A stretch of 64,000 nucleotides of DNA from a bacterium (GTDB taxonomy: Bacteria; CAIWAD01): assembly GCA_030429345.1 (NCBI GenBank), contig JAUIFJ010000013.1, positions 56,466 to 120,465 on the forward strand. The letters are read 5' to 3'. The notes below the pieces were generated by a model, which was given only the letters and a program-made list of their open reading frames with translations, had not been told where the DNA came from and made no database searches. Positions 1 through 64,000 of the stretch are shown piece by piece. How positions within the stretch are numbered: position 1 is the first letter of the stretch; every line of letters starts with the position of its first letter. Made by a program: the position numbers and the translations under genes.

Positions 1-1
1 C

Positions 2-610
2 CGCGGCAAGGTGCGGCACGAGAACCACGTCGAGAGGGACTACCCGCAGGGCGTGTCGCACAACCAGTTCCAGATTCCCCTGCAGGAGCTGGGCGCGGGC
101 GAGTATACACTGGAATTGAGCCTGGACGACGGGGCGCACAAGAGGACAAGCAGCACGCGCTTCAACGTGCGCTGGCAGAACGGCCCCGTATCACGGGAAG
201 ACCTGGACACGGCCATAGCCCAGCTGCGCTACATTGCCGGCCGCCGGGACCTGAAGGACATGCAGAACTCGCGGCCGCCGCACAACCGCAACCTCTTCGA
301 GCAGTTCTGGGAGCGCTACGATCCGGATCCGGAAACGGAGGAGAACGAGCTCAAGGAAGAGTACTACGACCGCGTCGCCGTCAGCAACGCCAGTTTCGCC
401 TGGGCCCGCTTTCCCGGCTGGAAGTCGGACCGCGGCCGCGTATACATTCTTTACGGCGAGCCGACCACCCGCGAGTTCTACGAGGAAAGCTTCGAGAAGC
501 CGGCCATGGAGCGCTGGGTCTACGCCGAAAACGACCGCGAGTACTACTTCGTCGACGAGCACGGCTTCGGCGAGTTCCGCCTGGTGCCGGAACTGGAGCT
601 GCAGCGGTGA
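2..610 (+). CDS. GWxTD domain protein, C-terminal part (5' end outside window)
   Basis: The reading frame is open from base 2 with no start codon of its own, so this is the last ~202 residues of a longer protein. Near the end it carries the signature GWKSDRGRVYILYGEP, the GWxTD motif (Gly-Trp-x-Ser/Thr-Asp-x-Gly) that defines a family of exported proteins frequent in FCB-group bacteria. The preceding ~60 residues look like the end of a beta-rich domain (LDDGAHKRTSSTRFNVRW). The biochemical role of the family is not known to me. The stop codon overlaps the next gene's GTG start by 4 nt, implying translational coupling to the LD-carboxypeptidase. The upstream domains cannot be seen. Confidence 0.8.
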   Translation, partial: RGKVRHENHVERDYPQGVSHNQFQIPLQELGAGEYTLELSLDDGAHKRTSSTRFNVRWQNGPVSREDLDTAIAQLRYIAGRRDLKDMQNSRPPHNRNLFEQFWERYDPDPETEENELKEEYYDRVAVSNASFAWARFPGWKSDRGRVYILYGEPTTREFYEESFEKPAMERWVYAENDREYYFVDEHGFGEFRLVPELELQR

Positions 611-1563
611 TCCGCTTGCAGCCGGTGCGCGCACCCCGCCACGACCCTCCGCGGATCACGGTGGTCGCCCCGGCGGGACCGGTGGATCCCGAGGCCCTGC
701 AGAAAGGCCTGCAGGCCCTGCGCAAGGAAGGCTTCGAGCCGCGCGCCGCAAAGGGACTGGACGCGCGTTGGGGCCATTTGGCGGGACGGGACGAGGAACG
801 GGCCCACTCCCTGCAGGAGGCCCTGCTCGACGAGGACTGCGACCTGGTGCTCGCCGCGCGCGGCGGTTTCGGCTGCGCGCGCCTGCTTCCGCTGTTGGAC
901 TACGAGGCCCTTGCCCGCCGCGCGCCGACCCTGATCGGCTACAGCGACCTGAGCGCCCTGCAGATGGCCCTGCTGGCCCGCTGCGGCCTGCCTTCCCTGC
1001 ACGCCCCCATGCTGGCCAGCGAATGGAGCCGCGGACTGGATCCCCCCAGCCGCGATTCGCAGCTGGCCTTCTTTCAGGCAGGCCTGGCCGGCGGACCGCT
1101 GCAGGAACTGCAGCTGCGTCCCGACCAGGTGCTGGTGCCCGGCCGCTGCGAGGGCTGGCTGGCCGCCGCAAACCTGAGCGTGCTGACCAGCCTGGCCGGC
1201 ACTCCCTGGCTGCCGGACCTGCGGGGGGCCGTGCTTTTCCTCGAGGAATACGGAGAGTATCCCTTCCGCCTGGATCGTCACCTGGCCCAGCTGCGCAACT
1301 GCGGGGCCCTCGAGGGGCTGGCGGGCATCGTGCTGGGGCAGGTCTTCGGCTGCGAGGAGCCGGATCCCGACAAGTCGACCTTCAGCGCCGAGCACCTGCT
1401 GGAACAGTATTTCGGCGACCTGGGGCTGCCCGTCCTGCGCGATTTCCCCTTCGGACACCGTCCGCCCCGGCTCAGCCTGCCGCAGGGCGGACGAGTGGTC
1501 TGTGATACAGAGAAAAGCCGGCTGCTCATCCTGCCTCCCGGAAGCCCCATTCTTGCATCATAG
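607..1563 (+). CDS. LD-carboxypeptidase, peptidase family S66 (LdcA/MccF-like)
   Basis: A 318-aa serine peptidase of the S66 family. These enzymes remove the terminal D-Ala from murein tetrapeptides (LdcA) or cleave related amide bonds (MccF). The start VVAPAGPVDP, the ARGGFG segment and the nucleophile-elbow segment GYSDLSALQ (Ser nucleophile) match the family. The other expected catalytic residues fit a Glu in FLEEYGE and a His in FPFGHRPP. Length is typical (~300-320 aa). No signal peptide, so probably cytoplasmic murein recycling. The GTG start at 607 overlaps the upstream stop (GTGA). It is followed by 53 bp and then tpiA. LdcA versus MccF-like specificity cannot be decided from sequence. 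Confidence 0.9.
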   Translation: MIRLQPVRAPRHDPPRITVVAPAGPVDPEALQKGLQALRKEGFEPRAAKGLDARWGHLAGRDEERAHSLQEALLDEDCDLVLAARGGFGCARLLPLLDYEALARRAPTLIGYSDLSALQMALLARCGLPSLHAPMLASEWSRGLDPPSRDSQLAFFQAGLAGGPLQELQLRPDQVLVPGRCEGWLAAANLSVLTSLAGTPWLPDLRGAVLFLEEYGEYPFRLDRHLAQLRNCGALEGLAGIVLGQVFGCEEPDPDKSTFSAEHLLEQYFGDLGLPVLRDFPFGHRPPRLSLPQGGRVVCDTEKSRLLILPPGSPILAS

Positions 1564-1616
1564 CTGCTGAACTTCTATCATTTGCGGTTTCGCGACATCG
1601 CTCTACGGGAGGACCC

Positions 1617-2375
1617 ATGCGCCGTCCGCTGATCGCCGGCAACTGGAAAATGAACCAGGACAACCGCGAGGCCATCGAGCTGGCCCGCCAGCTCAAGGTC
1701 AAGCTGGCCGGACTGGACGGGGTCGACCTGCTGGTCTGTCCTCCGGCAACGGCCCTGGCTTCTGTCTGCGAGATCCTTGGCGGAAGCGCGGTGGCCGTCG
1801 GAGCGCAGAACCTGCACGACCGCCGGAGCGGCGCCTTCACCGGCGAGATCAGCGGAGCCATGATCCGCTCGACGGGCGCCGACTGGGTGCTGATCGGCCA
1901 CAGCGAGCGCCGGCAGTTCTTCGGGGACGACGAGGACTGGATCGCCCGCAAGCTGCTGGCGGCCTTTGAATGCGAGATCCACCCCGTGCTCTGCATTGGC
2001 GAGACCCTGGCCGAACGCGAAGCCGGGCAGCTGGAAACGGTCCTGCGCCGCCAGCTGCTGCAACCGCTGGAGAACCTGGGCGAGGACCAGCTGGCGAAAA
2101 TCATCGTCGCCTACGAGCCGGTCTGGGCCATCGGCACCGGAGTGGTGGCCACGCCTCAGCAGGCGCAGGATGCCCACGCCCTGGTGCGCGGCCTTTTCGC
2201 CTCGCGCGCCGGCCAGGCCGCGGCCGACAGGCTGCGCATTCTCTATGGCGGCAGCGTGAAGCCGGACAATGCCGGCGAACTGCTGTCCTGCCCGGACATT
2301 GACGGAGCCCTCGTGGGCGGCGCCAGCCTGGACGCCGCCAGTTTCCAGGGCATCGCCGCCGCGGCGACCAACTGA
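1617..2375 (+). CDS. tpiA: Triose-phosphate isomerase
   Basis: A 252-aa cytoplasmic glycolytic enzyme interconverting dihydroxyacetone phosphate and glyceraldehyde 3-phosphate. All hallmark segments are present in order: N-terminal GNWKMN with the substrate-binding Asn and Lys, IGHSERR with the electrophilic His, VAYEPVWAIGTG with the catalytic Glu and loop 6, and the phosphate-binding segments LYGGSVKPDN and GALVGGASL. Length is normal for bacterial TpiA. The start is an ATG preceded by GGGAGGACCC. secG begins 10 bp after the stop, a common pairing in bacteria. Confidence 0.98.
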   Translation: MRRPLIAGNWKMNQDNREAIELARQLKVKLAGLDGVDLLVCPPATALASVCEILGGSAVAVGAQNLHDRRSGAFTGEISGAMIRSTGADWVLIGHSERRQFFGDDEDWIARKLLAAFECEIHPVLCIGETLAEREAGQLETVLRRQLLQPLENLGEDQLAKIIVAYEPVWAIGTGVVATPQQAQDAHALVRGLFASRAGQAAADRLRILYGGSVKPDNAGELLSCPDIDGALVGGASLDAASFQGIAAAATN

Positions 2376-2385
2376 AGGAATTCTC

Positions 2386-2775
2386 ATGCTCTATTCCATC
2401 GTCTTCATTCTTGCCGTGCTCTGCTCCCTGCTGCTGGGGATCGTCATCCTGATGCAGTCCAGCAAGGGCGGCGGGCTTTCCAGCGCCTTCGGCGGCGCCG
2501 GCGACAGCGGCGCGGCCTTCGGCACCCGTCAGGCGGCCAACGCGCTGCACAAGCTGACGATCAACCTGATCGCCGGTTTCATGGTCCTCAGCCTGGTGGC
2601 GACGGTCCTTTCCCGCAACACGACCGGCTCAAGCCAGATCGTGACCCGGGAAGCCCTCGAAGAGCAGAAGCTGAACAGCGGCTTCAGCGAGAGCATTCCG
2701 GCACTGGAGCTGCCGCCCCCGACCCAGAGCGGGGAAACGGCTGCGCCCGCCGGCGACGACGCCGAAGGAGAATAG
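2386..2775 (+). CDS. secG: Preprotein translocase subunit SecG
   Basis: A 129-aa inner-membrane subunit of the SecYEG channel. It has two hydrophobic segments (roughly residues 1-21 and 50-72) separated by the conserved cytoplasmic loop LMQSSKGGGLSSAFGG, the family signature. The C-terminal ~50 residues are a polar, Pro/Glu-rich tail longer than in E. coli SecG. The ATG at 2386 follows AAGGAATTCTC and lies just after tpiA. An in-frame upstream ATG exists but would overlap tpiA and spoil the membrane start. The exported proteins in this window probably depend on this translocon. Confidence 0.95.
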   Translation: MLYSIVFILAVLCSLLLGIVILMQSSKGGGLSSAFGGAGDSGAAFGTRQAANALHKLTINLIAGFMVLSLVATVLSRNTTGSSQIVTREALEEQKLNSGFSESIPALELPPPTQSGETAAPAGDDAEGE

Positions 2776-2785
2776 ATCTTTTCCA

Positions 2786-2869
2786 GCCCGAGTGGTGAAA
2801 TTGGTAGACACGCCATCTTGAGGGGGTGGTGTCCTAACGGACGTAGCGGTTCGAGTCCGCTCTCGGGCA
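2786..2869 (+). tRNA. tRNA-Leu (anticodon GAG)
   Basis: An 84-nt tRNA with the long variable arm of leucine tRNAs. The acceptor stem GCCCGAG pairs with CTCGGGC, with discriminator A at 2869. The D-arm reads TGGTGAAATTGGTAGAC. The anticodon stem CCATC/GGTGG encloses loop TTGAGGG, giving anticodon GAG. The variable arm is TGTCCTAACGGACG and the T-arm contains GGTTCGAGTCC. CCA is not encoded. A T-tailed hairpin follows immediately. Confidence 0.97.
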
Positions 2870-2872
2870 TGG

Positions 2873-2903
2873 CCCTGTCGGTGGGAACCGGCAGGGTTTT
2901 TTT
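2873..2903 (+). terminator. Rho-independent terminator after tRNA-Leu
   Basis: Arms 2873-2882 and 2887-2896 form a 10-bp stem with one G-U pair and a GGGA loop, followed by seven T residues (2897-2903). Confidence 0.9.
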
Positions 2904-2982
2904 CTGGTTTCAATCGAAAGCATTGCCGCGGCCTCCAGGAGCGCCGCGCAGGCAACCCAGCAGGCAAAACCGAGGAAACCCT

Positions 2983-4014
2983 ATGATTCGCACCCTTTTC
3001 GCCCTGGCCATGCTCTGCAGCCTGGCATTGGCTCCCCTGCAGGCCCAGACTCCCGAAATCGACGCCAAGAAAAAGGAGCTGGAGCAGCTCGTCCAGGACA
3101 TGGGCAACGCGGCCAGCACCGACGAATACAACCAGATGCTGGAACGCTACAACGCCCTCAACCGCGAAATCAAGGGCCTGATGGCCGACCACAGCGCGGC
3201 CACCAACAAGGACAAGGCCTGCGCCCAGAGCATCAACAGCGCCAACGACTGCCTGCGCAGCCGCGATTACGCCTGCGCCCGCGACATGGCCCAGCGCGCC
3301 ATCGAGAGCTGCCCCGACAACCCCAAGGCCCATTACACGCTTGGACTGGCCGAAGCCCGCCTGGGCAACGACAGCGCGGCCCAGGCGGCCTACGGGCAGG
3401 CGACCACGGCCGACCCGGGCTACTACAAGGCCTGGTTCAGCCTGGGAAAACTGCATGGCAAGGCCGGTCGCAGCAGCGCGGCGCACAGCGCCTACGACAA
3501 GGCCCTGGAGATCAACCCCTCCTACGCCAAGGCCTGGTACGAAAAGGGGCTGCTTGAATTCAACGAGCGCGACTTCGGCAACGCGGCGAAGCACTTCGCC
3601 AAGGCGACGGATGCGGACGCCAGCTACACCCTGGCCCACGAAGCCCTGGGCAAGACCTATATCGAGCTCAAGCAATGCAGCAAGGCGATCACGGCCCTAG
3701 ACAAGGCGCTCAAGGACCGCGGCAACCGCAACATCGCCAGCGCCTGGTACTACAAGAGCCATGCCCTGAACATGTGCGGTCGCTTCAACGAGGCCATGCA
3801 GGCCGCCGAGAACTGCCTGGAGAAGCTGGGAAGCCTGCGCAGCAACAAGGCCTTCGTGCGCGGCGGAGCCCACTTCGAGAAGGGCACCGCCCTGGCGGCC
3901 CAGTCCAGCTGGCAGCCGGCACTTGCTTCCTTCGAGCGTGCGACCCAGGAACGCGCCTGGCGCGACCAGGCCAGCTGGGAGATCGACCGCATCAAGAAAG
4001 AACAGGGGCTCTAG
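2983..4014 (+). CDS. Exported tetratricopeptide-repeat protein
   Basis: A 343-aa protein with a signal peptide ending near PLQAQ (about residue 22), then a Lys/Glu-rich helical stretch (~25-60) and about five TPR-like units. The units show the A-x-x-x-Y/W-x-x-G/A pattern, for example AHYTLGLAEARLG, AWFSLGKLHGKAG and AWYEKGLLEFNERD. It is expected to be a periplasmic scaffold for protein-protein contacts; no catalytic domain is visible. The ATG at 2983 is preceded by GAGGAAAC; longer in-frame starts would run into the tRNA and its terminator. Single gene followed by its own terminator. Partner unknown. Confidence 0.88.
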   Translation: MIRTLFALAMLCSLALAPLQAQTPEIDAKKKELEQLVQDMGNAASTDEYNQMLERYNALNREIKGLMADHSAATNKDKACAQSINSANDCLRSRDYACARDMAQRAIESCPDNPKAHYTLGLAEARLGNDSAAQAAYGQATTADPGYYKAWFSLGKLHGKAGRSSAAHSAYDKALEINPSYAKAWYEKGLLEFNERDFGNAAKHFAKATDADASYTLAHEALGKTYIELKQCSKAITALDKALKDRGNRNIASAWYYKSHALNMCGRFNEAMQAAENCLEKLGSLRSNKAFVRGGAHFEKGTALAAQSSWQPALASFERATQERAWRDQASWEIDRIKKEQGL

Positions 4015-4036
4015 TTCCTCGGGATCCGGAATCAGC

Positions 4037-4070
4037 ATGGCGCAGCTCTCGGGTTGCGCCATTTCTTTTT
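4037..4070 (+). terminator. Rho-independent terminator after the TPR gene
   Basis: Inverted arms ATGGCGCA (4037-4044) and TGCGCCAT (4055-4062) with a 10-nt loop, followed by TTTCTTTTT. Confidence 0.85.
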
Positions 4071-4075
4071 GGGGA

Positions 4076-4126
4076 AGAGCTCGCACAAAGAGCACAGAGC
4101 GGACAGAGATCACGGAGAAGAAAGAG
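4076..4126. repeat. Purine-rich dispersed repeat, copy 1
   Basis: Begins AGAGCTCGCAC and continues with AGAGCACAGAG / GATCACGGAG-like purine runs. Related copies lie near 32581, near 32731 (inverted) and at 38160. This copy runs straight into the start codon of the next gene and may supply its ribosome-binding region. Confidence 0.7.
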
Positions 4127-4738
4127 ATGGAGAAAGGAGACCTGCTTGCGCTGTGTCGTGTGACGGGGCTGGTGCTGGATCACGAAGAGCAGGAGGCGGG
4201 GAGGGAGCTCACCCGGCTTGCGGAGCGGGGAGGGATCACGGCGGAAGAGGGGCACGAATGGGCACTGATGCTGCTGCTCTTCGCGGGCTATCCGGCGAGC
4301 ATCTCGGCTGCCGGTCTGCTGGAACAGGCCTTCCCGGATTCCCGGGAGCTCCGCGCCGAAGAGGCGGAAACGGGAGTCTTTCTGCCACGCGGACGCGAGC
4401 TCTTCGATGCCGTCTACGGGGCGGTGGCCGATCGCGCCCTGGAGTCCCTGGCCGCGCGCAGCCGCACTTTGGCCGACTGGATCCTGGATCACGGCTACGG
4501 GCGGATTCTCTCGCGGCGTGGCCTCGATGGGGGAGCCCGCGAGGGGCTTTCGGTCTACCTGCTGGCCCGCGCCGGCTGGCGGACGCAGTTGAAGGCGCAC
4601 CTGCGCGGATCCCTGCGCCTGGGACTTAAGGCGCAGACCCTGGAGGAGGTGCTGGATCTTGCTCCCGCCAGCGAGGGACTCAAGGCCGAAGCCCGCGAGT
4701 GGCTTCGCCAGCTGAGCCGGCCTTCCTCCGCTTCCTGA
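4127..4738 (+). CDS. Carboxymuconolactone decarboxylase-like (AhpD fold) protein
   Basis: A 203-aa cytoplasmic protein whose two halves resemble the all-helical CMD/AhpD domain. The first contains ALMLLLFAGYPASISAAG, the second RGRELFDAVYGA, ADWILDHGYGRILSRRGLD and LKAHLRGSLRLG, all typical of CMD proteins. The Cys-x-x-Cys pair of peroxidase-active AhpD proteins is absent, so a redox role is unlikely; a decarboxylase-like or unknown role remains. The ATG at 4127 is the best start, with purine-rich sequence before it, but that sequence belongs to a dispersed repeat and the frame is open further upstream, so the exact start is uncertain. Confidence 0.75.
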   Translation: MEKGDLLALCRVTGLVLDHEEQEAGRELTRLAERGGITAEEGHEWALMLLLFAGYPASISAAGLLEQAFPDSRELRAEEAETGVFLPRGRELFDAVYGAVADRALESLAARSRTLADWILDHGYGRILSRRGLDGGAREGLSVYLLARAGWRTQLKAHLRGSLRLGLKAQTLEEVLDLAPASEGLKAEAREWLRQLSRPSSAS

Positions 4739-4787
4739 AGGAGAAGGGGATCGATCCGCGGCGGGGGCTCACTTGTCCCACATCTTC

Positions 4788-4831
4788 GAGTGTCATCTTG
4801 CTTTGACACTCCGCATTCCTTACTGTCAAAT
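4788..4831 (+). promoter_or_regulatory. Candidate promoter with overlapping inverted repeat (operator)
   Basis: A -35-like TTGACA (4803-4808) is followed after 17 bp by TCAAAT (4826-4831, 4 of 6 matches to TATAAT). The -35 lies in the right arm of a perfect 8-bp inverted repeat, GAGTGTCA (4788-4795) and TGACACTC (4804-4811), a layout typical of a repressor site. It lies 27 bp upstream of the endonuclease ATG. Confidence 0.5.
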
Positions 4832-4857
4832 TTTGCAATCAACCTGGAGATCGCTTC

Positions 4858-6399
4858 ATGATTCACCGCCCCGCACTGGGTCTCCTGTTCCTGGGAACCT
4901 GCCTTGCCGGCCCGCTGCACGCCCTGCGCTGGCAGCCCGCCGCGCTGGATTTCGGCACGCGCAGCGTCGGTCAGCCGGCAACAGCCACCGTCTGGCTGGT
5001 CAATGACGGCAGCGAGGCCATGGACCTGCCCACCCTGAGCACGCACCTGGAAGGCCTGGACTGGCAGATTCAGGGCGGCAGCCTTGCTGCCGGCGACAGC
5101 CTGGAACTGGCACTCGACTGGACCCCGTCGCAGAACATGCCCTATCTGGGCGCGCTGGCGGCAGAGGGCGATACCGGCGGTTGGGGGCTTTCCCTTTCCG
5201 GTTCCGGCGATCTGGCTGGCAGCACCTGGGACGGAAGCTATGGCCTGAGCGGAAACGCCCTGCGCGACCACCTGCGCACGGTGGTCCGCCAGCACAGCGA
5301 ACTGGGCTATACCACGGCGCGCACGATCATGTTCGGCAGCCTGGACAACGTGGGCGGCTGGGTCGAGAGCGTGTATACGGGTTTCCAGCTGCAGACCTCC
5401 GGCATTCCGGATCACACGGTGATGAACACCGAGCACACTTGGCCGCAAAGCCTTTTCAACGGCGCGGACAGCATTCGCACGGACCTGCATCACCTTTTCC
5501 CCTGCAAGAGCAACATCAACAGCAGCCGCGGAAACCTGCCTTTCGGCAACGTGGTCAACAGCTCGAGCGGCTTTCCCACGGGAGGAGCGGACCGCGGCAC
5601 CGATGCCAACGGCACCACCGTCTTCGAGCCGCGCCTGTCTCACAAGGGGGACTGCGCGCGCTCCATGTTCTATGTCGCCCTGCACTACGGCAACCTGAGC
5701 GGCTTCCTGGGCTACCAGGAAGCCACCCTGCGGGACTGGTCGGAGCTGGACCCGGTCAGCCAGAAGGAGCGGGATCGCAACGACGGCATCGAAGGCGCCC
5801 AGGGCAACCGCAATCCCTTCGTCGATCACCCGGGCTTCCTCGATCGTTTGGCCACGCTCTCCGGCAGCAACGCCAACCTGCCGGCGGTGCAGGAACTGGC
5901 GGCCTTTCCCGCTGGGGGGCTGGACCTGGGCAGCGGCACGGAAGCCGAACTGGCAGGCGGCCTGCTGCTCTGCAACACGGGCAGCCAGGTGCTGCACTTC
6001 GGCGCGCCCCTGCTCAGCCCGGCGGTCTTCGTCCTGGAGGGCTTCCCGGCCAGCCTGGCGCCCGGCGAGAGCGCGCAGTGCGTGATCCGTCCCGCGGCGG
6101 GCGAGGAAGGCGGCCTGCTGGCCAGCCTGCAATACACCAGCGAGGCGGGATCGGCGAGCCATGTGATCCAGGCCCTGGTCGAAAGCGCGCAGCCCCAGCC
6201 GCTCGAACTGCAGATCCGCATCGAGAATTTCCAGGTGGTGCTCGAATGGAACGAGGTTCCCGGCGCCGGCGGCTATCGCATCCAGAGCCGCCTGCCCGGC
6301 GAGGGCTGGGGCGACACGAGCTTCACGACGAATCTCGCGGCCCAGCTGATCTGGGACGAGTACGAGGAAATCCGCTTCTACCGCGTGCTGTCGGAATAG
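4858..6399 (+). CDS. Secreted endonuclease I family nuclease with Ig-like flanking domains
   Basis: A 513-aa exported protein. The signal peptide covers about residues 1-22. Residues ~23-115 form an ASH/choice-of-anchor-D-like beta domain (DFGTRSVGQPATATVWLVND). Residues ~125-330 are an endonuclease I (His-Me finger) domain with NTEHTWPQSLF, the metal/catalytic segment DLHHLFP and NSSRGNLPFG. A second ASH-like domain follows (LDLGSGTEAELAGGLLLCNTG, ~350-430) and then a fibronectin-III-like tail ending FYRVLSE. Likely degrades extracellular DNA for nutrients. The tail resembles those of the beta-helix proteins encoded downstream. The ATG has CTGGAG upstream; the gene converges with the next one across a terminator. 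Confidence 0.9.
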   Translation: MIHRPALGLLFLGTCLAGPLHALRWQPAALDFGTRSVGQPATATVWLVNDGSEAMDLPTLSTHLEGLDWQIQGGSLAAGDSLELALDWTPSQNMPYLGALAAEGDTGGWGLSLSGSGDLAGSTWDGSYGLSGNALRDHLRTVVRQHSELGYTTARTIMFGSLDNVGGWVESVYTGFQLQTSGIPDHTVMNTEHTWPQSLFNGADSIRTDLHHLFPCKSNINSSRGNLPFGNVVNSSSGFPTGGADRGTDANGTTVFEPRLSHKGDCARSMFYVALHYGNLSGFLGYQEATLRDWSELDPVSQKERDRNDGIEGAQGNRNPFVDHPGFLDRLATLSGSNANLPAVQELAAFPAGGLDLGSGTEAELAGGLLLCNTGSQVLHFGAPLLSPAVFVLEGFPASLAPGESAQCVIRPAAGEEGGLLASLQYTSEAGSASHVIQALVESAQPQPLELQIRIENFQVVLEWNEVPGAGGYRIQSRLPGEGWGDTSFTTNLAAQLIWDEYEEIRFYRVLSE

Positions 6400-6467
6400 C
6401 GGCAGCGGGCGGTATCGATTTCGGAATCGAGCGAGGTCGAAGTCCCACTTTGTACCTGGTAACCGCA

Positions 6468-6501
6468 ACGGCCCCCCGGCAAGATCTCGCCGGGGGGCCG
6501 T
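6468..6501 (+). terminator. Strong terminator hairpin between convergent genes
   Basis: A 13-bp perfect stem, arms 6468-6480 and 6489-6501, with an 8-nt loop, followed by TTTTCG on the plus strand. Serves the endonuclease gene and may also block minus-strand readthrough. Confidence 0.88.
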
Positions 6502-6523
6502 TTTCGTGTTTCGAGGTCTTTGT

Positions 6524-9500
6524 CTATTCGGTGACGGCTTCCACGTAGTAGTAGCTGTTGAAGGCCGGCGCGGGAGCGGCCCAGCTCTCGCCGACGAAGC
6601 TGCCGCTTTCGTCGATGGCGAATCCGGCCCAGGGGGCGGCGCTGCTGTAGACATTGTAATACAGGACGCCCGGCACCGTCGTCCATTCCAGCTCCACCAG
6701 GCCGTCGGCGACGGTGATCGAGGTGATCACCGGGCGGCAGGATTCCGTGTTCCAGGGGTCGAAGCTGACCACGCCGAGCGTGCCGTCCTCCTCGTCGTCC
6801 CGGATCCGCGCGTCGATGGCGGAGGCCGTGGTCGCGCCCCAGAAGTTGCCGCAGGCGGACACGTTCTGCGTGCTGCTGTTGTTCAGGGCGAAGCCGCCGT
6901 TGTCATGGATGCAGTTGCCGCCGTCGCCTGTCGGACAGGCGCCCATGTCGAGGCCGCTGCCCGTGTGCAGCAGGCCGTCGCCCGCGTTGTGGCTGATGTG
7001 CGTGCCGCGCAGGCTGAGGCTGAAGCCGGCATGGTCGATGCCCACTCCCGCGCTGCGGCTGACTTCGCAGTTGTTGAGCGCCATCCAGTTGGACTGGTAG
7101 CAGCGCAGGGCCGCCTGTCCATCGCCGGCGTGGCGTAGACGCAGGCCGCTCAGGTTTCCGACGCCTTCATAGTGGGAATAGCCGTAGAAGTAGAGGCCGA
7201 TCCAGTCTCCGGGTGATCCGGCGCTGGGGCCGTCGCCGTTGGTGTCCCCGTCCACATCGTCCGCGGCGAAGGAGCAGAAGGTGATCGGCTGGGTACCGCT
7301 GCCGTTGGCGATCAGCGTGCCGTAGGCCAGCAGCTGGGTCCCGGGCTGGGCCTTGAGGGTCTGCCGGCCATTCAGGCTCAGGCTGACATTGTCATTGATC
7401 GTGATCCCCCCCGTCATCACGAAGGGAAAGCCCGGGCCGCCCTGCTCCCAGCTGCGGTCGGAGCTCACGCTGCCGTTGAGGGCGAAACCGTTGAAGGCGT
7501 TGCCGCTTCCCGTGTTTCCGGAATAACTGGTCAGGGTGACACCTTCCAGCCTGGCGCCCCAGCTGCCGTTGTCCTCGAAATGGTTGTTGCTGAGCCAGGG
7601 CGAGGCGCCTGTACAGGAAACACCTTCGGAAAGGTTGTCGTGCCACAGGCTGCTGGACAGGGAGGGACTGCATTCGGAGGCCAACAGCCCCGGCCCCGAG
7701 CTGTAGCCGACTTCGCAGGAGTCGATGGTCGCCCAGTTGCTCTGCGACAGGCGGATGTTGGCGCTGCTCGAATCGGCGTCGCCGCCGTAATACACGCGGT
7801 TGTGCTCCAGATGAACCACGCCCTCGTAGAAGCTGTTGCCGTAGCCGTAGATGCCGCGCCAGTCGCCGGGCATCGGCTGCAGGGCGCCGTCGCCGTAGGT
7901 GTCCCCGCCCACGCTGTCGTCCTTCCAGGACGTGAGCACCGTCGGTTCTGCCGGAGTGGCCACGCTCTGCAGGCTGCCATAGGTCATGAAGCGTCCGCCT
8001 GCTTCTGCCTTGACCAGGGTGCCCGCCGGGAGGGACAGAGTCGTGTTGTCGCTGATCACCAGCTCCCCGGTGAGCAGGAAGGGGAAGGAGTGCTCCGGAT
8101 GGGACCAGTTGCGGTTGGTGGTTACCGTGCCGTCCAGGCCGAAGCCGTTGACGGCATTGCCGCTGCCCGTGTTGCCGCTGTAGCTGGTGACGGTGACGCC
8201 TTCCAGCCGTACGCCGTATGCGCCGTTGTCGAGAAACCCGTTGTGCGTGATCCAGGGGGCGGAGGAGCCCGTGCAGTGCAGGCCATGGTCGCCGTTGTCG
8301 GCCAGTATGCTGTTGGACAGGGTGGGGCTGCACTCGAAGACCTGCAGGCCGGTGTCCAGGCTGTACTCGATGCGGCTGCTGTCGATGGTGGCCCAGTCCG
8401 AGCGGTAGAGCCGCAGCCCGCCTTCCTCTTCCAGGCCGCCGTAGCGCAGCAGGGTGTGATGCATGCTGATCACGCCCTCGTAGAAGCTGTGGCCATAGCC
8501 ATAGACGCCCCGCCAGTCGCCGGGCGCGGGGGGAATCGGACCATCGCCCAGGGTGTCGCCGCCGTGGCTGTCGTCGCTGCTGCTGGTCAGCACGACGGGC
8601 TCGGCCAGGGTGCCATTGCAGAAGGTGCTTCCGTAGGACAGGATGCGCGCGTCCGGCATGCCCTTGACCAGGCTGCCTGCGGGCAGGGTCAGGCTGGTGT
8701 TGTCGCTGACGGTCAACTCGCCTGTCAGCAGGTAGGGGAAGCCTTGGTCGGGGTGCGAAAGTGTGCGGTTGGAGGTCAGGGTCCCGTTGAGCGCGAAGGC
8801 GTTGACCCCGTTTCCGGTGCCCTCATTGCCCGAGTAGGACGTGACGGTAATGGCGTCCAGGAAGACTCCGTGGGCGCCATTGTCGTTGAAGACATTGTCC
8901 GTCAGCGAGGGAGTGCCCGTGTTGGCGCGATAGCCGTCCAGCGCGTTGTCGCGCACGAGGTTCGCCGTCAGGCCGGGACTGCAGGCGTAGCTGTAGACGC
9001 CGTGGCCGGCATGGTGGCGGATCTCGCTGTCGTGAATGGTGGCCCAGTCGCAGCGGTCGAGAGTCAGGCCTTGTGCATAGGTTGAGTCTCCTCCGGCATA
9101 GCTCAGGGTCGACCAGCTCATCGAGAGCGCGCCCTCGTAGAAGCTGTGCCCGTAGCACCAGATGCCTGGCCAGTCGCCGGGCGACGCGCTGCCGCCGTCG
9201 TTGCCCGTGTCGCCGCCGACGCTGTCGTCGTGGATGCTGGTCAGGGTCACCGGGTAGCCGGCAAGGCCATTGAGGTAGAGGGTGCCGTAGACGCGCAGCA
9301 GGCCCTCGCTCATGCCCTTGAGCACACTCAGCGAATCGACGGTCAGGGTGGTGTTGTCGGATACGGCCACCTCGTCGGCGAGCACGATGGGGAAGAGGCT
9401 GGAAGCCGGCGTGGCCCAGGTCTGGTTGGCGCTGGTGCTGCCATTGACCGCCAGGCCGTTGAGAGCGTTGCCGCTGCCCGTGTTGCCTGTATAAGAGCCT

Positions 9501-10156
9501 AGCGTGACCCCTTCAAGGCGCGCTCCCCAGCTGCCGTTGAAGAGACAGGCGTTGTCGCGGAAGGTGGGAGCGCCGCCGTTGCAGTGAGCGCCGTTGCCCG
9601 CGTTCTGCTCGAAGACATTGTCCACCAGCCAGGGGCTGCAGCCCGTGCTGAACAAACCCGGCCCGGCACTGAAAGCGATCGAACAGTTGTCCAGGTAGAT
9701 GTAGTTGCTCGAATTGGCGTGGAGCCCCGCGTTCTGGTTCGCGCCCGGGCCGCCGCCGTAGTGGATCTGGCAGAAATCCAGGTCCCCGGCTCCTTCATAG
9801 TGGGCGGCGCCGTAAAAATCGATGCCGTCCCAATCGCCGGGGGCCGGTGTGCCGTCGCTGCCGCTGATGCCTTCCCCGACGCTGTCGTCGTGGATCGAGG
9901 TGAAGACGATGGGCGTGTCCGCCGTCCCCGGCGCCAGCAGGGTGCCGAGGACCGTGAGGCGCACGCCGGGAGCGCACTTGAGCACCACGCCCGGTTCGAG
10001 GCTCAGGGTGGTGTTGTCGCCAATCGTCAGGTCGTCGGTGGCGTGGTAGGTGCCGGCGCTCCAGGTCTGGCCGCCGACCTCCCCGCTGACCTCGGTGCTC
10101 GCCTGCGCCAGGCCGGCCAATGCCGGAAGCAGCAGGCAGATCAAGCTCGCTCTCAC
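6524..10156 (-). CDS. Secreted right-handed beta-helix repeat protein, paralogue 1
   Basis: A 1210-aa protein with a signal peptide ending near LAQAS. It consists of five long repeats of ~210 residues. Each contains a strand block (DNTTLSLEPG...LTVLGTL), an acidic turn (e.g. DDSVGGDTGNDG), PGDW-x-GI-x-x-YG, a YEG segment, several N/D-rich parallel beta-helix coils (DNVFEQNAGNG) and SYSGNTGSGNAxNGFxLxG. After the fifth repeat comes CGNFWG, typical of NosD/pectate-lyase-like helices, then a fibronectin-like tail ending YYYVEAVTE. No lyase catalytic residues can be assigned; likely a surface or extracellular adhesin or glycan-binding protein. The start is GTG at 10156 preceded by AAAGGGGACC. Confidence 0.88.
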   Translation of the reverse strand: MRASLICLLLPALAGLAQASTEVSGEVGGQTWSAGTYHATDDLTIGDNTTLSLEPGVVLKCAPGVRLTVLGTLLAPGTADTPIVFTSIHDDSVGEGISGSDGTPAPGDWDGIDFYGAAHYEGAGDLDFCQIHYGGGPGANQNAGLHANSSNYIYLDNCSIAFSAGPGLFSTGCSPWLVDNVFEQNAGNGAHCNGGAPTFRDNACLFNGSWGARLEGVTLGSYTGNTGSGNALNGLAVNGSTSANQTWATPASSLFPIVLADEVAVSDNTTLTVDSLSVLKGMSEGLLRVYGTLYLNGLAGYPVTLTSIHDDSVGGDTGNDGGSASPGDWPGIWCYGHSFYEGALSMSWSTLSYAGGDSTYAQGLTLDRCDWATIHDSEIRHHAGHGVYSYACSPGLTANLVRDNALDGYRANTGTPSLTDNVFNDNGAHGVFLDAITVTSYSGNEGTGNGVNAFALNGTLTSNRTLSHPDQGFPYLLTGELTVSDNTSLTLPAGSLVKGMPDARILSYGSTFCNGTLAEPVVLTSSSDDSHGGDTLGDGPIPPAPGDWRGVYGYGHSFYEGVISMHHTLLRYGGLEEEGGLRLYRSDWATIDSSRIEYSLDTGLQVFECSPTLSNSILADNGDHGLHCTGSSAPWITHNGFLDNGAYGVRLEGVTVTSYSGNTGSGNAVNGFGLDGTVTTNRNWSHPEHSFPFLLTGELVISDNTTLSLPAGTLVKAEAGGRFMTYGSLQSVATPAEPTVLTSWKDDSVGGDTYGDGALQPMPGDWRGIYGYGNSFYEGVVHLEHNRVYYGGDADSSSANIRLSQSNWATIDSCEVGYSSGPGLLASECSPSLSSSLWHDNLSEGVSCTGASPWLSNNHFEDNGSWGARLEGVTLTSYSGNTGSGNAFNGFALNGSVSSDRSWEQGGPGFPFVMTGGITINDNVSLSLNGRQTLKAQPGTQLLAYGTLIANGSGTQPITFCSFAADDVDGDTNGDGPSAGSPGDWIGLYFYGYSHYEGVGNLSGLRLRHAGDGQAALRCYQSNWMALNNCEVSRSAGVGIDHAGFSLSLRGTHISHNAGDGLLHTGSGLDMGACPTGDGGNCIHDNGGFALNNSSTQNVSACGNFWGATTASAIDARIRDDEEDGTLGVVSFDPWNTESCRPVITSITVADGLVELEWTTVPGVLYYNVYSSAAPWAGFAIDESGSFVGESWAAPAPAFNSYYYVEAVTE

Positions 10157-10177
10157 TGTGGTCCCCTTTATGGCTGT

Positions 10178-10206
10178 AAAAATCCCCGCCCCTTCGTGGG
10201 GCGGGG
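10178..10206 (-). terminator. Rho-independent terminator for beta-helix paralogue 2
   Basis: Arms CCCCGCCCC (10184-10192) and GGGGCGGGG (10198-10206) with a 5-nt loop. On the minus strand the hairpin is followed by ATTTTTA. Confidence 0.88.
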
Positions 10207-10296
10207 AGTCTCAGTGTAGCCAATTGACAAAAATGTCTCCATACGTCAAATGCCTTAGTGGTCCCGGCGAAAAAAGTTCGGCCGGCAAGGTTGCGG

Positions 10297-13200
10297 CTAC
10301 TCCAGCACGGCTTCGACCTTGTAGTAGGTATTGACGCCGGGGGTGCTTTCGCTCCAGCTGTTTCCGTCCAGCGCGCCGTCCAGGTCCACGCTGTAGCCGC
10401 CCCAGGGCATTGTGCTGCTGTAGACGATGTAGGAGCTGGCGCCCGCAACCGGCGTCCAGGTGAGCTGCACCTGGCCATCGGCGACGAGGATCTCGAAGAT
10501 CACCGGCGCGCAGCTGGTGGCGTTCCAGGGGCTGAAATCGACGGCGCCCTTGGCGGCATCTTCCTCGTCATCGTAGATCAGGGCATCGACGCCGGCGGCG
10601 TCGAAAGCGCCCCAGTAGTTGCCGCAGGCCTCGAGAGGATCGGCGGTGTCATTGTAGAGCGCAAAGCCTCCGTTGTCCGAGATGCAGTTGCCGCCGGCCG
10701 CCCCGTCGCAGGCGCCCATTGCCAGGCTGCCGCTGTTGAAGCGGATGCCGTCGCCGCCGTTGTCGCTGACGACGCTGCCGGTCAGGCTGAGGGAGCTGGC
10801 GCTGACCTCGATGCCATGACCCTGGTGATTGTCGACCAGGGAGGCCGTCACTTCGACCGCCGCGGCTGCCAGGACATCCAGGCCGGCCTGGCCGTCTCCG
10901 CCGTAGGAGATGCGGCAGTTTCTGAGGGTGGCCGCGCCCTCGTTGGTGCCGCCTCCGTCAATGACCAGGCCTTTCCAGTCGCCAGGCTGGCCGCTGCCGG
11001 GACCATCGGAATTGCTGTCCCCGTCCACGCTGTCGTCGGCGATGGAGGTGAAGGTGATCCGCTGGGCGCCCTCGCCGATGGCAAGGAGCGTGCCATCGAT
11101 CGTCAGGCTCATGCCGGGCTGGCTCTTGAAGGTCGTTCCCGGCAGCAGCGTGAGCTGGCGGTTGTCGGGCACGATCACCTCCCCGGCCAGCACGAAGGGA
11201 AATCCGCTGCCGCTGGACAGGCTGTCGAGGAAGATGGTGCTGCCGCGCAGGCCGAAACCATTGACGCCGTTGCCGCTGCCGGTGTTGCCCAGATTGGTCG
11301 AGATGCGGCAGTCGTCGAAGAGGACGCCGTACTGGCTGTTGTTGGCGAAGTGGGCCTGGCGTAGATCCGGCTGGCTGGTTCCGGTTGCCAGGAGGCCGTG
11401 TTCCAGATTGTACTCGTAGCGGCCGCCGCGGATCTCGGGGCTGGCCGGCACACAGCGCAGGCCGCTGGCGCTGCAGGCGACCGCGCGGCAATCCGTGAGG
11501 AAAGCCTGGTCGGAGCCTTCGAGCTCGATGCCGCCGACCAGTCCCCCGCTGCCGCCGCCGTGATACAGATGCAGGCTTGCCAGGTCCACGGTTCCTTCAT
11601 TGACCCCAATGCCATAGGCACGAATGCCAAGCCAGTCGCCAGGCATGCCCGTGCTCGGGCCATCGGAGTAGGTATCACCGCCAAAGGCGTCTTCCCGCCA
11701 GCTGCAGAGGCGCACGGGATTCATCTCGTCGGCATTGCAGTTGAGGCGGCCGTATACGAGCAGCTGGCTGCCGTCCTCGCCCTTGATCAGCGTGCCCGGC
11801 GAAAGCTCCAGCACCCGGTTGTCGGCTACGATGGCCTCGCCCGTCAGGATGAGCGGAAAAGCGCTTTCGGTGGACCAGATGCGGTTTGCCTGCGCCGAGC
11901 CCTGGATCGCCAGGCCGTTGACGCCGTTGCCGCTGCCGCTGTTGCCGCTGTAGTCGGTGAAGTCCGCGTTCTCCAGGAGCGCCCCGTAGCCGGTGTTGCC
12001 GCTGAAGGTGTTGTCGTACAACTCGGGAGCTCCCTGGTTCGAGTAGAGGCCGCGATCGCCGTTGTCCTCGAAGACGCAGCCCTGGAAGACCGGGTCGGAG
12101 TTCAGGTTGGCGAAGCCATCCTGCAGGGCGCGGTCGAAGCGGCAGCTGTCGATCTGCGCCAGCAGGCTGATCGTCGAATAGACGCTGCCCGTGGAACCGC
12201 CGGCGCTGCCTCCGTAGCGGAACCAGGTGTGCGCCAGGTCCAGGGTGCCCTCGCTGGTGCCGATGCCGTCCGCCGCCACGCCGATCCAGTCGCCGCCCGC
12301 AGCGGGGGTGGCGTCGCCGGGCTTGCTGTCTCCGCCCCAGCTGTCGTCGCGCAGGGAGGTGAAGCGCACCGGGTTGCCGGACACGCCGTTGGAGACCAGC
12401 GCGCCGTATACGAAGAGTTCGCCGGCGCTCTCGCTCTTGAAGAGGCAGCCCGCTTCAAGAGTCAGCAGGCGGTTGTCGGGCACCAGCAGCTGCCCATTCA
12501 GGATGTAGGGAAACTCGCCGGCTCCGGGGCCGAAAGTGCGGCTGCCGTTGACCGTGCCGTCGACGGCCAGCCCGTTGTAGAGATTGCCGCTGCCGGCATT
12601 GCCGCTCATGTCCTGCAGGTTGCAGTCCAGCAGGCGGCCGCCATAGGCGCCGTTGTCCTCGAAGTGGCAGTTGTTGACATGGGGCGTCGCCGAGTCGACG
12701 AAGAGCCCGTCGCCCGCATTGGCATCGAAGGTGCAGCTGTCCAGGTCCAGCTCGCAGCTCTCCGCCTGCAGGCCATGGGCGAAGGCGTGATCCACCCGGC
12801 AGTTTTCCAGTTCCAGGACGGCGGTGTTCTGGGCATGCAGCCCTCCGTGATCCACCCCGCCGGCGTAGGCGACCCGCAGGTGAGACAGCAGGCCACGGCC
12901 CTCGGAAGTGCCCACGCCGTCGAAGCGCAGCCCGGACCAGTCGCCCGGCTGGGCGCTGCTGGCGGCACCGTCGCCATTGGTGTCGCCGCCGACGGCGTCG
13001 TCGGCCAGCGAGGTGAAGACGATGGGGTCATCCGCGGTGCCATAGGCGAAGAGCGTTCCGTAGATCCAGAGCAGGCCGCCCGGCGCGCCTTTCAGGGTGC
13101 TGCCCTGAACCACATGGAAGCCGATGTTGTCGTTGGCGCGCAGGGTATCGGTCAGCACCAGCGGAAACTGGGCGCCGGGCGTTCCCAGGCTGTCGCCGGT

Positions 13201-13929
13201 GCTCATGCTGCCGTGGATGCCCAGGCCGTTGATGCCGTTGCCGCTTCCCGTGTTGCCCAGGGTGTTGTTGAGCGTGACATCGTCCAGGCGGCCGCCGTAG
13301 CTGCCGTTGTTGTCGAACTGGCAGCCCCGGACCTCGGTCGAGCCCCCCAGGCACTGCAGGCCGTGTTCCGCGTTGTCGCTGAAGAAGCTTTCCACCAGTT
13401 CGATCGTACCTGCATCTGTCAACAGGCCGGTGCCGGCGCAGTCGCGGATCTCGCTGTGCAGCAGATCCACCGTATTCGGATTCAGGCAGTACACGCCCGC
13501 GTTCTGCGTCGCCGCCGTACCGCCGGCCCAGGCGAGCCCCGCGTAGCGGAAGTCGATCCGCCCTTCCTGGGTGCCGCTGCCGTCGGTGGCAATGCCCGCC
13601 CAGTTGCCGGGCGCGGGAACACCGCTGGAGCCGGCGATCACCTCGCCCACGCTATCGTCGTGCATCGAGGTCAGCGAGACGCCCACGCTGTCGCTGCCGA
13701 AAGCGACCAGGCTGCCGAAGACTTCCAGCAGGACGCCGTCGGCGAACTTGAGCACGGCCCCGTCCTGCAGGGTCAGCGAGGTATTGTCGTTGACCCAGGA
13801 ATCGGAGCTCACCAGCCAGGTGCCGGCGGAAAGCGTGCTGCTTCCCAGGTGGCCGCTGATCTCGGTGTAGGCCGCCAGGCTGTGTGTCATGCCCAGCAGC
13901 AGGAAAACGTGAATCCAAAGGGTTCGCAT
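10297..13929 (-). CDS. Secreted right-handed beta-helix repeat protein, paralogue 2
   Basis: 1210 aa, the same length as its downstream neighbour, and the same plan: signal peptide (ending near HSLAA), five ~210-residue repeats and a fibronectin-like tail. The acidic turn recurs as DDSVGEVIAGS, DDAVGGDTNGDG, DDSWGGDSKPGD, EDAFGGDTYSDG and DDSVDGDSNSDG. Coils of the type FDNNGSYGGRL and NTGSGNGINGLGI fill the remainder. Before the tail it carries CGNYWGAF...IYDDEED. Sequence identity to paralogue 1 looks moderate, so the duplication is not recent. ATG at 13929 with AGGAGACC upstream. The gene has its own terminator, so the three paralogues are probably separate transcripts or only partly co-transcribed. 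Confidence 0.88.
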   Translation of the reverse strand: MRTLWIHVFLLLGMTHSLAAYTEISGHLGSSTLSAGTWLVSSDSWVNDNTSLTLQDGAVLKFADGVLLEVFGSLVAFGSDSVGVSLTSMHDDSVGEVIAGSSGVPAPGNWAGIATDGSGTQEGRIDFRYAGLAWAGGTAATQNAGVYCLNPNTVDLLHSEIRDCAGTGLLTDAGTIELVESFFSDNAEHGLQCLGGSTEVRGCQFDNNGSYGGRLDDVTLNNTLGNTGSGNGINGLGIHGSMSTGDSLGTPGAQFPLVLTDTLRANDNIGFHVVQGSTLKGAPGGLLWIYGTLFAYGTADDPIVFTSLADDAVGGDTNGDGAASSAQPGDWSGLRFDGVGTSEGRGLLSHLRVAYAGGVDHGGLHAQNTAVLELENCRVDHAFAHGLQAESCELDLDSCTFDANAGDGLFVDSATPHVNNCHFEDNGAYGGRLLDCNLQDMSGNAGSGNLYNGLAVDGTVNGSRTFGPGAGEFPYILNGQLLVPDNRLLTLEAGCLFKSESAGELFVYGALVSNGVSGNPVRFTSLRDDSWGGDSKPGDATPAAGGDWIGVAADGIGTSEGTLDLAHTWFRYGGSAGGSTGSVYSTISLLAQIDSCRFDRALQDGFANLNSDPVFQGCVFEDNGDRGLYSNQGAPELYDNTFSGNTGYGALLENADFTDYSGNSGSGNGVNGLAIQGSAQANRIWSTESAFPLILTGEAIVADNRVLELSPGTLIKGEDGSQLLVYGRLNCNADEMNPVRLCSWREDAFGGDTYSDGPSTGMPGDWLGIRAYGIGVNEGTVDLASLHLYHGGGSGGLVGGIELEGSDQAFLTDCRAVACSASGLRCVPASPEIRGGRYEYNLEHGLLATGTSQPDLRQAHFANNSQYGVLFDDCRISTNLGNTGSGNGVNGFGLRGSTIFLDSLSSGSGFPFVLAGEVIVPDNRQLTLLPGTTFKSQPGMSLTIDGTLLAIGEGAQRITFTSIADDSVDGDSNSDGPGSGQPGDWKGLVIDGGGTNEGAATLRNCRISYGGDGQAGLDVLAAAAVEVTASLVDNHQGHGIEVSASSLSLTGSVVSDNGGDGIRFNSGSLAMGACDGAAGGNCISDNGGFALYNDTADPLEACGNYWGAFDAAGVDALIYDDEEDAAKGAVDFSPWNATSCAPVIFEILVADGQVQLTWTPVAGASSYIVYSSTMPWGGYSVDLDGALDGNSWSESTPGVNTYYKVEAVLE

Positions 13930-14040
13930 GCGAAGGTCTCCTGTGTGTCTTTCGGAGGATGGTTTAATAGCGCGGGCCCCTGTCGCCTTGCAGACCGCGC
14001 CAGTCCTGACGAGCGCTGCAGACGGGCGGAAGCCCCAAGG

Positions 14041-14068
14041 AACAGCCCGACTCGAGAGACGGGCTGTT
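14041..14068 (-). terminator. Stem-loop downstream of beta-helix paralogue 3
   Basis: Perfect 9-bp arms AACAGCCCG (14041-14049) and CGGGCTGTT (14060-14068) in the gap between paralogues 2 and 3. The T-tract on the minus strand is poor, so termination is plausible but not certain. Confidence 0.5.
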
Positions 14069-14091
14069 CTGTTTCAATGGGTCGTGTTTTC

Positions 14092-17000
14092 CTATTCGGG
14101 TACCGTTGCCACCACCACGTAGCTGGCCCGCGGGCCGGGGGCGGGGGCGCTCCAGCTGTTGCCGTCGTAGCTGCCGCTCAGGTCGATCGTGTAGCCGCTC
14201 CAGGGCTCCGTGCTGCTGTAGACGGTGTAGTCGATTGCCTCCGGCAGCAGAGACCAGTTCAGCTCCACGATGCCGTTGACGACCGTGATCTCCAGCTCGA
14301 GCACCGGCACCTGCGCCGTGCATTCGGAGTTGTAGGTCGCCGCGTTGACCAGGCCGTAGGAGGGCTGGTCCACCTGGTGGTTGATCGCCGCCTCGATGGC
14401 GGCCGGATCCGCGCTGCCCCAGTAGTTGCCGCAGGCCTCGATGTCCTGGTTGGAGGTGTTGTTGAGGGCGTAGCCGCCGTTGTCGTAGAGGCAGTTGTTG
14501 CCTCCCGCTTCCGAGCAGGATCCCAGGGCGAGGCTGCCCTGGTTGCACTGGATGCCGTCATCCGTATTGTCGCGGAAGATGCTTCCCTTGGCGCTTGCGC
14601 TGCTGTAGAGGGTGTAGAGGCCGTCGCCCAGGTTGTCCTCGACCCGGCAATACTCCAGGTGGAGAGACTCCGTATACTCTCCGCGGATGCCGCTTTCCTG
14701 CCCGCCGCCGCCGCCATGGGCCACTTCCGTCCACTGCAGGTTGCCGCTGCCTTCGTTGCCGCTGTAGCCGTGGAAGAGCAGGCCGTTCCAGTAGCCTGCC
14801 GTGCCGCTGCTGACGCCGTCGTGGGCCGTATCCCCGTCCACGCTGTCGTCATCGAGGGAGGTGAAGGTCACACGGCGGATCGCGTTGCCGTTGGAATCCA
14901 GTGTGCCGTTGGTGCGCAACTGCGCCCCGTTCATGCCCTTGATCACGGTGCCGGCCTGCAGCGAGAGCGTCACGTTGTCGTTGACCGTCGTCTGGCCGGT
15001 CAGAACGACCGGGAAGCCGGGTTCCGTACTCCAGCCGGAGTTGACCTGCACGGTGCCCTTGATGCCGAAACCATCGGTTCCGTTGCCGCTGCCCGTATTG
15101 CCGGAAAGGTCCGCCAGCGAACTGTTGTCCATGTAGACGCCGAAGGCGCCGTTGTCCTCGAAGACGCTGTCGTATACCGGCACGCGGGAGGTGGAGTTGC
15201 AGTAGATGCCGTGACGCAGGTTGCTCCGGAAGGCGCTGCGCTCGACGAGAGGCGAAGAGGCCGTGGTGGCCACGCCGTCCCGGGCGCAGTCCTGCACCCG
15301 GCTGTCGCGCAGATGCGCCCCGTCGCTGTAGTCGATCTGGATGCCGGCCGTGTTGGCCGCGTTGGCGCCGCCGTGATACAGCTCGCCCCAGGCCATGTCG
15401 AGGATGCCTTCGTTGCCCGAATAGCCGTAGACGTAGAGGCCCTTCCAGTCGCCGGGCTGCCCCAGGCTGGCCCCGTCGCCGTTGGTGTCGCCGCCGATGC
15501 CGTCCTCGCGCCAGGAGGCGAAGCGCACGGGCTGGCTTTCCGTGCCCAGGATGTTCAGCGTGCCGTAGACGCTGAGCTGGCTCTCGTTCTCGCACTTGAA
15601 CAGCGTCCCCGCGGCCAGGTCGAGCACCGTGTTGTCGTTGACACTGACCGTGCCGTGAAGAATGAAGGGGAAGGAGGCGGACACGCCGCTCCAGGTCTGT
15701 GATACATAGGTGTTGCCGTTCAGGGCCAGGCCGTTGATGCCGTTGCCGCTGCCGTCGTTGCCCGAGAAGTCGGTCAGCGCGCTGGAGGTGACCCAGGCGC
15801 CGTACTGCCCGTTGGCGTCGAACTGGTTGTCGACCAGGAAAGGGGTTCCGCTGGAGCAGTGGAAGCCGTTCAGGCCGTTGGCGTTCAGCAGGCAACGGCT
15901 GAGGCTGCTGACGCTCTGGTTGGTGCGGACTCCGTGCATCGAGCCGTATTCCACCACGCAGTCGTCCAGGCTGACCGTCTCGCAGTAGGCCAGGTAGACT
16001 GTGGCCTCGCCGCCGGCCACATTGCCGCCGTAGCGGAAGCGAGTGTAGTCCAGGTCGACGATGCCTTCGTTGCCCGAGTAGCCGTAGGCGTAGAGGCCTT
16101 TCCAGTCCCCCGGCGCAGGGGCATCCGATTCCATGGTGTAGGTGTCGCCGGCAAGGGCATCGTCGCGGTAAGAGCTGAAGACGACGGGGGAGCCGGAGCC
16201 GCCCGGAGCCGTCAAGGTGCCGTATACATGGATTTCGCCGTTGTTCTCGCCCTTGAAGACGCAGCCTGCATTGAGGGTCAGGCTGGCATTGTCGTTGACA
16301 GTCAGCAGCCCCGGCAGCAGGTAGGGAAAGGCCGGGTCCCCCTGGCTCCAGCTGAGCGCTCCGGCGACGGCGCCCTGCACGGCGAAACCGTTGATGCCGT
16401 TGCCGCTTCCCGTGTTGCCGCTGTAGTCCGTCATGGTGCAGGTGCTGAAACGGCTGCCGTAGCGCGTGTTGTCCTCGAAGGAGCAGTCGGTCACGAAAGG
16501 CGTGGAACTGGAGGCATTCAGGCCGTCGCGTCCGTTGGCGCTGAAGGAGCACTGCTGCAGGTCGGGCATGGTCGAAAAGCTGTAGAGGCCGTCGTGGGCG
16601 CTGTGCCCGATGCGGCAGTTGCTCAGCGTCTGGTAGTCCGCATACTGGAGAATGACCGAGGCCCGGCTGCCCGCCTGGCCGCCGTAATACACGGAGGCCC
16701 AGGTCCAGGTCCCCGCGCCCTCGTTGCCCGAATAGCCGTAGGTCTCGATGCCCAGCCAGTCGCCGGGCGAGCCCGTGCTGGCGCCGTCGCTGTTGGTGTC
16801 GCCGCCGACGCCGTCATCGGCGATCGAGGTCAGGATCACCTCGGCGGATCCCGGTCCGCCGTCCATGTCCAGCGTGCCATAGACATAGAGCAGCCCACTG
16901 TTCTGGCTCTTGAAGGTGCAGCCCGCTTCCAGGCGCAGGTGGGCATTGTCGTTGACCGTCAACTGGCCGCTCAGGATGAAGGGAAAGTTCGGGCCAACGG

Positions 17001-17757
17001 TCGAAAGGGAATCGAAACCGGTCACCTGCCCCTGCAGGCGCATGCCGTTCAGAGTGTTGGCCGACCCCGTATTGCCGCCGTAGCTGCCGATATCGCTGGT
17101 GTAGATGTTCGCGCCGTAGCCCAGGTTGTTGTGGAATTCGTTGTCGCGCACCGAAGGAGCGCCGTTGGCACAGCGGAAGCCGTCGCCCTGGTTGTGCCGG
17201 AAGAGGCAATGGTCGAGAAGGTCGTTGGAGAAGTTGGTGCTGAGCCCCGGACCGGCGCAGTGGTCGATGCTGCTGTAGCGGAACCAGGCGAAATCGCTGT
17301 AGGCGCAGTAGATGCCCGCGTTGTCCGAGTTGCCCGCGCCGCCGGCGTAGGAGAAGTCCGTGTAGTCGAAGTCGACCAGGCCCTCGGCCACCGAGTAGCC
17401 GTAGGCGTTGATGCCGTCCCAGTCGCCGGGCTGCGGATTCCCCGTCGATTCGCTGATCGCCTCGCCCACGCTGTCGTTGTTGCGCGAAGTCAAGGTCACA
17501 CGGTTGCCCTCCACGCCGTCGGCGTCGAAGGTGCCGTTCACGGTTACAAGGACGCCGGGTGCGAACTTCATCACGACGCCGGGCTCCAGGGTTACCTGCT
17601 GGTTGTCCGGAATGGTGACATTCCCGGTGACATGGTAGGTGCCGGCGCTCAAGGTCATGGTGTTCCAGGTGCCGCCGGGCAGTGTCGTGTAGGCTGCCGC
17701 GTTCAGGGGCAGGGCAAAGGCCAGTCCGAGCCCGACCAGTCGGGGTGCGAGTCGCAT
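14092..17757 (-). CDS. Secreted right-handed beta-helix repeat protein, paralogue 3
   Basis: 1221 aa if started at the ATG at 17757, which gives a clean signal peptide (MRLAPRLVGLGLAFALPLNA) and has AGGAGAACCC just upstream. The frame is open 47 codons further, but that stretch lacks signal-peptide character. It has the same five-repeat architecture as the other two: acidic turns NDSVGEAISES, DDGVGGDTNSDG, DDALAGDTYTMES, EDGIGGDTNGDG and DDSVDGDTAHDG; YGYSGNEG coils; ACGNYWGS before a fibronectin-like tail with LNWSLLPEAIDYTVYSS. Repeat units here favour YGYSGNEG where paralogue 1 has YGHSFYEG, suggesting homogenisation of repeats within each gene. Confidence 0.87.
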   Translation of the reverse strand: MRLAPRLVGLGLAFALPLNAAAYTTLPGGTWNTMTLSAGTYHVTGNVTIPDNQQVTLEPGVVMKFAPGVLVTVNGTFDADGVEGNRVTLTSRNNDSVGEAISESTGNPQPGDWDGINAYGYSVAEGLVDFDYTDFSYAGGAGNSDNAGIYCAYSDFAWFRYSSIDHCAGPGLSTNFSNDLLDHCLFRHNQGDGFRCANGAPSVRDNEFHNNLGYGANIYTSDIGSYGGNTGSANTLNGMRLQGQVTGFDSLSTVGPNFPFILSGQLTVNDNAHLRLEAGCTFKSQNSGLLYVYGTLDMDGGPGSAEVILTSIADDGVGGDTNSDGASTGSPGDWLGIETYGYSGNEGAGTWTWASVYYGGQAGSRASVILQYADYQTLSNCRIGHSAHDGLYSFSTMPDLQQCSFSANGRDGLNASSSTPFVTDCSFEDNTRYGSRFSTCTMTDYSGNTGSGNGINGFAVQGAVAGALSWSQGDPAFPYLLPGLLTVNDNASLTLNAGCVFKGENNGEIHVYGTLTAPGGSGSPVVFSSYRDDALAGDTYTMESDAPAPGDWKGLYAYGYSGNEGIVDLDYTRFRYGGNVAGGEATVYLAYCETVSLDDCVVEYGSMHGVRTNQSVSSLSRCLLNANGLNGFHCSSGTPFLVDNQFDANGQYGAWVTSSALTDFSGNDGSGNGINGLALNGNTYVSQTWSGVSASFPFILHGTVSVNDNTVLDLAAGTLFKCENESQLSVYGTLNILGTESQPVRFASWREDGIGGDTNGDGASLGQPGDWKGLYVYGYSGNEGILDMAWGELYHGGANAANTAGIQIDYSDGAHLRDSRVQDCARDGVATTASSPLVERSAFRSNLRHGIYCNSTSRVPVYDSVFEDNGAFGVYMDNSSLADLSGNTGSGNGTDGFGIKGTVQVNSGWSTEPGFPVVLTGQTTVNDNVTLSLQAGTVIKGMNGAQLRTNGTLDSNGNAIRRVTFTSLDDDSVDGDTAHDGVSSGTAGYWNGLLFHGYSGNEGSGNLQWTEVAHGGGGGQESGIRGEYTESLHLEYCRVEDNLGDGLYTLYSSASAKGSIFRDNTDDGIQCNQGSLALGSCSEAGGNNCLYDNGGYALNNTSNQDIEACGNYWGSADPAAIEAAINHQVDQPSYGLVNAATYNSECTAQVPVLELEITVVNGIVELNWSLLPEAIDYTVYSSTEPWSGYTIDLSGSYDGNSWSAPAPGPRASYVVVATVPE

Positions 17758-18055
17758 GGGTTCTCCTGGGTGGATTGAGAGCTGTGTCTGATTTCGTGGA
17801 ACTTGAGCAAAGATTGTGCCATGGATGTCGGCGCTAAGTCTCGAAGAATCGTTGTTATGATTGAGAGTTCTTCTACCCGAGTGACCGATCCTGCACAAAG
17901 TGCCGAAAGCTGACTACTAGAACGGGACACGCGCTTGGGGGACGGTCCGGAAGGGCATCGCGCGGGCGGTCCGCTCGCAGGGGCGGACTCAATCGCTATA
18001 TTTCGTGTTTGTCTCACGAAGCCATCTGTTTCCAAGGAAAGACGAAGCCCGCCTC
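17758..18055. other. Divergent intergenic region between beta-helix 3 and purL
   Basis: 298 bp with no convincing gene. It must hold the promoters for both flanking genes. A TATATT hexamer near 17997 could be a purL -10, without a clear -35. A short inverted repeat TTCGTG/CACGAA (18002-18020) lies ~36 bp upstream of the purL ATG. I see no purine riboswitch core. Confidence 0.5.
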
Positions 18056-20287
18056 ATGTCCCACGCACCCGAACCCGCGGTCACTCCCGAGCTGGCCCAG
18101 GAGCACGGCCTGAGCCCTGCCGAGTTCCAGATGATCCAGGACTATCTGGGCCGCATGCCCAGCTGGACCGAGCTGGGCATCTACAGCGTCATGTGGTCCG
18201 AACACTGCAGCTACAAGAATTCCATCGCCCAGCTGAAGACCCTGCCCCGCGACGGAGGCAGGCTGCTGGTGGCCGCCGGGGAGGAGAACGCCGGCCTGGT
18301 CGACATCGGCGAAGGGCTGGCGGTGGCCTTCAAGATCGAGAGCCACAACCACCCCAGCGCCGTGGAACCCTACCAGGGGGCGGCCACAGGTGTCGGCGGC
18401 ATCATGCGCGACATCTTCACCATGGGCGCGCGGCCGATCTGCAGCCTGAACAGCCTGCGTTTCCCCTCGCTGTCTCACGAAAGCACGCGCTGGCTGGTCG
18501 ACGGCATCGTGCGCGGCATCGGTGACTACGGCAACTGCCTCGGCATTCCCACGGTGGGCGGCGAGGCGGCCTTCGAGGCCTGCTACAACGGCAATCCGCT
18601 GGTCAACGCCATGACCGTCGGCATCGTGAAACACGAGCACACGGCCAGCGCCACGGCGGAAGGGACGGGCAATCCGGTCTTCCTGATGGGCGCTTCCACC
18701 GGCCGCGACGGCATTCACGGAGCGACCTTCGCCAGCGAAGAGCTCTCCGAGGAAAGCGAGGAGAAGCGCTCGAATGTCCAGGTGGGCGATCCCTTCATGG
18801 AGAAGCTGCTGCTGGAAGCGACCCTCGAACTGATCGGCACCGGGGACCTGGTGGGCATCCAGGACATGGGCGCTGCCGGGATTACCTGCAGCTGCAGCGA
18901 GATGAGCGCCAAGGGGGAGTCCGGCATCCGCATCCACATCGAGAAGGTCCCCCAGCGCGAACCCCGCATGTCGGCCTACGAGGTCTGCCTGAGCGAGAGC
19001 CAGGAGCGCATGCTGGTGGTGATGAAGAAGGGCACCGAAGCGAGCATTCGCCGGGTCTGCGAGAAATGGGACATCCACTGCGAGCAGATCGGCGAGGTCA
19101 CCGACACGGGCCTCTTCGAGGTGTACCACAACGGCGAGCTGAAAAGCGCGATTCCCGCCGACAGCCTGGTGCTGGGCGGCGGCGCGCCGGTCTACATCCG
19201 CGAATCCCGCGAACCGGCGTATTACAGAGAGCTGAAGACTGCGGCTCTTGACTTCGCGGATGTGGAGGACCCGGCGGCGGAGCTGAAGCGCCTGGTCGGC
19301 CACCCCAACATCGTCTCGCGGCGCTGGATCTACCGGCAGTACGATCACATGATCGGCGCCGCCACCACCTTGCGCCCCGGCGGGGACGCGGCCGTGGTGC
19401 GCGTACTCGGCTCGCACAAGAGCCTGGCCGTCTGCACGGACTGCAACAGCCGGCTGGTCTACCTGGACCCGCGCGCCGGCGCCCGCGCCGCCGTCGCCGA
19501 GGCGGCCCGCAACATCGCCTGCAGCGGAGCACGGCCCCTGGCGATCACCAATTGCCTCAATTTCGGCAACCCCATGGACCCGGAAATCTACTGGCAGTTC
19601 CAGGAGGCCATCGCCGGCATGGGCGAGGCCTGCCGCGCCTTCGACACGCCGGTGACCGGCGGCAATGTCAGCTTCTACAACGAAAGCCCGGAAAGCGCCG
19701 TCCACCCGACTCCGGTAATCGGCATGGTCGGCCTGCTGGAACACGATCGCCCCGTGCCCAGCGCCTTCCGCCGGGCCGGCGACACGATCTGGCTGCTGGG
19801 AATCTCCCGGAGCGAGCTGGGCGGCAGCCTCTACGCCGAGCACCGCCTGGGCCGCCTGGCCGGCGCCGTGCCCGATCCGGACCTGGAAGCCGAAGGGCGC
19901 CTGCAGGACTTCCTGGTCGAAGCGGCGGAGAAGAGCCTGCTGCAGAGCGCGCACGACATCAGCGAAGGCGGGCTGGCGGTCTGCCTGGCCGAGGCCTGCT
20001 TCTGTGATCCGGATACCCGCGTCGGCGCCCGCGTGACCCTGCCGGGCGAAGGCCGCCTCGACGCCCGCCTCTTCGCCGAGACTCCCGGGCAAGTGCTGCT
20101 CTCGGCCGACCCGGCGCATGCGGAGACGCTGCAGGCCCTGGCGGTGAAACACGAGCTCCCGCTGGTGGCCCTTGGCGTGACCGGCGGAGAGAGTCTTCGC
20201 ATCACGGATGTGCTCGACCTGCCCCTGGCGGGCCTGGCCGAGACCTGGTGGGGCAGCCTGGACCACTGGATGGACGGCGAACGGTGA
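18056..20287 (+). CDS. purL: Phosphoribosylformylglycinamidine synthase subunit PurL
   Basis: 743 aa, the size of the stand-alone small PurL that works with separate PurS and PurQ (neither is in this window). It uses ATP and glutamine-derived ammonia to convert FGAR to FGAM in purine synthesis. Seen are [13 protein letters not shown] near the N-terminus with the catalytic His, the nucleotide-binding [38 protein letters not shown], and [14 protein letters not shown] near the end. The ATG at 18056 matches the usual PurL start; an upstream in-frame ATG at 18005 is less likely. The stop overlaps the GTG start of the AsmA-like gene by 4 nt. Confidence 0.97.
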
Positions 20288-23200
20288 GTTCCGCGCCGGC
20301 AGCCGGCGAGGCGCCGGAAGCGCCGGCGCGACGAAAACGCCGGCGCTGGCCCTGGGTGCTCCTGGGGCTTTTCCTGCTCTGTCTCGTCCTGGTCTGGGCT
20401 GGCCTGCGCTGGCTGATGCGGCCGGTCCCGCTGGCCGAGCGCCTCGGCGCCCTGGCGCGTGAGACAAGCGGTTTCCCCCTCAGCATGGCGCGCGTCGAAC
20501 ACCAGGGGCTGTCCTCCTTCCGCATTCTGGACCTGAGCCTGGGCGAGCCCGAGCGAATGCTGAGCATCGGCCGCATCGAGCTGGGCCTCCAGCCCTGGCG
20601 CCTGCTGGACCGCGAGCTGGTGCTGGACTCCCTGGTCATCGAGGACCTGCACCTGCAGCTGGTCTGGCAGGACAGCCTGTTGCTGCCGGACTGGCTGGCC
20701 GCCGAAGAACCCGCGGAGGCCGCGGAAGACTCCCCCGAAAACGATCGCTCGTCCTCTTTGCCCGCCTGGCTGGGCATCGAAAAGAGCCGCCTGCGGCCGG
20801 GCCATGCGATCCTGCGTTCGGCGGTGGTCGGCATCGAGTTCCGCGGGCAGGGGGAAAGCCAGTTCCTGGAAAGCCCGCCGCTCAGCCTGCGCCTCGACCT
20901 GCCCGATCTGGCAGGACCGCAGATCGAAGAGCTGCTCGCCGGCAAGCTGCCGGCGGACCTGCGCGCCGCCCTGCTGCTGGGCTGGAGCGGCGACTGGCTG
21001 CCGCGGCCGGCCTTCGCCGACCTGATGGAAGACCTGCGCCTGCACCTGCCGGACGAGGCCCGCCAGCAGGTGGACTGGCAAAGCGGCCTTGCCGGAGACA
21101 GCCTGCGCCTGGGCATGACCTGGAGCCTGGAAGCTCCGGGACTGGCTCTGGAGCGCCAGGGACGACGACGCGCCCTGCCCGACGAGTTCTCCTGCCGTAT
21201 GGAACTGCACGGCGACCTTGCGGCCCGCTCCCTGGACAGCCTGGCGCTGGACTGGAGCCTTGCCCCCTTCGGCGGCAGCGGCGGGCTGCAGCTGCAGCTG
21301 GCCGGCATGGAGGGCGACAGTCCCTGGCGGCTGTCCCTGCAACATGGCCTGGAACCGGGCGCCCTGTTGCCCCTTGCCGAAGCCTTCGCCGACCTGCCTG
21401 CCGGACTGGATCTGGATCCCGGGCGGCTGGAGCTGGAGCTCGAGCTGTCAGGACGCCTGGCGGAGGACGGCCTGCCCGCCCAGGCCGATCTGGAGCTGGA
21501 TCAGAGCCTGCGGCTTCCTCGCCTGGGCCATCCGCTGGGCCGGCTGGACAGCCTCGACCAGCAGCTGAGCCTGCGGGGGCAGGTGGATCTGAAAGATCCG
21601 CAGGCCAGCCGCGCCCTGCGGCTCGAGCTGGGGCTGCAGCTACAGCAGGCAAGGCCGGACCTGGAGGCCCTGCTCGACAGCGCCCAACGGAGCCTGCTGC
21701 CGCCGGCCTTTCAGCAGGGCGCTTTCCGTCAGCTGGACTGGGTCAGCAGCTGGCAAGCGGAGCAGCTCTTCGGGCCATCGCGCCTCAAGGGGGACCTGGC
21801 GCTGACCGGGCCGCTGGATCGGCCCTGGTACTTGAGCCTCGACGCTGCCCTGCCGCCTCTCGAAGAGCTGCAGGCCGGCGAACTGCCCCAGGGGCGCGTC
21901 GATCTGGCGCTGGAAGAGCTGCCGCTGGCGGCCCTCGATCCGCGCCTGCAGGGGGAGATCAGCCTGGGCGGCTGGACGCGCCTCGATGCCGATGGCCTGG
22001 CCCTCGAGCTGCAGGTCATGCCCACCCGCTGGAACCTGCAGCTGGAGCCGGAAGCGACTCCGATCGAGATCCCTTTCTACGACCTGGTGCTGCGCGGCTC
22101 GCTGGAAGACCCGCTGGGAGAACGCTGGCAGGGGCAGCTCAGTTTGCAGGCCAGTCCCTTTCCGGCGCTCGAGATGGACCTGGACCTGGATCCGGCGGGC
22201 GGAGGCAGCCTGGAAGCCTCCTTCCGCGAACTCAACCTGGCCCTGGTGCAGCGCCGCCTGCCGGCGGAGCTGATCGTGCTCAACGAACTGCGCGGAAGCT
22301 TCGACTTGCTGGCCAGCGTCGCTCTCGACAGCAGCTGGATGCCCGCCCGCGCCGACCTGGCTTTCGACTTCGGCCAAATCCGCGCTCGCAGCGGTCGCCT
22401 GCTCGAAGTGGAACAGCTGCGCCTGGCCGGAGGCGGCAGCTGGACTCCGCAATCGGCAGAACTGGAAGGCTCGCTGTACATCGGGGAGGTCCGCAGCAGC
22501 GAATTGCCCGAAGCCATTCAGCGCGTGCACGCCTCCTGGAGTGCGGCCATGGATCCGGCCCTGCGCCTGGAAGCCCAGGCCCAGATTCCGACCCGCAACC
22601 TGCTGCTGGTGGTCGACGGCCATGCCGATTCCCTGGCGGCCCTGCCGCGCAGCCAGTGGACCCTGCAGGCCCTGCTCAACAATCCGGACCACCTGCTGGA
22701 ACCCTGGCCGGGCCTGGCCCTGCAGGGCAATCTGGACGCCGGCGCCGTGCTCGATGTGGGCGACAGCCTGCAGACCCAGCTGCAGGCCTGGCTGGCCGGC
22801 AGCCTGCAGGAGCTGCGCTACGAGGAGCTGGTGCAGCTGCGCGATGCCCGGCTGGACCTGGCCCTGAGCCAGGCCCTCGACCTGCGGCAGGCGCCCTTCC
22901 TGAAAGCGGGCACCCTGCGCGAGCCGCCGGCGGACTGGAATCGGCCCCTGGCCTTCGGGCGTGGCACGCCCGGCGTGGGCAGCCTCAGTCCGCGGGGCTG
23001 GAGCCTCTGGATCGGCGAAGTGGAGGCCCAGGGCTGGAGCATGCAGGAGTTGGCCATGGACCTGCGCATGGCCGAAGGGCGCGTGGACTGCCCCCAGATG
23101 CAGGCCCGGGCCTACGGAGGCACGATTGCCGGCAGCTTCCACCTGGCGGTGCCGGAGGATCTGCTGGAACCGGAGTACGCCCTCGAACTGTGGGCCAGCG

Positions 23201-23634
23201 GGCTGGACAGCCGCCGTTTCCGTTTCCATCGCGAGGAGGAGGCCGGGCTTTTCGACAGGAAGCAGAGCGATCGCCTGGACCTGGTGATGAGCCTGGAAGG
23301 AGGCGGGATCGATCTCTCGGCCCTGGACCGCCTGCGCGGGAGAATCCGCCTGCCGGAACCGGGACGGCGGGTCACGCTCAACCTGCTTTACGCCCTGGAT
23401 GAGCGCGGCAGCGATCCGACGATCCGCCGCATTCGCAAACTGCTGGAACTGCCCGGCTTCCGCTATTCGGTGGACGGGCTCGACTTCGACCTGGCGCATG
23501 GCTTCGTCAAGCCGCGGGTCGCCCTGCGGAAGAGCTTCCTCTCGCCCCTGCCGGATGTGGTGCTCCCCATGAGCCCCCTGCCGCTGGGTTTCATGGTGAA
23601 GACCTTCGCCCTGACGGAGAAGGAGCTGCCTTGA
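20284..23634 (+). CDS. AsmA/YdbH-like inner-membrane bridge protein
   Basis: 1116 aa starting at GTG 20284 inside the purL stop (GTGA). A basic cytoplasmic start (ARRKRRR) is followed by one transmembrane helix (~residues 19-42). The rest is a long region of alternating amphipathic beta strands dominated by Leu, Asp, Glu and Gln, without Cys-rich or enzymatic motifs. This is the build of AsmA-like/TamB-like proteins, which form hydrophobic grooves spanning the periplasm for phospholipid transport. The C-terminus contains [20 protein letters not shown] and [13 protein letters not shown]. The DUF1318 lipoprotein next door points to the YdbH branch (E. coli YdbH-YnbE-YdbL). That assignment is inference from gene context. 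Confidence 0.72.
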
Positions 23635-23642
23635 GGCGATGA

Positions 23643-23746
23643 CCCCACCCGCCGATGGCAAGGGCGCGGGCTGGCCCCACCCGCCGATGGCAAGGGTACA
23701 GGCTGGCCCCACCCGCCGGTGGCAAGGGTACGGGCTCGCCCCACCC
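23643..23746. repeat. 32-bp tandem repeat, ~3.25 units
   Basis: Three contiguous units, each starting CCCCACCC followed by GCCGATGGCAAGGG, at 23643, 23675 and 23707; a fourth CCCCACCC begins at 23739 and leads into the 140-bp palindromic repeat. Fragments (GTGGCAAGGGCGCGGG) recur at 24601-24659. Confidence 0.85.
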
Positions 23747-23748
23747 GC

Positions 23749-23888
23749 TGTCATTCCGTGGCGAGACCACGGAATCCTTCGAGTGGGCCGCAGGCCGGAG
23801 GGTCGACAGGCTGTGTCGGATGGCTGAGAGTACCGGCGTTGCGGTCTGCGACGCGGACAAGGATCCCGTGGTCAAGCCACGGGATGAC
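23749..23888. repeat. ~140-bp bipartite palindromic repeat, copy 1
   Basis: Bounded by two hairpins. Left: ATTCCGTGG / CCACGGAAT with loop CGAGA (23753-23775). Right: ATCCCGTGG / CCACGGGAT with loop TCAAG (23863-23885). The outer ends TGTCAT and ATGAC are themselves inverted. The centre includes GGCCGCAGGCCGGAGGG and GCGGTCTGCGACGCGGACAA. It ends ~17 bp before the lipoprotein ATG. Confidence 0.88.
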
Positions 23889-23905
23889 GTGGGAGAGGAC
23901 CAACG

Positions 23906-24442
23906 ATGAAACAACTCATCCCCTTGCTGTTCATGGCTTTCGTGCTGGCCGGCTGTTCGATCCACGCGCCGGAGGTGCGGGTGACCGGTGAGCGCACGAC
24001 CCTTGAACAGCAGATCCTGGGACAGTACCAGGAGCTGAGCCGCGAACTCTGGGCCGTCGGTTCGACGCGTTCGCTGCCCGACAGCCTGGCGCCGGAGAGC
24101 GGCATCCAGAAGGTGGCGGAGGCGATCCGCGTGCGGCGCTTCTACCTGGATGACCGCCTGCGCTACCTGGCGCAGGGACGCATTGCCGAGGGCTATGACG
24201 GCCTGCTGAAGAAGCGCGAGGATCCGGCGATCCCGCCGCTGACCCCGCTGGAGCTGGGCAACTTCAACAATTTCTGGTATCCGGAACTGGGAGCCCGCAA
24301 AGTGATTCTCGACCGCCTGCGCCGGCTCAACCCGGGCCGCGAGGAAGAGGCGGTGCGCATCTTCGCCGGTATTCAAAGGGACGAGGCGCCTCCGGGTGCC
24401 TACATCGAGAACGAAAAGGGGCAGCTGGTGCCAAAGCGGTAG
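23906..24442 (+). CDS. DUF1318 (YdbL/YnbE-like) lipoprotein
   Basis: 178 aa with a lipobox LAGC (Cys17), so lipid-anchored, probably in the outer membrane. Just after the Cys comes IHAPEVRVTGERTTLEQQ and a helical stretch. The C-terminus APPGAYIENEKGQLVPKR resembles the end of YdbL/DUF1318 proteins (a Pro-Gly-x-Tyr-hydrophobic core followed by a Gly-x-hydrophobic-Val-x-Lys strand). In E. coli a small lipoprotein (YnbE) and a soluble YdbL work with the AsmA-like YdbH; this protein looks like both roles in one chain. The ATG follows GGGAGAGGACC. It sits between palindromic repeats, 271 bp after the AsmA-like gene. Family call by memory of motifs only. Confidence 0.68.
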   Translation: MKQLIPLLFMAFVLAGCSIHAPEVRVTGERTTLEQQILGQYQELSRELWAVGSTRSLPDSLAPESGIQKVAEAIRVRRFYLDDRLRYLAQGRIAEGYDGLLKKREDPAIPPLTPLELGNFNNFWYPELGARKVILDRLRRLNPGREEEAVRIFAGIQRDEAPPGAYIENEKGQLVPKR

Positions 24443-24827
24443 GGAAGGCTCGCCCCCCGCTGTCATTCCGTGGCGAGACCACGGAATCCTTCGAGGGGGC
24501 CGCAGGCCGGAGGGCCTTCGGGCTGGGTCAGTGGACGGGATTGGCAGCGATGCGGTCTGCGACGCGGACAAGGATCCCGTGGTCAAGCCACGGGATGACA
24601 CGAACAGTGGCAAGGGCGCGGGCTGACACGGAAGGTGGCAAGGGCGCGGGATGACCCCCTTCGCTGTCATTCCGTGGCGAGACCACGGAATCCTTCGAGG
24701 AGGCCGCAGGCCGGAGGGCCCATTGGATGGGTGAGTGGACGAGAAGTGCAGCGATGCGGTCTGCGACGCGGACAAGGATCCCGTGGTCAAGCCACGGGAT
24801 GACACGAACAGTGGAAATATTATTGGT
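24443..24827. repeat. Repeat-filled intergenic region with two ~140-bp palindromic repeat copies
   Basis: 385 bp without a gene. Copy 2 of the bipartite palindromic repeat spans 24461-24599 and copy 3 spans 24665-24803. Between them lie fragments of the 32-bp unit. Both copies keep the left (CCGTGG/CCACGG) and right (CCCGTGG/CCACGGG) hairpins. Copy 3 ends 24 bp before the GTG of the giant gene. The frame of the giant ORF is open across copy 3, but that translation is repeat-derived. Confidence 0.87.
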
Positions 24828-27800
24828 GTGAAACCCATTGCCAACCATAGGCTTTTCCTGGCGTTTCTCATGCTTGCCGGCAGTCTGTCGGCCGCGCCGG
24901 TGGACTCCCTCTACAGTCCGCCGCCGCGGGCGTTGAGCGGGAGCCAGGCGGAGCAGGATCCGGCCTTGTCGCCGGACGGCCGCTACCTGGTCTACAGCCG
25001 CGAGGAGCGCGGCAACCGGGATCTCTGGATGCGGCGGGTCGATTCGGGCGTGCTCGGCGAACTGCCTCAGCGCCTGACCGAGCATGCCGCGCCCGACCTG
25101 CGGCCCCGCTGGTCTCCCGATGGGCGCTGGATCTACTTCCTCAGCATGCGGGACGACGCCGCCGGCGACATCTGGCGTCTGCGACTGCACAGGCGCTGGG
25201 GATCGCTCAAGGCCGGAAAGGCCGAAGCGGTGCTGGTCCGTCCCGGAGCCCAGGACAATCCCTGTCCGCATGCAGACGGCAGCCTCTACTTCGACGAGAC
25301 GGGCCCGGAGGGACCGCGCCTGATGGCTTTCGCCGCCGACAGCCTGCGGCGCATCGCCGAGCCGGCGCGCCTGCCGGTGGCCTGGGGCGACAGCCTGCTC
25401 TACCTGGCGCCCCGCGAGGACGGGCTCAGCGGCCTATACTGGTGGCATAAAGGGGCGAAGGGCGAACTCTGGTCGCCGCCGGGCGGTGTGCTCGAAATGG
25501 CTGCCCTGGGCTCGGAGCGCATCTGGCTCTGCGGCCTGCCCTTCGCCGAGCAGAACCCCGCCGGCCCGACCCTGGTGCAGCAGGCCCTGCGGCGGGCAAC
25601 CGAGTACCGCGGCGAAGCCGGCCTGTGGCTGCTCGACTTCCGCCAGTCGCCGCCGCTCGTCCTCAACCTGCTGCCGCCGGGCCGCGATCCGCGGCAGCTC
25701 AGTCTGGCGCAGACAGCCGACGCGGGCCCTCAGCTTGTGCTGACCGAAGGCCGCGGACGCAGCTCTCTGCGCCTGCAGGCTGCCAGCGGTTCCCTGCGGG
25801 ATTCCCTTGAGGTGCAGGAGTTTCAGCTGCTGCTTGCGGCAGAAGGCGAAAGCCCGCGCCGGGAGTGGCTGCTGGAGCGCATGGCCAGCCAGTTCCCGGC
25901 TACGGTCGAAGGGGAAGAGGCGGCCCTGGCGGCCCTGAGACTGGCCATGCGGCGCCCCCTGCTGCGGGGGGAGGATCTCCTTCATCGCTGTCGGCAGCTG
26001 ATGCGGGAGCTGAGCCAGGGGGACCTGCGTACGCGCGCCTCCTTGCTGCTGCAGGTCCTGCGCCTGCGGGAAGAGGCGGATCCTCTTGCAGGGCAGGAGC
26101 TTGCCTCCGCGCTGGATGCCGAATGCCTCGCTCTGGCCCGGGCGGGACAGACCGGGCCCGCCGCCGAAGGCTGGCTCGAACTGGGGCGCTGGCGGCTCTC
26201 GCGCGGCGAAAGGGCGGCCGCCCTGCGCGTCCTGCAGCAGGTCAGCGAACTCTGCCCCGGCGAGCCGGAGGAAGCGACGGCCTTGCTGCTGCGCCACTGG
26301 GCCTACCGGGAGCAGGGCAGCGCGGAAGCCGCCCGCGGCAGTCTGCGTGAGTTGGCGCAAGGCTTTCCGCAGCAGGCAGACCTGCTGAGTTCCTGGCAGG
26401 AAAGCCTTCGTGCTCAACTGGATGCGCTTCCTGCTTCCGTGGCCTTGGCCCATGTGCGCGACGAGCTGGCCGCGCTGGGAGGAGTGCCTGGAGTCGGCGA
26501 GGCCCTGCAGCTTGAACTGGCAAGGGCGGAAGCGCGCCTCCCTGAGGCCATGGACCTGGCCCTGAGCGACCTGGAGGGCCTGCGCCGCCAGTCGCTGGAA
26601 GGGCAGAGCGCCTTCAGCCGGCAGGTGCTGCTGCAGGCCCGCGAGGCCCGTGCCCGCTGGCTGATGCGCAGCGGCCGCGGCGACGAGGCCCTGCGCGAAC
26701 TGGCCGGGGAGCTGCAGCTCCTGGGCGAGGCGGGCAGGCCCCTGGAGACCCTGCGTCTTTCCCTGCTGATGGAGCGCGCCGGGCGGGCCGCCCGTTCCGG
26801 CGACGCGGCCCTGGCCCTGGCCGACTACCAGCGCGTGTTGGCTTTGGACGGCGAAAACGTGGAAGCCCTTCGCGGCCTGGCGGAGGCCGCGGCGGCCGAA
26901 GGCCGCATCCTGGAAATAGCCGGCCCCTGGCTGGCGCGCGCCGAATCGGACAGCGTGCGGGCCATCGACTACTACGCCGCCGGGCTCTTTCACAGTTGGC
27001 GCGCCGCCGAGGATCCGGCGGCCCTGCCCGAGTCCGACCACTGGCTGGCCCTGGCCCTGGGAGCGGCGCCGGACATGATCCGCGCCTACCAGACCCTGGC
27101 CTGGAACCTGGCCGAGGAGCGGAGGCAGATCCTGCAGCGCAAGACGGGCCTCAAGGGGCTGATCGACGAAGTGGGCCAGGGCAACCGCATCGTGCGCCGC
27201 TGGCTGCGCGACGTGCGCCAGATGGATCCCGAAGAGCTGCTCGACCGCGGCCTGGCCCTGCTGGAGCGGGCCCTGGAACTGGCCGCCGAAGAGGAGCCCG
27301 GCCTGCGGCCCGAACTGTTGCGCAACCTGGGCAACCTGCACTTCACGCGCGGCGAGTTCGGCGCTCCGGCGGCCCGGGAAGCCTGGGACCGGGCGCTGGC
27401 CGAGGGACTCGACTTCCGGAACGAGGCCGATTTACTGGGCTTCCGCCACAAGCAGGGCCTGGTCCTGCAGTGGCTGGGCGAGGAGCAGGCGGCCCGCGAG
27501 GCCCTGCAGGAGGCGGAAAGTCTGGCCGGGCAGTTGGGACGTGGCAGCGAGCAGCGGGAACTGCTGGCGCGCCTGGGCCTGCTGGAAAGCCAGGCCGGCC
27601 GCTTCGCAACGGCTCGCAGCCACTACCAGCGGGCCTTCAGCCTGGAACCGGATCCCGGTCAGCAGGGCATCCTGGCGCGCAACCTGGCCTGGTGCTCCCT
27701 GGAACTGGGCGACACGGAGCAGGCGCGAAGGGACCTGCGCCAAAGCGAGGAGCTGCTGGCCCAGGCCGACTGGCCGCTCCCCGTGCCCTCGAACTGGTTG

Positions 27801-30800
27801 AGGATCCAGCTTTTCGGCCTGCGCGTTCCGCTCTGGAATTTTCCCGGCCTGGGCACCGGCGAAGGCAAGCTGACCTGGAAGCCGCGCGACGAGGAGCTGC
27901 TGCGGGCTTCCCTGCAGGCGCGCATCGAGGAACGCGAAGGGCGAGGCGACCGCGCCCTGGCCAGCCTGCACGAGCGCCGCAAGAGCCTGCGCCGCGCCGG
28001 GGACAGTGTGGGCCGGGTGCAGCTCGACCTGGCGATTGGCGCCTGGCTGGCGCGCAGCGGGCAGCTGGAAGAGGCCGCCGAGCGCTTCCAGGTGGCTCGC
28101 GAAGAGGCCGCCGACGAGCTGCTCGGCATGGGACTGGAAGGACAGGCCGCAGTAGCGGAACTCTCGCTTCGCCTGCTGTCGAAAAATCCGGAAATGGATG
28201 TCCGGAAATGGGATCGCTATCTGAATCTGATCCAGAAGTTCCGAAGCCGCATGGCCGAGGGCGAGAGCCTGCCGCGGCGCACGGCGGTGCAGCTGCAGTG
28301 CCTGCGGGCGGAGGTCCTGCTCGAGCTGGGAGAGCTCAGCCTGCGCGATGGCCTGGTCGGGCCGGTGAGCCTCGACTATCGGGCCCAGGCCATGGCCGTG
28401 CTTGACAGCCTGGCCGCGGGGCAACTGGCTCCGGCCCTGCCCGCTCCCTCGGAGCTCGGGCAGATCGACCTGGGCCGGGCGCGGGTGCACCGCCTGCTCG
28501 GCGAAAGCAAATCCGCGGATCGCCTGGTCGAGGCCCTGCAGGCCGGGCCGGCCCCCGCCGTCGAGGAGCAGCTGGCACTGCTGGACCCCGCCGGCCTCGA
28601 CAGCCTGCGCGCCCGCCTGGCCCGCGAACCGGAACTTTTCCACCAGCAGGACCCGGCCCGCATCGCCCGCATTCGGGGCGCCCTGCGAAACGGCCTGGAT
28701 CTGGCCGAGCAGCAAGGGGATCGCGAGCGCTACCGGCAGCTGATGCACTGGTGGCGCTGGTGGGAAGGCCGCCGCCCCTGGGGAGACCGCAGCCTGCGTT
28801 TGCCCCGCGAAAGCGACACCAACGCCTGGCAGAACCTGCTGGCGGACCTGGAAGAGCTTCGACAAGTGCGAGAAGACAGTCGCCGGGCCGAAGCCGACCT
28901 GGCGCGCAGGCGCGCCGCGGGCGAGCTGCCGGACAGTTCCGTCGCCATCGCCTTGCGGGCCGAGCGTGAGCGGCTGGAGGGCTGGGTGATCCAGGACCGG
29001 GAGCTCTTGCGCAAGGGCGAATCCACGCGCACCCTGATCGAGCCCGGGAATAGACGCCGATCCATTTCCCCGGGAGAGCCCTTGGACCCCCTGTCCATGC
29101 TGTATTTCAACAGCGACGCGTTCTGCCCGGTCGCTCTCTTTGATCCCGCAGAAGTCCCGCCGGCCGCCCACAGGATCTGTCTGCTTTATGGGGATGCCGG
29201 GGTCGGCAAGGAACTGGAGGCCAACCGGGTCACAGGAGGAGATTGGATCAGCTGGATTGGCGAGGGACATCCGGATCCAAGGCTGCGCGTGTTGGGGCCG
29301 GAGGCCATGGGGAGTGCAGATCCCCGTCTCGATGGGCGGGTACTGGTCCTGGAAGCCACGCTGGAACTGGTCTGCGGGGACCCCGCGAGTTCCTGGTTCG
29401 ACTTCGGAGAAGGCAGGCGCCTGGATCTGCGCGATCTGCTGCAGCGGCGCTGGTCCAGCGAAACCCTGGGGATTGCCGGCCTGCGACGGACAGGAGCCTT
29501 GTCCGAAGAAGGTCCGGCCTGGATTTTCCTCGAGTCCGTGCTGGCCAAGGCCGGTTTTCGCCGCTGGTGGTTGCCGGCGGAGAATGTCCGTCTTTCGGGA
29601 GAGAGATTCCTTGCCGCCAGTCTGAAAGAGTTGAAAGGAGGAGTCGATCGCCCCGGAGACTACGTAGGGCTGGAAAGACCGCCGGATCCGGATCTGCAGT
29701 TCACGGAGCTGCAGATCTTCGGTCTTCCGCGGACAACTCCCGAAGAGCGCCTCGAACAGGGCCGGGCCGGCCTCGAGGAGGTGCTGGGCCTGGCCGTTGC
29801 CCAGTACCGTGAAAAGCGCTACGGCCGCGCCTGGGAGCATTTCCGCCGGGCCATCGACCTGGCGCAGAGATTGGGGGAAACGGCGACCGTCGTGCGGCTG
29901 CGCCCCTTGGCGGCGAAGAGCGCCGGCCGTGGAGATGGAGCTTCCGAACGAAGTCGCCATGCCCTTTCCGCCCTGCTGGAGCGTACGGCGCCTCTGCCCG
30001 GCCTGGAGCATGGGGAGGCGGCCTGGCCGCAGGCAGACGCGCCCTACCTGGAAGAGCTGCTGCTGCTCGCCGACCGCGCGGGCCGCAGGGAGGTGGCCCG
30101 GGCCTGCCTCGCCGCCCTGGAAGAGGCCAACCCGCAAGGCATGAAGGCCCTGGGCGATCGTCGCGTCTCGCGGCTGAGCCAGGCCGGCGCGGTGCTCCCG
30201 GCGGCGGCCCTGGCCGAAGAGCTGGAGCTGATGCCGCAGGGCGAGGATCCGCGGCGGGCGCTCTTCCTGGCCAAGACCTACCTGGACGGCGGCAGCCCGG
30301 ATCTGGCCCTGACCGCCTTCCGCGCGCCCGTTGTCGCCTGGCAGGAGCTGCAGCCTCCCGCGCTGCTGGACAAGCTGGAGCTGGAAGCTGTCGCCGCCAT
30401 GCGCCTGGGGCAGCTGTCCCTGGCCCGCCGGGGCCTTGAGCAGGCGGGAGAGCTGGCCGCCGGCATGCGTCCCGACAGCGCCCGCCAGGCCCTGTCCGGC
30501 CTGCGCCGCGCCGACCTGGCCTGGCAGGAAGGCCTGGCCAGCGGCGCTTTCCGTGAACTGGACGCTGTGCGCTCCCTGCTGCCCGCGAACCGTCCCGAGC
30601 TGCGGCTGCTCTGGGAAAACACCTCCGGCCTCGTGCGGCAGAGCCTGGGCGAGGGACCGGCGGCGCTGGCCCATTTCCGTCGTGCCCTTGCCGAAGCCCA
30701 GGGCCTGGGGGATGCGCGGGAAGAGAGCGCCGTGCGCAACAACCTGGCGCGCAGCCTGCTCGCGGAAGGGCATAGCGACATGGCCCTGCAGGAACTGCAG

Positions 30801-32576
30801 CTGGCCCGTGCCGCCGAGCAGCGGGCCGGCCTCTCCGGGGTGGTCACGCGGCGCAACCTGGCCGAGGCCTGGCTCTCGCTGCCTGGGCGCGAAGCCCTGC
30901 GCCGGGCGCGAGAGCACCTGGACGAGGCGCGACTGCGGGCCGCCAAGGAGGCTTTGCGCCTGGAAGAGTTGCGCCTTTCGCTGCTGGCAAGCCGCCTGGA
31001 ACGCCTCTCGGGGAATCCGGAGGCGGCCCGCGGGCATGCCGAATCGGCCCTGGCCCTGGCGCGGAAACTGGAGTGGCGCGAAGGGCTCTGGAAGAGCCAT
31101 CTGCAGCTGGGTCTGGCCCTGGAAGAGGCACAGCAGCCCCTGGCCGCTCGCGAGCAGCTGGACCGCGCGGCCGCCGCCCTGGAAGAGCTGCGCCAGGCGC
31201 AGGCCGGCAGCCGCTTCCGCAGCGGCGTGCAAAGTGCCCAGGCAGAACTGGTCGAGTCGCGGCTGAGGCTGGCGCTTCAGGCGAGGGAGCCGGAAGAGGC
31301 CCTGGTGCTGGCCGATCGCAGCCACGCCGTGGGCTTCGAGGACCTGCTGGCCTGGCGCGAACGAGGGAAGGAGCAGGATGCGGCCCTGCGCAGCCGCAGC
31401 GACAGCCTGCAGCTGGAATTCTCCCTGGCGAGGCAGGCCCTCGAGCGCGGGCGCGGCGGAAGCCGGAACGAGGAGCAGCGCCTGGCCCGCCTGCGCGCGG
31501 AACTGGAAGCCAGCCGTCTGGCCCTGCAAGCCGCGGAGCAAGGGCGCATGCCTGAACAGCCCGCGCGCACGGCCCCCCTTCTGCCCCGCTTGCGCGCCGC
31601 CCTGGGGCCACGCCAGGCCATTGTGTTCTACCAGCTGGGGCCGCGGGAAGGGCAGCTCTTCTGGCTGCGCGGCGACAGCCTGGGGCATCGCCGCCTGGAA
31701 CTGGCGCCGGACTCCCTGGCCCGCCTGGCCGAGCGGCACCGCACCCGGACCCTGCAGCTGCTGAGCACCGAAGGCAGCGCGCGCCAGTTGGCCCAGGTGC
31801 TGATCGATCCTCTGCTGGAGCAGCTGGAGGGAGTCGACGAGCTGATCCTGGTTCCCCATGGCGCCCTGCATCGCCTGCCCTTCGCCTCCCTGGAGCTCGA
31901 GCAGGGCCTGCTGATCGATCGCTTCGCCCTCAGCCAGCAGCCCAGCCTGGCCTTCTGGCTGCGCAGCCGCGAGCAGCAAGCGGTCGAAGGGCCTGGACGC
32001 GCCTGGTGCAACCCTCCTGGGGCGGAGCTGGATTTCGCCGTGCTCGAGTGCCAGGCGGCCCGCGCCAGCTGGCCCGGCCTGCGCATCCTGCAGGACGATG
32101 CGGCCAGCCGCAAGGCCGTTCTCGAGGACAGTGTCGCACGGGCGATCCGCCATTTCAGCTGCCATGGCCTGCATGACCCGCAAAGTCCTGCCGCTTCCGG
32201 CCTGCTGCTGGGAGAAGGCGAAGAGGTGCGGCTGCTCGACGCGACGACCATCAGCGCCCTCGAGCTGCCGACGGAACTGGTGGCCTTGAGCGCCTGTGAC
32301 ACGGGGCTCGGCCGCACCGTCTCAGGCGACGAGGTGGCCGGCCTGCCCCGCGCCTTTGCCCTGGCCGGTGCGCGCAGCGTCTTCAGCAGCCTCTGGAAAG
32401 TCGACGACCTGTCGACCGCGGTGCTGGTCAAGCACTTCTACCGCAACCTGGCCGCCGGCCAGTCCCGCGCCGAGGCCCTGCGCCAGGCCCAGCGCACGGT
32501 CCGCGACGAACTGAATCCGCACCCTGTCTACTGGGCCGCCTTCACGCTCTGCGGTGTCACGGATTCAATGCCTTAG
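24828..32576 (+). CDS. Giant exported TolB-like/TPR/CHAT caspase-like protein
   Basis: 2582 aa from GTG 24828, which gives a signal peptide ending near LSAAP; the open frame upstream is repeat. Residues ~40-150 carry PD40/TolB-like propeller motifs (LSPDGRYLVYS, WSPDGRWIYFLS). Residues ~350-1250 and ~1640-2180 are helical, Leu/Ala/Glu-rich TPR arrays. Residues ~1425-1630 look like a second, degenerate CHAT domain. Residues ~2260-2575 are an intact CHAT (separase/caspase-like) protease with His2446 in HFSCHG and Cys2490 in LSACDTG, then GLPRAFALAGARSVFSSLW. CHAT proteases are regulated cysteine peptidases; export of one is unusual. Substrate and trigger unknown. Confidence 0.88.
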   Translation: MKPIANHRLFLAFLMLAGSLSAAPVDSLYSPPPRALSGSQAEQDPALSPDGRYLVYSREERGNRDLWMRRVDSGVLGELPQRLTEHAAPDLRPRWSPDGRWIYFLSMRDDAAGDIWRLRLHRRWGSLKAGKAEAVLVRPGAQDNPCPHADGSLYFDETGPEGPRLMAFAADSLRRIAEPARLPVAWGDSLLYLAPREDGLSGLYWWHKGAKGELWSPPGGVLEMAALGSERIWLCGLPFAEQNPAGPTLVQQALRRATEYRGEAGLWLLDFRQSPPLVLNLLPPGRDPRQLSLAQTADAGPQLVLTEGRGRSSLRLQAASGSLRDSLEVQEFQLLLAAEGESPRREWLLERMASQFPATVEGEEAALAALRLAMRRPLLRGEDLLHRCRQLMRELSQGDLRTRASLLLQVLRLREEADPLAGQELASALDAECLALARAGQTGPAAEGWLELGRWRLSRGERAAALRVLQQVSELCPGEPEEATALLLRHWAYREQGSAEAARGSLRELAQGFPQQADLLSSWQESLRAQLDALPASVALAHVRDELAALGGVPGVGEALQLELARAEARLPEAMDLALSDLEGLRRQSLEGQSAFSRQVLLQAREARARWLMRSGRGDEALRELAGELQLLGEAGRPLETLRLSLLMERAGRAARSGDAALALADYQRVLALDGENVEALRGLAEAAAAEGRILEIAGPWLARAESDSVRAIDYYAAGLFHSWRAAEDPAALPESDHWLALALGAAPDMIRAYQTLAWNLAEERRQILQRKTGLKGLIDEVGQGNRIVRRWLRDVRQMDPEELLDRGLALLERALELAAEEEPGLRPELLRNLGNLHFTRGEFGAPAAREAWDRALAEGLDFRNEADLLGFRHKQGLVLQWLGEEQAAREALQEAESLAGQLGRGSEQRELLARLGLLESQAGRFATARSHYQRAFSLEPDPGQQGILARNLAWCSLELGDTEQARRDLRQSEELLAQADWPLPVPSNWLRIQLFGLRVPLWNFPGLGTGEGKLTWKPRDEELLRASLQARIEEREGRGDRALASLHERRKSLRRAGDSVGRVQLDLAIGAWLARSGQLEEAAERFQVAREEAADELLGMGLEGQAAVAELSLRLLSKNPEMDVRKWDRYLNLIQKFRSRMAEGESLPRRTAVQLQCLRAEVLLELGELSLRDGLVGPVSLDYRAQAMAVLDSLAAGQLAPALPAPSELGQIDLGRARVHRLLGESKSADRLVEALQAGPAPAVEEQLALLDPAGLDSLRARLAREPELFHQQDPARIARIRGALRNGLDLAEQQGDRERYRQLMHWWRWWEGRRPWGDRSLRLPRESDTNAWQNLLADLEELRQVREDSRRAEADLARRRAAGELPDSSVAIALRAERERLEGWVIQDRELLRKGESTRTLIEPGNRRRSISPGEPLDPLSMLYFNSDAFCPVALFDPAEVPPAAHRICLLYGDAGVGKELEANRVTGGDWISWIGEGHPDPRLRVLGPEAMGSADPRLDGRVLVLEATLELVCGDPASSWFDFGEGRRLDLRDLLQRRWSSETLGIAGLRRTGALSEEGPAWIFLESVLAKAGFRRWWLPAENVRLSGERFLAASLKELKGGVDRPGDYVGLERPPDPDLQFTELQIFGLPRTTPEERLEQGRAGLEEVLGLAVAQYREKRYGRAWEHFRRAIDLAQRLGETATVVRLRPLAAKSAGRGDGASERSRHALSALLERTAPLPGLEHGEAAWPQADAPYLEELLLLADRAGRREVARACLAALEEANPQGMKALGDRRVSRLSQAGAVLPAAALAEELELMPQGEDPRRALFLAKTYLDGGSPDLALTAFRAPVVAWQELQPPALLDKLELEAVAAMRLGQLSLARRGLEQAGELAAGMRPDSARQALSGLRRADLAWQEGLASGAFRELDAVRSLLPANRPELRLLWENTSGLVRQSLGEGPAALAHFRRALAEAQGLGDAREESAVRNNLARSLLAEGHSDMALQELQLARAAEQRAGLSGVVTRRNLAEAWLSLPGREALRRAREHLDEARLRAAKEALRLEELRLSLLASRLERLSGNPEAARGHAESALALARKLEWREGLWKSHLQLGLALEEAQQPLAAREQLDRAAAALEELRQAQAGSRFRSGVQSAQAELVESRLRLALQAREPEEALVLADRSHAVGFEDLLAWRERGKEQDAALRSRSDSLQLEFSLARQALERGRGGSRNEEQRLARLRAELEASRLALQAAEQGRMPEQPARTAPLLPRLRAALGPRQAIVFYQLGPREGQLFWLRGDSLGHRRLELAPDSLARLAERHRTRTLQLLSTEGSARQLAQVLIDPLLEQLEGVDELILVPHGALHRLPFASLELEQGLLIDRFALSQQPSLAFWLRSREQQAVEGPGRAWCNPPGAELDFAVLECQAARASWPGLRILQDDAASRKAVLEDSVARAIRHFSCHGLHDPQSPAASGLLLGEGEEVRLLDATTISALELPTELVALSACDTGLGRTVSGDEVAGLPRAFALAGARSVFSSLWKVDDLSTAVLVKHFYRNLAAGQSRAEALRQAQRTVRDELNPHPVYWAAFTLCGVTDSMP

Positions 32577-32752
32577 AATCAAGAGCTCGCACGGAGAGCA
32601 CGGAGGAAGAACGGAGTACACAGAGAAGACAACGGAAGGCGGGCTGCCGGAAAGGCAATTCCTTACGAGAGCAACCAGACTCTACTCCGTGCTCTCTGTC
32701 TTTTCTGTGTTCTCCGTGCGAGCTCCTCTTCTTCGGATCAAAAGGAGAACAC
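32577..32752. repeat. Purine-rich dispersed repeat, copies 2 and 3 in opposite orientation
   Basis: Copy 2 (about 32579-32632) reads AGAGCTCGCACGGAGAGCAC plus further GGAG runs. Copy 3 (about 32682-32735) is the reverse complement, ending GTTCTCCGTGCGAGCTCCTC. About 50 bp separate them, so the RNA could fold back as a long imperfect hairpin between the giant gene and the ATP-grasp gene. Confidence 0.8.
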
Positions 32753-33610
32753 ATGCCCACGCCGATTGCTTTTCTGTCGATGGAGGACACGAAGGACTTC
32801 GTGATCTATGACCACCTGGCTGTGCCGGCGCTGGAGCGGGCGGGCTTCGAGGTCGAGACGGTGCCCTGGACGGTCGAGAGGGACTGGAGCCGCTACGCGG
32901 CCGTCGTGATCCGCAGCCCCTGGGACTACATGAACCAGTCGGAGCGCTTCCTGCAGGTGCTCGAGGAGATCGATCGTCACACGCAGCTGCTCAACGGCTT
33001 CGCGACCGTGCGCTGGAACATCGACAAGGGCTACCTGGCCGAGCTGGGGGGCAAGGGACTGCCTGTGGTCGAGACCACCCTGGGACGCGGCGGCGGTCCG
33101 GGGGAGCAGGCGCTGTGGCGCAATGTGAGCCGCGACCGGCCCTGCGTGCTCAAGCCGCGCATCGGCGCCGGGGGCTTCGACACCTATGTATTGCGCGACG
33201 GATCCTTTCCCCGCGAGGCGGGAAAGGCCTTTGTCGACCGCGACTGGCTGCTGCAGCCGTTCCTGGACGCCGTGCAGGAGGACGGGGAGTATTCCCTCTT
33301 CTTTTTCGGCGGCGTATACAGCCACGCCGTGCGCAAGGTCCCGCGCAAGGGCGAATTCCGCAGCCAGGAGGAATACGGCAGCGCCCTTTCCGCTGTCACA
33401 CCGCGGGCCGACATGCTGGATGCGGCGAAGCAGGTCCTGGACGCCTTGCCGGAGGCGGTTTTCCAGGCCCGCGTCGACCTGGTTCGTGCCGCCGATGACC
33501 GCCCCCTGCTGATGGAGCTGGAACTGATCGAACCCTCGCTCTACTTCCCCTACGACGAGACCTCGCCCGGGAACTTCGCCCGGGCCTTGAAGAGATGGTT
33601 GGGGGTGTAG
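32753..33610 (+). CDS. ATP-grasp enzyme (RimK/glutathione-synthetase/DcsG-like)
   Basis: A 285-aa cytoplasmic protein of the ATP-grasp superfamily, which joins a carboxylate to an amine via an acyl phosphate. Seen are an N-terminal Rossmann-like part (VVIRSPWDYMNQSERFLQVLE), the nucleotide-binding strand CVLKPRIGAGGFDTY, QPFLDAVQEDGEYSLFFFGGVYSHAV in the central grasp, and the Mg-binding end LMELELIEPSLYF. The length and the WDY segment resemble the DcsG/YheC-like group rather than RimK. ATG preceded by AAAGGAGAACAC. Stand-alone gene between repeat blocks; substrate unknown. Confidence 0.8.
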   Translation: MPTPIAFLSMEDTKDFVIYDHLAVPALERAGFEVETVPWTVERDWSRYAAVVIRSPWDYMNQSERFLQVLEEIDRHTQLLNGFATVRWNIDKGYLAELGGKGLPVVETTLGRGGGPGEQALWRNVSRDRPCVLKPRIGAGGFDTYVLRDGSFPREAGKAFVDRDWLLQPFLDAVQEDGEYSLFFFGGVYSHAVRKVPRKGEFRSQEEYGSALSAVTPRADMLDAAKQVLDALPEAVFQARVDLVRAADDRPLLMELELIEPSLYFPYDETSPGNFARALKRWLGV

Positions 33611-33613
33611 GAT

Positions 33614-33903
33614 TGCAGGTGAAACCTGCAGGTTTTATTGGTCGGCCGTTGCACGGCCGGTGGATCGAAAGAGGCGGCATGCGGACTGTTCCAATCAATC
33701 AGCCCTGCAAGGGCTGACCAAAAAGAGCTGCAGGTGCAACCTGCAGATTCTGGTTATTGGTCGGCCGTTGCACGGCCGTTGAATTGAAAGTGGCGGCGTG
33801 CCGTCCGATTTAAATGAATCAGCCCTGCAAGGGCTGACCAAAAGAGCTGCAGGTGCAACCTGCAGATTCTGTGATGGTGCAACCTGCAGATTCTGTGAGG
33901 GTG
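33614..33903. repeat. Direct repeats each carrying three palindromes
   Basis: Two units (33614-33720 and 33728-33840) and a partial third from 33847. Each contains three short palindromes in order: TGCAGGT...ACCTGCA (33614-33630, 33728-33746, 33847-33865), CGGCCGTTGCACGGCCG, and CAGCCCTGCAAGGGCTG. The third unit breaks down into repeats of GGTGCAACCTGCAGATTCTGTG. They fill most of the 454-bp gap between the ATP-grasp gene and the next cassette; I see no gene in that gap. Confidence 0.88.
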
Positions 33904-34021
33904 TCCACTGCAGATTCGGAGTTCGATTTCCTTGCCGTGCAATATTCGGCAAGTCGTTCCGTTTCAGCATCACGACAGCGGATCTCCCGAAGGGGAGTTC
34001 CGCGGGCGGGGAGCCGATAAA

Positions 34022-34039
34022 CGGACGCGGGAGCGTCCG
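34022..34039. other. Small hairpin upstream of the exported barrel-like gene
   Basis: CGGACGC (34022-34028) and GCGTCCG (34033-34039) with loop GGGA, 25 bp before the ATG at 34065. Could affect translation or be a remnant of a repeat. Confidence 0.5.
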
Positions 34040-34064
34040 GCGAGCCTTCAACGATCGCGTCTAC

Positions 34065-34928
34065 ATGAAACCACTCTTAGGCCAGCTGGCCGCCTTGATC
34101 CTGCTGATGGCTGTAACCAGCCCGGCGTGTGCCGCGCTCACCCAGGGAACCTACACCTGGTGGAGCCTGCTGGCCGGCGCCGAACTGAACCAGGCCCTCG
34201 ACAACGACCCCTATTCCTTCCAGGATGCGGAAACGCGCACGGCAAGCCTGTACCTGTCGGGCGGCAAGGGAGCGCGCTGGGGGATCCTCGCTTTCAACGA
34301 CATGCGCCTCAGCCAGGACTGGTGGACCTTCCGCGGCCGGCGCGGCATGCTGCGGCTGCGCGAGGAAAGCGCGACGGGGCTGGCCCGCGGCCTGTGGGCC
34401 TTCTACAGCCAGGGCAGCCAGGACTGGGAGGGTCGCGGCCTGGGGCTGGAACTGGATGCGCCGCCCCTGGGCGCCTTCCGCAATGGCTTCGAACTGTCCT
34501 GGACCCGGCACGCCTGGCTCAACGAACAGGGCGTCCTGCCCGTGCAGGAGGACCAGCAGTCGGTGCGAGTCGGATTGTTCCTGACCCGGCAGACGGAGAA
34601 AAGCCGCCTTCGCCTGGCCGGATTCCGGCAGACCCTGGACGGGAAGACCGAAAGCGCCTGGCAGCTGCGGGCCGGTCGGCGCTTCGGCCGCACCGGGATC
34701 ACGGCGACATTGTTCCACGGACGACAGAGCCTGTGGCTCGATGCCGAAAGCCTGGTGCTGCACGACGGCAGCAGCCCGCTGGAAGGAGCGGCCTCCCTGT
34801 CCCTGCAGCGGCCCCTCAGCGGCAGTCTCACCCTGAGGCTGGGCGCGGGCTGGACCGGCTCGATGGATCACGAGAATCGCTGGCTCTTCCTGGGACTTGC
34901 CTGGAAGACGGCCTACTGGACTTTGTAG
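34065..34928 (+). CDS. Exported beta-barrel-like protein of unknown function
   Basis: 287 aa with a signal peptide ending near SPACAA (about residue 24). The remainder is alternating polar/hydrophobic strands with many Trp, Tyr and Arg (TWWSLLAGAELNQAL, DWWTFRGRRGMLRLREE, WRTL-like ends), and it ends WLFLGLAWKTAYWTL. The strand pattern suggests a 10-14-strand outer-membrane barrel, but no family is recognised. The upstream open frame consists of repeat-derived sequence. It is the first gene of the PqqD/ATP-grasp/decarboxylase cassette, 57 bp ahead of the next gene, so it may be an export or uptake component for that pathway (inference). Confidence 0.7.
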   Translation: MKPLLGQLAALILLMAVTSPACAALTQGTYTWWSLLAGAELNQALDNDPYSFQDAETRTASLYLSGGKGARWGILAFNDMRLSQDWWTFRGRRGMLRLREESATGLARGLWAFYSQGSQDWEGRGLGLELDAPPLGAFRNGFELSWTRHAWLNEQGVLPVQEDQQSVRVGLFLTRQTEKSRLRLAGFRQTLDGKTESAWQLRAGRRFGRTGITATLFHGRQSLWLDAESLVLHDGSSPLEGAASLSLQRPLSGSLTLRLGAGWTGSMDHENRWLFLGLAWKTAYWTL

Positions 34929-34985
34929 GACAAAAGACCCCATTGGATGGCGACGGCCGGTAGCGGCCGGAAAAAGGAGAACGGG

Positions 34986-35396
34986 ATGAAACGGATCCTA
35001 AACGCCCTGGCCCTGCTGCTGTTTTCGCTGCAGGTCCTGCAGGCCCACGAACTGAGCCTGCGCATGGAGTTCGAGAAGGGGCAGCCTCATCGCATCGTGA
35101 TCCAGGCCGACCTGGAGGCGGAGGCCTGGCTGGGACTGTCCTGGTACCCTTATGGTGTCACAGACGCCTATGCCGAGGGCGAGCACCAGGTGATCCGCCT
35201 GTCGCCAGGCGAGAACGAGCAGATCTTCCGCGTGCCCGCGCGCATGCTCGGCGGTTCCGTCGAGTGCGCGCTCTGGAAGGTGCGTGTTACAAGGGAGGAA
35301 TGCCCCACCCAGTGCCAGTGGTGCACGGACAACGGCTTCCACCTGGAAAAGCAGCAGGGCTACCTCTACGGAAGCCTGGCGAAGGAGGCGGAATGA
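34986..35396 (+). CDS. Small exported cysteine-containing protein, cassette member
   Basis: 136 aa. A signal peptide ends near VLQAH (residue ~20), leaving a ~115-residue mature protein: a beta-rich front (HELSLRMEFEKG, HRIVIQADLEAEAWLGLSW) and a C-terminal cysteine cluster, C-x13-C-x3-C-x2-C, including CPTQCQWC. These could form disulfides or bind a metal. No known family recognised. ATG at 34986 with AAAAAGGAGAACGGG upstream. Its stop overlaps the PqqD-like start by 4 nt (ATGA), so its dose is tied to the enzymes. It is a plausible target or carrier of the modification made by the downstream genes; that is inference. Confidence 0.72.
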   Translation: MKRILNALALLLFSLQVLQAHELSLRMEFEKGQPHRIVIQADLEAEAWLGLSWYPYGVTDAYAEGEHQVIRLSPGENEQIFRVPARMLGGSVECALWKVRVTREECPTQCQWCTDNGFHLEKQQGYLYGSLAKEAE

Positions 35397-35650
35397 ATCC
35401 CCAGAGTCACCTGCAGCTGAGCCCCGAAGGCTTCCTCTTCGACCACTACTCGGGCGCCAGCTTCACGCTCAACCGGAGCGGCGTGCGCATTCTCGAGCTG
35501 CTCATCGAGGGACTGGATCGCGAGAGCATCCTGCAGCGCCTGGAAACCACCTGGCCCGAGGCCGGCCGCGAACGCCTGGCCGGGGACCTGGACGGCTTCC
35601 TGGCAAGGCTGGAAAGCCATCGCCTGCTGCGCGCCGGGGAGGCCTCGTGA
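35393..35650 (+). CDS. PqqD-like RiPP recognition element protein
   Basis: An 85-aa winged-helix PqqD-family protein. It shows the family pattern of a short beta hairpin (LSPEGFLFDHYSGASFTLN), SGVRILELLIEGLDRESILQRL, then an acidic helix before DLDGFLARLESHRLL. PqqD-like domains bind leader regions of peptides (RiPP recognition element) and present them to modifying enzymes; some serve as carrier-protein-like chaperones. ATG at 35393 overlaps the upstream stop, and its own stop overlaps the ATP-grasp GTG (GTGA). No dedicated short precursor peptide is visible nearby, so the substrate may be the exported 136-aa protein or be encoded elsewhere. Confidence 0.8.
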   Translation: MNPQSHLQLSPEGFLFDHYSGASFTLNRSGVRILELLIEGLDRESILQRLETTWPEAGRERLAGDLDGFLARLESHRLLRAGEAS

Positions 35651-36762
35651 ACGCGCCCCTGCCCCTGGACTGGAAGCGCGCGGCGATCGCCGTCAGCGGG
35701 CTCAACAGCGCCGACAACCCGGCCCCCGGAGTGCCGGTGGCGCGCAGCCTGCGCGAAGCGGGACACACGGGTCCATTGGTCGGCCTGGCCTACGACAGCC
35801 TGGACAGCGGCATCTACCGCGAAGGGCTCTTCGACCATGTATACATGATGCCCTTTCCGAGCAGCGGCGCCGAAGCCGTGCTGCAGCGCCTGCTGCGCAT
35901 CCGCGACGAGACGGGCCTGCAGGCGGTGATGCCGGCCCTGGACAGCGAAATGGACCTCTACGCCTCGCTGGAGGAGGTGCTGGAACGCGAAGGCATCCGC
36001 AGCCACCTGCCCCGCGCCGACAGCCTGGAGCTGCGCAGCAAGGCCCGCCTGGCGAGCTTCTGCGAGCAGCAGCGGATCCTGGTGCCGCCGACCCGTTCCG
36101 TATACGACCTGGCCGGACTGGAGAAGGCCTGGAAGGAGCTGGCGGACCCGACGGGCCAGCAGCCCGTATACATCAAGGGCCAGTACTACGAGGCCGAGAA
36201 GGCGAGGACGATCGAAGAGGCGCGCGCCTCCTTCCGGTCGATCAGCCGGCGCTGGGGCCTGCCCATCGTGATGCAGCGCGGCCTGCCGGGACACGAGCTC
36301 AACATCTGCTGCCTGGGCGACGGCATGGGCGGCCTGGTGGGAGCGGTGGCGATGCGCAAGCTGGCCCTGACCGCCAAGGGCAAGGCCTGGGCCGGTGTGA
36401 CCGTCGGCGAGCCGCTGCTCTACGACTTCGCCCGCCGCGTGATCCACGCCTTGCGCTGGCGCGGTCCCTGCGAGCTCGAAGTGCTGCGCCACGAGCACAC
36501 GGACCAGCTGCACCTGATCGAGATCAATCCCCGCTTTCCCGCCTGGTGCTCGCTCTGCGCGGGCGCCGGGGTCAACCTTCCCGCGGCCCATGCCTCGCTG
36601 GTCCTGGGCCAGGATCCGGGTGACCTGCCCGCCGCGAAGAGCGGCGTGATCTATACCCGCCTCAGCATCGACCAGGTCTGCGACCTGTCTACGCTGCAGG
36701 CCCTGAACACTGCCGGACAGATCCACTTTCCGCCGGCCCAGCCTCAAGGAGACCCGCGATGA
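35647..36762 (+). CDS. ATP-grasp ligase, carbamoyl-phosphate-synthase-like
   Basis: 371 aa from GTG 35647. An N-terminal pre-ATP-grasp Rossmann domain (AIAVSGLNS...VPVARSLREAGH) is followed by the lid and nucleotide-binding regions (RSKARLASFCEQQRILVPPTRSVYD, VYIKGQYYEAEKA) and the metal-binding end HLIEINPRFPAWCSLCAGAG. This layout matches the carbamoyl-phosphate-synthase/biotin-carboxylase-like branch that acts as amino-acid or peptide ligases. Together with PqqD upstream and a PLP decarboxylase downstream (4-nt overlap), it suggests ATP-dependent addition of an amino acid or amine to a peptide or protein. The actual substrate is unknown. Confidence 0.82.
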   Translation: MNAPLPLDWKRAAIAVSGLNSADNPAPGVPVARSLREAGHTGPLVGLAYDSLDSGIYREGLFDHVYMMPFPSSGAEAVLQRLLRIRDETGLQAVMPALDSEMDLYASLEEVLEREGIRSHLPRADSLELRSKARLASFCEQQRILVPPTRSVYDLAGLEKAWKELADPTGQQPVYIKGQYYEAEKARTIEEARASFRSISRRWGLPIVMQRGLPGHELNICCLGDGMGGLVGAVAMRKLALTAKGKAWAGVTVGEPLLYDFARRVIHALRWRGPCELEVLRHEHTDQLHLIEINPRFPAWCSLCAGAGVNLPAAHASLVLGQDPGDLPAAKSGVIYTRLSIDQVCDLSTLQALNTAGQIHFPPAQPQGDPR

Positions 36763-38159
36763 GCGCCGAGCCCTACGAGACCCCGACCATTGTGAGACAA
36801 CAGGCCGGCAGCAGCAATGTCTTCGGCAGCACGCCGAAGGAGAGCTTTCGCGCCCACGTGGCCGGCCTGCCCGTCGAGGAGCTGGTCGAGCGCTTCGGCA
36901 GCCCGCTCTTCGTGCTCTCCGAATCCGCGATCCGCGAGAAGGTGCGCGAGTTCCGCATGGCCTTCGAGTCGCGTTATCCCCGCGTGCACCTGGGCTGGTC
37001 CTACAAGACGCACTACCTGGCCGCCGTCTGCCAGGTGATGCACCAGGAAGGCAGCTGGGCCGAAGTGGTCAGCGGCCTGGAGTTCCGCCTGGCGCGGCAG
37101 CTCGGCGTGCCCGCGGACCGCATCGTGATCAACGGGCCGGACAAGGACGAGCAGACCCTGCGCGCGGCCATTGCCGGCGGCTCGAGAATCCACATCGACA
37201 ACCAGGAAGAGATCGCAAGACTGGAGCAGCTGGCCCGCGAGGCAGGCTTCGGCGGCGGCAAGCGCTTTCCCGTCGCGATCCGCGTCAACATGCAGCTCGA
37301 CGCCCAGCACTGGGACCGCTTCGGCTTCAACCTGGAAAGCGGCCGGGCCCACCAGGTGGCGCGTCGTGTACACGAAAGCGACAGCCTCTGCCTCAAGGGC
37401 CTGCACTGCCACATCGGCACCTATGTAGACAATGTGGACATGTACCGCCGCGCGGCGGCCCGCCTGGTCGAATTCGCCGTCTGGATCCGCAAGGAGCTGG
37501 GCACCGGCCTGGACTGGTGGGACATGGGAGGCGGCTTTGCCACGCGCAACACGCTGCACTGGGCCTACCAGAACGCGGACGTGACCTGTCCCGGGCTCAA
37601 CCGCTATGCCGAAGCGATCTGCGGCGAACTGCGCCAGCTGCCGCTGGAGAACGGGGAAGAGCTGCCCGAGCTCTTCTTCGAGTCCGGTCGCGCGCTGGTG
37701 GACGAATGCCAGGACGCCATCGTCACGGTGGTCAGCGAGCGCCGGCTGGGCAGCGGGGAGCGGGCCCTGGTGCTCAACGCGGGAGTCAACCTGCTGTCGA
37801 GCACCACCTGGTACCGCTACGAGGTCGCGCCCGCCCGTGATCCGGGAGCGACGGTGCTCGAGCAGACCACCCTGCTGGGCAATCTCTGCATGCAGATCGA
37901 TGTCCTGCGCAGGGAAGTTCCCCTGCCCCCGCTGGTACGCGGCGATCATCTGGTGATCCGCAATGTGGGCGCCTACAACCTGAGCCAGAGCACTCAGTTC
38001 ATTCATGGCCGTCCGGCCGTGGTGCTGGTCGACGGCCAGGGGCAGCCGCATGTGGTACGCGAAGCCGAGGACGTGGAGGCCTTCCGCGGCCAGGACCGCC
38101 TGCCGCAGCACCTGCTCAGCGATGCCGGAAGTGATGCGGTGGAACGGTTCCGGGAATAG
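36759..38159 (+). CDS. Fold-type III PLP decarboxylase (LysA-like family)
   Basis: A 466-aa PLP enzyme of the diaminopimelate/ornithine decarboxylase type: TIM-barrel domain with PLP Lys83 in WSYKTHYLA, GPDKDE, LKGLHCHIGTYVDNVD, the glycine-rich DMGGGF, FESGRALV (a variant of the usual EPGR), then the C-terminal domain with Cys377 in GNLCMQID and NVGAYNLSQSTQF. The C-terminal Cys-x-x-x-Asp arrangement corresponds to the active-site Cys of the partner subunit in LysA. The EPGR to ESGR change and its place in the cassette argue against plain lysine synthesis. It may supply a decarboxylated amino acid, or decarboxylate a coupled product (inference). Confidence 0.85.
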   Translation: MSAEPYETPTIVRQQAGSSNVFGSTPKESFRAHVAGLPVEELVERFGSPLFVLSESAIREKVREFRMAFESRYPRVHLGWSYKTHYLAAVCQVMHQEGSWAEVVSGLEFRLARQLGVPADRIVINGPDKDEQTLRAAIAGGSRIHIDNQEEIARLEQLAREAGFGGGKRFPVAIRVNMQLDAQHWDRFGFNLESGRAHQVARRVHESDSLCLKGLHCHIGTYVDNVDMYRRAAARLVEFAVWIRKELGTGLDWWDMGGGFATRNTLHWAYQNADVTCPGLNRYAEAICGELRQLPLENGEELPELFFESGRALVDECQDAIVTVVSERRLGSGERALVLNAGVNLLSSTTWYRYEVAPARDPGATVLEQTTLLGNLCMQIDVLRREVPLPPLVRGDHLVIRNVGAYNLSQSTQFIHGRPAVVLVDGQGQPHVVREAEDVEAFRGQDRLPQHLLSDAGSDAVERFRE

Positions 38160-38215
38160 AAGAGCTCGCACGGAGGGCACGGAGGAAGAAGAGAGAGCAC
38201 GGAGAGAAGGGGTGG
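38160..38215. repeat. Purine-rich dispersed repeat, copy 4
   Basis: Begins directly after the decarboxylase stop: AGAGCTCGCACGGAGGGCAC then GGAGGAAGAAGAGAGAG. Same family as the copies at 4076 and 32577-32752. The remaining ~75 bp up to the next GTG start shows only an AAGGATT Shine-Dalgarno-like sequence. Confidence 0.78.
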
Positions 38216-38291
38216 TCTGGTGATTCTCTGGGTGAATTGGGGAAAGAATGAACCAGCATCTGCGACCCTGCGTGATGCATAAGGATTCGAT

Positions 38292-40490
38292 GTGATCCAG
38301 AAAAGCGTGGACCGCCTGCTGACGGCGGCGGGAGTGGTGCTCTTCACGGGGAGCCGGGGAAGCGGGATTCTTTTCCTGCTGGCCTTGCTGCTGGATCCCT
38401 GGCGCCTGGGCCTCGCGCTGGCCGGCGCCGTCTGCGGCATGGGAGTCGGCGCGCTGATGGCCCGCGAAAGGGTCTGGCAGGAGATCGGCTTTTTCGGCGG
38501 ATCGGGCATGCTCAGCGCCCTGGCGCTGGCTGCCTACCTGGAACCGGCGCCCCAGCTGCTGCTGCTGGCTCCGCTGACAGCAGCCCTCTCGGCCCTGATC
38601 CTGCTGGCACTGGTTCCCCTGCTGGCGCCGAAGGACCTGCCCTTGCTGGCCCTGCCCTTCGTGCTCGCCGCCCTGCTGGCCCTGGGGGCCGCGCCGGCCT
38701 TCGGGCTGGAGCAGAGCCATCTGCACGGTGCGCGTTTCTGGCTGCTGCCGCAGCTGGGCGAGTTCAACACCTGGATGTCACACAGCCTGCCCCTGCCCTT
38801 CGCCGATGGCCTGTCCGCCTTCGGCAGCCTGCTTTTCTTTCCCGCGCCTCTCGCCGGCCTGCTGGTGCTGGGCGGTCTCATCATCGGAAGCCGGATCACG
38901 GCCCTGGCGATGCTTGCCGGCAGCCTGCTGAGCACGGGCCTGCTGCGCCTGCTGGTGGACGGCCCGATGAACGCCCAGCAGACCAGCCTGCTGGCTTTCA
39001 ATGGCCTGCTGCTGGCCGCGGCCTTCTGCGGGATCTTCGTTGCCCTGACCCGGCAGGCGCTTGTCTACGGGGTCGCGGCCCTGCTGAGCGGCATCCTGGT
39101 GACGGCGACCCTGGATCACTTGCTGACTCCTTTCGGCCTGCCCGTGCTCGCCCTGCCTTTCTGCCTGGTGACGCTGGGCTTCCTGTTGCCGCTGAAGAGC
39201 GCCAGCGCGGCCCTGGAACGATGGAGAATCTGGGCGCCGCCCCTGCGGCTGATCGGCCGGGCCGAGGACAACCTGCGCGCCTTCGGCCGCTGGCAGCGGC
39301 AGCAGGATCGCCCGGAGCCCGTGCTGACCATGCCCCTGCACGGCACCTGGACCGTGACACAGGGACCGCATGGGCCCTTGACGCACAACACGGAAACCGG
39401 CCGCCACGCCTGGGACTTCATGCTGCTCGACACGGCGGGACGCGGCGCGGGCGGACTGGGCAACACGCCGGAGGACTTCTTCGGTTTCGGCTGCCCGGTG
39501 CTCGCTCCGGCGGAAGGCCAGGTGATTGCCGTGGAGGGGCAACACGCCGACAATCCGGTGCACACGGCGAACACGGACCACCCCTGGGGCAACTGGATGA
39601 TGATCCGCCACGCCTCCGGAACGGTCAGCCTGCTGGCGCACCTGCGCGCCGGCAGCCTGCGCGCGCTGCCGGGCCAGCATGTGCTCCGCGGGCAGGAAGT
39701 GGCCCAGCTGGGCAACACGGGCCGCAGCCCGGAGCCGCACCTGCACCTGCAGCTCAACGACGGGCCCTGGCTGGCCTCGCACAGCCTGCCGGCGGTCTAC
39801 GGCAGCTGGCTCTCGCTGAAGGATCCCGCCGCGCCCGTCTTCCATCCGGTGGGCCGTCCGCAGGAAGGCGATCGCGTCTGCACCCTGACGCACATGCACT
39901 GGCCCGACTGGAGCGCCTGCCACCCCTATTCGGTGCCCGGTCGCGTTTTCCGCTACCGGCGGGAAGGGCGCGGCGCGGCCCGCGAGATCGAGCTGCGTGT
40001 CACGGCGGGCCACTGGGGCCGCCTGCTGCTGGACGACGGCCTGCAGCGGGCCCTGGTGCTCTACTGGCCGGGCTGGATCCAGCTGCTGCCGCTGGAGGAC
40101 GGGGACCCGGACGCCTGTGTGCTCTACGCCGAGGACAGCCTGGTCCAGCAGCTGCTGCTGCACCTGCCGGCCCTGCCGCTGATCGGGGTCGACGGCCTGC
40201 GCGTCGTCGACGATGTATACAGCCCCGGCCTGGCCGGGCGCGTCAAGAAGGCCTTCCGCCTGGAGGGGCGCGCCTCGCTGGCTCTCGCATTCCGCCGCAA
40301 GGAGGCAGCGGCACCCTTGTATTTCAACAGCCGGCTTTCCGCCGATGGAACACAAGTGCGTTTCGCGGAAGGACGGATGGAAGACCTGAAAGGCCTCTGC
40401 CTCTTCCAGACCGGAGAAGACCGCAAAGGACTTCGCTGGACCCTGCTGGAGGACCAGGCTGCATTTCATTCAAGGTCGCTGGCGACCTAA
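38292..40490 (+). CDS. Urea-transporter-like membrane protein fused to M23 peptidase domain
   Basis: 732 aa. Residues ~1-300 hold about 9-10 hydrophobic helices arranged as two related halves, with SGILFLLALLLDPWRLGLALAGAVCG and AFNGLLLAAAFCG plus GLPVLALPFCL, the pattern of the urea transporter family. Residues ~340-520 are an M23/LytM-like domain with candidate zinc ligands H372/D375 (GRHAWDFML) and HLHLQL (H483, H485), plus GNWMMIRHASG. The first ligand motif is one residue shorter than the usual HxxxD. UT-M23 fusions exist in other bacteria. The start is GTG 38292 (AAGGATTCGAT upstream); the ATG two bases earlier is out of frame. Transported solute unproven. Confidence 0.78.
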   Translation: MIQKSVDRLLTAAGVVLFTGSRGSGILFLLALLLDPWRLGLALAGAVCGMGVGALMARERVWQEIGFFGGSGMLSALALAAYLEPAPQLLLLAPLTAALSALILLALVPLLAPKDLPLLALPFVLAALLALGAAPAFGLEQSHLHGARFWLLPQLGEFNTWMSHSLPLPFADGLSAFGSLLFFPAPLAGLLVLGGLIIGSRITALAMLAGSLLSTGLLRLLVDGPMNAQQTSLLAFNGLLLAAAFCGIFVALTRQALVYGVAALLSGILVTATLDHLLTPFGLPVLALPFCLVTLGFLLPLKSASAALERWRIWAPPLRLIGRAEDNLRAFGRWQRQQDRPEPVLTMPLHGTWTVTQGPHGPLTHNTETGRHAWDFMLLDTAGRGAGGLGNTPEDFFGFGCPVLAPAEGQVIAVEGQHADNPVHTANTDHPWGNWMMIRHASGTVSLLAHLRAGSLRALPGQHVLRGQEVAQLGNTGRSPEPHLHLQLNDGPWLASHSLPAVYGSWLSLKDPAAPVFHPVGRPQEGDRVCTLTHMHWPDWSACHPYSVPGRVFRYRREGRGAAREIELRVTAGHWGRLLLDDGLQRALVLYWPGWIQLLPLEDGDPDACVLYAEDSLVQQLLLHLPALPLIGVDGLRVVDDVYSPGLAGRVKKAFRLEGRASLALAFRRKEAAAPLYFNSRLSADGTQVRFAEGRMEDLKGLCLFQTGEDRKGLRWTLLEDQAAFHSRSLAT

Positions 40491-40503
40491 GCAGGAGAAT
40501 CAG

Positions 40504-41439
40504 ATGGTACCGAGGATCATCATCGCGCTGCTCTTCAGCGCAGGGTTTGCTGTGGCGCAGGTCAACCTGCGCTGGACCGTCGACCAGGGCAGCACCGAAA
40601 CGGGCTGGCTCTGGGAAGACCTCAACGGGGATGGCCTGGCCGAGCTGATCAAGGAGGACGGCCTGGGAACGTCCTTCCTCGACGGGGACAACGACTATGC
40701 CAGCCTGTGGACAGTCGTCGATCCGGAGCCGGAGGACGACAGCTGGTTCTCCCTGGCCCATCGCGAGGGCAGCCTGGTGGTCTTCACGCGCGTCAATTCG
40801 ACCAGCCAGACCAGCCAGATTCTCGTCTACAATCTGTACGGCAGCCAGCCGCTCTGGACCTCGACGACCCTGGCGGGCGTGCTCTACCGGGTCAGCCTGG
40901 GGGAGTTCAGCGGCAGCGGGAACACGGAAGTCGCCGCCGCCTGGAACCGCCTCGACACGGTCTACCTGAGCGCCTTCGGCAGCTGGCGTCTTTCCAATGG
41001 AGCTGTCACACACGCCCCCGTGGAGGCCATCGGCTACCTGGCGGGTCCCTGGGGCGGAGCGGTGGAGAATGCATCGGAGGACCTGCTCTTCTGCAACCGC
41101 TACCTCTCCGACGGCAGCGCGATCCTCGAGTGCTACGGCCCGGCCAACAGCGCCGTCGGCGATCCGGGCCCCGCGCGACCGGAGCGGATGGAACTCGCGG
41201 TGCGGCCGAACCCTTTCAACCCGAGCTGCCGCATTCGTCTCACGGCCGTGCCGCGGACGCCGATCAGCGTACGCGTACACGATCTGCGCGGCGCCCTGCG
41301 CAGGCAGTGGCAGCTGCCGGCAGGATACAGCGGAGAACTTCTCTGGGACGGGCGCGACCAGCAGGGCCGCGCCCTGGCCAGCGGCGTCTACGTGGTCGAC
41401 ATTCCAGGCGGACAGCAGCTGGTCACGCTAAGGAAATAG
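40504..41439 (+). CDS. Secreted protein with FlgD/T9SS-like sorting tail
   Basis: 311 aa: a signal peptide ending near AVAQV, a beta-rich body (~20-215) with an FG-GAP/VCBS-like Asp-rich start (LNGDGLAELIKEDG), then a C-terminal sorting-type domain from ~230 (RPNPFNPSCRIRL, VHDLRGALRRQW, WDGRDQQGRALASGVYVVD). The tail matches FlgD-Ig-like / type A secretion tails of FCB bacteria, which direct export to the surface. Function of the body unknown. ATG at 40504 with AGCAGGAGAATC upstream, 13 bp after the transporter gene, so probably co-transcribed with it. Confidence 0.8.
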   Translation: MVPRIIIALLFSAGFAVAQVNLRWTVDQGSTETGWLWEDLNGDGLAELIKEDGLGTSFLDGDNDYASLWTVVDPEPEDDSWFSLAHREGSLVVFTRVNSTSQTSQILVYNLYGSQPLWTSTTLAGVLYRVSLGEFSGSGNTEVAAAWNRLDTVYLSAFGSWRLSNGAVTHAPVEAIGYLAGPWGGAVENASEDLLFCNRYLSDGSAILECYGPANSAVGDPGPARPERMELAVRPNPFNPSCRIRLTAVPRTPISVRVHDLRGALRRQWQLPAGYSGELLWDGRDQQGRALASGVYVVDIPGGQQLVTLRK

Positions 41440-41715
41440 CGCCGGTCTCACGGGCCCGCTCAGCCCGCTCCGCGCTCATCGTCCGTTGGCCGGAACCTGC
41501 CTTGCTTCCGTGCTCGACCTTTTGCACGATCCGTTGACCGCGGGGAAGGCGGCCTCATCCTTGCCGCGTCGGGTCAGGAAGCGCGAAGTGTGTCCTGCAG
41601 CACCCGGTAGTGACAGGATTTCCTTTTCTTGGCATTGCGGAAGCCGGAGCCAGTCCCGCGCTTCCTCGCTCCAGGCAAGACACAGCATCCATCCACCAAT
41701 TCCGGGGAACCCCAC

Positions 41716-42849
41716 ATGTCGCCGCGCTTTCGTCTGCTTCTTCCGGCCCTGTTGGCCCTCTTCGTGGTCTTCGCCTGCGAGGACGAGGACGACAGTCCGT
41801 CCAACCAGGCACCGACCCTGGCCAGCGCTTCCTACGAGACCGACGAAATGACCCCCCTGCTCTTCGCGCTGGATCCCCATGACGCCGAACAGGATCCGGT
41901 GGTGATCGACGTCGTCGAGCAGCCGCAGAACGGCAGCATCGAGGGCGTGCAGCCGCCCCCATTCAGCAGCGAGCCCGGACAGTGGTTCCGCTACGAACCG
42001 GAAAGCGGCTTCACCGGTGAAGACACGGCCTGGCTGCAGCTCTGGGACGGCAGCGACAGCAGCGCCGTGATCGGCCTGCTCTTCACGGTGCATCCGGTGA
42101 ATACGGAAGAGGCCGCGGTGCTGCTGGGCGAGAACCTGGCCCTGCACAGCGGCGGGCTGCTCGAGGACCTGGAGGTGATCAGCTCGCTGGCCTTCGTGCC
42201 GACGGGTCCGGGACCGCAGCCGAAGGGCGATCGCGTGGACGATGTCAGTTTCGACCCGGAGACCTGCATCTGGAGCGTGGGACAGTCCCGCCACAACCAT
42301 GCCGTCATCGAAGGGGATACCCTGTCCTTCAACTATGACGAGGACTGGGATATCTGGATGCGGGACGAGATCGACAGCTGCGTCGTCTTCGCCGGTCCGG
42401 ACCTGGTCTGGCTAGACAAGCAGCACCATTTCGAGGGCGAGACGCGCAACCGGCGCTTCCAGGGATCGAAGAGCGGTTATTCCGATTTGTGGATCGGCGA
42501 CTTCAACGATGGCGTGCCTGGCATTCGCGCCAACGGCAGCATCACCCGGGAAGGCCAGGGCCAGGTCCTGCGCCGGGAGGACTGGATTGGTTTCCAGTTC
42601 GAGTTGAGCTTCGATTTGTCACACGTGGTCACGATCCAGCACCTGGGCCGTCGCCTGCCGGTCTCGGGGCAGGTGGCCTTCCACCTGCAGGCGACCCGCG
42701 ACGGCATGAGCTACAGCCGCGAGGGTGTGATCGATTTCGGCAATCCCGCCGGCGGCGACGGCGACGGGGAAGAAGGCCGCATCCGCTTCGACGATGGCGA
42801 GGAGTGGGTCTTCGACACCTTCACGGGAAGCGTCAACAACCTGCAGTAG
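41716..42849 (+). CDS. Lipoprotein with bacterial cadherin/Ig-like domain
   Basis: 377 aa with a lipobox-like FVVFAC (Cys21) followed by acidic residues (EDEDDS). Residues ~30-125 resemble a cadherin-like or tandem-95 Ig repeat (NQAPTLASASYETDE...LFALDPHDAEQDP...FRYEPESGFTGEDTAWLQLWDG). The C-terminal ~250 residues are beta-rich with no recognised family and end in DGEEWVFDTFTGSVNNLQ. Surface-attached protein of unknown role. ATG at 41716 follows CCGGGGAACCCC. The 276-bp gap before it shows no gene. Confidence 0.7.
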   Translation: MSPRFRLLLPALLALFVVFACEDEDDSPSNQAPTLASASYETDEMTPLLFALDPHDAEQDPVVIDVVEQPQNGSIEGVQPPPFSSEPGQWFRYEPESGFTGEDTAWLQLWDGSDSSAVIGLLFTVHPVNTEEAAVLLGENLALHSGGLLEDLEVISSLAFVPTGPGPQPKGDRVDDVSFDPETCIWSVGQSRHNHAVIEGDTLSFNYDEDWDIWMRDEIDSCVVFAGPDLVWLDKQHHFEGETRNRRFQGSKSGYSDLWIGDFNDGVPGIRANGSITREGQGQVLRREDWIGFQFELSFDLSHVVTIQHLGRRLPVSGQVAFHLQATRDGMSYSREGVIDFGNPAGGDGDGEEGRIRFDDGEEWVFDTFTGSVNNLQ

Positions 42850-42935
42850 GGGGCAGCGGTAAACCCTCGATTACCTTCCTGTCATCGGGCAGGGTTTCCT
42901 TGCCATGGGAGCAGTGCAGCCTTCAAGTGGCCGTT

Positions 42936-45428
42936 CTATTTCAGCACCAGAATCTTCTGCGTCTGTCGCCTGTTTCCGACTTCGAGCAGCACCACATAGA
43001 CGCCGCTCGCAAGGGTGTCTCCCTGCAGATGCACTTTGTGCTCGCCTGTGCTGCGCAAGCCTTCGTCCAGCACGGTGACCCGCTGTCCCAGCAGGTTGTA
43101 GAGTGCCAGTTTCACCTGCTGCGGAAAGGCAAGGACATAGCGAAGGGTCGTCTGTGAGTTGAACGGATTCGGGTAGGCAGATCGAAGTTGAAAGGCTGCC
43201 GGTCGACTCAGCGGTTGCTGCGGGCGCTGCAATGCGACCCAGCTGGTATCGATGTCGAGTGCATGGGGACCGCCCGTGAATCCCATGTCCGCACGAAGGT
43301 CTCCCTGGCTTGGCCAGTGTGCTGTTCCTGGTATTTCGGGATTCTCAAGGTCCTGCCACTCCGTTCCAGGATGCCCTGCATCCACGGCCGGCGACTGCGG
43401 GGAAAGCCAGGGACTGCCAAGAACCGGATCGAATGCCGGGTCCTCGTAGTAGATATTTCCTTCACCCGTATAGTCCTCATCGAGCAGGGTGTATCGAAGC
43501 AAGGGCGGCGGGTACTCGGCAATGCTGTGGACAGGATGCGTGAAGAACTCGTACTCGTTGCCATAGAGGATCGAATTGTATACGGTCAAGCGTGGATCGT
43601 CGATGTCATTGGTCCAGAACAGGAACTGCGTGTTGTTGTCAACCAGGGTCAGGTTGCCGATTCGGGCCTGGTCGATCTTATGGATCCCCAGGGCGACCTG
43701 GAAGGGAGGAGACCAATAGGAGAAGGGGTAATTCATGTTCGCCTCCCAGGCGTCAACCCCTTCGATCCAGACATTCGTCATTTCCAGCGTGTCCACTTCA
43801 ATGTAGGCACCCATTCGATGCGTGTCCTTGATGACCAGATTCCTCACGCTTGCCCTGTCGGCGCCTATGAGGTCGATGCCACCATCATCGTTGTCCAGCA
43901 GGTGCACATTGCTGATTTCGTACCTCAATTGGCGAACTGGGTTGTCACCACCGGATCTGAAGAAGCTCAATGTGCTGCCGATTTGCCGATTCCCTGCAAA
44001 CGGGTCGCTTGGCGGGTTCTCGGGCACAGGATTCGTTTCTACGTTTCCCACGAAGAGACAATCTTCCATGCGAACCACGGCAGGCCATGTAAGTGTTTCC
44101 CAGGTTGAAATGCGTGCCACTCTACCGGTCTGAGCCCCCCTGCCAGTTTCAGGATTGTCATAGTCGTCGTGGTCTATGTGAATGTTGTTTCTGAAGACCA
44201 TTCGTCGGAAAACCTGAGGCCCATACTCTACTGAAAGGTTGAGTAAACTGCGAAAAGTCTCACCTCCACCAGCAGCAAGTAGTTGATTCCCCTCATGGAA
44301 AGGGAAGACGTAGGAAGTATTGTTCTGAACGATTGCATCTGAAATGTTTAGTTTACTAGTAGTGAATAATGCACCAAAGCAATTATCTACGCAATCATTT
44401 TGGGCTGGAGGCTCGACGCCAAACGTGTTGTCTTCAACAAGTAAATGATTTAAAGTTCCAACTTCACGCGCACCCAGCTCAAACATTTGGGGAGAATTAG
44501 AAAAGTTGTTTAGCAGAGAAATCTGATTCATCTGTACAAAGTCACCATTAATGACAATTAGCCTACTTGGAGAAACATAGTCTCCAAACATTGAGCAATT
44601 TTGAACTACCACATCTGATACTCGAGTATAGGAAGAATCATTACTTGTATTGCCAGAGCTTATAGTTAGAAGATCTCCATAGTCTCCAATTGCATTAGTT
44701 ACTACAACATTTTCAGCTAGAAGGGTGTCATATGCTGTGAGAGCGATGCCATTTCGATAGAACTCGAGGCTGTCGGAAACAAGATTGTTAATTGACACAA
44801 AGTTACCTAGGATCCTAATGGCATTCACTGGAACATGCGAGGAGATTATCTTAAAAGCAGTGATAGAGATTGAGTCAGTTTCATAAACTGCGAAGTGATA
44901 ATTTGTCGAGGAGTTTTGCTCAGTGTCGTAGTACAAATGTAGTCTGCATCGACTTGCAACTACTGATTCCAATCCGTGATCTGAACCAGTAGAGAATACA
45001 GATCCCCACCAAGTGCTTCTATTCAGCCTGAAAACAACATTGTTTAAGGTGAGTGAACATCGATGGCTCGTTTGAATCGCTCCTGCGACGTCATCGTTCC
45101 CTGCACCACGCTGAATTGTAAGGCCGGCAATGGTCAATTGATTACCTTCAGTTGTTCCAGTTGTGATCACTGGCCCTTGCCATGCTCCATCCAGGATAGT
45201 TTGATCCACGAACAGACTGTCGCCTGTCAAGTAGTCTTCTGAGCAGATTGTCAGAGTGTGCGATGGGGTTTGGAGAAGTCCGACATAGGTTCCGGGCGAG
45301 ACCAGTACTGTATCACCAGCAGCCGTAGCATCCAGGGCGGCTTGCACGGACGCAAAGTCGAGCGGGACGCGTAGCACATCGGCTTGCAGGGTGGAGGCCA
45401 AGAGCAGGATCAGCAGAAAACGAGTCAT
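42936..45428 (-). CDS. Secreted beta-helix protein with T9SS-type tail; AT-rich 5' half
   Basis: 830 aa. The signal peptide ends near LQADV; then VPLDFASVQAALDATAAGDTV, the classic opening of pectate-lyase/NosD-like right-handed beta-helices; then many short strands with N/D/S turns; then a C-terminal sorting domain (YPNPFNSQTTLRYVL, LYNLLGQRVTVLDEG, LASGVYVVLLEV). No lyase catalytic residues assigned. The codons for roughly residues 60-430 (plus-strand 44140-45250) are clearly AT-rich, unlike the rest of the window; the ends of the gene are GC-richer. It differs from the three repeat-type helices at 6.5-17.8 kb in lacking long repeats and in its tail. The gene converges with the lipoprotein gene; 86 bp separate them. 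Confidence 0.83.
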   Translation of the reverse strand: MTRFLLILLLASTLQADVLRVPLDFASVQAALDATAAGDTVLVSPGTYVGLLQTPSHTLTICSEDYLTGDSLFVDQTILDGAWQGPVITTGTTEGNQLTIAGLTIQRGAGNDDVAGAIQTSHRCSLTLNNVVFRLNRSTWWGSVFSTGSDHGLESVVASRCRLHLYYDTEQNSSTNYHFAVYETDSISITAFKIISSHVPVNAIRILGNFVSINNLVSDSLEFYRNGIALTAYDTLLAENVVVTNAIGDYGDLLTISSGNTSNDSSYTRVSDVVVQNCSMFGDYVSPSRLIVINGDFVQMNQISLLNNFSNSPQMFELGAREVGTLNHLLVEDNTFGVEPPAQNDCVDNCFGALFTTSKLNISDAIVQNNTSYVFPFHEGNQLLAAGGGETFRSLLNLSVEYGPQVFRRMVFRNNIHIDHDDYDNPETGRGAQTGRVARISTWETLTWPAVVRMEDCLFVGNVETNPVPENPPSDPFAGNRQIGSTLSFFRSGGDNPVRQLRYEISNVHLLDNDDGGIDLIGADRASVRNLVIKDTHRMGAYIEVDTLEMTNVWIEGVDAWEANMNYPFSYWSPPFQVALGIHKIDQARIGNLTLVDNNTQFLFWTNDIDDPRLTVYNSILYGNEYEFFTHPVHSIAEYPPPLLRYTLLDEDYTGEGNIYYEDPAFDPVLGSPWLSPQSPAVDAGHPGTEWQDLENPEIPGTAHWPSQGDLRADMGFTGGPHALDIDTSWVALQRPQQPLSRPAAFQLRSAYPNPFNSQTTLRYVLAFPQQVKLALYNLLGQRVTVLDEGLRSTGEHKVHLQGDTLASGVYVVLLEVGNRRQTQKILVLK

Positions 45429-45502
45429 CGGGTTCTCATTCGAGGAATCAGTTTTCGGAGAATAGTATCAGCGGGTTCGCTGAACCAGACCCAGATCAAG
45501 TC

Positions 45503-45529
45503 TGAACAAGAAAAGCCTCAGGAGGAGGC
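45503..45529 (-). terminator. Terminator at the end of the sthA-cyclase operon
   Basis: GCCTC (45515-45519) and GAGGC (45525-45529) with a 5-nt loop; on the minus strand followed by TTTTCTTGTT. The hairpin overlaps the cyclase stop codon. The stem is short, so strength is uncertain. Confidence 0.55.
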
Positions 45530-48500
45530 ACTCCCTTCGCAGGCCCGTGCCTGCTCTTCCCGCCCGGTGTCGCGAAACCAGTTGGCTGCCTCTTGCCGGA
45601 GCGCCTTGTCCGGTTCCTTCCCATTGCTGAGCCGCACCAGCGTGAGACAGCATTCCGCCAGCATCTGCAGGTTCTGCTTTTCTTCGGCGAGTGTCACCGC
45701 CTCGCGCAGAGGCCGCAGGGCCTGTTCGCCTTCGCCGATCTCGGCCAGGATCTCCCCGTGGGTGCGCAGGCAGCCGATCAGCGGCAGGGGTTCGCGCAGG
45801 TCGCGCAGGCCGGCCTCGGCGCCCTGGACGTAGGCCAGGGCCTGGGGCAGACGCCGGCGACGGCGCTCCAGCTGGGCCAGATCGAGCAGGGCCAGGGTTT
45901 CCCCCCGCTTGTCCTTGAGCAGCGTGCGCAGCTCGCGGCTGGTGAGCAGGTGCTTTTCGGCGTCCTCCAGGCGTCCCTGCAGGAGGGCCAGGCGCCCCAT
46001 GCTGCGCAGGACCACCGCCCTTCCGTGACGGTCATCCAGTTCCTCGAAGAGCTCCAGGCTCTGGGCATACTCCCGGCCGGCCTGCTCGAAGTCCTGCTGG
46101 CGCATGGCCGCGTCTCCGCTGCTGCGGCGCGAGGCGGCCTCCCCCTCGCGAAAGCCCAGGTCCCGGCAATGCTGGATCGCCTCCCGGTAGCAGGCGGCGG
46201 CTTCCTGTGTCCGACCCTCGCGCATGTGCTGATCGCCCAGGTTGTGCATGCAGGTGGCCTCGCCCCGCAGGTCCCCGAGCTGCCGGTAGAGCTGCAGCCC
46301 TTCGGCCAGATGCCTTGCGGCGACCTCCGCGCGCCCGAGGCGGCTTTCCACGCGGCCCAGCCCGGCCAGGCAGTCGGCTCGGGCCTGGGGGGATTCGGTC
46401 TCTTCCAGGAGATCAAGGGCCTCTCCGTAGCCGGTGGCGGCCTCCGGCAGCCGGCCGCGCAGACGCAGCAGGCGGGCTTCTTCGGCCAGCGAGGCGGCCA
46501 CGACCAGCGGCTGTGCCAGCGTTCGAGCCTCGCGTCGGGCCTCTGCCAGCAGCGTGAGGGCGCGGTCGCCTTCTCCGGTCAGGGCCAGCAGCCGGGCGCG
46601 GGTCAGCTGCAGCTCGGGATGGCGCTCCGCCGGTAGTGCTTCTTCGGCGCGAGCGAGCATCTCCAGGGCCTGGCGCCAGTCGCCGCGGCCCTCGAGCAGC
46701 CGTCCCCGTTCGTGAAGCAACTCCGCGCGCAGGGTCGGGTCCCTTTCCCGTTCCAGGCGGGCGTCCAGGAGCTCGAGCCTCTTTGCCGTCGGCGTGGCGC
46801 CGTCACACAAGGTCCAGGCGCGTTCGAGCCACTCGCGGGCCTCTTCCGGCCGCTCGGCGGCGTGATACTGCAGGGCGATCCAGGCCGTCCAGTCCACCTC
46901 CGCCTCGTGCAGGTCCCGCGCCTCCTCGGCGGCAATGCCATGCAGCAGGCGGCGATTGTGACGCAACAGGCAGGCCAGGCCGGCTTCCGCGCTCAGCGAA
47001 CTGGAGAAGACCAGGCCGTCGCCTTCGCCGCGGGCCAGCCAGCCCTCGGCGAGCAGGGAGTCGATCTCTTCCTGCGGGGCCTCGACGGCATCCAGCCGGC
47101 CCAGGCAATTGGCCAGCAACTCGCGGGGCAGGGGCGAGGCCAGCACCGCGGCCATCTGCAGGCTGAGCTTGGTCGCCGGCGGCAGCAGGTCGATGCGGCT
47201 CAGGAGCAGCTGCTGCACTCCCTGGGGCAACACTTCCTCTTCCGGGCGGACCTCCAGGCGCCAGCGGCCCCTGGCTTTCGAGAGCAGGCCGCGCTGTTTC
47301 AGCCAGGCCACGTGCTCCATCAGCAGCCAGGGATTGCCTCCGCTTCGCGGCAGCAGCAATTCCTGCAGGCCGCGGGGCGGGCGTTCCGTTTCCAGCAGGT
47401 GGGCCAGCAGCTGTCGGCAGGAGGCGTCGTCCAGGGGCTCTAGCAGGATTTCGCCCTCCTTCGCCTCCCCGCCGCGCTCGAGCTGCAGCAGGACAAGCCT
47501 TCCCTGTGTTACGTCCGTGGAGAAGCTGTTGCAGACCTTGTCCAGGATGCCGCGGGTCGAGGCGTCGGCCTGCTGCATGTCTTCCAGCAGCAGGACCAGC
47601 GGGTGGCCGGGTTCCCTTGCGGCGCAGGCCTCCAGCAGCTGGCGCAGGCCCAGCGTGATCCATTCCTCGAGCCGCTCGGCGCTCTGCGGCGTCGCCTGTC
47701 CCTGCTCGGGCGTCAGCCCGAGCAGCAGGCGGAATGTGGTACGAACGCGAGGTTCCGCCTGCGGCAGCGCTTCGCGCAGGGCCACTTCCAGGGCGGAGCC
47801 CAGGGCATCGCCCTCCAGGGACTCGTCCAGCTGCAGGAGCGGCAGGAGCAGCGAACGCCAGAGCTCGCGGCCCCGTTCGAGGCCCGTCGCCGGACTGGCC
47901 GCGCAGACCCGACGCGCGGGCAGTTCCAGTCCGGCCAGGAACTCGCGGGCCAGGCGGCTCTTGCCGCAGCCGGCCTCGCCCTTGAGCGTGATCCGCAGCG
48001 GGCGCTCACCGGCTGTGTGCCACCGCTGCTTCAGTTGCTCCAGTGCGGCCTCGCGCCCCAGCAGCGGAGCACTGGCGCTTCGCGCGGTGCGCAGGCCGGG
48101 CAGGCGGGCCTCGCGCAGGACGCGGTAGACCTGGACCGGCTCGCTCTTGCCCTTCAGCGCGATCCTGCCGCGGTCCTCGACCTCGAAGCGTTCCTGCACC
48201 AGGGCCCGGGTCCCGGCGGTGATCAGGATGCTGTTGTCGGGAGCATTGCTTTCCATGCGGCTGGCCACGTTGACCGCGTCGCCGTATACGGTGAAATCGC
48301 CCTCGCGCTTCTTGCCCACGCGGCCCGTCGTGACGACACCGCTGTTGACGCCGATGCGGATCTTGAGCTCCGTTCCCAGCAGGCGGTTTACCTCCGGCAG
48401 GTCGCGCAGCATCTTCAGCCCGGCCAGCAGGGCGTGCTCGGTGTCCTTCTCGCCGGCATTGCGGCTGCCGAAGAGCGCCATGATCAGGTCGCCCTCGTAC

Positions 48501-48751
48501 TTGTCGATGTAGCCGCCGTATTTCTCGATGGAATTGGTGAAGACGGTTAGCACGCGATCGAGGATCTGCTGCACGTCCTCGCTGTGCAGGCGCTCGCCGA
48601 GGGCGGTGAAGCCCTTGAGGTCCATGAAAAGAATGCAGACGAAGCGGTTCTCGCCCTCGCGCAGGCGTTCGCCGGCGCTCTCGACGGGATTGAGAATGCG
48701 GCCCAGGTTCTCGAGCTCGTTGCCGAGCAGGCTGTCCAGCCCCGCGCTCAC
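45518..48751 (-). CDS. Class III adenylate/guanylate cyclase - AAA ATPase - TPR regulator
   Basis: 1077 aa from GTG 48751. Residues ~35-215 are a class III cyclase domain with metal-binding Asp44 (FMDLKGFTAL) and Asp88 (DKYEGDLIMALFG), Lys84 as purine-selecting residue, and transition-state Asn161/Arg165 (NVASRMES); the set looks complete, so it is probably active. Next comes a STAND/AAA-type ATPase with Walker A GEAGCGKS (258-265), and LVLLLEDMQQADAS as Walker B-like. The C-terminal ~500 residues are TPR repeats. Such proteins sense a ligand or partner and make cAMP. No membrane segment. The start overlaps the stop of the saccharopine-dehydrogenase-like gene (GTGA). Confidence 0.9.
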   Translation of the reverse strand: MSAGLDSLLGNELENLGRILNPVESAGERLREGENRFVCILFMDLKGFTALGERLHSEDVQQILDRVLTVFTNSIEKYGGYIDKYEGDLIMALFGSRNAGEKDTEHALLAGLKMLRDLPEVNRLLGTELKIRIGVNSGVVTTGRVGKKREGDFTVYGDAVNVASRMESNAPDNSILITAGTRALVQERFEVEDRGRIALKGKSEPVQVYRVLREARLPGLRTARSASAPLLGREAALEQLKQRWHTAGERPLRITLKGEAGCGKSRLAREFLAGLELPARRVCAASPATGLERGRELWRSLLLPLLQLDESLEGDALGSALEVALREALPQAEPRVRTTFRLLLGLTPEQGQATPQSAERLEEWITLGLRQLLEACAAREPGHPLVLLLEDMQQADASTRGILDKVCNSFSTDVTQGRLVLLQLERGGEAKEGEILLEPLDDASCRQLLAHLLETERPPRGLQELLLPRSGGNPWLLMEHVAWLKQRGLLSKARGRWRLEVRPEEEVLPQGVQQLLLSRIDLLPPATKLSLQMAAVLASPLPRELLANCLGRLDAVEAPQEEIDSLLAEGWLARGEGDGLVFSSSLSAEAGLACLLRHNRRLLHGIAAEEARDLHEAEVDWTAWIALQYHAAERPEEAREWLERAWTLCDGATPTAKRLELLDARLERERDPTLRAELLHERGRLLEGRGDWRQALEMLARAEEALPAERHPELQLTRARLLALTGEGDRALTLLAEARREARTLAQPLVVAASLAEEARLLRLRGRLPEAATGYGEALDLLEETESPQARADCLAGLGRVESRLGRAEVAARHLAEGLQLYRQLGDLRGEATCMHNLGDQHMREGRTQEAAACYREAIQHCRDLGFREGEAASRRSSGDAAMRQQDFEQAGREYAQSLELFEELDDRHGRAVVLRSMGRLALLQGRLEDAEKHLLTSRELRTLLKDKRGETLALLDLAQLERRRRRLPQALAYVQGAEAGLRDLREPLPLIGCLRTHGEILAEIGEGEQALRPLREAVTLAEEKQNLQMLAECCLTLVRLSNGKEPDKALRQEAANWFRDTGREEQARACEGSASS

Positions 48752-49881
48752 GTTGCCGGCGTTTCCTCGATGCTGTGATCCAGCCGAATGCCGCGCTGCT
48801 CGAGCAGGGCCGTGATCCGCGCAAAGGCCGCCTGCTCGGCGCCCACGTATTCCGGCGTGCTCAGGCCCTGGCGTCTGAAGAGGCCCTCGGCCAGCGCGCG
48901 CAGGGTGCAGGTGCAGGTGTAGCCCGTGGTGCGGGACATCGAACTGACGCCCCTCGCGTCCCGCCGGTCGAAGAGATCCCAGCGCTCTGTCACACGTCGG
49001 CCCTTCTCTATCGAGGTGATCTCGACGCGCATCACGGTGCATTCGTCCTCGTCTTCCTCCAGCTTCCAGGCGGGCAGGAGAAGGGCGGCGGCCAGCTCCA
49101 GGGGCCGTACACGGGTCTCGCCGAGGGCAAGTGGTTCCGTGTCCAGGAAGCCGTCCTCCTTGAGGGCGCGCACGCGGTCGTAGTGCCCCGGATAGCGCAG
49201 GGTCTTCTCGACCATTTCCGGCAGGGGCATGGTTTCCAGCAGGCTGCGCAGGCCGTCCGTGTTGACCGCCTCCAGGCTGCCCAGCGGCGCGAGATCCACC
49301 AGCTCGCTTTCGCTGAGCGCGGGCAGCTCGATGTTCAGCCCGCCGCGACGCAGGCGCGCCGGGCGCGTATACTCCTCGAGCACGTCGATGGGGGAGAAGG
49401 GCGCCTTGTACTGCCAGGGCAGGCGGCGCTCCATGGGCAGGCCGCCGACCAGGCAGCGGTAGCTTTCCAGCCCGGGGCGTCCCCAGCGGGCGCCGAGCAG
49501 CATGTGGCTCAGGCCGGGGGCCACGCCGCAGTCGGTGATCACCTGCACGCCGGCGGCCTCGGCGGCGTCGCTCAGCTGGAAAGGGTCCTCGGCGAAGAAG
49601 CTGATGTCGACACAGGGCCGCCCGGCCTGGATCACGGCGCGCAGGCTTTCAAGGCCCATGAAGCCGGGCACGGCGCCGACGACGGCGTCCGCTTCCGCGG
49701 CCAGGGAGCGCACGGTGTCGGGATCGGCAAGGTCGGCCACCCGCGTGGCAATGCCCTCCGCCTTCAGGGCGCCAAGGGCCTGCGGATCCCGGTCGACGGA
49801 TGTCACACGGAAATCGCCGGCCAGGTCGCGGGCCATCGCCCGTCCCACCATGCCGGCACCCAGGATGGTTACATTGCGCAT
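48748..49881 (-). CDS. Saccharopine dehydrogenase family oxidoreductase
   Basis: 377 aa with an N-terminal NAD(P)-binding Rossmann fold (VTILGAGMVGRAMARDLA, acidic residue in SVDRDP), DAVVGAVPGFMG, CVDISFFAED, DCGVAPGLSHML, and the C-terminal segment GGLP...WQYKAPFSPIDVLEEYTRPA. These fit the saccharopine dehydrogenase / lysine 6-dehydrogenase-like family, which oxidises or reduces lysine-derived imines. The precise substrate cannot be told. ATG at 49881 with GGGAGACACC upstream, 9 bp after sthA, and overlapping the cyclase start, so the three genes form one operon. Confidence 0.87.
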   Translation of the reverse strand: MRNVTILGAGMVGRAMARDLAGDFRVTSVDRDPQALGALKAEGIATRVADLADPDTVRSLAAEADAVVGAVPGFMGLESLRAVIQAGRPCVDISFFAEDPFQLSDAAEAAGVQVITDCGVAPGLSHMLLGARWGRPGLESYRCLVGGLPMERRLPWQYKAPFSPIDVLEEYTRPARLRRGGLNIELPALSESELVDLAPLGSLEAVNTDGLRSLLETMPLPEMVEKTLRYPGHYDRVRALKEDGFLDTEPLALGETRVRPLELAAALLLPAWKLEEDEDECTVMRVEITSIEKGRRVTERWDLFDRRDARGVSSMSRTTGYTCTCTLRALAEGLFRRQGLSTPEYVGAEQAAFARITALLEQRGIRLDHSIEETPAT

Positions 49882-49890
49882 GGTGTCTCC

Positions 49891-51300
49891 CTAGCGGCCG
49901 CGCAGGCGATTGAGGCCGTTGAAGGCCGCCACGCGATAGGCCTCCGCCATGCTCGGCGTGTTCAGCGGGGCGTTGATGAAGTACTCGATGGAATTGCCTT
50001 CCCTGCGGTCCATCAGCGCCTGTCCCACATGGACCAGGTCGGCGGCCTCCGAGCCGAAGCAGTGCACGCCCAGAAGGCTCAGGTTCTCGCGGTGGAAGAG
50101 CAGCTTGAGCAGGCCGGTGGTGCGGCCGGTGATGTGCGCCCGCGCCAGGTTGCGCATGCTGGCCTGGCCGACCTCGTAGGGCACGCCGTCCTCGGTCAAC
50201 TGGGCCTCCGTGCGCCCCACGCAGCAGATCTCGGGCAGGGTGTAGATCGCCGAGGGAATGTTTTCCACCAGCTGGCGGGGCGCCTCGCCGTCCATCAGGT
50301 GGCGCGCGGCGTAGCGGCCCTGGTTGTAGCTCGCGCTGGCCAGTCCCGGAGCGCCGACCACGTCGCCGACGGCGTAGATGTGTTCCTGGGTGGTCTGGTA
50401 GTGCTCGTTGACCTGGATCGCCCCCAGGATGCCGGTCTCGATGCCCAGTTCCTCCAGGCCCAGGCCCTCGCTGTTGGCGCGGCGGTTGCGCGCCCAGAGC
50501 AGGGCGTCACACAGAATGCGCTTGTTGCTGGCGGTCGTCAATTCCACGTTCTCGTCGTTGGGCTGGATCTCCGTGATCTGTTCGCCGTGGCGCAGCAGCA
50601 CGCCCTGCTCGCGGAAGTGGAAGGAAATGGCCTCGATGATCTCCTCGTCCAGGTGATCCAGCAGTTTCTCGCGCTCGTTCAAAAGGGTGACCTTGACCGA
50701 GAGGCTGCGGAAAATGCTGGCGTACTCGCAGGCGAAAGGCCCGCCGCCGACGATGGTGATGCTGCGCGGGGAATAGTCCATTTCGTGCAGGCTGCGCGTG
50801 TTGAGAATGCGCGGATGGCTGAAATCCAGTCCTTCCAGCGGATTGGGGCGTCCGCCGGTGGCGATGATGATCGCCCGGGCCGTCAACTCGCCCTGCTGCT
50901 GGCCCTTCTCGTCGTTGATGCTGATGCGGTGCGCGTCCAGGAAGCAGGCCCGCCCGCGATGGCGGCTGATGGCGTTGCGCTCATAGAAGGCGCTGCGCAG
51001 GTTGACCTGGCGCCGGACCACCTCTTTCGCCATCTGCAGCATGGATGGCCAGTTGCGGTCTCCCTGGCGCCGGCCCCAGCCGGTGGTGCCGTTCTCCTGC
51101 ATGCGCTGGACCACATGGCGCAGGGCCTTGCTGGGGATCATTCCGCTGTGCGTGCCCGCCCCGCCCACATCGGCCTGCTCTTCGACCATGGCCACGGCCA
51201 GCCCGCGCTTGGCCGCCTCCATGGCCGCTCCCTCGCCTCCCGGACCGGATCCGATCACGATCAGGTCGTAGGCGCTGTCTTTCCAGTCTCTGGTTTCCAT
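49891..51300 (-). CDS. sthA: Soluble (Si-specific) NAD(P)+ transhydrogenase
   Basis: A 469-aa FAD-dependent enzyme of the disulfide-reductase fold that balances NADH and NADPH. Seen are the FAD-binding VIGSGPGGEGAAMEAAKRG, GTHSGMIPSKALRH where true disulfide reductases have C-x4-C (the redox cysteines are missing, as in SthA), IIIATGGRP, the second Rossmann ITIVGGGPFACEYASIF, IYAVGDVVG, IPSAIYTLPEICCVG and VHCFGSEAADLVHVGQALM. The ATG at 51300 has GGGAGATG upstream; the longer open frame lacks a site. First gene of the operon with the saccharopine-dehydrogenase-like and cyclase genes; an NAD(P)H supply role for the dehydrogenase is reasonable inference. Confidence 0.94.
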   Translation of the reverse strand: METRDWKDSAYDLIVIGSGPGGEGAAMEAAKRGLAVAMVEEQADVGGAGTHSGMIPSKALRHVVQRMQENGTTGWGRRQGDRNWPSMLQMAKEVVRRQVNLRSAFYERNAISRHRGRACFLDAHRISINDEKGQQQGELTARAIIIATGGRPNPLEGLDFSHPRILNTRSLHEMDYSPRSITIVGGGPFACEYASIFRSLSVKVTLLNEREKLLDHLDEEIIEAISFHFREQGVLLRHGEQITEIQPNDENVELTTASNKRILCDALLWARNRRANSEGLGLEELGIETGILGAIQVNEHYQTTQEHIYAVGDVVGAPGLASASYNQGRYAARHLMDGEAPRQLVENIPSAIYTLPEICCVGRTEAQLTEDGVPYEVGQASMRNLARAHITGRTTGLLKLLFHRENLSLLGVHCFGSEAADLVHVGQALMDRREGNSIEYFINAPLNTPSMAEAYRVAAFNGLNRLRGR

Positions 51301-51362
51301 GGGCGCATCTCCCGGGGGGACAGTCCAACTCGAATACCTGGCTCCGGACAAGGCGGAGAGAA

Positions 51363-51394
51363 CTGCGCGCGGCGAAAGCCTTCGCCGCGCGCAG
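51363..51394 (-). terminator. Strong stem-loop after the VOC gene
   Basis: A perfect 14-bp stem (51363-51376 with 51381-51394), loop AGCC. On the minus strand only TTCTCT follows, so it is a terminator with a weak T-tract, separating the VOC gene from sthA. Confidence 0.7.
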
Positions 51395-51414
51395 CTGGAT
51401 TGGCTTCGTCGAAT

Positions 51415-52188
51415 CTACTGATTCTCCGCCATGCGGATCACGGAGAAGACGGCCCCGGCGGGATCCGTCAGCACGGCCATGCGGCCGACGCCGGGAATGT
51501 CCATTGCCGGGTGGCAGAGTTCGGCGCCCAGGCCCTGGGCCTTCTTGACGGCGGCGTCGCAGTCGGCGACGGTGAAGTAGGACATCCAGTGCGCGGGGGT
51601 TTCGCCCCATTCGGCGGTCATCTGGATCATGCCGCCGACCGCCGCCTCGCCGGCGTGGAACATGGTGTAGGTGCCCATTTCCCCCATGTCCTGTTCGCTG
51701 GTCGTCCAGCCGATGACTTCCGTATAGAAGGCCTTGGCGGCCGCGGCGTCCTTGCAGTTGATTTCGCTCCAGCAATGGCTGTGCAGGGGCGGAATGCCGC
51801 CATGGTTCTCCCCGTCGAGCCGGATGCAAGCGAACTGCGCCCCTTCCGGGTCCTGCAGCATGGCGAAGCGCCCCGTGCCGGGAATATCCGCGGGGCCGAA
51901 GAGCACCTGGCCGCCGGCTTTCTTCGCCCGCTCGGCGCAGGCGTCGGCGTCCTCCACGTAGACATAGGGCAGCCACTGGCTGCGGGACTGGCCCTGCATG
52001 GCGGCGCACAATCCGCCGATGCCCGCTTCGCCGTTCATCCAGACCGTGTAGGGCGGCTGGCCTTCCATGCCCATCTCGTGGGTGCCCCAGTCGAAGAGGG
52101 CGGTGTAGAAGGCCTTGGCCTTCGCCTCGTCCGTGCTTTGCAGTTCCATCCAGCAGAAGCCTTTGAGGGTGTACTTGTTCTCGGCCAT
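51415..52188 (-). CDS. VOC family protein with two glyoxalase-like domains
   Basis: 257 aa composed of two VOC (vicinal oxygen chelate) domains in tandem, ~10-125 and ~135-257. Each has the pattern FCWMELQSTDEAKAKAFYTALFDW / HCWSEINCKDAAAAKAFYTEVIGW, then a central VYVEDADACAERAKKAGG or TVADCDAAVKKAQGLG and an ending IPGTGRFAMLQDPEGAQFACIR or IPGVGRMAVLTDPAGAVFSVI. Such proteins bind a metal and are often annotated as glyoxalase/bleomycin resistance or lactoylglutathione-lyase-like; the substrate is unknown. ATG at 52188 with AAGGAGAACCCC upstream. It is divergent from the metallopeptidase gene. Confidence 0.9.
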   Translation of the reverse strand: MAENKYTLKGFCWMELQSTDEAKAKAFYTALFDWGTHEMGMEGQPPYTVWMNGEAGIGGLCAAMQGQSRSQWLPYVYVEDADACAERAKKAGGQVLFGPADIPGTGRFAMLQDPEGAQFACIRLDGENHGGIPPLHSHCWSEINCKDAAAAKAFYTEVIGWTTSEQDMGEMGTYTMFHAGEAAVGGMIQMTAEWGETPAHWMSYFTVADCDAAVKKAQGLGAELCHPAMDIPGVGRMAVLTDPAGAVFSVIRMAENQ

Positions 52189-52570
52189 GTCGGGGTTCTC
52201 CTTGTTTGCTGTGTGCTTGTTCCTGTGCAAGAAGTCGATGTGGATTTCGATTCGGATCAACGGCGCTTACCGGAACAGGGGCCCGTCGCATGCCGGCGCT
52301 CGAAGTGCTCAGAATCCTTCCGTCCCGTAAAGGATTCCTGTCAGCCGGGACGATTCGTCCTTGCCGCTTCAAAGCTGCCTGGCTCTAAAACCTTGTTCTC
52401 AAAGCAAAAGATGGGCCGGGCCTGGGACAGAATGGGCGGCATGAATTTTGCTTTCTTTCCCGTTCTGCCTCCAAGGCACGCTTGTCCATTACAGAACACG
52501 CTGATCCGCACCATCCACCGCCGTCGTCCCCGAAGTGGCCGCCGCGGATCGGCACAGCCCGGAAGGTCCC
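52189..52570. other. Divergent intergenic region between VOC and metallopeptidase genes
   Basis: 382 bp with no convincing gene. It must hold both promoters, but no clear -35/-10 pair was found. The metallopeptidase frame is open to 52535, but that start lacks signal-peptide character. GC content falls moderately in the middle (about 52180-52260 and 52380-52460), as expected of promoter regions. Confidence 0.5.
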
Positions 52571-55500
52571 ATGTTCCGTTCCTTCATTCTGCTCCTGCTG
52601 CCCCTGCAGCTTGCCCTGGCCCACCCGGTCATCTGGCCCGATGTGGCCACACCCCGCGCCGAGTGGCGCATGAATCCCGGCAATCGCGCCGAAGCCACCC
52701 CCGAATGGCAGGACTTCCTGGTCCGCGAACCCGGCCTGGCCATCATGGACTGGGACAAGCGCTTCCCCGCGCCTCACCGCGTCCTGGGAGGCGACCTGCT
52801 CCTGCCCGGCGGACCGATTCTGGATGCCGCCGACCTGGACGCAAGGCTGCGCACTTTCACGGATCAGCACAAGGACCTGCTGGCCGTCGATGGCAGCGGC
52901 CTGCACCTGGAGTACGCCGGCTTCCACGGCGGCGTGTGGTACGCGCACTACCAGCAGCGCATCGGGGACACCGCGCTGCTGCATGCCGAAGTGACCTTCC
53001 GCGTCTCGCCTTCCGGGCGCGTGATGCTCTTCGGCAGCGATGCCGTCGGCGACGCGCCCCTGCACACGGCGCAGCTGGACCGGGCGGCGCAGGAGGCGTC
53101 CTTGTCCGCGCTGCTCAGCGACTCGCATGTCGAGCTCTTCTTCGACTGGCAGGAGCGTCGCGCCCTGCCCCTGTACGACGAGCAGAGCCGCAGCTGGAGC
53201 GTGCATCCGGTCGATCGAGTGCGTGTGACGGACGCGATCGAGCATCACGTGCAGTACATGACGCTCTCCGCCGTCGACGGCAGCGTGCTCGAGAGCCGCA
53301 ACGGCATCTGCCACATCACCATCAGCGGCAACCTGCAGGTGCTGGCCGACGAACACGAACCCTCCGATCCCGACGAGCCCCTTCCCATGGCGCACGCCTG
53401 GATCACGGTCGAGGGCGTGCAGACGACCACCGACATCAACGGCGATTTCACGGTCGAGGTGCCGGGCGCCGGTCCCTGGACGGTCAGCGGCTCCTTCCGC
53501 GGCGACTACGCCAACGTCAACCGCGAGGACGGCAGCGACAACACCTTCGCCCTGGTGATGGAGGAGGACGGCGAGCAGCTGCTGATCACTTCCGGCCAGA
53601 TCCAGGAGCGCGATGCCTACGTGCACACGACCCGCGTGCACAACTGGATCAAGGCCATGGACCCGAGCTTCACCGGCCTGGACGAGGACCTGCCGGTCAA
53701 CATCAACATCAACCAGACCTGCAACGCCTTCTGGAACGGCAGCTCGATCAACTTCTTCGTCGAGGGCGGCGGCTGCCCGAACACGGCGCGCGTCGCCGGC
53801 GTGGTGTATCACGAGTACGGCCACGGCCTCAACGACCGCCAGTTCATCCAGGCCGGCTCGGGCTTCGGCATGGAGAACGGCGCCATGCACGAGGGCCTGG
53901 CCGATGTGACCTCGATCTACCTGCAGGACGAGAGCTTCGTCGCCCCCGGCTGGAACATCCGCAACCTGAACAACTCGCAGCGCTACCCGGAAGACATCGT
54001 CAACCAGGTGCATTCCGACGGCCGCATCATCGGCGGCGCCATGTACGACACGCGCCAGCTGCTGGACCTGGAGACGGTCAGCCACCTGTATCACTTCGCC
54101 CGCTGGGGCCGTCCCGACGACCCCGAGCAGGGCCGCGCCTTCTTCGAGTACTTCCTCGAGCTGCTGGTCGCCGACGACGACAACGGCGACCTGAGCGACC
54201 AGACCCCGCACTATGCCGAGATCAACCAGGCCTTCAACGAGCACGGCATCGGCAGCGACCTGGCCTGGACCGTGACACAGTTCCAGGTGGCGGGCGCCGA
54301 GCTGATCGTCACGCCCGACGAGGCCATCGACCTGGTCTTCAGTGTCGACGCTCCCGACTGGGTCGGCGTAGACGGCGTGAGCCTCCACTGGCGCGTGGAA
54401 GGCGAGGAGGACTTCAACGAGGTCGAGGCCCAGCTGCTGGAGGGCGACTGGGTGGCCAGCCTGCCGGCCCAGCCCCTGGACACCTGGGTCGAGTATTACG
54501 GCGTCCTGAGCAATTCCGGCCAGGTCGACATCACCACCCCCAACGGCGCGCCCGAGCAGACCTTCCGCGTCTACTTCGGCTACGGCAGCGTGCAGCGCCT
54601 GGACTTCGAGAGCGAGTCCGCCGAGCTGAGCGCCCAGTGGCCCTGGGAGTGGGGCATTCCCTTCGACGGCCCCGGCGAAGCCCACAGCGGCGACAATCTC
54701 TGGGGCACCAACCTGAGCGGAAACTACGGCGACATGCAGGACGTGGCGCTGGTCTTCCCGGAACGGCAGGTCTCCGGCGGCGGTCCCGCCGCCCTGCGCT
54801 TCATGCACTGGCACGAGCTCGAGTCCGGATGGGATGGCGGCAACGTGGAAATCTCCGTCAACGGAGGAGACTGGATGCCTGTGCCCCCCGCGGGAGGCTA
54901 CGACTTCACCACGCCCGACAACAGCGCCCGCCCGAACACGGACTGCTTCACCGGCCAGCGCGGCTGGAGCCTGGCCTCCTTCGACCTGGGACCCTGGGTG
55001 CAGGGCGGCGACTGGGTCAGCGTGAGACTGAACCTGATCACCGACTCGGCCGTCACCAGTTCGGGGTGGTACATCGACGACATGGAGTTCGTCGGTTTCG
55101 CCGGCGAGTCGGATTTCGTGCACGAGCCCCTGCCGGACACGGAGGACACGAGCCAGATGGACTTCCTGGTCGAGGCCCTGCTCAATGCGCCGCTGCCGCC
55201 TGAAGCGGTCACGCTCTACTGGAGGGTGGACGAGGGCGAAACCCTCAGCCAGGCGATGAACCCGGGCGAAGGAAACAGTTACAGCAGCGTGATCCCCGGC
55301 CCCTTCGACGAGCAGACCGTGTATTACCGCATGGAGGCCACCGGCGCCGGCGGCTATTTCGACCAGTCGCCCCCCTTCGAGGGAGAGTGGCACAGCTTCC
55401 TGGTCGGCGAGGACCGGGAGGATCCGCTGGCGAGCTGGATCACGGCGCCCGCCGGCCTGGTCGGCAACAGCGCCTACTGGAACCTGAGCGTCGAGGCGAC

Positions 55501-56476
55501 GGACAACCTGGGCGTGTCCGCTGTCGGCGTTTACATGCGCAGCGGCGGCGACTGGGAGCCGGCCGGCGAGCTTGCCCTGGACGGCAACGGCCTCTGGAGC
55601 GGCATTGTCGACCTGGAAAGCCTGACGCAGGAACTGGAGCTGAAGGCCGTGGCCGTCGATGCGGGCACCCTGGCCAACACGGGCGAGACCGCCATCATCG
55701 GGTTGACGCCCGCCGCAGGGTATCACGAGGACTTCAACCGGGAAAGCCTGCAGGGCTGGGAACTTGAAGGCGAGTGGCAGACCTCGACCACCATCGCCCA
55801 TGAAGGCAGCCATTCGCTGGCCTTCGGCGCGCCGGGCGAGGTGCCGGTGGATGTGATCCAGAACGCCACCTTCGCCCAGGACTTCGACCTGCGCGCCCTG
55901 CCCGATGGGCAGGTCCCCGTGATCCAGTTCAACCTGCTGATGAACCTGGAGAACGGGGACGACTGGCTCCGCGTCCAGCTCAGCGAAGACCGGGAAGAGT
56001 GGACCACGGTCTGGGAAGCCACGGGCTTCGTCGGCGGCTGGGCCGAGCAGGAGATCGCCCTGGGCGAGTGGGAGGGCGTGGCCGGTGTCGCCCTGCGTTT
56101 CCAGGCCGAGACCGACGGCGACAACGACAACGGCGGCAGCACCCTCTGCCTGGTCGACGACCTGCACCTGCAGACGACCTCCGTCGGCTTCGATGGCAAC
56201 GCGCTGCTGCCGGAGGCCTTCCGCCTGAGCGGCGCCTGGCCCAATCCCTTCAATCCGACGACCACCGTGGCCTTCGAGCTGCCCCGCCAGGCGGCGGTCG
56301 GGCTGCATCTCTACAACCTGGCCGGCCAGCGCGTGCTGACCCTGCTGGAAGAGGACCTGCCCGCCGGGACGCATCGTGTCACACTGGACGGCGCCGGCCT
56401 GGCCAGCGGCGTCTACATTGTCGATATGCAGGCACCCGGCGCGAGAGACCAGTTGAAGGTCCTGCTGCTCAAGTAG
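52571..56476 (+). CDS. Secreted zinc metallopeptidase (M36-like) with T9SS-type tail
   Basis: 1301 aa. A signal peptide ends near LALAH. Residues ~60-240 form an FTP-like propeptide (WYAHYQQRIGDTALLHAEVTF). The peptidase core has the zinc motif HEYGHGLND (His414, Glu415, His418) and the third ligand Glu441 in MHEGLADVTS. A beta-rich region with choice-of-anchor/Ig-like modules follows (LHWRVEGEEDFNEVEAQLLEG, LEATDNLGVSAVGVYMRSGG-type), then a C-terminal sorting domain (WPNPFNPTTTVAFELP, LYNLAGQRVLTLLEEDL, LASGVYIVDM). Likely a secreted, auto-activated digestive protease. ATG 52571 with GGAAGGTCCC upstream; followed by a perfect terminator. Confidence 0.88.
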   Translation: MFRSFILLLLPLQLALAHPVIWPDVATPRAEWRMNPGNRAEATPEWQDFLVREPGLAIMDWDKRFPAPHRVLGGDLLLPGGPILDAADLDARLRTFTDQHKDLLAVDGSGLHLEYAGFHGGVWYAHYQQRIGDTALLHAEVTFRVSPSGRVMLFGSDAVGDAPLHTAQLDRAAQEASLSALLSDSHVELFFDWQERRALPLYDEQSRSWSVHPVDRVRVTDAIEHHVQYMTLSAVDGSVLESRNGICHITISGNLQVLADEHEPSDPDEPLPMAHAWITVEGVQTTTDINGDFTVEVPGAGPWTVSGSFRGDYANVNREDGSDNTFALVMEEDGEQLLITSGQIQERDAYVHTTRVHNWIKAMDPSFTGLDEDLPVNININQTCNAFWNGSSINFFVEGGGCPNTARVAGVVYHEYGHGLNDRQFIQAGSGFGMENGAMHEGLADVTSIYLQDESFVAPGWNIRNLNNSQRYPEDIVNQVHSDGRIIGGAMYDTRQLLDLETVSHLYHFARWGRPDDPEQGRAFFEYFLELLVADDDNGDLSDQTPHYAEINQAFNEHGIGSDLAWTVTQFQVAGAELIVTPDEAIDLVFSVDAPDWVGVDGVSLHWRVEGEEDFNEVEAQLLEGDWVASLPAQPLDTWVEYYGVLSNSGQVDITTPNGAPEQTFRVYFGYGSVQRLDFESESAELSAQWPWEWGIPFDGPGEAHSGDNLWGTNLSGNYGDMQDVALVFPERQVSGGGPAALRFMHWHELESGWDGGNVEISVNGGDWMPVPPAGGYDFTTPDNSARPNTDCFTGQRGWSLASFDLGPWVQGGDWVSVRLNLITDSAVTSSGWYIDDMEFVGFAGESDFVHEPLPDTEDTSQMDFLVEALLNAPLPPEAVTLYWRVDEGETLSQAMNPGEGNSYSSVIPGPFDEQTVYYRMEATGAGGYFDQSPPFEGEWHSFLVGEDREDPLASWITAPAGLVGNSAYWNLSVEATDNLGVSAVGVYMRSGGDWEPAGELALDGNGLWSGIVDLESLTQELELKAVAVDAGTLANTGETAIIGLTPAAGYHEDFNRESLQGWELEGEWQTSTTIAHEGSHSLAFGAPGEVPVDVIQNATFAQDFDLRALPDGQVPVIQFNLLMNLENGDDWLRVQLSEDREEWTTVWEATGFVGGWAEQEIALGEWEGVAGVALRFQAETDGDNDNGGSTLCLVDDLHLQTTSVGFDGNALLPEAFRLSGAWPNPFNPTTTVAFELPRQAAVGLHLYNLAGQRVLTLLEEDLPAGTHRVTLDGAGLASGVYIVDMQAPGARDQLKVLLLK

Positions 56477-56500
56477 CGGACCGGGATCCAGTACCCAGTC

Positions 56501-56536
56501 AACCGGGAGCGTGATGCGTCACGCTCCCGGTTTTTC
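56501..56536 (+). terminator. Perfect Rho-independent terminator after the metallopeptidase
   Basis: A 14-bp perfect stem (56501-56514 with 56519-56532), loop TGCG, then TTTT. The T-tract ends only ~14 bp before the next gene's ATG. Confidence 0.92.
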
Positions 56537-56549
56537 CTATGGAGCCCCC

Positions 56550-59144
56550 ATGTATCCTCGTTTCGTGCTACTGCTTTCCGCCGGCATCCTGCTTTTCCTG
56601 CTGCTGGCGGGCCTCTCCCTTGAACAGGACGAGCGGGACGCGCCGCGTCGGCCGCAGCCGCTGACCCCGCATCTGCTGCGCCAGGACGGACTGGAGGCCC
56701 AGGACCGCCGGCAGATCAAGCGCGAACGCAAGGACTACAAGAGGCAGCGGGAAGCCTGGAAGGAGCAGCTGCATCGCTGCGCTCCGGACACGGACTGGCG
56801 CGAGCGGGACCGCGAGGCGAGGCGCAGGCTGCAGCGCGAACGGGCGCAGGCGCCGGCTCCGACCTTGCGGGACAACGGCCGGGAGGTGCTGGGCAGCTGG
56901 CAGGAACGGGGCAGCAGCAACCAGGCGGGCCGCATGCACCTGGCCGCCCTGGCGGGGGAGGATGTGCTCTACGCCGCCAGCAGCGGAGGCATTGTCTGGC
57001 GCGGGGACCTTGATGGCGCCGCCTGGCAGTCGCTCAACGACGGGCAGCGTTTTGCGGACATCCAGGGACTGGCCTGGCTGCCGGGCGATGAGTTGCAGGC
57101 GGCGCGTCTGCTCGTCCTGCACAAGGGCGACTCCATGCTGGCCTGGCGAGACGAGGATCAGGGGAATTGGCAGCTGGCTTCCGGGCTCGAGGGGCCTGTC
57201 GGCTGGGGCTGGCCCCTGCGCCTGGCCTGTCCGGGCGGCGACGACGTGCTGCTTCTGGCCGCCGAATGGGATCACACGGACTGGGAGGCCGACGCGGGAT
57301 TGTATCACTCGGCCGATCGTGGCCAGAGTTTCCAGCGCGTCGCCTGGCTGGACGAGGATCCGGCGCGGGTCGATCTGTGGTACGTCGAAGGGGCCGGGAG
57401 CGGGCTGCTCGCCGTCGGCAACGAGCTCTTCTCGCTGCAGGCCGACGGTTCGACGACTCCCCTGGCGACGATTCCGGCCGTACACGGAGAGGATGCGGTC
57501 AACGGCACCTTGATCGATGCCACGGCGCAAGGACAGGCGGCTCTCTGCGTGGCGCTCTCCGGCGCCAGCGAGATCTACCGCGGCAACCTGGACGGCAGCG
57601 GCTGGGTGCACGGCGGCAGCGCGCCCCTGACCGCCTTCATGCGCAACAGCTTCTGCGTCGACAGGCTGGAGCCGAACCGCTTCTACCTGGGAGGTGTCGA
57701 CGCCTGGATCACGGAAGACGGCGGCAGTTCCTGGAACCGTGTCAACAACTGGTGGGAGTACTACGACGACATCGAGAACAAATTGCATGCCGACATTCCG
57801 GGCATCCAGTCGCTGGTCGACACGGAGGGCGAGGGGCTGTGGATCATCAGCACCGATGGCGGCACCTACACCAGTCGCGACGGCCTGGAGAGTGTGCGCA
57901 ATATCAGCCTGCAGGGGCTGCGCATCGGCCAGTACTACGGCAGCTACAGTCACCAGGCCTTTCCGGACATCGTCTACGCCGGCGCCCAGGACCAGGGCTT
58001 CCAGCGCTCGATCGGGGAGGAGCAGGGCCTCTACGCCTTCGAGCAGACGATCAGCGGCGACTACGCCCAGCTTGTCTCCGGCGACGGCGGCTGGTCCCTG
58101 TGGTGCGTCTATCCCGGTTTCGTGATGCATTATCCGGACGCCGTCTCGGGCAGCCAGGCGCTGTTCTGGGATTTCACCCAGAGCGGACACTACTGGCTGC
58201 CGCCCCTGCTGGCCGATCCGCTTGATCCGGACCGCATCTGGCTCGGCGGCGGTGGCAGCGACGGACAGAGCCGGCTCTTCAGCATTCGTGACACGGGCGG
58301 AAGCCTGCAGGCGGAAGAGGAGGACTTCGTCTTTTCCGCGGACTCGCCGATCGCCGCCATGGCCCTTTCGCCCATGGACCCGCTAAGGCGCTACCTGATC
58401 ACGGGAGACGAGGTCTTCTTCACCAGCTCCGACGGGGGCGGGAACTGGCAGGTGACGGAGGGCTTCAACGGACCGCAGGGGCACTACTTCCACGGCTCGG
58501 ACATCGTCGCCTCGCCGGTCGAGGAGGGGCGGCTCTGGATCTGCGGCAGCGGCTACGATAATCCGCCCGTATACACCAGCGCGGATCACGGGCAGACCTT
58601 CCAGCCCTTCTCGGTGGGCCTGCCCAACACCCTTGTCTACGCGATGGCGCTCAGCGACGACGGGCAGTGGCTCTTCGCCGCCAGCGAGCTGGGACCTTTC
58701 GCCTGGGACGGCGATGAGCAGAGCTGGCAGGACCTGGCCGGCAGCGAGGCGCCGGACCAGGTCTACTGGAATGTGGAATGGGTCGAGGGCCTGCAGAGCG
58801 CACGCTTCGTGACCTATGGCCGGGGCATCTGGGATTTCGCGCTGCAGGAAACCGGTCTCGCCGAGACGCGGTCGACACGCCCCGCGCAGCCCGGCTTTCG
58901 GGCATTGCCCAATCCGGCCAATCCGGGCACGCGCTTCCAGTTCACGGTGGAGGTGGCCGGGCGAACCCTGATCGAGGTCTTCGATCTGCGCGGCGCGAAA
59001 GTGGTGACGGTGCTGGATGCTGACATGCCGGCCGGCGAGCACCAGCTGGGCTTCAGCGGCGAAGGGCTGGCTTCCGGGCTCTACATTGCACGGCTGGAGA
59101 CTCCGCAGGGCGTAGCCAGCCTGCGCCTGAGCCTCGTCAAGTAG
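56550..59144 (+). CDS. Secreted BNR/sortilin-like beta-propeller protein with T9SS-type tail
   Basis: 864 aa. An N-terminal membrane-type signal (residues ~1-25) is followed by a very basic, coiled-coil-like stretch (~35-105, RRQIKRERKDYKRQREAW, REARRRLQRERAQ). Residues ~115-760 carry BNR/VPS10-like blades (LYHSADRGQSFQRVAW, ITEDGGSSWNRVNNWW, FTSSDGGGNWQVTEG, YTSADHGQTFQPF), the Asp-box pattern S-x-D-x-G-x-T-W. The tail is LPNPANPGTRFQF, VFDLRGAKVVTVLDADM, LASGLYIARLE. No sialidase catalytic residues assigned. Extracellular role unknown. ATG 56550 with TATGGAGCCCCC upstream. Confidence 0.85.
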   Translation: MYPRFVLLLSAGILLFLLLAGLSLEQDERDAPRRPQPLTPHLLRQDGLEAQDRRQIKRERKDYKRQREAWKEQLHRCAPDTDWRERDREARRRLQRERAQAPAPTLRDNGREVLGSWQERGSSNQAGRMHLAALAGEDVLYAASSGGIVWRGDLDGAAWQSLNDGQRFADIQGLAWLPGDELQAARLLVLHKGDSMLAWRDEDQGNWQLASGLEGPVGWGWPLRLACPGGDDVLLLAAEWDHTDWEADAGLYHSADRGQSFQRVAWLDEDPARVDLWYVEGAGSGLLAVGNELFSLQADGSTTPLATIPAVHGEDAVNGTLIDATAQGQAALCVALSGASEIYRGNLDGSGWVHGGSAPLTAFMRNSFCVDRLEPNRFYLGGVDAWITEDGGSSWNRVNNWWEYYDDIENKLHADIPGIQSLVDTEGEGLWIISTDGGTYTSRDGLESVRNISLQGLRIGQYYGSYSHQAFPDIVYAGAQDQGFQRSIGEEQGLYAFEQTISGDYAQLVSGDGGWSLWCVYPGFVMHYPDAVSGSQALFWDFTQSGHYWLPPLLADPLDPDRIWLGGGGSDGQSRLFSIRDTGGSLQAEEEDFVFSADSPIAAMALSPMDPLRRYLITGDEVFFTSSDGGGNWQVTEGFNGPQGHYFHGSDIVASPVEEGRLWICGSGYDNPPVYTSADHGQTFQPFSVGLPNTLVYAMALSDDGQWLFAASELGPFAWDGDEQSWQDLAGSEAPDQVYWNVEWVEGLQSARFVTYGRGIWDFALQETGLAETRSTRPAQPGFRALPNPANPGTRFQFTVEVAGRTLIEVFDLRGAKVVTVLDADMPAGEHQLGFSGEGLASGLYIARLETPQGVASLRLSLVK

Positions 59145-59418
59145 AACCTGGAGGAGGCGTGCTTCATTCGTGGATCCTGTGTTGAACGCGCCCCGGGGTG
59201 TCCTCTTGATTGTCCAGGCTGCTGGATGGATCGTGAACTCTTTTCCTTCGTCTGCCGAAGTGGACAAATGTGCGCCCGAAGTACTGTGACCCGGGGTTCC
59301 GCCTGGTTCACCAGGAACCGTGAGACAACCCCATCGTTCACTCCCCGGGCGGGAGGGGGGTGGCGGGTGGGTACTCTCTAGAGAGAGTTATACGGGTACA
59401 TCAATTGTGGGGAGTTCC
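59145..59418. promoter_or_regulatory. Intergenic region with a 12-bp palindrome before alkaline phosphatase
   Basis: 274 bp without a gene. CTCTCTAGAGAG (59374-59385) is a perfect palindrome, followed within 2 bp by TTATAC, a possible -10, about 30 bp before the phosphatase ATG. This fits an operator at a promoter; a phosphate-starvation (PhoB-like) box is not apparent to me. Confidence 0.4.
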
Positions 59419-60552
59419 ATGTCAAGCCAATCAGACACTGAGCAAGGCCTGTTGAATCACGGCAAGCGCCTCTTGCTGCCGTCGACAAGGACTCTGCTCG
59501 GACTGCTCCTCTTTCTTTTCACGAACCCTGCCCAGGCCGGCCGAACAACGATCCTGATGATCGGCGACGGCATGGGGCCGGCGCAACTGGAATACATTCG
59601 CCAGCACGAGCCTGCAGGCGGCCTGGCCCGACTTCCCGTCATCGCCCTGCTGGAAACCGCGAGCGCCGATTCCCGTGTCACCGACAGCGCCGCGGCGGCC
59701 ACGGCGCTGGCCACGGGGCATGTGACACGGAACGGGCGCCTTTCCCTCTCGGCGGAAGGGGACACGCTGGCCACGGTGCTGGAACGGGCGCGCGAAGGCG
59801 GCATGGCAACCGGGCTGGTGGCAACCGCCGCCCTGACCCATGCCACGCCGGCCGCTTTCGCCTGCCACGCGGAAAGCCGCTACCTGGAGGACGACCTGGC
59901 AGTTCAGCTGATTGCCGCCCGCGTGGATCTGCTGCTGGGCTATGGCCTGGGCGATTTCCTGCCTCGTTCCCTGGAAGGCAGCCTGCGGGAAGACGAGCTG
60001 GATCTGAGGCCGCAGCTGAAGGCTTTCTATGGTTCGACTGCAGCGAACGAGCGCTCCTTCCGGGGTCTGCGGAGCCTGCCGGCCCTGGCCCTTCTGGAGA
60101 GAGGCCAGCCGGGTCGCGCCCCGCGCCCGGGTCCGGATCTGGCCGAGCTGACGGCCAAAGCCCTGGAGCTGCTGGAGGCGGACGGCCGGGACTTCTTCCT
60201 GATGATCGAAGGCAGCCAGATCGACTGGGCCGGCCATGGCCGCGACGCCAGCTGGCTGCTGGCCGAACTGCGCGATTTCGACCGCGCGGTGGCCGTGGCG
60301 CACGACTATACACTGGACCATCCCGATGTCCTGCTGCTGGTCACCGCGGATCACGAGACCGGCGGCCTCAGCCTGCACGAGAACAGGACCGCCCCCCTGG
60401 CGCCGGCCCTGCCGGTCTTCAGCCATGACCAGCACACCGCCGTGTCCGTTCCCCTGCTGGCTGCGGGGGAAGGCAATGCCTGGCTTTCCGGTCTCAGGCA
60501 TTTGAAGGATCTGGGTGCGGCGTTGGAGCAACGGCTTCAGGCCGGGCCCTGA
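59419..60552 (+). CDS. Alkaline phosphatase (PhoA superfamily)
   Basis: 377 aa. After a polar N-terminal stretch there is a signal peptide with core LLGLLLFLF ending near PAQAG (~residue 41). Residues seen: Asp50 in LMIGDGMG, nucleophile Ser90 in VTDSAAAATALATG, LVATAALTHATPAAFACH, FFLMIEGSQIDWAGHG, and TADHETGG. All expected for an exported alkaline phosphatase that frees phosphate from esters. ATG 59419 with GGGGAG upstream; an earlier in-frame ATG at 59320 lacks support. A stem-loop spans its stop codon. Confidence 0.95.
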   Translation: MSSQSDTEQGLLNHGKRLLLPSTRTLLGLLLFLFTNPAQAGRTTILMIGDGMGPAQLEYIRQHEPAGGLARLPVIALLETASADSRVTDSAAAATALATGHVTRNGRLSLSAEGDTLATVLERAREGGMATGLVATAALTHATPAAFACHAESRYLEDDLAVQLIAARVDLLLGYGLGDFLPRSLEGSLREDELDLRPQLKAFYGSTAANERSFRGLRSLPALALLERGQPGRAPRPGPDLAELTAKALELLEADGRDFFLMIEGSQIDWAGHGRDASWLLAELRDFDRAVAVAHDYTLDHPDVLLLVTADHETGGLSLHENRTAPLAPALPVFSHDQHTAVSVPLLAAGEGNAWLSGLRHLKDLGAALEQRLQAGP

Positions 60553-60559
60553 AGCCGTT
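60530..60559 (+). terminator. Stem-loop over the phosphatase stop codon
   Basis: A perfect 12-bp stem (60530-60541 with 60548-60559) with a 6-nt loop that includes the stop codon in its right arm. No T-tract follows, so it may protect the mRNA end rather than terminate. Confidence 0.5.
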
Positions 60560-60579
60560 GCCAGTCGGAAATTCTTCCC

Positions 60580-60608
60580 TTCCATTCCCCGTTTCAGCTT
60601 TGTATAGT
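60580..60608 (+). promoter_or_regulatory. Candidate promoter for the GH57-like gene
   Basis: TATAGT (60603-60608) matches a -10 in 5 of 6 positions; TTCCAT 17 bp upstream is a weak -35. It lies 37 bp before the ATG. Confidence 0.4.
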
Positions 60609-60645
60609 CTGTCAGGCCCCGACATTTCAACCTGACGGAAAACCT

Positions 60646-63600
60646 ATGCGACTGACGACTCTCCTGGCACTCTGCCTGGCCGGACCGGCCTCGGCCCAGC
60701 TCTACACGACCTACCACTGGCACATGCAGCAGCCGATCTACTGGCCGGCGCAGAGCCAGATCGAGCCCGGACGCTATGAGACGGCCTGGGAGTCGATCCA
60801 GCGCCGCAACGGCGGTGCGGCCAACCCGGAAAACAATGTGGAGCAGATCTTCACCGTGCCCGACCGCCAAGCGGCCTACCAGTGGGGGCCGCGGCAATCC
60901 ATCGGGCTGATGAACGGCGTCGACAGCGGCGCCCAGGTCAGCTTTTCCGGCTGCCTTGCGGAGAACGTGGAGAGCCTGGGTTCGCGCAACTCCTACGGCT
61001 ACAGTTCGAACTGGGAAGCGGACTATGTGCAGGCGCGCAACTGGACGACCAGCGGCGGGCATCCGCGGCTGGACCTGGTGCTCTTCCCCTACCACCACTG
61101 CATTGCTCCGCTGGTCGACGAGAACGCCCTGCGCAAGGAGATCCAGATCGCCAAGCTGTCCTACCAGCGGCACTGGGGCGCGACGCCCGGCCTCTCCCAG
61201 GGCTTCTTCCCGCCGGAGATGGCCTTCAGTCCGCGCATCATCCAGGTGCTGGCGGAGGAGGGGATCGAGTGGAGTTTCGTCTCCAACAGCCATCTCTCGC
61301 GGGCCTGCGAGAACTTTCCCCTGGTGCTGGGCAGCGGGGGCGAGAACTGCACCCCGCCCAACCGGGCCGATGTGCTCAATCCTCCTTCCTCGCAGTGGCA
61401 CAGCCAGAGCATCAGCCGCGGCTGCACTCCGACGAACGCCGTGCCCTTCTCGTATACGCCGCACTACGCGCGCCACGTGGATCCGCATACCGGAGCCGAG
61501 TCGCGCATCATCGTCGTGCCCGTCGCCATGGCGATGAGCTGGGTAGACGGGGCGCAGAGCTATTCGACCGGGGACATCCAGGGCATCGCTCCCTACAATG
61601 ATCCGGCGCGTCCGATGCTGATCAGCCTGGCGCACGACGGGGACAATTTCTACGCCGGCGGCTGGAGCTATTACAATGAGAGCGTGCCCAACTTCACCGC
61701 CGATGCCCTTTCCCAGGGGTATACGCCGACCGTCGTCCAGCAGTACCTGGAGGATCACCCGGTTCCCTGGAACGATGTGGTCCACGTGGAAGATGGCGCC
61801 TGGGTCAATGCCGACGGGGATTTCGGCTCGCCGGACTTCATCAACTGGAACTGGCCGCTGGTGGGACTCGAGGGCTCCTTCGACATTCCCGGCGGCTGGG
61901 CCGAGGACGAGCGCAACTGGGCCGTGATCACCGCGGCGCAGAATATCGTCGAAACCGCCGAGCAGGTCTCCGGCGGCGTCGATGTATCACGCATCGAGAA
62001 CCCCCTGCTGCCGGGCACGACGGATGCCGAACGGGCCTGGCACCACTTCCTGCCCTCGCTGACCAGCGGCTACATGTATTACGGCGCCTCCCTCGACATG
62101 GAGGTCAAGGCCACCGTGGCCTGCAACCGGGCCATCGAACTGGCGCAGCCGGTGATCGATGCCGGAGGCGCGGACCAGACCGCGCCGACCATCTGGGCCC
62201 CGCAGCAGTTGCCTCACAATCCCGGCGAGATCGATTTCGGCCCCCTCTGGGGCTACCAGCAGGTCCAGAGCCCGCGGGACTTCCATGTCTGGACCTTCGT
62301 CCACGACGCCAGCGGCCTGGCCGAAGTGAATTTCCGCTACCGCATCGACGCGGATGGCGTGAATCCGCTGAACAGCGACCAGAACGAGACCCTGGCCGGC
62401 GGTCCGGAAGTCGGAGCCTGGCGCACGCTGCCGATGAACTCCCGCGCCTTTCCCACGGGGAACTTCTTCAACAGCGGCGAGATCGAATTCTTCGTGCTGC
62501 CGACGCAGATTGCCGACCAGTACTGGATCCACGTCAATGAGGACGAGCTGGTTGCCGAAGGCGGCCTGCTGATCGACTACTATATCGAGGCCACGGATGT
62601 ACACGGCAACCAGAAGATCAGTCCGCTGCTGCACACCTGGATCGGGGAGGGCGGAGGCAGCGGCGGCTCGAACCCCGGAGATCGGGCACAGTGGCATCCT
62701 GCCGATCCCCAGGCCGGCGACACCCTTGAGGTCCTGTATCACCCCGGGAGTGTCCTGCCGCAGGCCGACCCGCCCTACATCCACATCGGTCACAGCAACT
62801 GGCAGGGCGTGATCCAGCCGGATCCCGCCATGGCGCCCGGTGACAGCGCCGGCTGGTGGCGCTATCGCTACGGCATTCCGCAGACGGCCACGGCGGTCAA
62901 TTTCGTTTTCAATGACGGCAACGGGAACTGGGACAACAACAGCGGCCAGGACTGGTGGATCACGGTGGAAGGAACGGCACAGGGCTGGCAGGCCGATGGC
63001 CAGCTCGACGCCGCGGCTAGCCTGGTGGCCGAACACGAGGGCCTGGCGCTCTACGCGGGCTGGCAGGAGCCGCAGCTGTACATCGCCATTGCGCCCCTGG
63101 GCGATGTGGACGGAGATCTCTTCCTCTTCGTCGGAGAAGAGGGCGCGGGGACGAGCAGCGCCCCCTGGTCCAAGTCCGGGCAGGTTCCCGCCTGGCTGGC
63201 CTATCTGGCCCGCGAAGTAGACAACGGCTGGAGCGGCTGGTTCGACGCCGCATCGGCCCAGCTGGCCAGCGGCGAGGTGCTGGAAGGGATTCTTGACCTG
63301 CAGGCCGAAACGGGCAGCCTGCCCGCCGGTGTATACCTCTCAGCAGGCATGTATGAGTCAGCGGATGAAGGAAGCCTGACGGGGCAGCTGCCCGCCGGAA
63401 ATGGCGACGGGGACATCCAGCACGGCGAGCTCTTCTGGTTTCCCCTGCAGCAGGGGAGCGGGGAAGCAGCCCCGATCAGCGACTTGTCGATCCAGTTCCT
63501 GGCCGGCTACCATCTCCTGCTGGAGTGGAGCCCTGTGACACAGGACACGGAAGGTCAGCCGATCGGGATCTCGCACTATGAAGTGTTCATCCAGGGAGAT

Positions 63601-63786
63601 CCCTGGGCCGGGCAGGAGGCCTGGGTGCACCTGGCCGACACATCGACCAACGCCTGGCTGCATTCGGGCGGCGCAGCCTTTGCCGGCGAACTGTTCTACC
63701 AGGTTCGGGCGGTGGCTGCACAGCCAGTAGCCAATCGTGAGCGGACCCAAAGCGATCGTCCAGGTGTGATCCGTATTACGAAGTAG
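60646..63786 (+). CDS. Secreted GH57-like glycoside hydrolase with starch-binding-like module
   Basis: 1046 aa with a signal peptide ending near PASAQ. Residues ~20-480 resemble the GH57 barrel: YHWHMQQPIYWP (His24, His26) at the start, and QGFFPPEMAFSPRIIQVLAEEGIEW with Glu191 as candidate nucleophile; the acid/base Asp is not certain. Residues ~690-780 look like a CBM25-type starch-binding domain (IHIGHSNWQGVIQPDP, VNFVFNDGNGNWDNN). The end is a fibronectin-like domain (LLLEWSPVTQDTEG, GDPWAG) rather than an N-P-F-N-P tail. Probably acts on alpha-glucans outside the cytoplasm. ATG 60646; no strong Shine-Dalgarno. Confidence 0.82.
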   Translation: MRLTTLLALCLAGPASAQLYTTYHWHMQQPIYWPAQSQIEPGRYETAWESIQRRNGGAANPENNVEQIFTVPDRQAAYQWGPRQSIGLMNGVDSGAQVSFSGCLAENVESLGSRNSYGYSSNWEADYVQARNWTTSGGHPRLDLVLFPYHHCIAPLVDENALRKEIQIAKLSYQRHWGATPGLSQGFFPPEMAFSPRIIQVLAEEGIEWSFVSNSHLSRACENFPLVLGSGGENCTPPNRADVLNPPSSQWHSQSISRGCTPTNAVPFSYTPHYARHVDPHTGAESRIIVVPVAMAMSWVDGAQSYSTGDIQGIAPYNDPARPMLISLAHDGDNFYAGGWSYYNESVPNFTADALSQGYTPTVVQQYLEDHPVPWNDVVHVEDGAWVNADGDFGSPDFINWNWPLVGLEGSFDIPGGWAEDERNWAVITAAQNIVETAEQVSGGVDVSRIENPLLPGTTDAERAWHHFLPSLTSGYMYYGASLDMEVKATVACNRAIELAQPVIDAGGADQTAPTIWAPQQLPHNPGEIDFGPLWGYQQVQSPRDFHVWTFVHDASGLAEVNFRYRIDADGVNPLNSDQNETLAGGPEVGAWRTLPMNSRAFPTGNFFNSGEIEFFVLPTQIADQYWIHVNEDELVAEGGLLIDYYIEATDVHGNQKISPLLHTWIGEGGGSGGSNPGDRAQWHPADPQAGDTLEVLYHPGSVLPQADPPYIHIGHSNWQGVIQPDPAMAPGDSAGWWRYRYGIPQTATAVNFVFNDGNGNWDNNSGQDWWITVEGTAQGWQADGQLDAAASLVAEHEGLALYAGWQEPQLYIAIAPLGDVDGDLFLFVGEEGAGTSSAPWSKSGQVPAWLAYLAREVDNGWSGWFDAASAQLASGEVLEGILDLQAETGSLPAGVYLSAGMYESADEGSLTGQLPAGNGDGDIQHGELFWFPLQQGSGEAAPISDLSIQFLAGYHLLLEWSPVTQDTEGQPIGISHYEVFIQGDPWAGQEAWVHLADTSTNAWLHSGGAAFAGELFYQVRAVAAQPVANRERTQSDRPGVIRITK

Positions 63787-63883
63787 AGTTTGCGCAGACC
63801 GGTAGCCTGATGTCAATGGATTTTTCGATTCATTCTTCGACGAGCCTATAGTCTTGTAGTTCAACAGATCAGAATGCTGCAAA

Positions 63884-63922
63884 CCGTCCCTGGCTTCGTG
63901 TGAAACACGAAGCCAAGGACGG
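63884..63922. terminator. Long hairpin before the terminal tandem repeat
   Basis: Arms 63884-63901 and 63905-63922 pair over 18 positions with one mismatch; loop GAA. No T-tract. Could be a terminator for the GH57-like gene. The right arm is the same sequence as the first 12-bp repeat unit. Confidence 0.65.
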
Positions 63923-64000
63923 TGCCAAGGACGGTGCCAAGGACGGTGCCAAGGACGGTGCCAAGGACGGTGCCAAGGACGGTGCCAAGGACGGTGCCAA
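63912..64000. repeat. 12-bp tandem repeat running off the window end
   Basis: GCCAAGGACGGT is repeated perfectly about 7.4 times from 63912 to the last base, so its true length is unknown. Being a multiple of three, it is open in all frames (Ala-Lys-Asp-Gly in one), but no gene with a credible start is visible. Confidence 0.95.

Follow-up and report, generated by a model that had tools for sequence, protein, structure and literature searches.

Butirosin biosynthesis employs the ATP-grasp ligase BtrJ. BtrK, a fold-III decarboxylase, acts on glutamate tethered to the carrier BtrI, and conjugated amino acids are the substrates of the enzyme clade to which N-citrylornithine decarboxylase belongs (PMC7857480). 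The ligands of lasso-type RiPP recognition elements are YxxP-type motifs, gripped in LppB by N33 and D70 (PMC13381572). The operon described here has a conserved core of four genes, which encode a PqqD-like protein, an ATP-grasp ligase, a PLP decarboxylase and a fusion of a urea-transporter-fold domain with an M23 peptidase domain (UT/M23); a literature search found no paper that combines these parts.

As in the butirosin pathway, where successive steps take place on a carrier-attached amino acid, an ATP-grasp ligase is paired with a fold-III decarboxylase, but the acyl carrier protein is absent here and neither the recognition element nor the UT/M23 fusion has a butirosin counterpart. The PqqD-like protein shares the fold and family of the lasso B1 proteins and LppB, which are its closest solved structures, together with their Asn and Asp residues; the motif, however, is carried here by an enzyme that the operon itself encodes and there by a short precursor. 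FigC/FslC (7kh2; PMC7857480) is closest to the decarboxylase in both structure and sequence, although its partner is an NIS synthetase rather than an ATP-grasp enzyme, and only the operon enzyme carries a leader-like tail. Finally, the PqqD-like protein scores 34.9 bits against the HPr-rel-A PqqD family (TIGR04353; cut-off 35), but no HPr-kinase-related gene was noticed beside the operon, albeit not in a systematic search.

A conserved operon of four core genes

In the window, by which we mean the whole 64-kb stretch of DNA that was analysed, ORF calls place five genes on the + strand between 34065 and 38159, exactly where the initial annotation had put them, and the last four are joined, as it had also stated, by three overlaps of exactly 4 nt each (ATGA, GTGA and ATGA). 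Pfam agrees with the families that had been proposed for the PqqD-like protein (35393-35650, 85 aa; PqqD, 1.2e-9), the carbamoyl-phosphate-synthase-like ATP-grasp ligase (35647-36762, 371 aa, GTG start; ATPgrasp_Ter, 3.8e-10) and the LysA-like fold-III PLP decarboxylase (36759-38159, 466 aa; Orn_Arg_deC_N, 1.1e-31). The limits of the cassette had been drawn too short, however, and the fourth core gene was missed: the unit continues on the same strand past 38159 with the UT/M23 fusion (38292-40490), after a gap of 132 bp, and then, after 13 bp, with a secreted protein that has a FlgD-like tail (40504-41439), both of which are conserved with the operon in relatives. The ATP-grasp ligase has the large chain of CPS and PurD as relatives in the PDB, and many of its residues, including E276, E278, E292, N294 and R296, are invariant in 69 relatives.

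Linkage was surveyed in GTDB genomes with the ATP-grasp gene as sole bait. The PqqD gene adjoins the ATP-grasp gene in 76 of 79 loci and the decarboxylase gene does so in all 74, while UT/M23 lies downstream in 67 of 68. No PqqD gene is found nearby in loci L023 and L054, yet each genome has one elsewhere, and L016 is without UT/M23. Loci bearing the operon span more than 10 phyla, Larkinella species being cultured carriers, and the recurrence of the operon order in dozens of distant genomes is far beyond chance. Moreover, all four core genes are confined to exactly the same 20 of 119 genomes of one class. Homologues therefore do not occur independently of one another, and this linkage and co-occurrence of the core genes bear out the earlier view that the cassette is a genuine functional unit. 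A plasmid collection gave one match (32%), in Streptomyces and without the operon.

The UT domain of the fusion (UT, 3.9e-44) scores 151 bits against PF03253, for which the cut-off is 25, and 200 bits against dvUT (3me1/3k3f), with which it shares its membrane fold. In the M23 domain (Peptidase_M23, 1.9e-14; PF01551), which is fused here and is a point of difference from dvUT, the zinc and catalytic residues H365, D375, H450, H483 and H485 are invariant. The positions of dvUT Q24, T130, E187 and T294, which we take to be the urea-slot residues, are nevertheless largely changed: in 59 sequences the Gln is kept in 32, the first Thr in 9 (Ser being mostly present instead) and the second Thr in one, and Glu is not among the six commonest residues at the E187 position. 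Since most selectivity residues are lost, the UT domain may be something other than a channel. The membrane side of the M23 domain is ambiguous: the positive charge that follows the final helix points to the cytoplasm, but free-standing relatives carry export signals.

The PqqD-like protein and the tail of the decarboxylase

The PqqD-like protein reaches 38.8 bits against PF05402 (curated cut-off 23.4; model positions 3-67 of 67), and TbiB1 (1.1e-11) and TfuB1 (4.2e-10) are the best PDB relatives of its profile. In an alignment of 44 PqqD-like relatives, the equivalents of LppB N33 and D70 are conserved as Asn in 43 and as Asp in 44, and the corresponding residues in the window, N27 (35471-35473) and D65 (35585-35587), are predicted to grip a YxxP motif. 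The likeness to lasso B1 proteins and the conserved Asn/Asp pair support the earlier reading of this protein as a putative peptide-recognition element. The partners found in lasso clusters, a B2 protease and an asparagine-synthetase-like cyclase, are not among the conserved neighbours of the gene, which are the ATP-grasp, decarboxylase, UT/M23 and TPR/barrel genes.

Every decarboxylase (63/63) opens with a leader-like tail of the form [YW]xxPx[ILVM]...NK[FY]G, which in the window comprises residues 3-24 (36765-36830, + strand) and contains YETPTIVRQQAGSSNVFGS. Tyr is present in 62 of the 63 sequences, Pro in all of them, and N20 and K21 in 61 each, while [YW]xxPx[ILVM] occurs in 7 of 757 other N-termini and other LysA-type enzymes have no leader-like tail. 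The tail is disordered, with pLDDT values of 48-61 in an AF2 model of the decarboxylase that averages 91.5. When 10 genomes were searched with a profile of the tail (E <= 0.1), each gave a single copy, which was on the decarboxylase in every case. The profile had no match among PDB chains, and the tail sequences likewise have no match in NCBIfam. The client of the PqqD-like protein is, on this evidence, likely to be the N-terminal tail found on the decarboxylase; we predict this tail to be the docking site, and it likely answers the puzzle of the missing precursor. Such docking is well supported by sequence, from which we infer physical contact, but docking alone does not account for the second block (NKFG), which lies outside the usual recognition footprint.

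We give an even chance to the proposal that an adaptor-organised ligase/decarboxylase pair makes one conserved amide-type metabolite, which is then exported. The docking, reaction order, chemistry, substrate, product and direction of transport that we infer would be as follows. The PqqD-like protein, as a lasso-type recognition element with the disordered tail as its ligand, would be an adaptor holding the decarboxylase rather than the chaperone of a separate precursor, and would most likely present the decarboxylase to the ATP-grasp ligase. The ligase would form an amide on an amino acid, and the decarboxylase would then strip the alpha-carboxylate of the conjugated amino acid, by analogy with the logic of N-citrylornithine and BtrI-bound glutamate. 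The product may exit via the UT-fold channel that bears the M23 domain and then pass through lineage-specific periplasmic and outer-membrane partners. A broader formulation, that the recognition element serves no precursor peptide and clamps a leader-like enzyme tail to give either a ligase/decarboxylase complex or a built-in carrier, and that the fixed metabolite leaves through an envelope-spanning UT-fold/M23 exporter, is put forward tentatively.

It is also conceivable, although we think it unlikely, that the tail is itself a carrier or substrate, with an amino acid loaded by the ATP-grasp enzyme (for example at the NKFG Lys), trimmed in cis by the attached decarboxylase and released by the M23 domain. 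Borosins, in which precursors are fused to the enzyme, are a precedent in spirit for this arrangement, beside BtrI and BtrK. The near-invariance of N20 and K21, which lie beyond the LppB-contact region, is consistent with such a role, as are the membership of BtrK, with its carrier-tethered substrate, in the same enzyme clade, and the presence of an M23 peptidase with intact residues in the core. The Lys is, however, replaced by Val in the window, where the operon is otherwise intact, and by Gly in L050, so its standing as an obligatory acceptor is weakened; the second block has no fully invariant residue, and one enzyme would be consumed per product unless released.

Rather less probable is a RiPP pathway whose separate precursor is encoded elsewhere in the genome and went unrecognised, in which case the tail would be a mimic or regulator. 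Lasso-type recognition elements do usually serve short precursors, and small precursor genes are easily overlooked, but the single copy of the tail profile per genome, always on the decarboxylase, argues against this, as does the decarboxylase pocket, which does not vary among 63 sequences of many phyla, unlike those of diversifying RiPP enzymes. The earlier observation that there is no obvious short precursor stands insofar as the tail profile, in the 10 genomes, finds no separate one with leader and core; the likely ligand is found at the N-terminus of the decarboxylase. The tail profile would miss any precursor whose leader is quite different.

If the PqqD-like protein is indeed an adaptor for the decarboxylase tail, the operon would represent a recognition-element system that is kept across phyla for a fixed function and not for diversifying chemical warfare. 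In RiPP genome mining, a recognition element is taken as a sign that a precursor peptide is encoded nearby. RRE-Finder notes discrete recognition elements that are found without any of the known machinery (PMC7470986). The operon offers one clear alternative, namely a ligand that forms the tail of one of its own enzymes. This would account for many orphan PqqD genes, one scan having found at least 521 related ATP-grasp loci, and it suggests that a metabolite and its export route are widely conserved among carriers that include Myxococcota, Bacteroidota/Ignavibacteria, Cloacimonadota and others.

Accessory genes

The first two genes of the cassette are accessory. The gene at 34065-34928 (+ strand) encodes an outer-membrane beta-barrel-like exported protein of 287 aa without a Pfam match; its homologues, which are 28-31% identical and precede the operon in L013-L015 as well, occur only in the window's own family. 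Near the UT gene of the same three loci is a protein 36-39% identical to the secreted protein at the end of the unit. This secreted protein, likewise an accessory, has a C-terminus resembling FlgD-Ig and sorting tails (FlgD_ig, below its cut-off) and an N-terminal domain that also occurs in L032 and L039.

The exported 136-aa protein (34986-35396, + strand) is a lineage-specific accessory of one architectural subtype and has no YxxP motif. Its reported cysteine cluster is present, but the spacing is C-x11-C-x3-C-x2-C (C94, C106, C110, C113) and not C-x13-C-x3-C-x2-C, and C94 is not conserved in relatives. An AF2 model (pLDDT 88.8) is a beta-sandwich; all that a fold search returned were generic sandwiches of the Ig/Fn3-like kind (Z up to 9.4) and no specific PDB family, and Foldseek gave no match at E <= 0.001. 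The initial annotation supposed that the PqqD-like protein presents this protein for modification, a model for which the adjoining genes and their 4 nt overlap speak but which we consider very improbable and have rejected. Only 11 non-duplicate loci, a minority, gave homologues, which are sometimes duplicated within one protein, and none was found where TPR/barrel partners follow; YxxP is absent from the window copy and from 10 of 12 family segments scanned; and the signal peptide marks an exported protein, whereas PqqD is cytoplasmic. In other lineages TPR and barrel proteins replace the 136-aa protein, and TPR/barrel genes lie downstream in 51 of 62 loci.

Two further candidates for membership were set aside. 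A D-cycloserine-synthetase-like ATP-grasp gene (32753-33610) has no convincing counterpart beside the operon in relatives, and two-component genes near L013-L017 are inconsistently present, the downstream cluster being one of TPR/barrel genes.

Active site of the decarboxylase

The decarboxylase is not LysA. It is similar to N-citrylornithine decarboxylase but has a distinctive invariant pocket. Its closest structure is that of N-citrylornithine decarboxylase (7kh2, Z 47.6), to which its HMM scores 334 bits compared to 242 for the best DAPDC. DAPDC uses Arg343 for the distal carboxylate and has an acidic residue after the catalytic Cys (PMC7857480). At these positions the operon enzymes have Thr/Ser in 62 of 63 sequences (Asn once) and Met in all 63, Met being found beside the Cys in FigC as well, which also shares the Thr/Ser. 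The pocket residues C-M-x-I-D, W351-Y352 and Q410 are the same in all 63 sequences, which come from many phyla, and ESGR is indeed present in place of EPGR, at residues 308-311. The citrate-contacting residues H357 and R387 of FigC are, in contrast, Ile380 and Gln410 in each of the 63 sequences, and the score against the N-citrylornithine decarboxylase family (NF041039) is 220.8 bits, below the curated cut-off of 500.

The absence of the DAPDC determinants and a LysA score (TIGR01048) of 210.7 bits in the window and 213-248 in relatives, below the curated cut-off of 297.9, agree with the earlier suspicion that this is no ordinary LysA. That it is a diaminopimelate decarboxylase of a lysine operon with incidental neighbours is extremely unlikely and was rejected on score, residues and linkage: its fold and family, the lack of a lysA match above the curated cut-off in the window's genome, and the absence of a separate above-cut-off LysA from 9 of 20 operon genomes would fit, but the operon enzymes stay at 210-248 bits in all genomes tested, depart from DAPDC at both positions and are strictly linked to the other three core genes, and 11 of the 20 operon genomes have a separate LysA that scores 465-518 bits.

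Extent and conservation of the operon

The initial annotation had placed a cassette that modifies a peptide or protein at 34065-38159, and its five ORFs lie where it put them, with the three 4-nt overlaps exact. That these genes belong to a real functional unit also stands, but the proposed border and logic do not. On the + strand, genes for a PqqD-like protein (35393-35650; above the Pfam cut-off), an ATP-grasp protein (35647-36762; ATPgrasp_Ter match) and a PLP decarboxylase (36759-38159; matches to fold-III decarboxylase families) are continued past the decarboxylase by a fusion of a urea-transporter domain with an M23 peptidase domain (UT/M23; 38292-40490), and past this gene by a secreted protein with a FlgD-like tail (40504-41439). 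Our best reading is a ligase/decarboxylase pair that would be organised by the PqqD-like protein as adaptor, with the UT/M23 protein as its putative export partner. No earlier description of the operon was found in the literature searched, which included few subscription journals.

A first search found relatives from the window's own family and two distant genomes, and a scan of GTDB genomes with an ATP-grasp alignment gave at least 521 relatives, from which 80 loci were kept. These come from Myxococcota, other 'Deltaproteobacteria', Cloacimonadota, Ignavibacteria, other Bacteroidota, Calditrichota, Gemmatimonadota, Acidobacteriota, Planctomycetota, Armatimonadota, Neomarinimicrobiota and Proteobacteria, including Thiomargarita. 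Because the ATP-grasp gene was the sole bait, counts of its neighbours are a fair test: a PqqD gene adjoins it in 76 of the 79 loci with enough sequence, the decarboxylase gene in 74 of 74, and the UT/M23 gene lies downstream in 67 of 68. An adjacent PqqD gene is missing from three loci, lying further upstream in L027 and elsewhere in the genome in L023 and L054; the distant copy in L023 neighbours a gene related to that of the 136-aa exported protein (34986-35396 in the window). In one class, 20 of 119 genomes have the ATP-grasp, PqqD-like, tailed decarboxylase and full UT/M23 proteins, and each of the four is confined to this set. Many records are metagenome bins, and the same gene order is seen in isolates (Larkinella) and in a one-contig genome (L017).

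A 32% identical ATP-grasp domain lies inside a 758-aa hypothetical protein on a Streptomyces zaomyceticus plasmid (L107), where the annotation gives neither PqqD nor decarboxylase neighbours. Directly upstream of the window's operon, 32753-33610 encodes a second ATP-grasp-type protein, related to the D-cycloserine synthetase DcsG (181 bits, cut-off 360), which is not conserved alongside the operon in relatives. The intergenic stretch 33650-34060, upstream of the barrel gene, holds short direct repeats visible as repeated motifs in overlapping frames, and 24735-32576 encodes a 2613-aa protein with a beta-propeller-like start, a long TPR-like middle and a C-terminus reading like a CHAT protease domain.

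A conserved decarboxylase tail as predicted PqqD ligand

An N-terminal tail some 25 residues long is present in all 63 aligned decarboxylases. Its first block has Tyr in 62 of 63 (Trp once), Pro three residues later in every sequence and an aliphatic residue two further on, and its second, N-K-[FY]-[GSA], has Asn and Lys each in 61 of 63. At the Lys position (residue 21) the window carries Val and L050 carries Gly; the two belong to the subtype with the exported protein. In the decarboxylase model, pLDDT exceeds 90 over most of the body and drops to 48-61 in the tail; the tail is therefore conserved yet unstructured. Solved structures of diaminopimelate decarboxylase (DAPDC) and N-citrylornithine decarboxylase (FigC) align mostly from about residue 29 onward, and other LysA-type proteins of the survey begin to match only at profile position 26-37. 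Of 757 other called genes, 7 have the pattern [YW]xxPx[LVIFA] within their first 25 residues.

The same motif has been published as the ligand of lasso and LPP recognition elements (PMC13381572), and the best solved relatives of the PqqD-like profile are TbiB1 (1.1e-11) and TfuB1 (4.2e-10), followed by PbaB1 and LppB. LppB uses N33 to fix the kink at the ligand Pro and D70 to hydrogen-bond the ligand Tyr; with either residue mutated, complex formation is weakened or almost lost (PMC13381572). In an HMM alignment, a family Asn (43/44) and Asp (44/44) fall on these two residues, with a spacing of 37 in both. Across ten genomes the tail profile is found in a single copy per genome, always borne by the decarboxylase. 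Taken together, the motif, the LppB-matching residues, the lasso-type relatives and the single tail copy make the decarboxylase tail the predicted ligand of the PqqD-like protein. The tail may also be a carrier rather than a mere handle, and the near-invariant NK block favours such a second role. An obligatory Lys acceptor, however, is argued against by the Val in the window's tail.

Ligase chemistry and decarboxylase substrate

The ATP-grasp protein, only distantly related to solved enzymes, keeps the expected metal-site residues. Based on the chemistry of its family, we infer that it would supply an amide.

Every NCBIfam match of the window's decarboxylase falls below cut-off, the best being FslC (220.8 bits, cut-off 500) and lysA (210.7, cut-off 297.9), and its closest structure is FigC (Z 47.6, rmsd 2.0 over 400 residues). 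In decarboxylases of ornithine, arginine and DAP the catalytic Cys is followed directly by an acidic residue (PMC7857480), whereas all 63 operon decarboxylases have Met there, as does FigC. At the position of DAPDC Arg343, 62 of 63 have Thr or Ser, and the FigC citrate contacts H357 and R387 are replaced by invariant Ile and Gln. From these residues, the substrate is probably a conjugated, non-citryl amino acid, and probably the same one across all phyla. The clade to which this enzyme belongs also holds SbnH, AcsE, MccE and BtrK, whose substrates are conjugated or carrier-bound amino acids (PMC7857480). A separate LysA (465-518 bits) is present in 11 of 20 operon genomes tested; none above the curated cut-off was found in the window's genome or in the other nine (G001-G003, G011, G062, G091, G093, G168 and G175).

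Membrane and envelope proteins

The UT domain folds like dvUT (200 bits), and urea is an unlikely substrate because the polar urea-slot residues are largely lost. The M23 catalytic residues are invariant. Charge following the last helix suggests that the M23 domain would be cytoplasmic, although free-standing relatives of the same M23 type appear to be exported. Four such proteins with the extended M23 domain of the fusion (L120-L123; 330-348 aa, one an apparent lipoprotein) come from genomes without the operon.

TPR and barrel-type exported proteins follow the UT/M23 gene in 51 of 62 loci, whereas loci with the 136-aa exported protein do not have them there; envelope partners are thus usual but varied, and the window represents a minority subtype. 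Its family instead has a barrel protein upstream and the FlgD-tail protein downstream. The 136-aa protein, for which no specific PDB relative was found, gives a confident beta-sandwich model (pLDDT 88.8). In L031 and L054, a single longer protein carries this exported beta-sandwich family as tandem domains, every one of which has a Cys cluster of its own.
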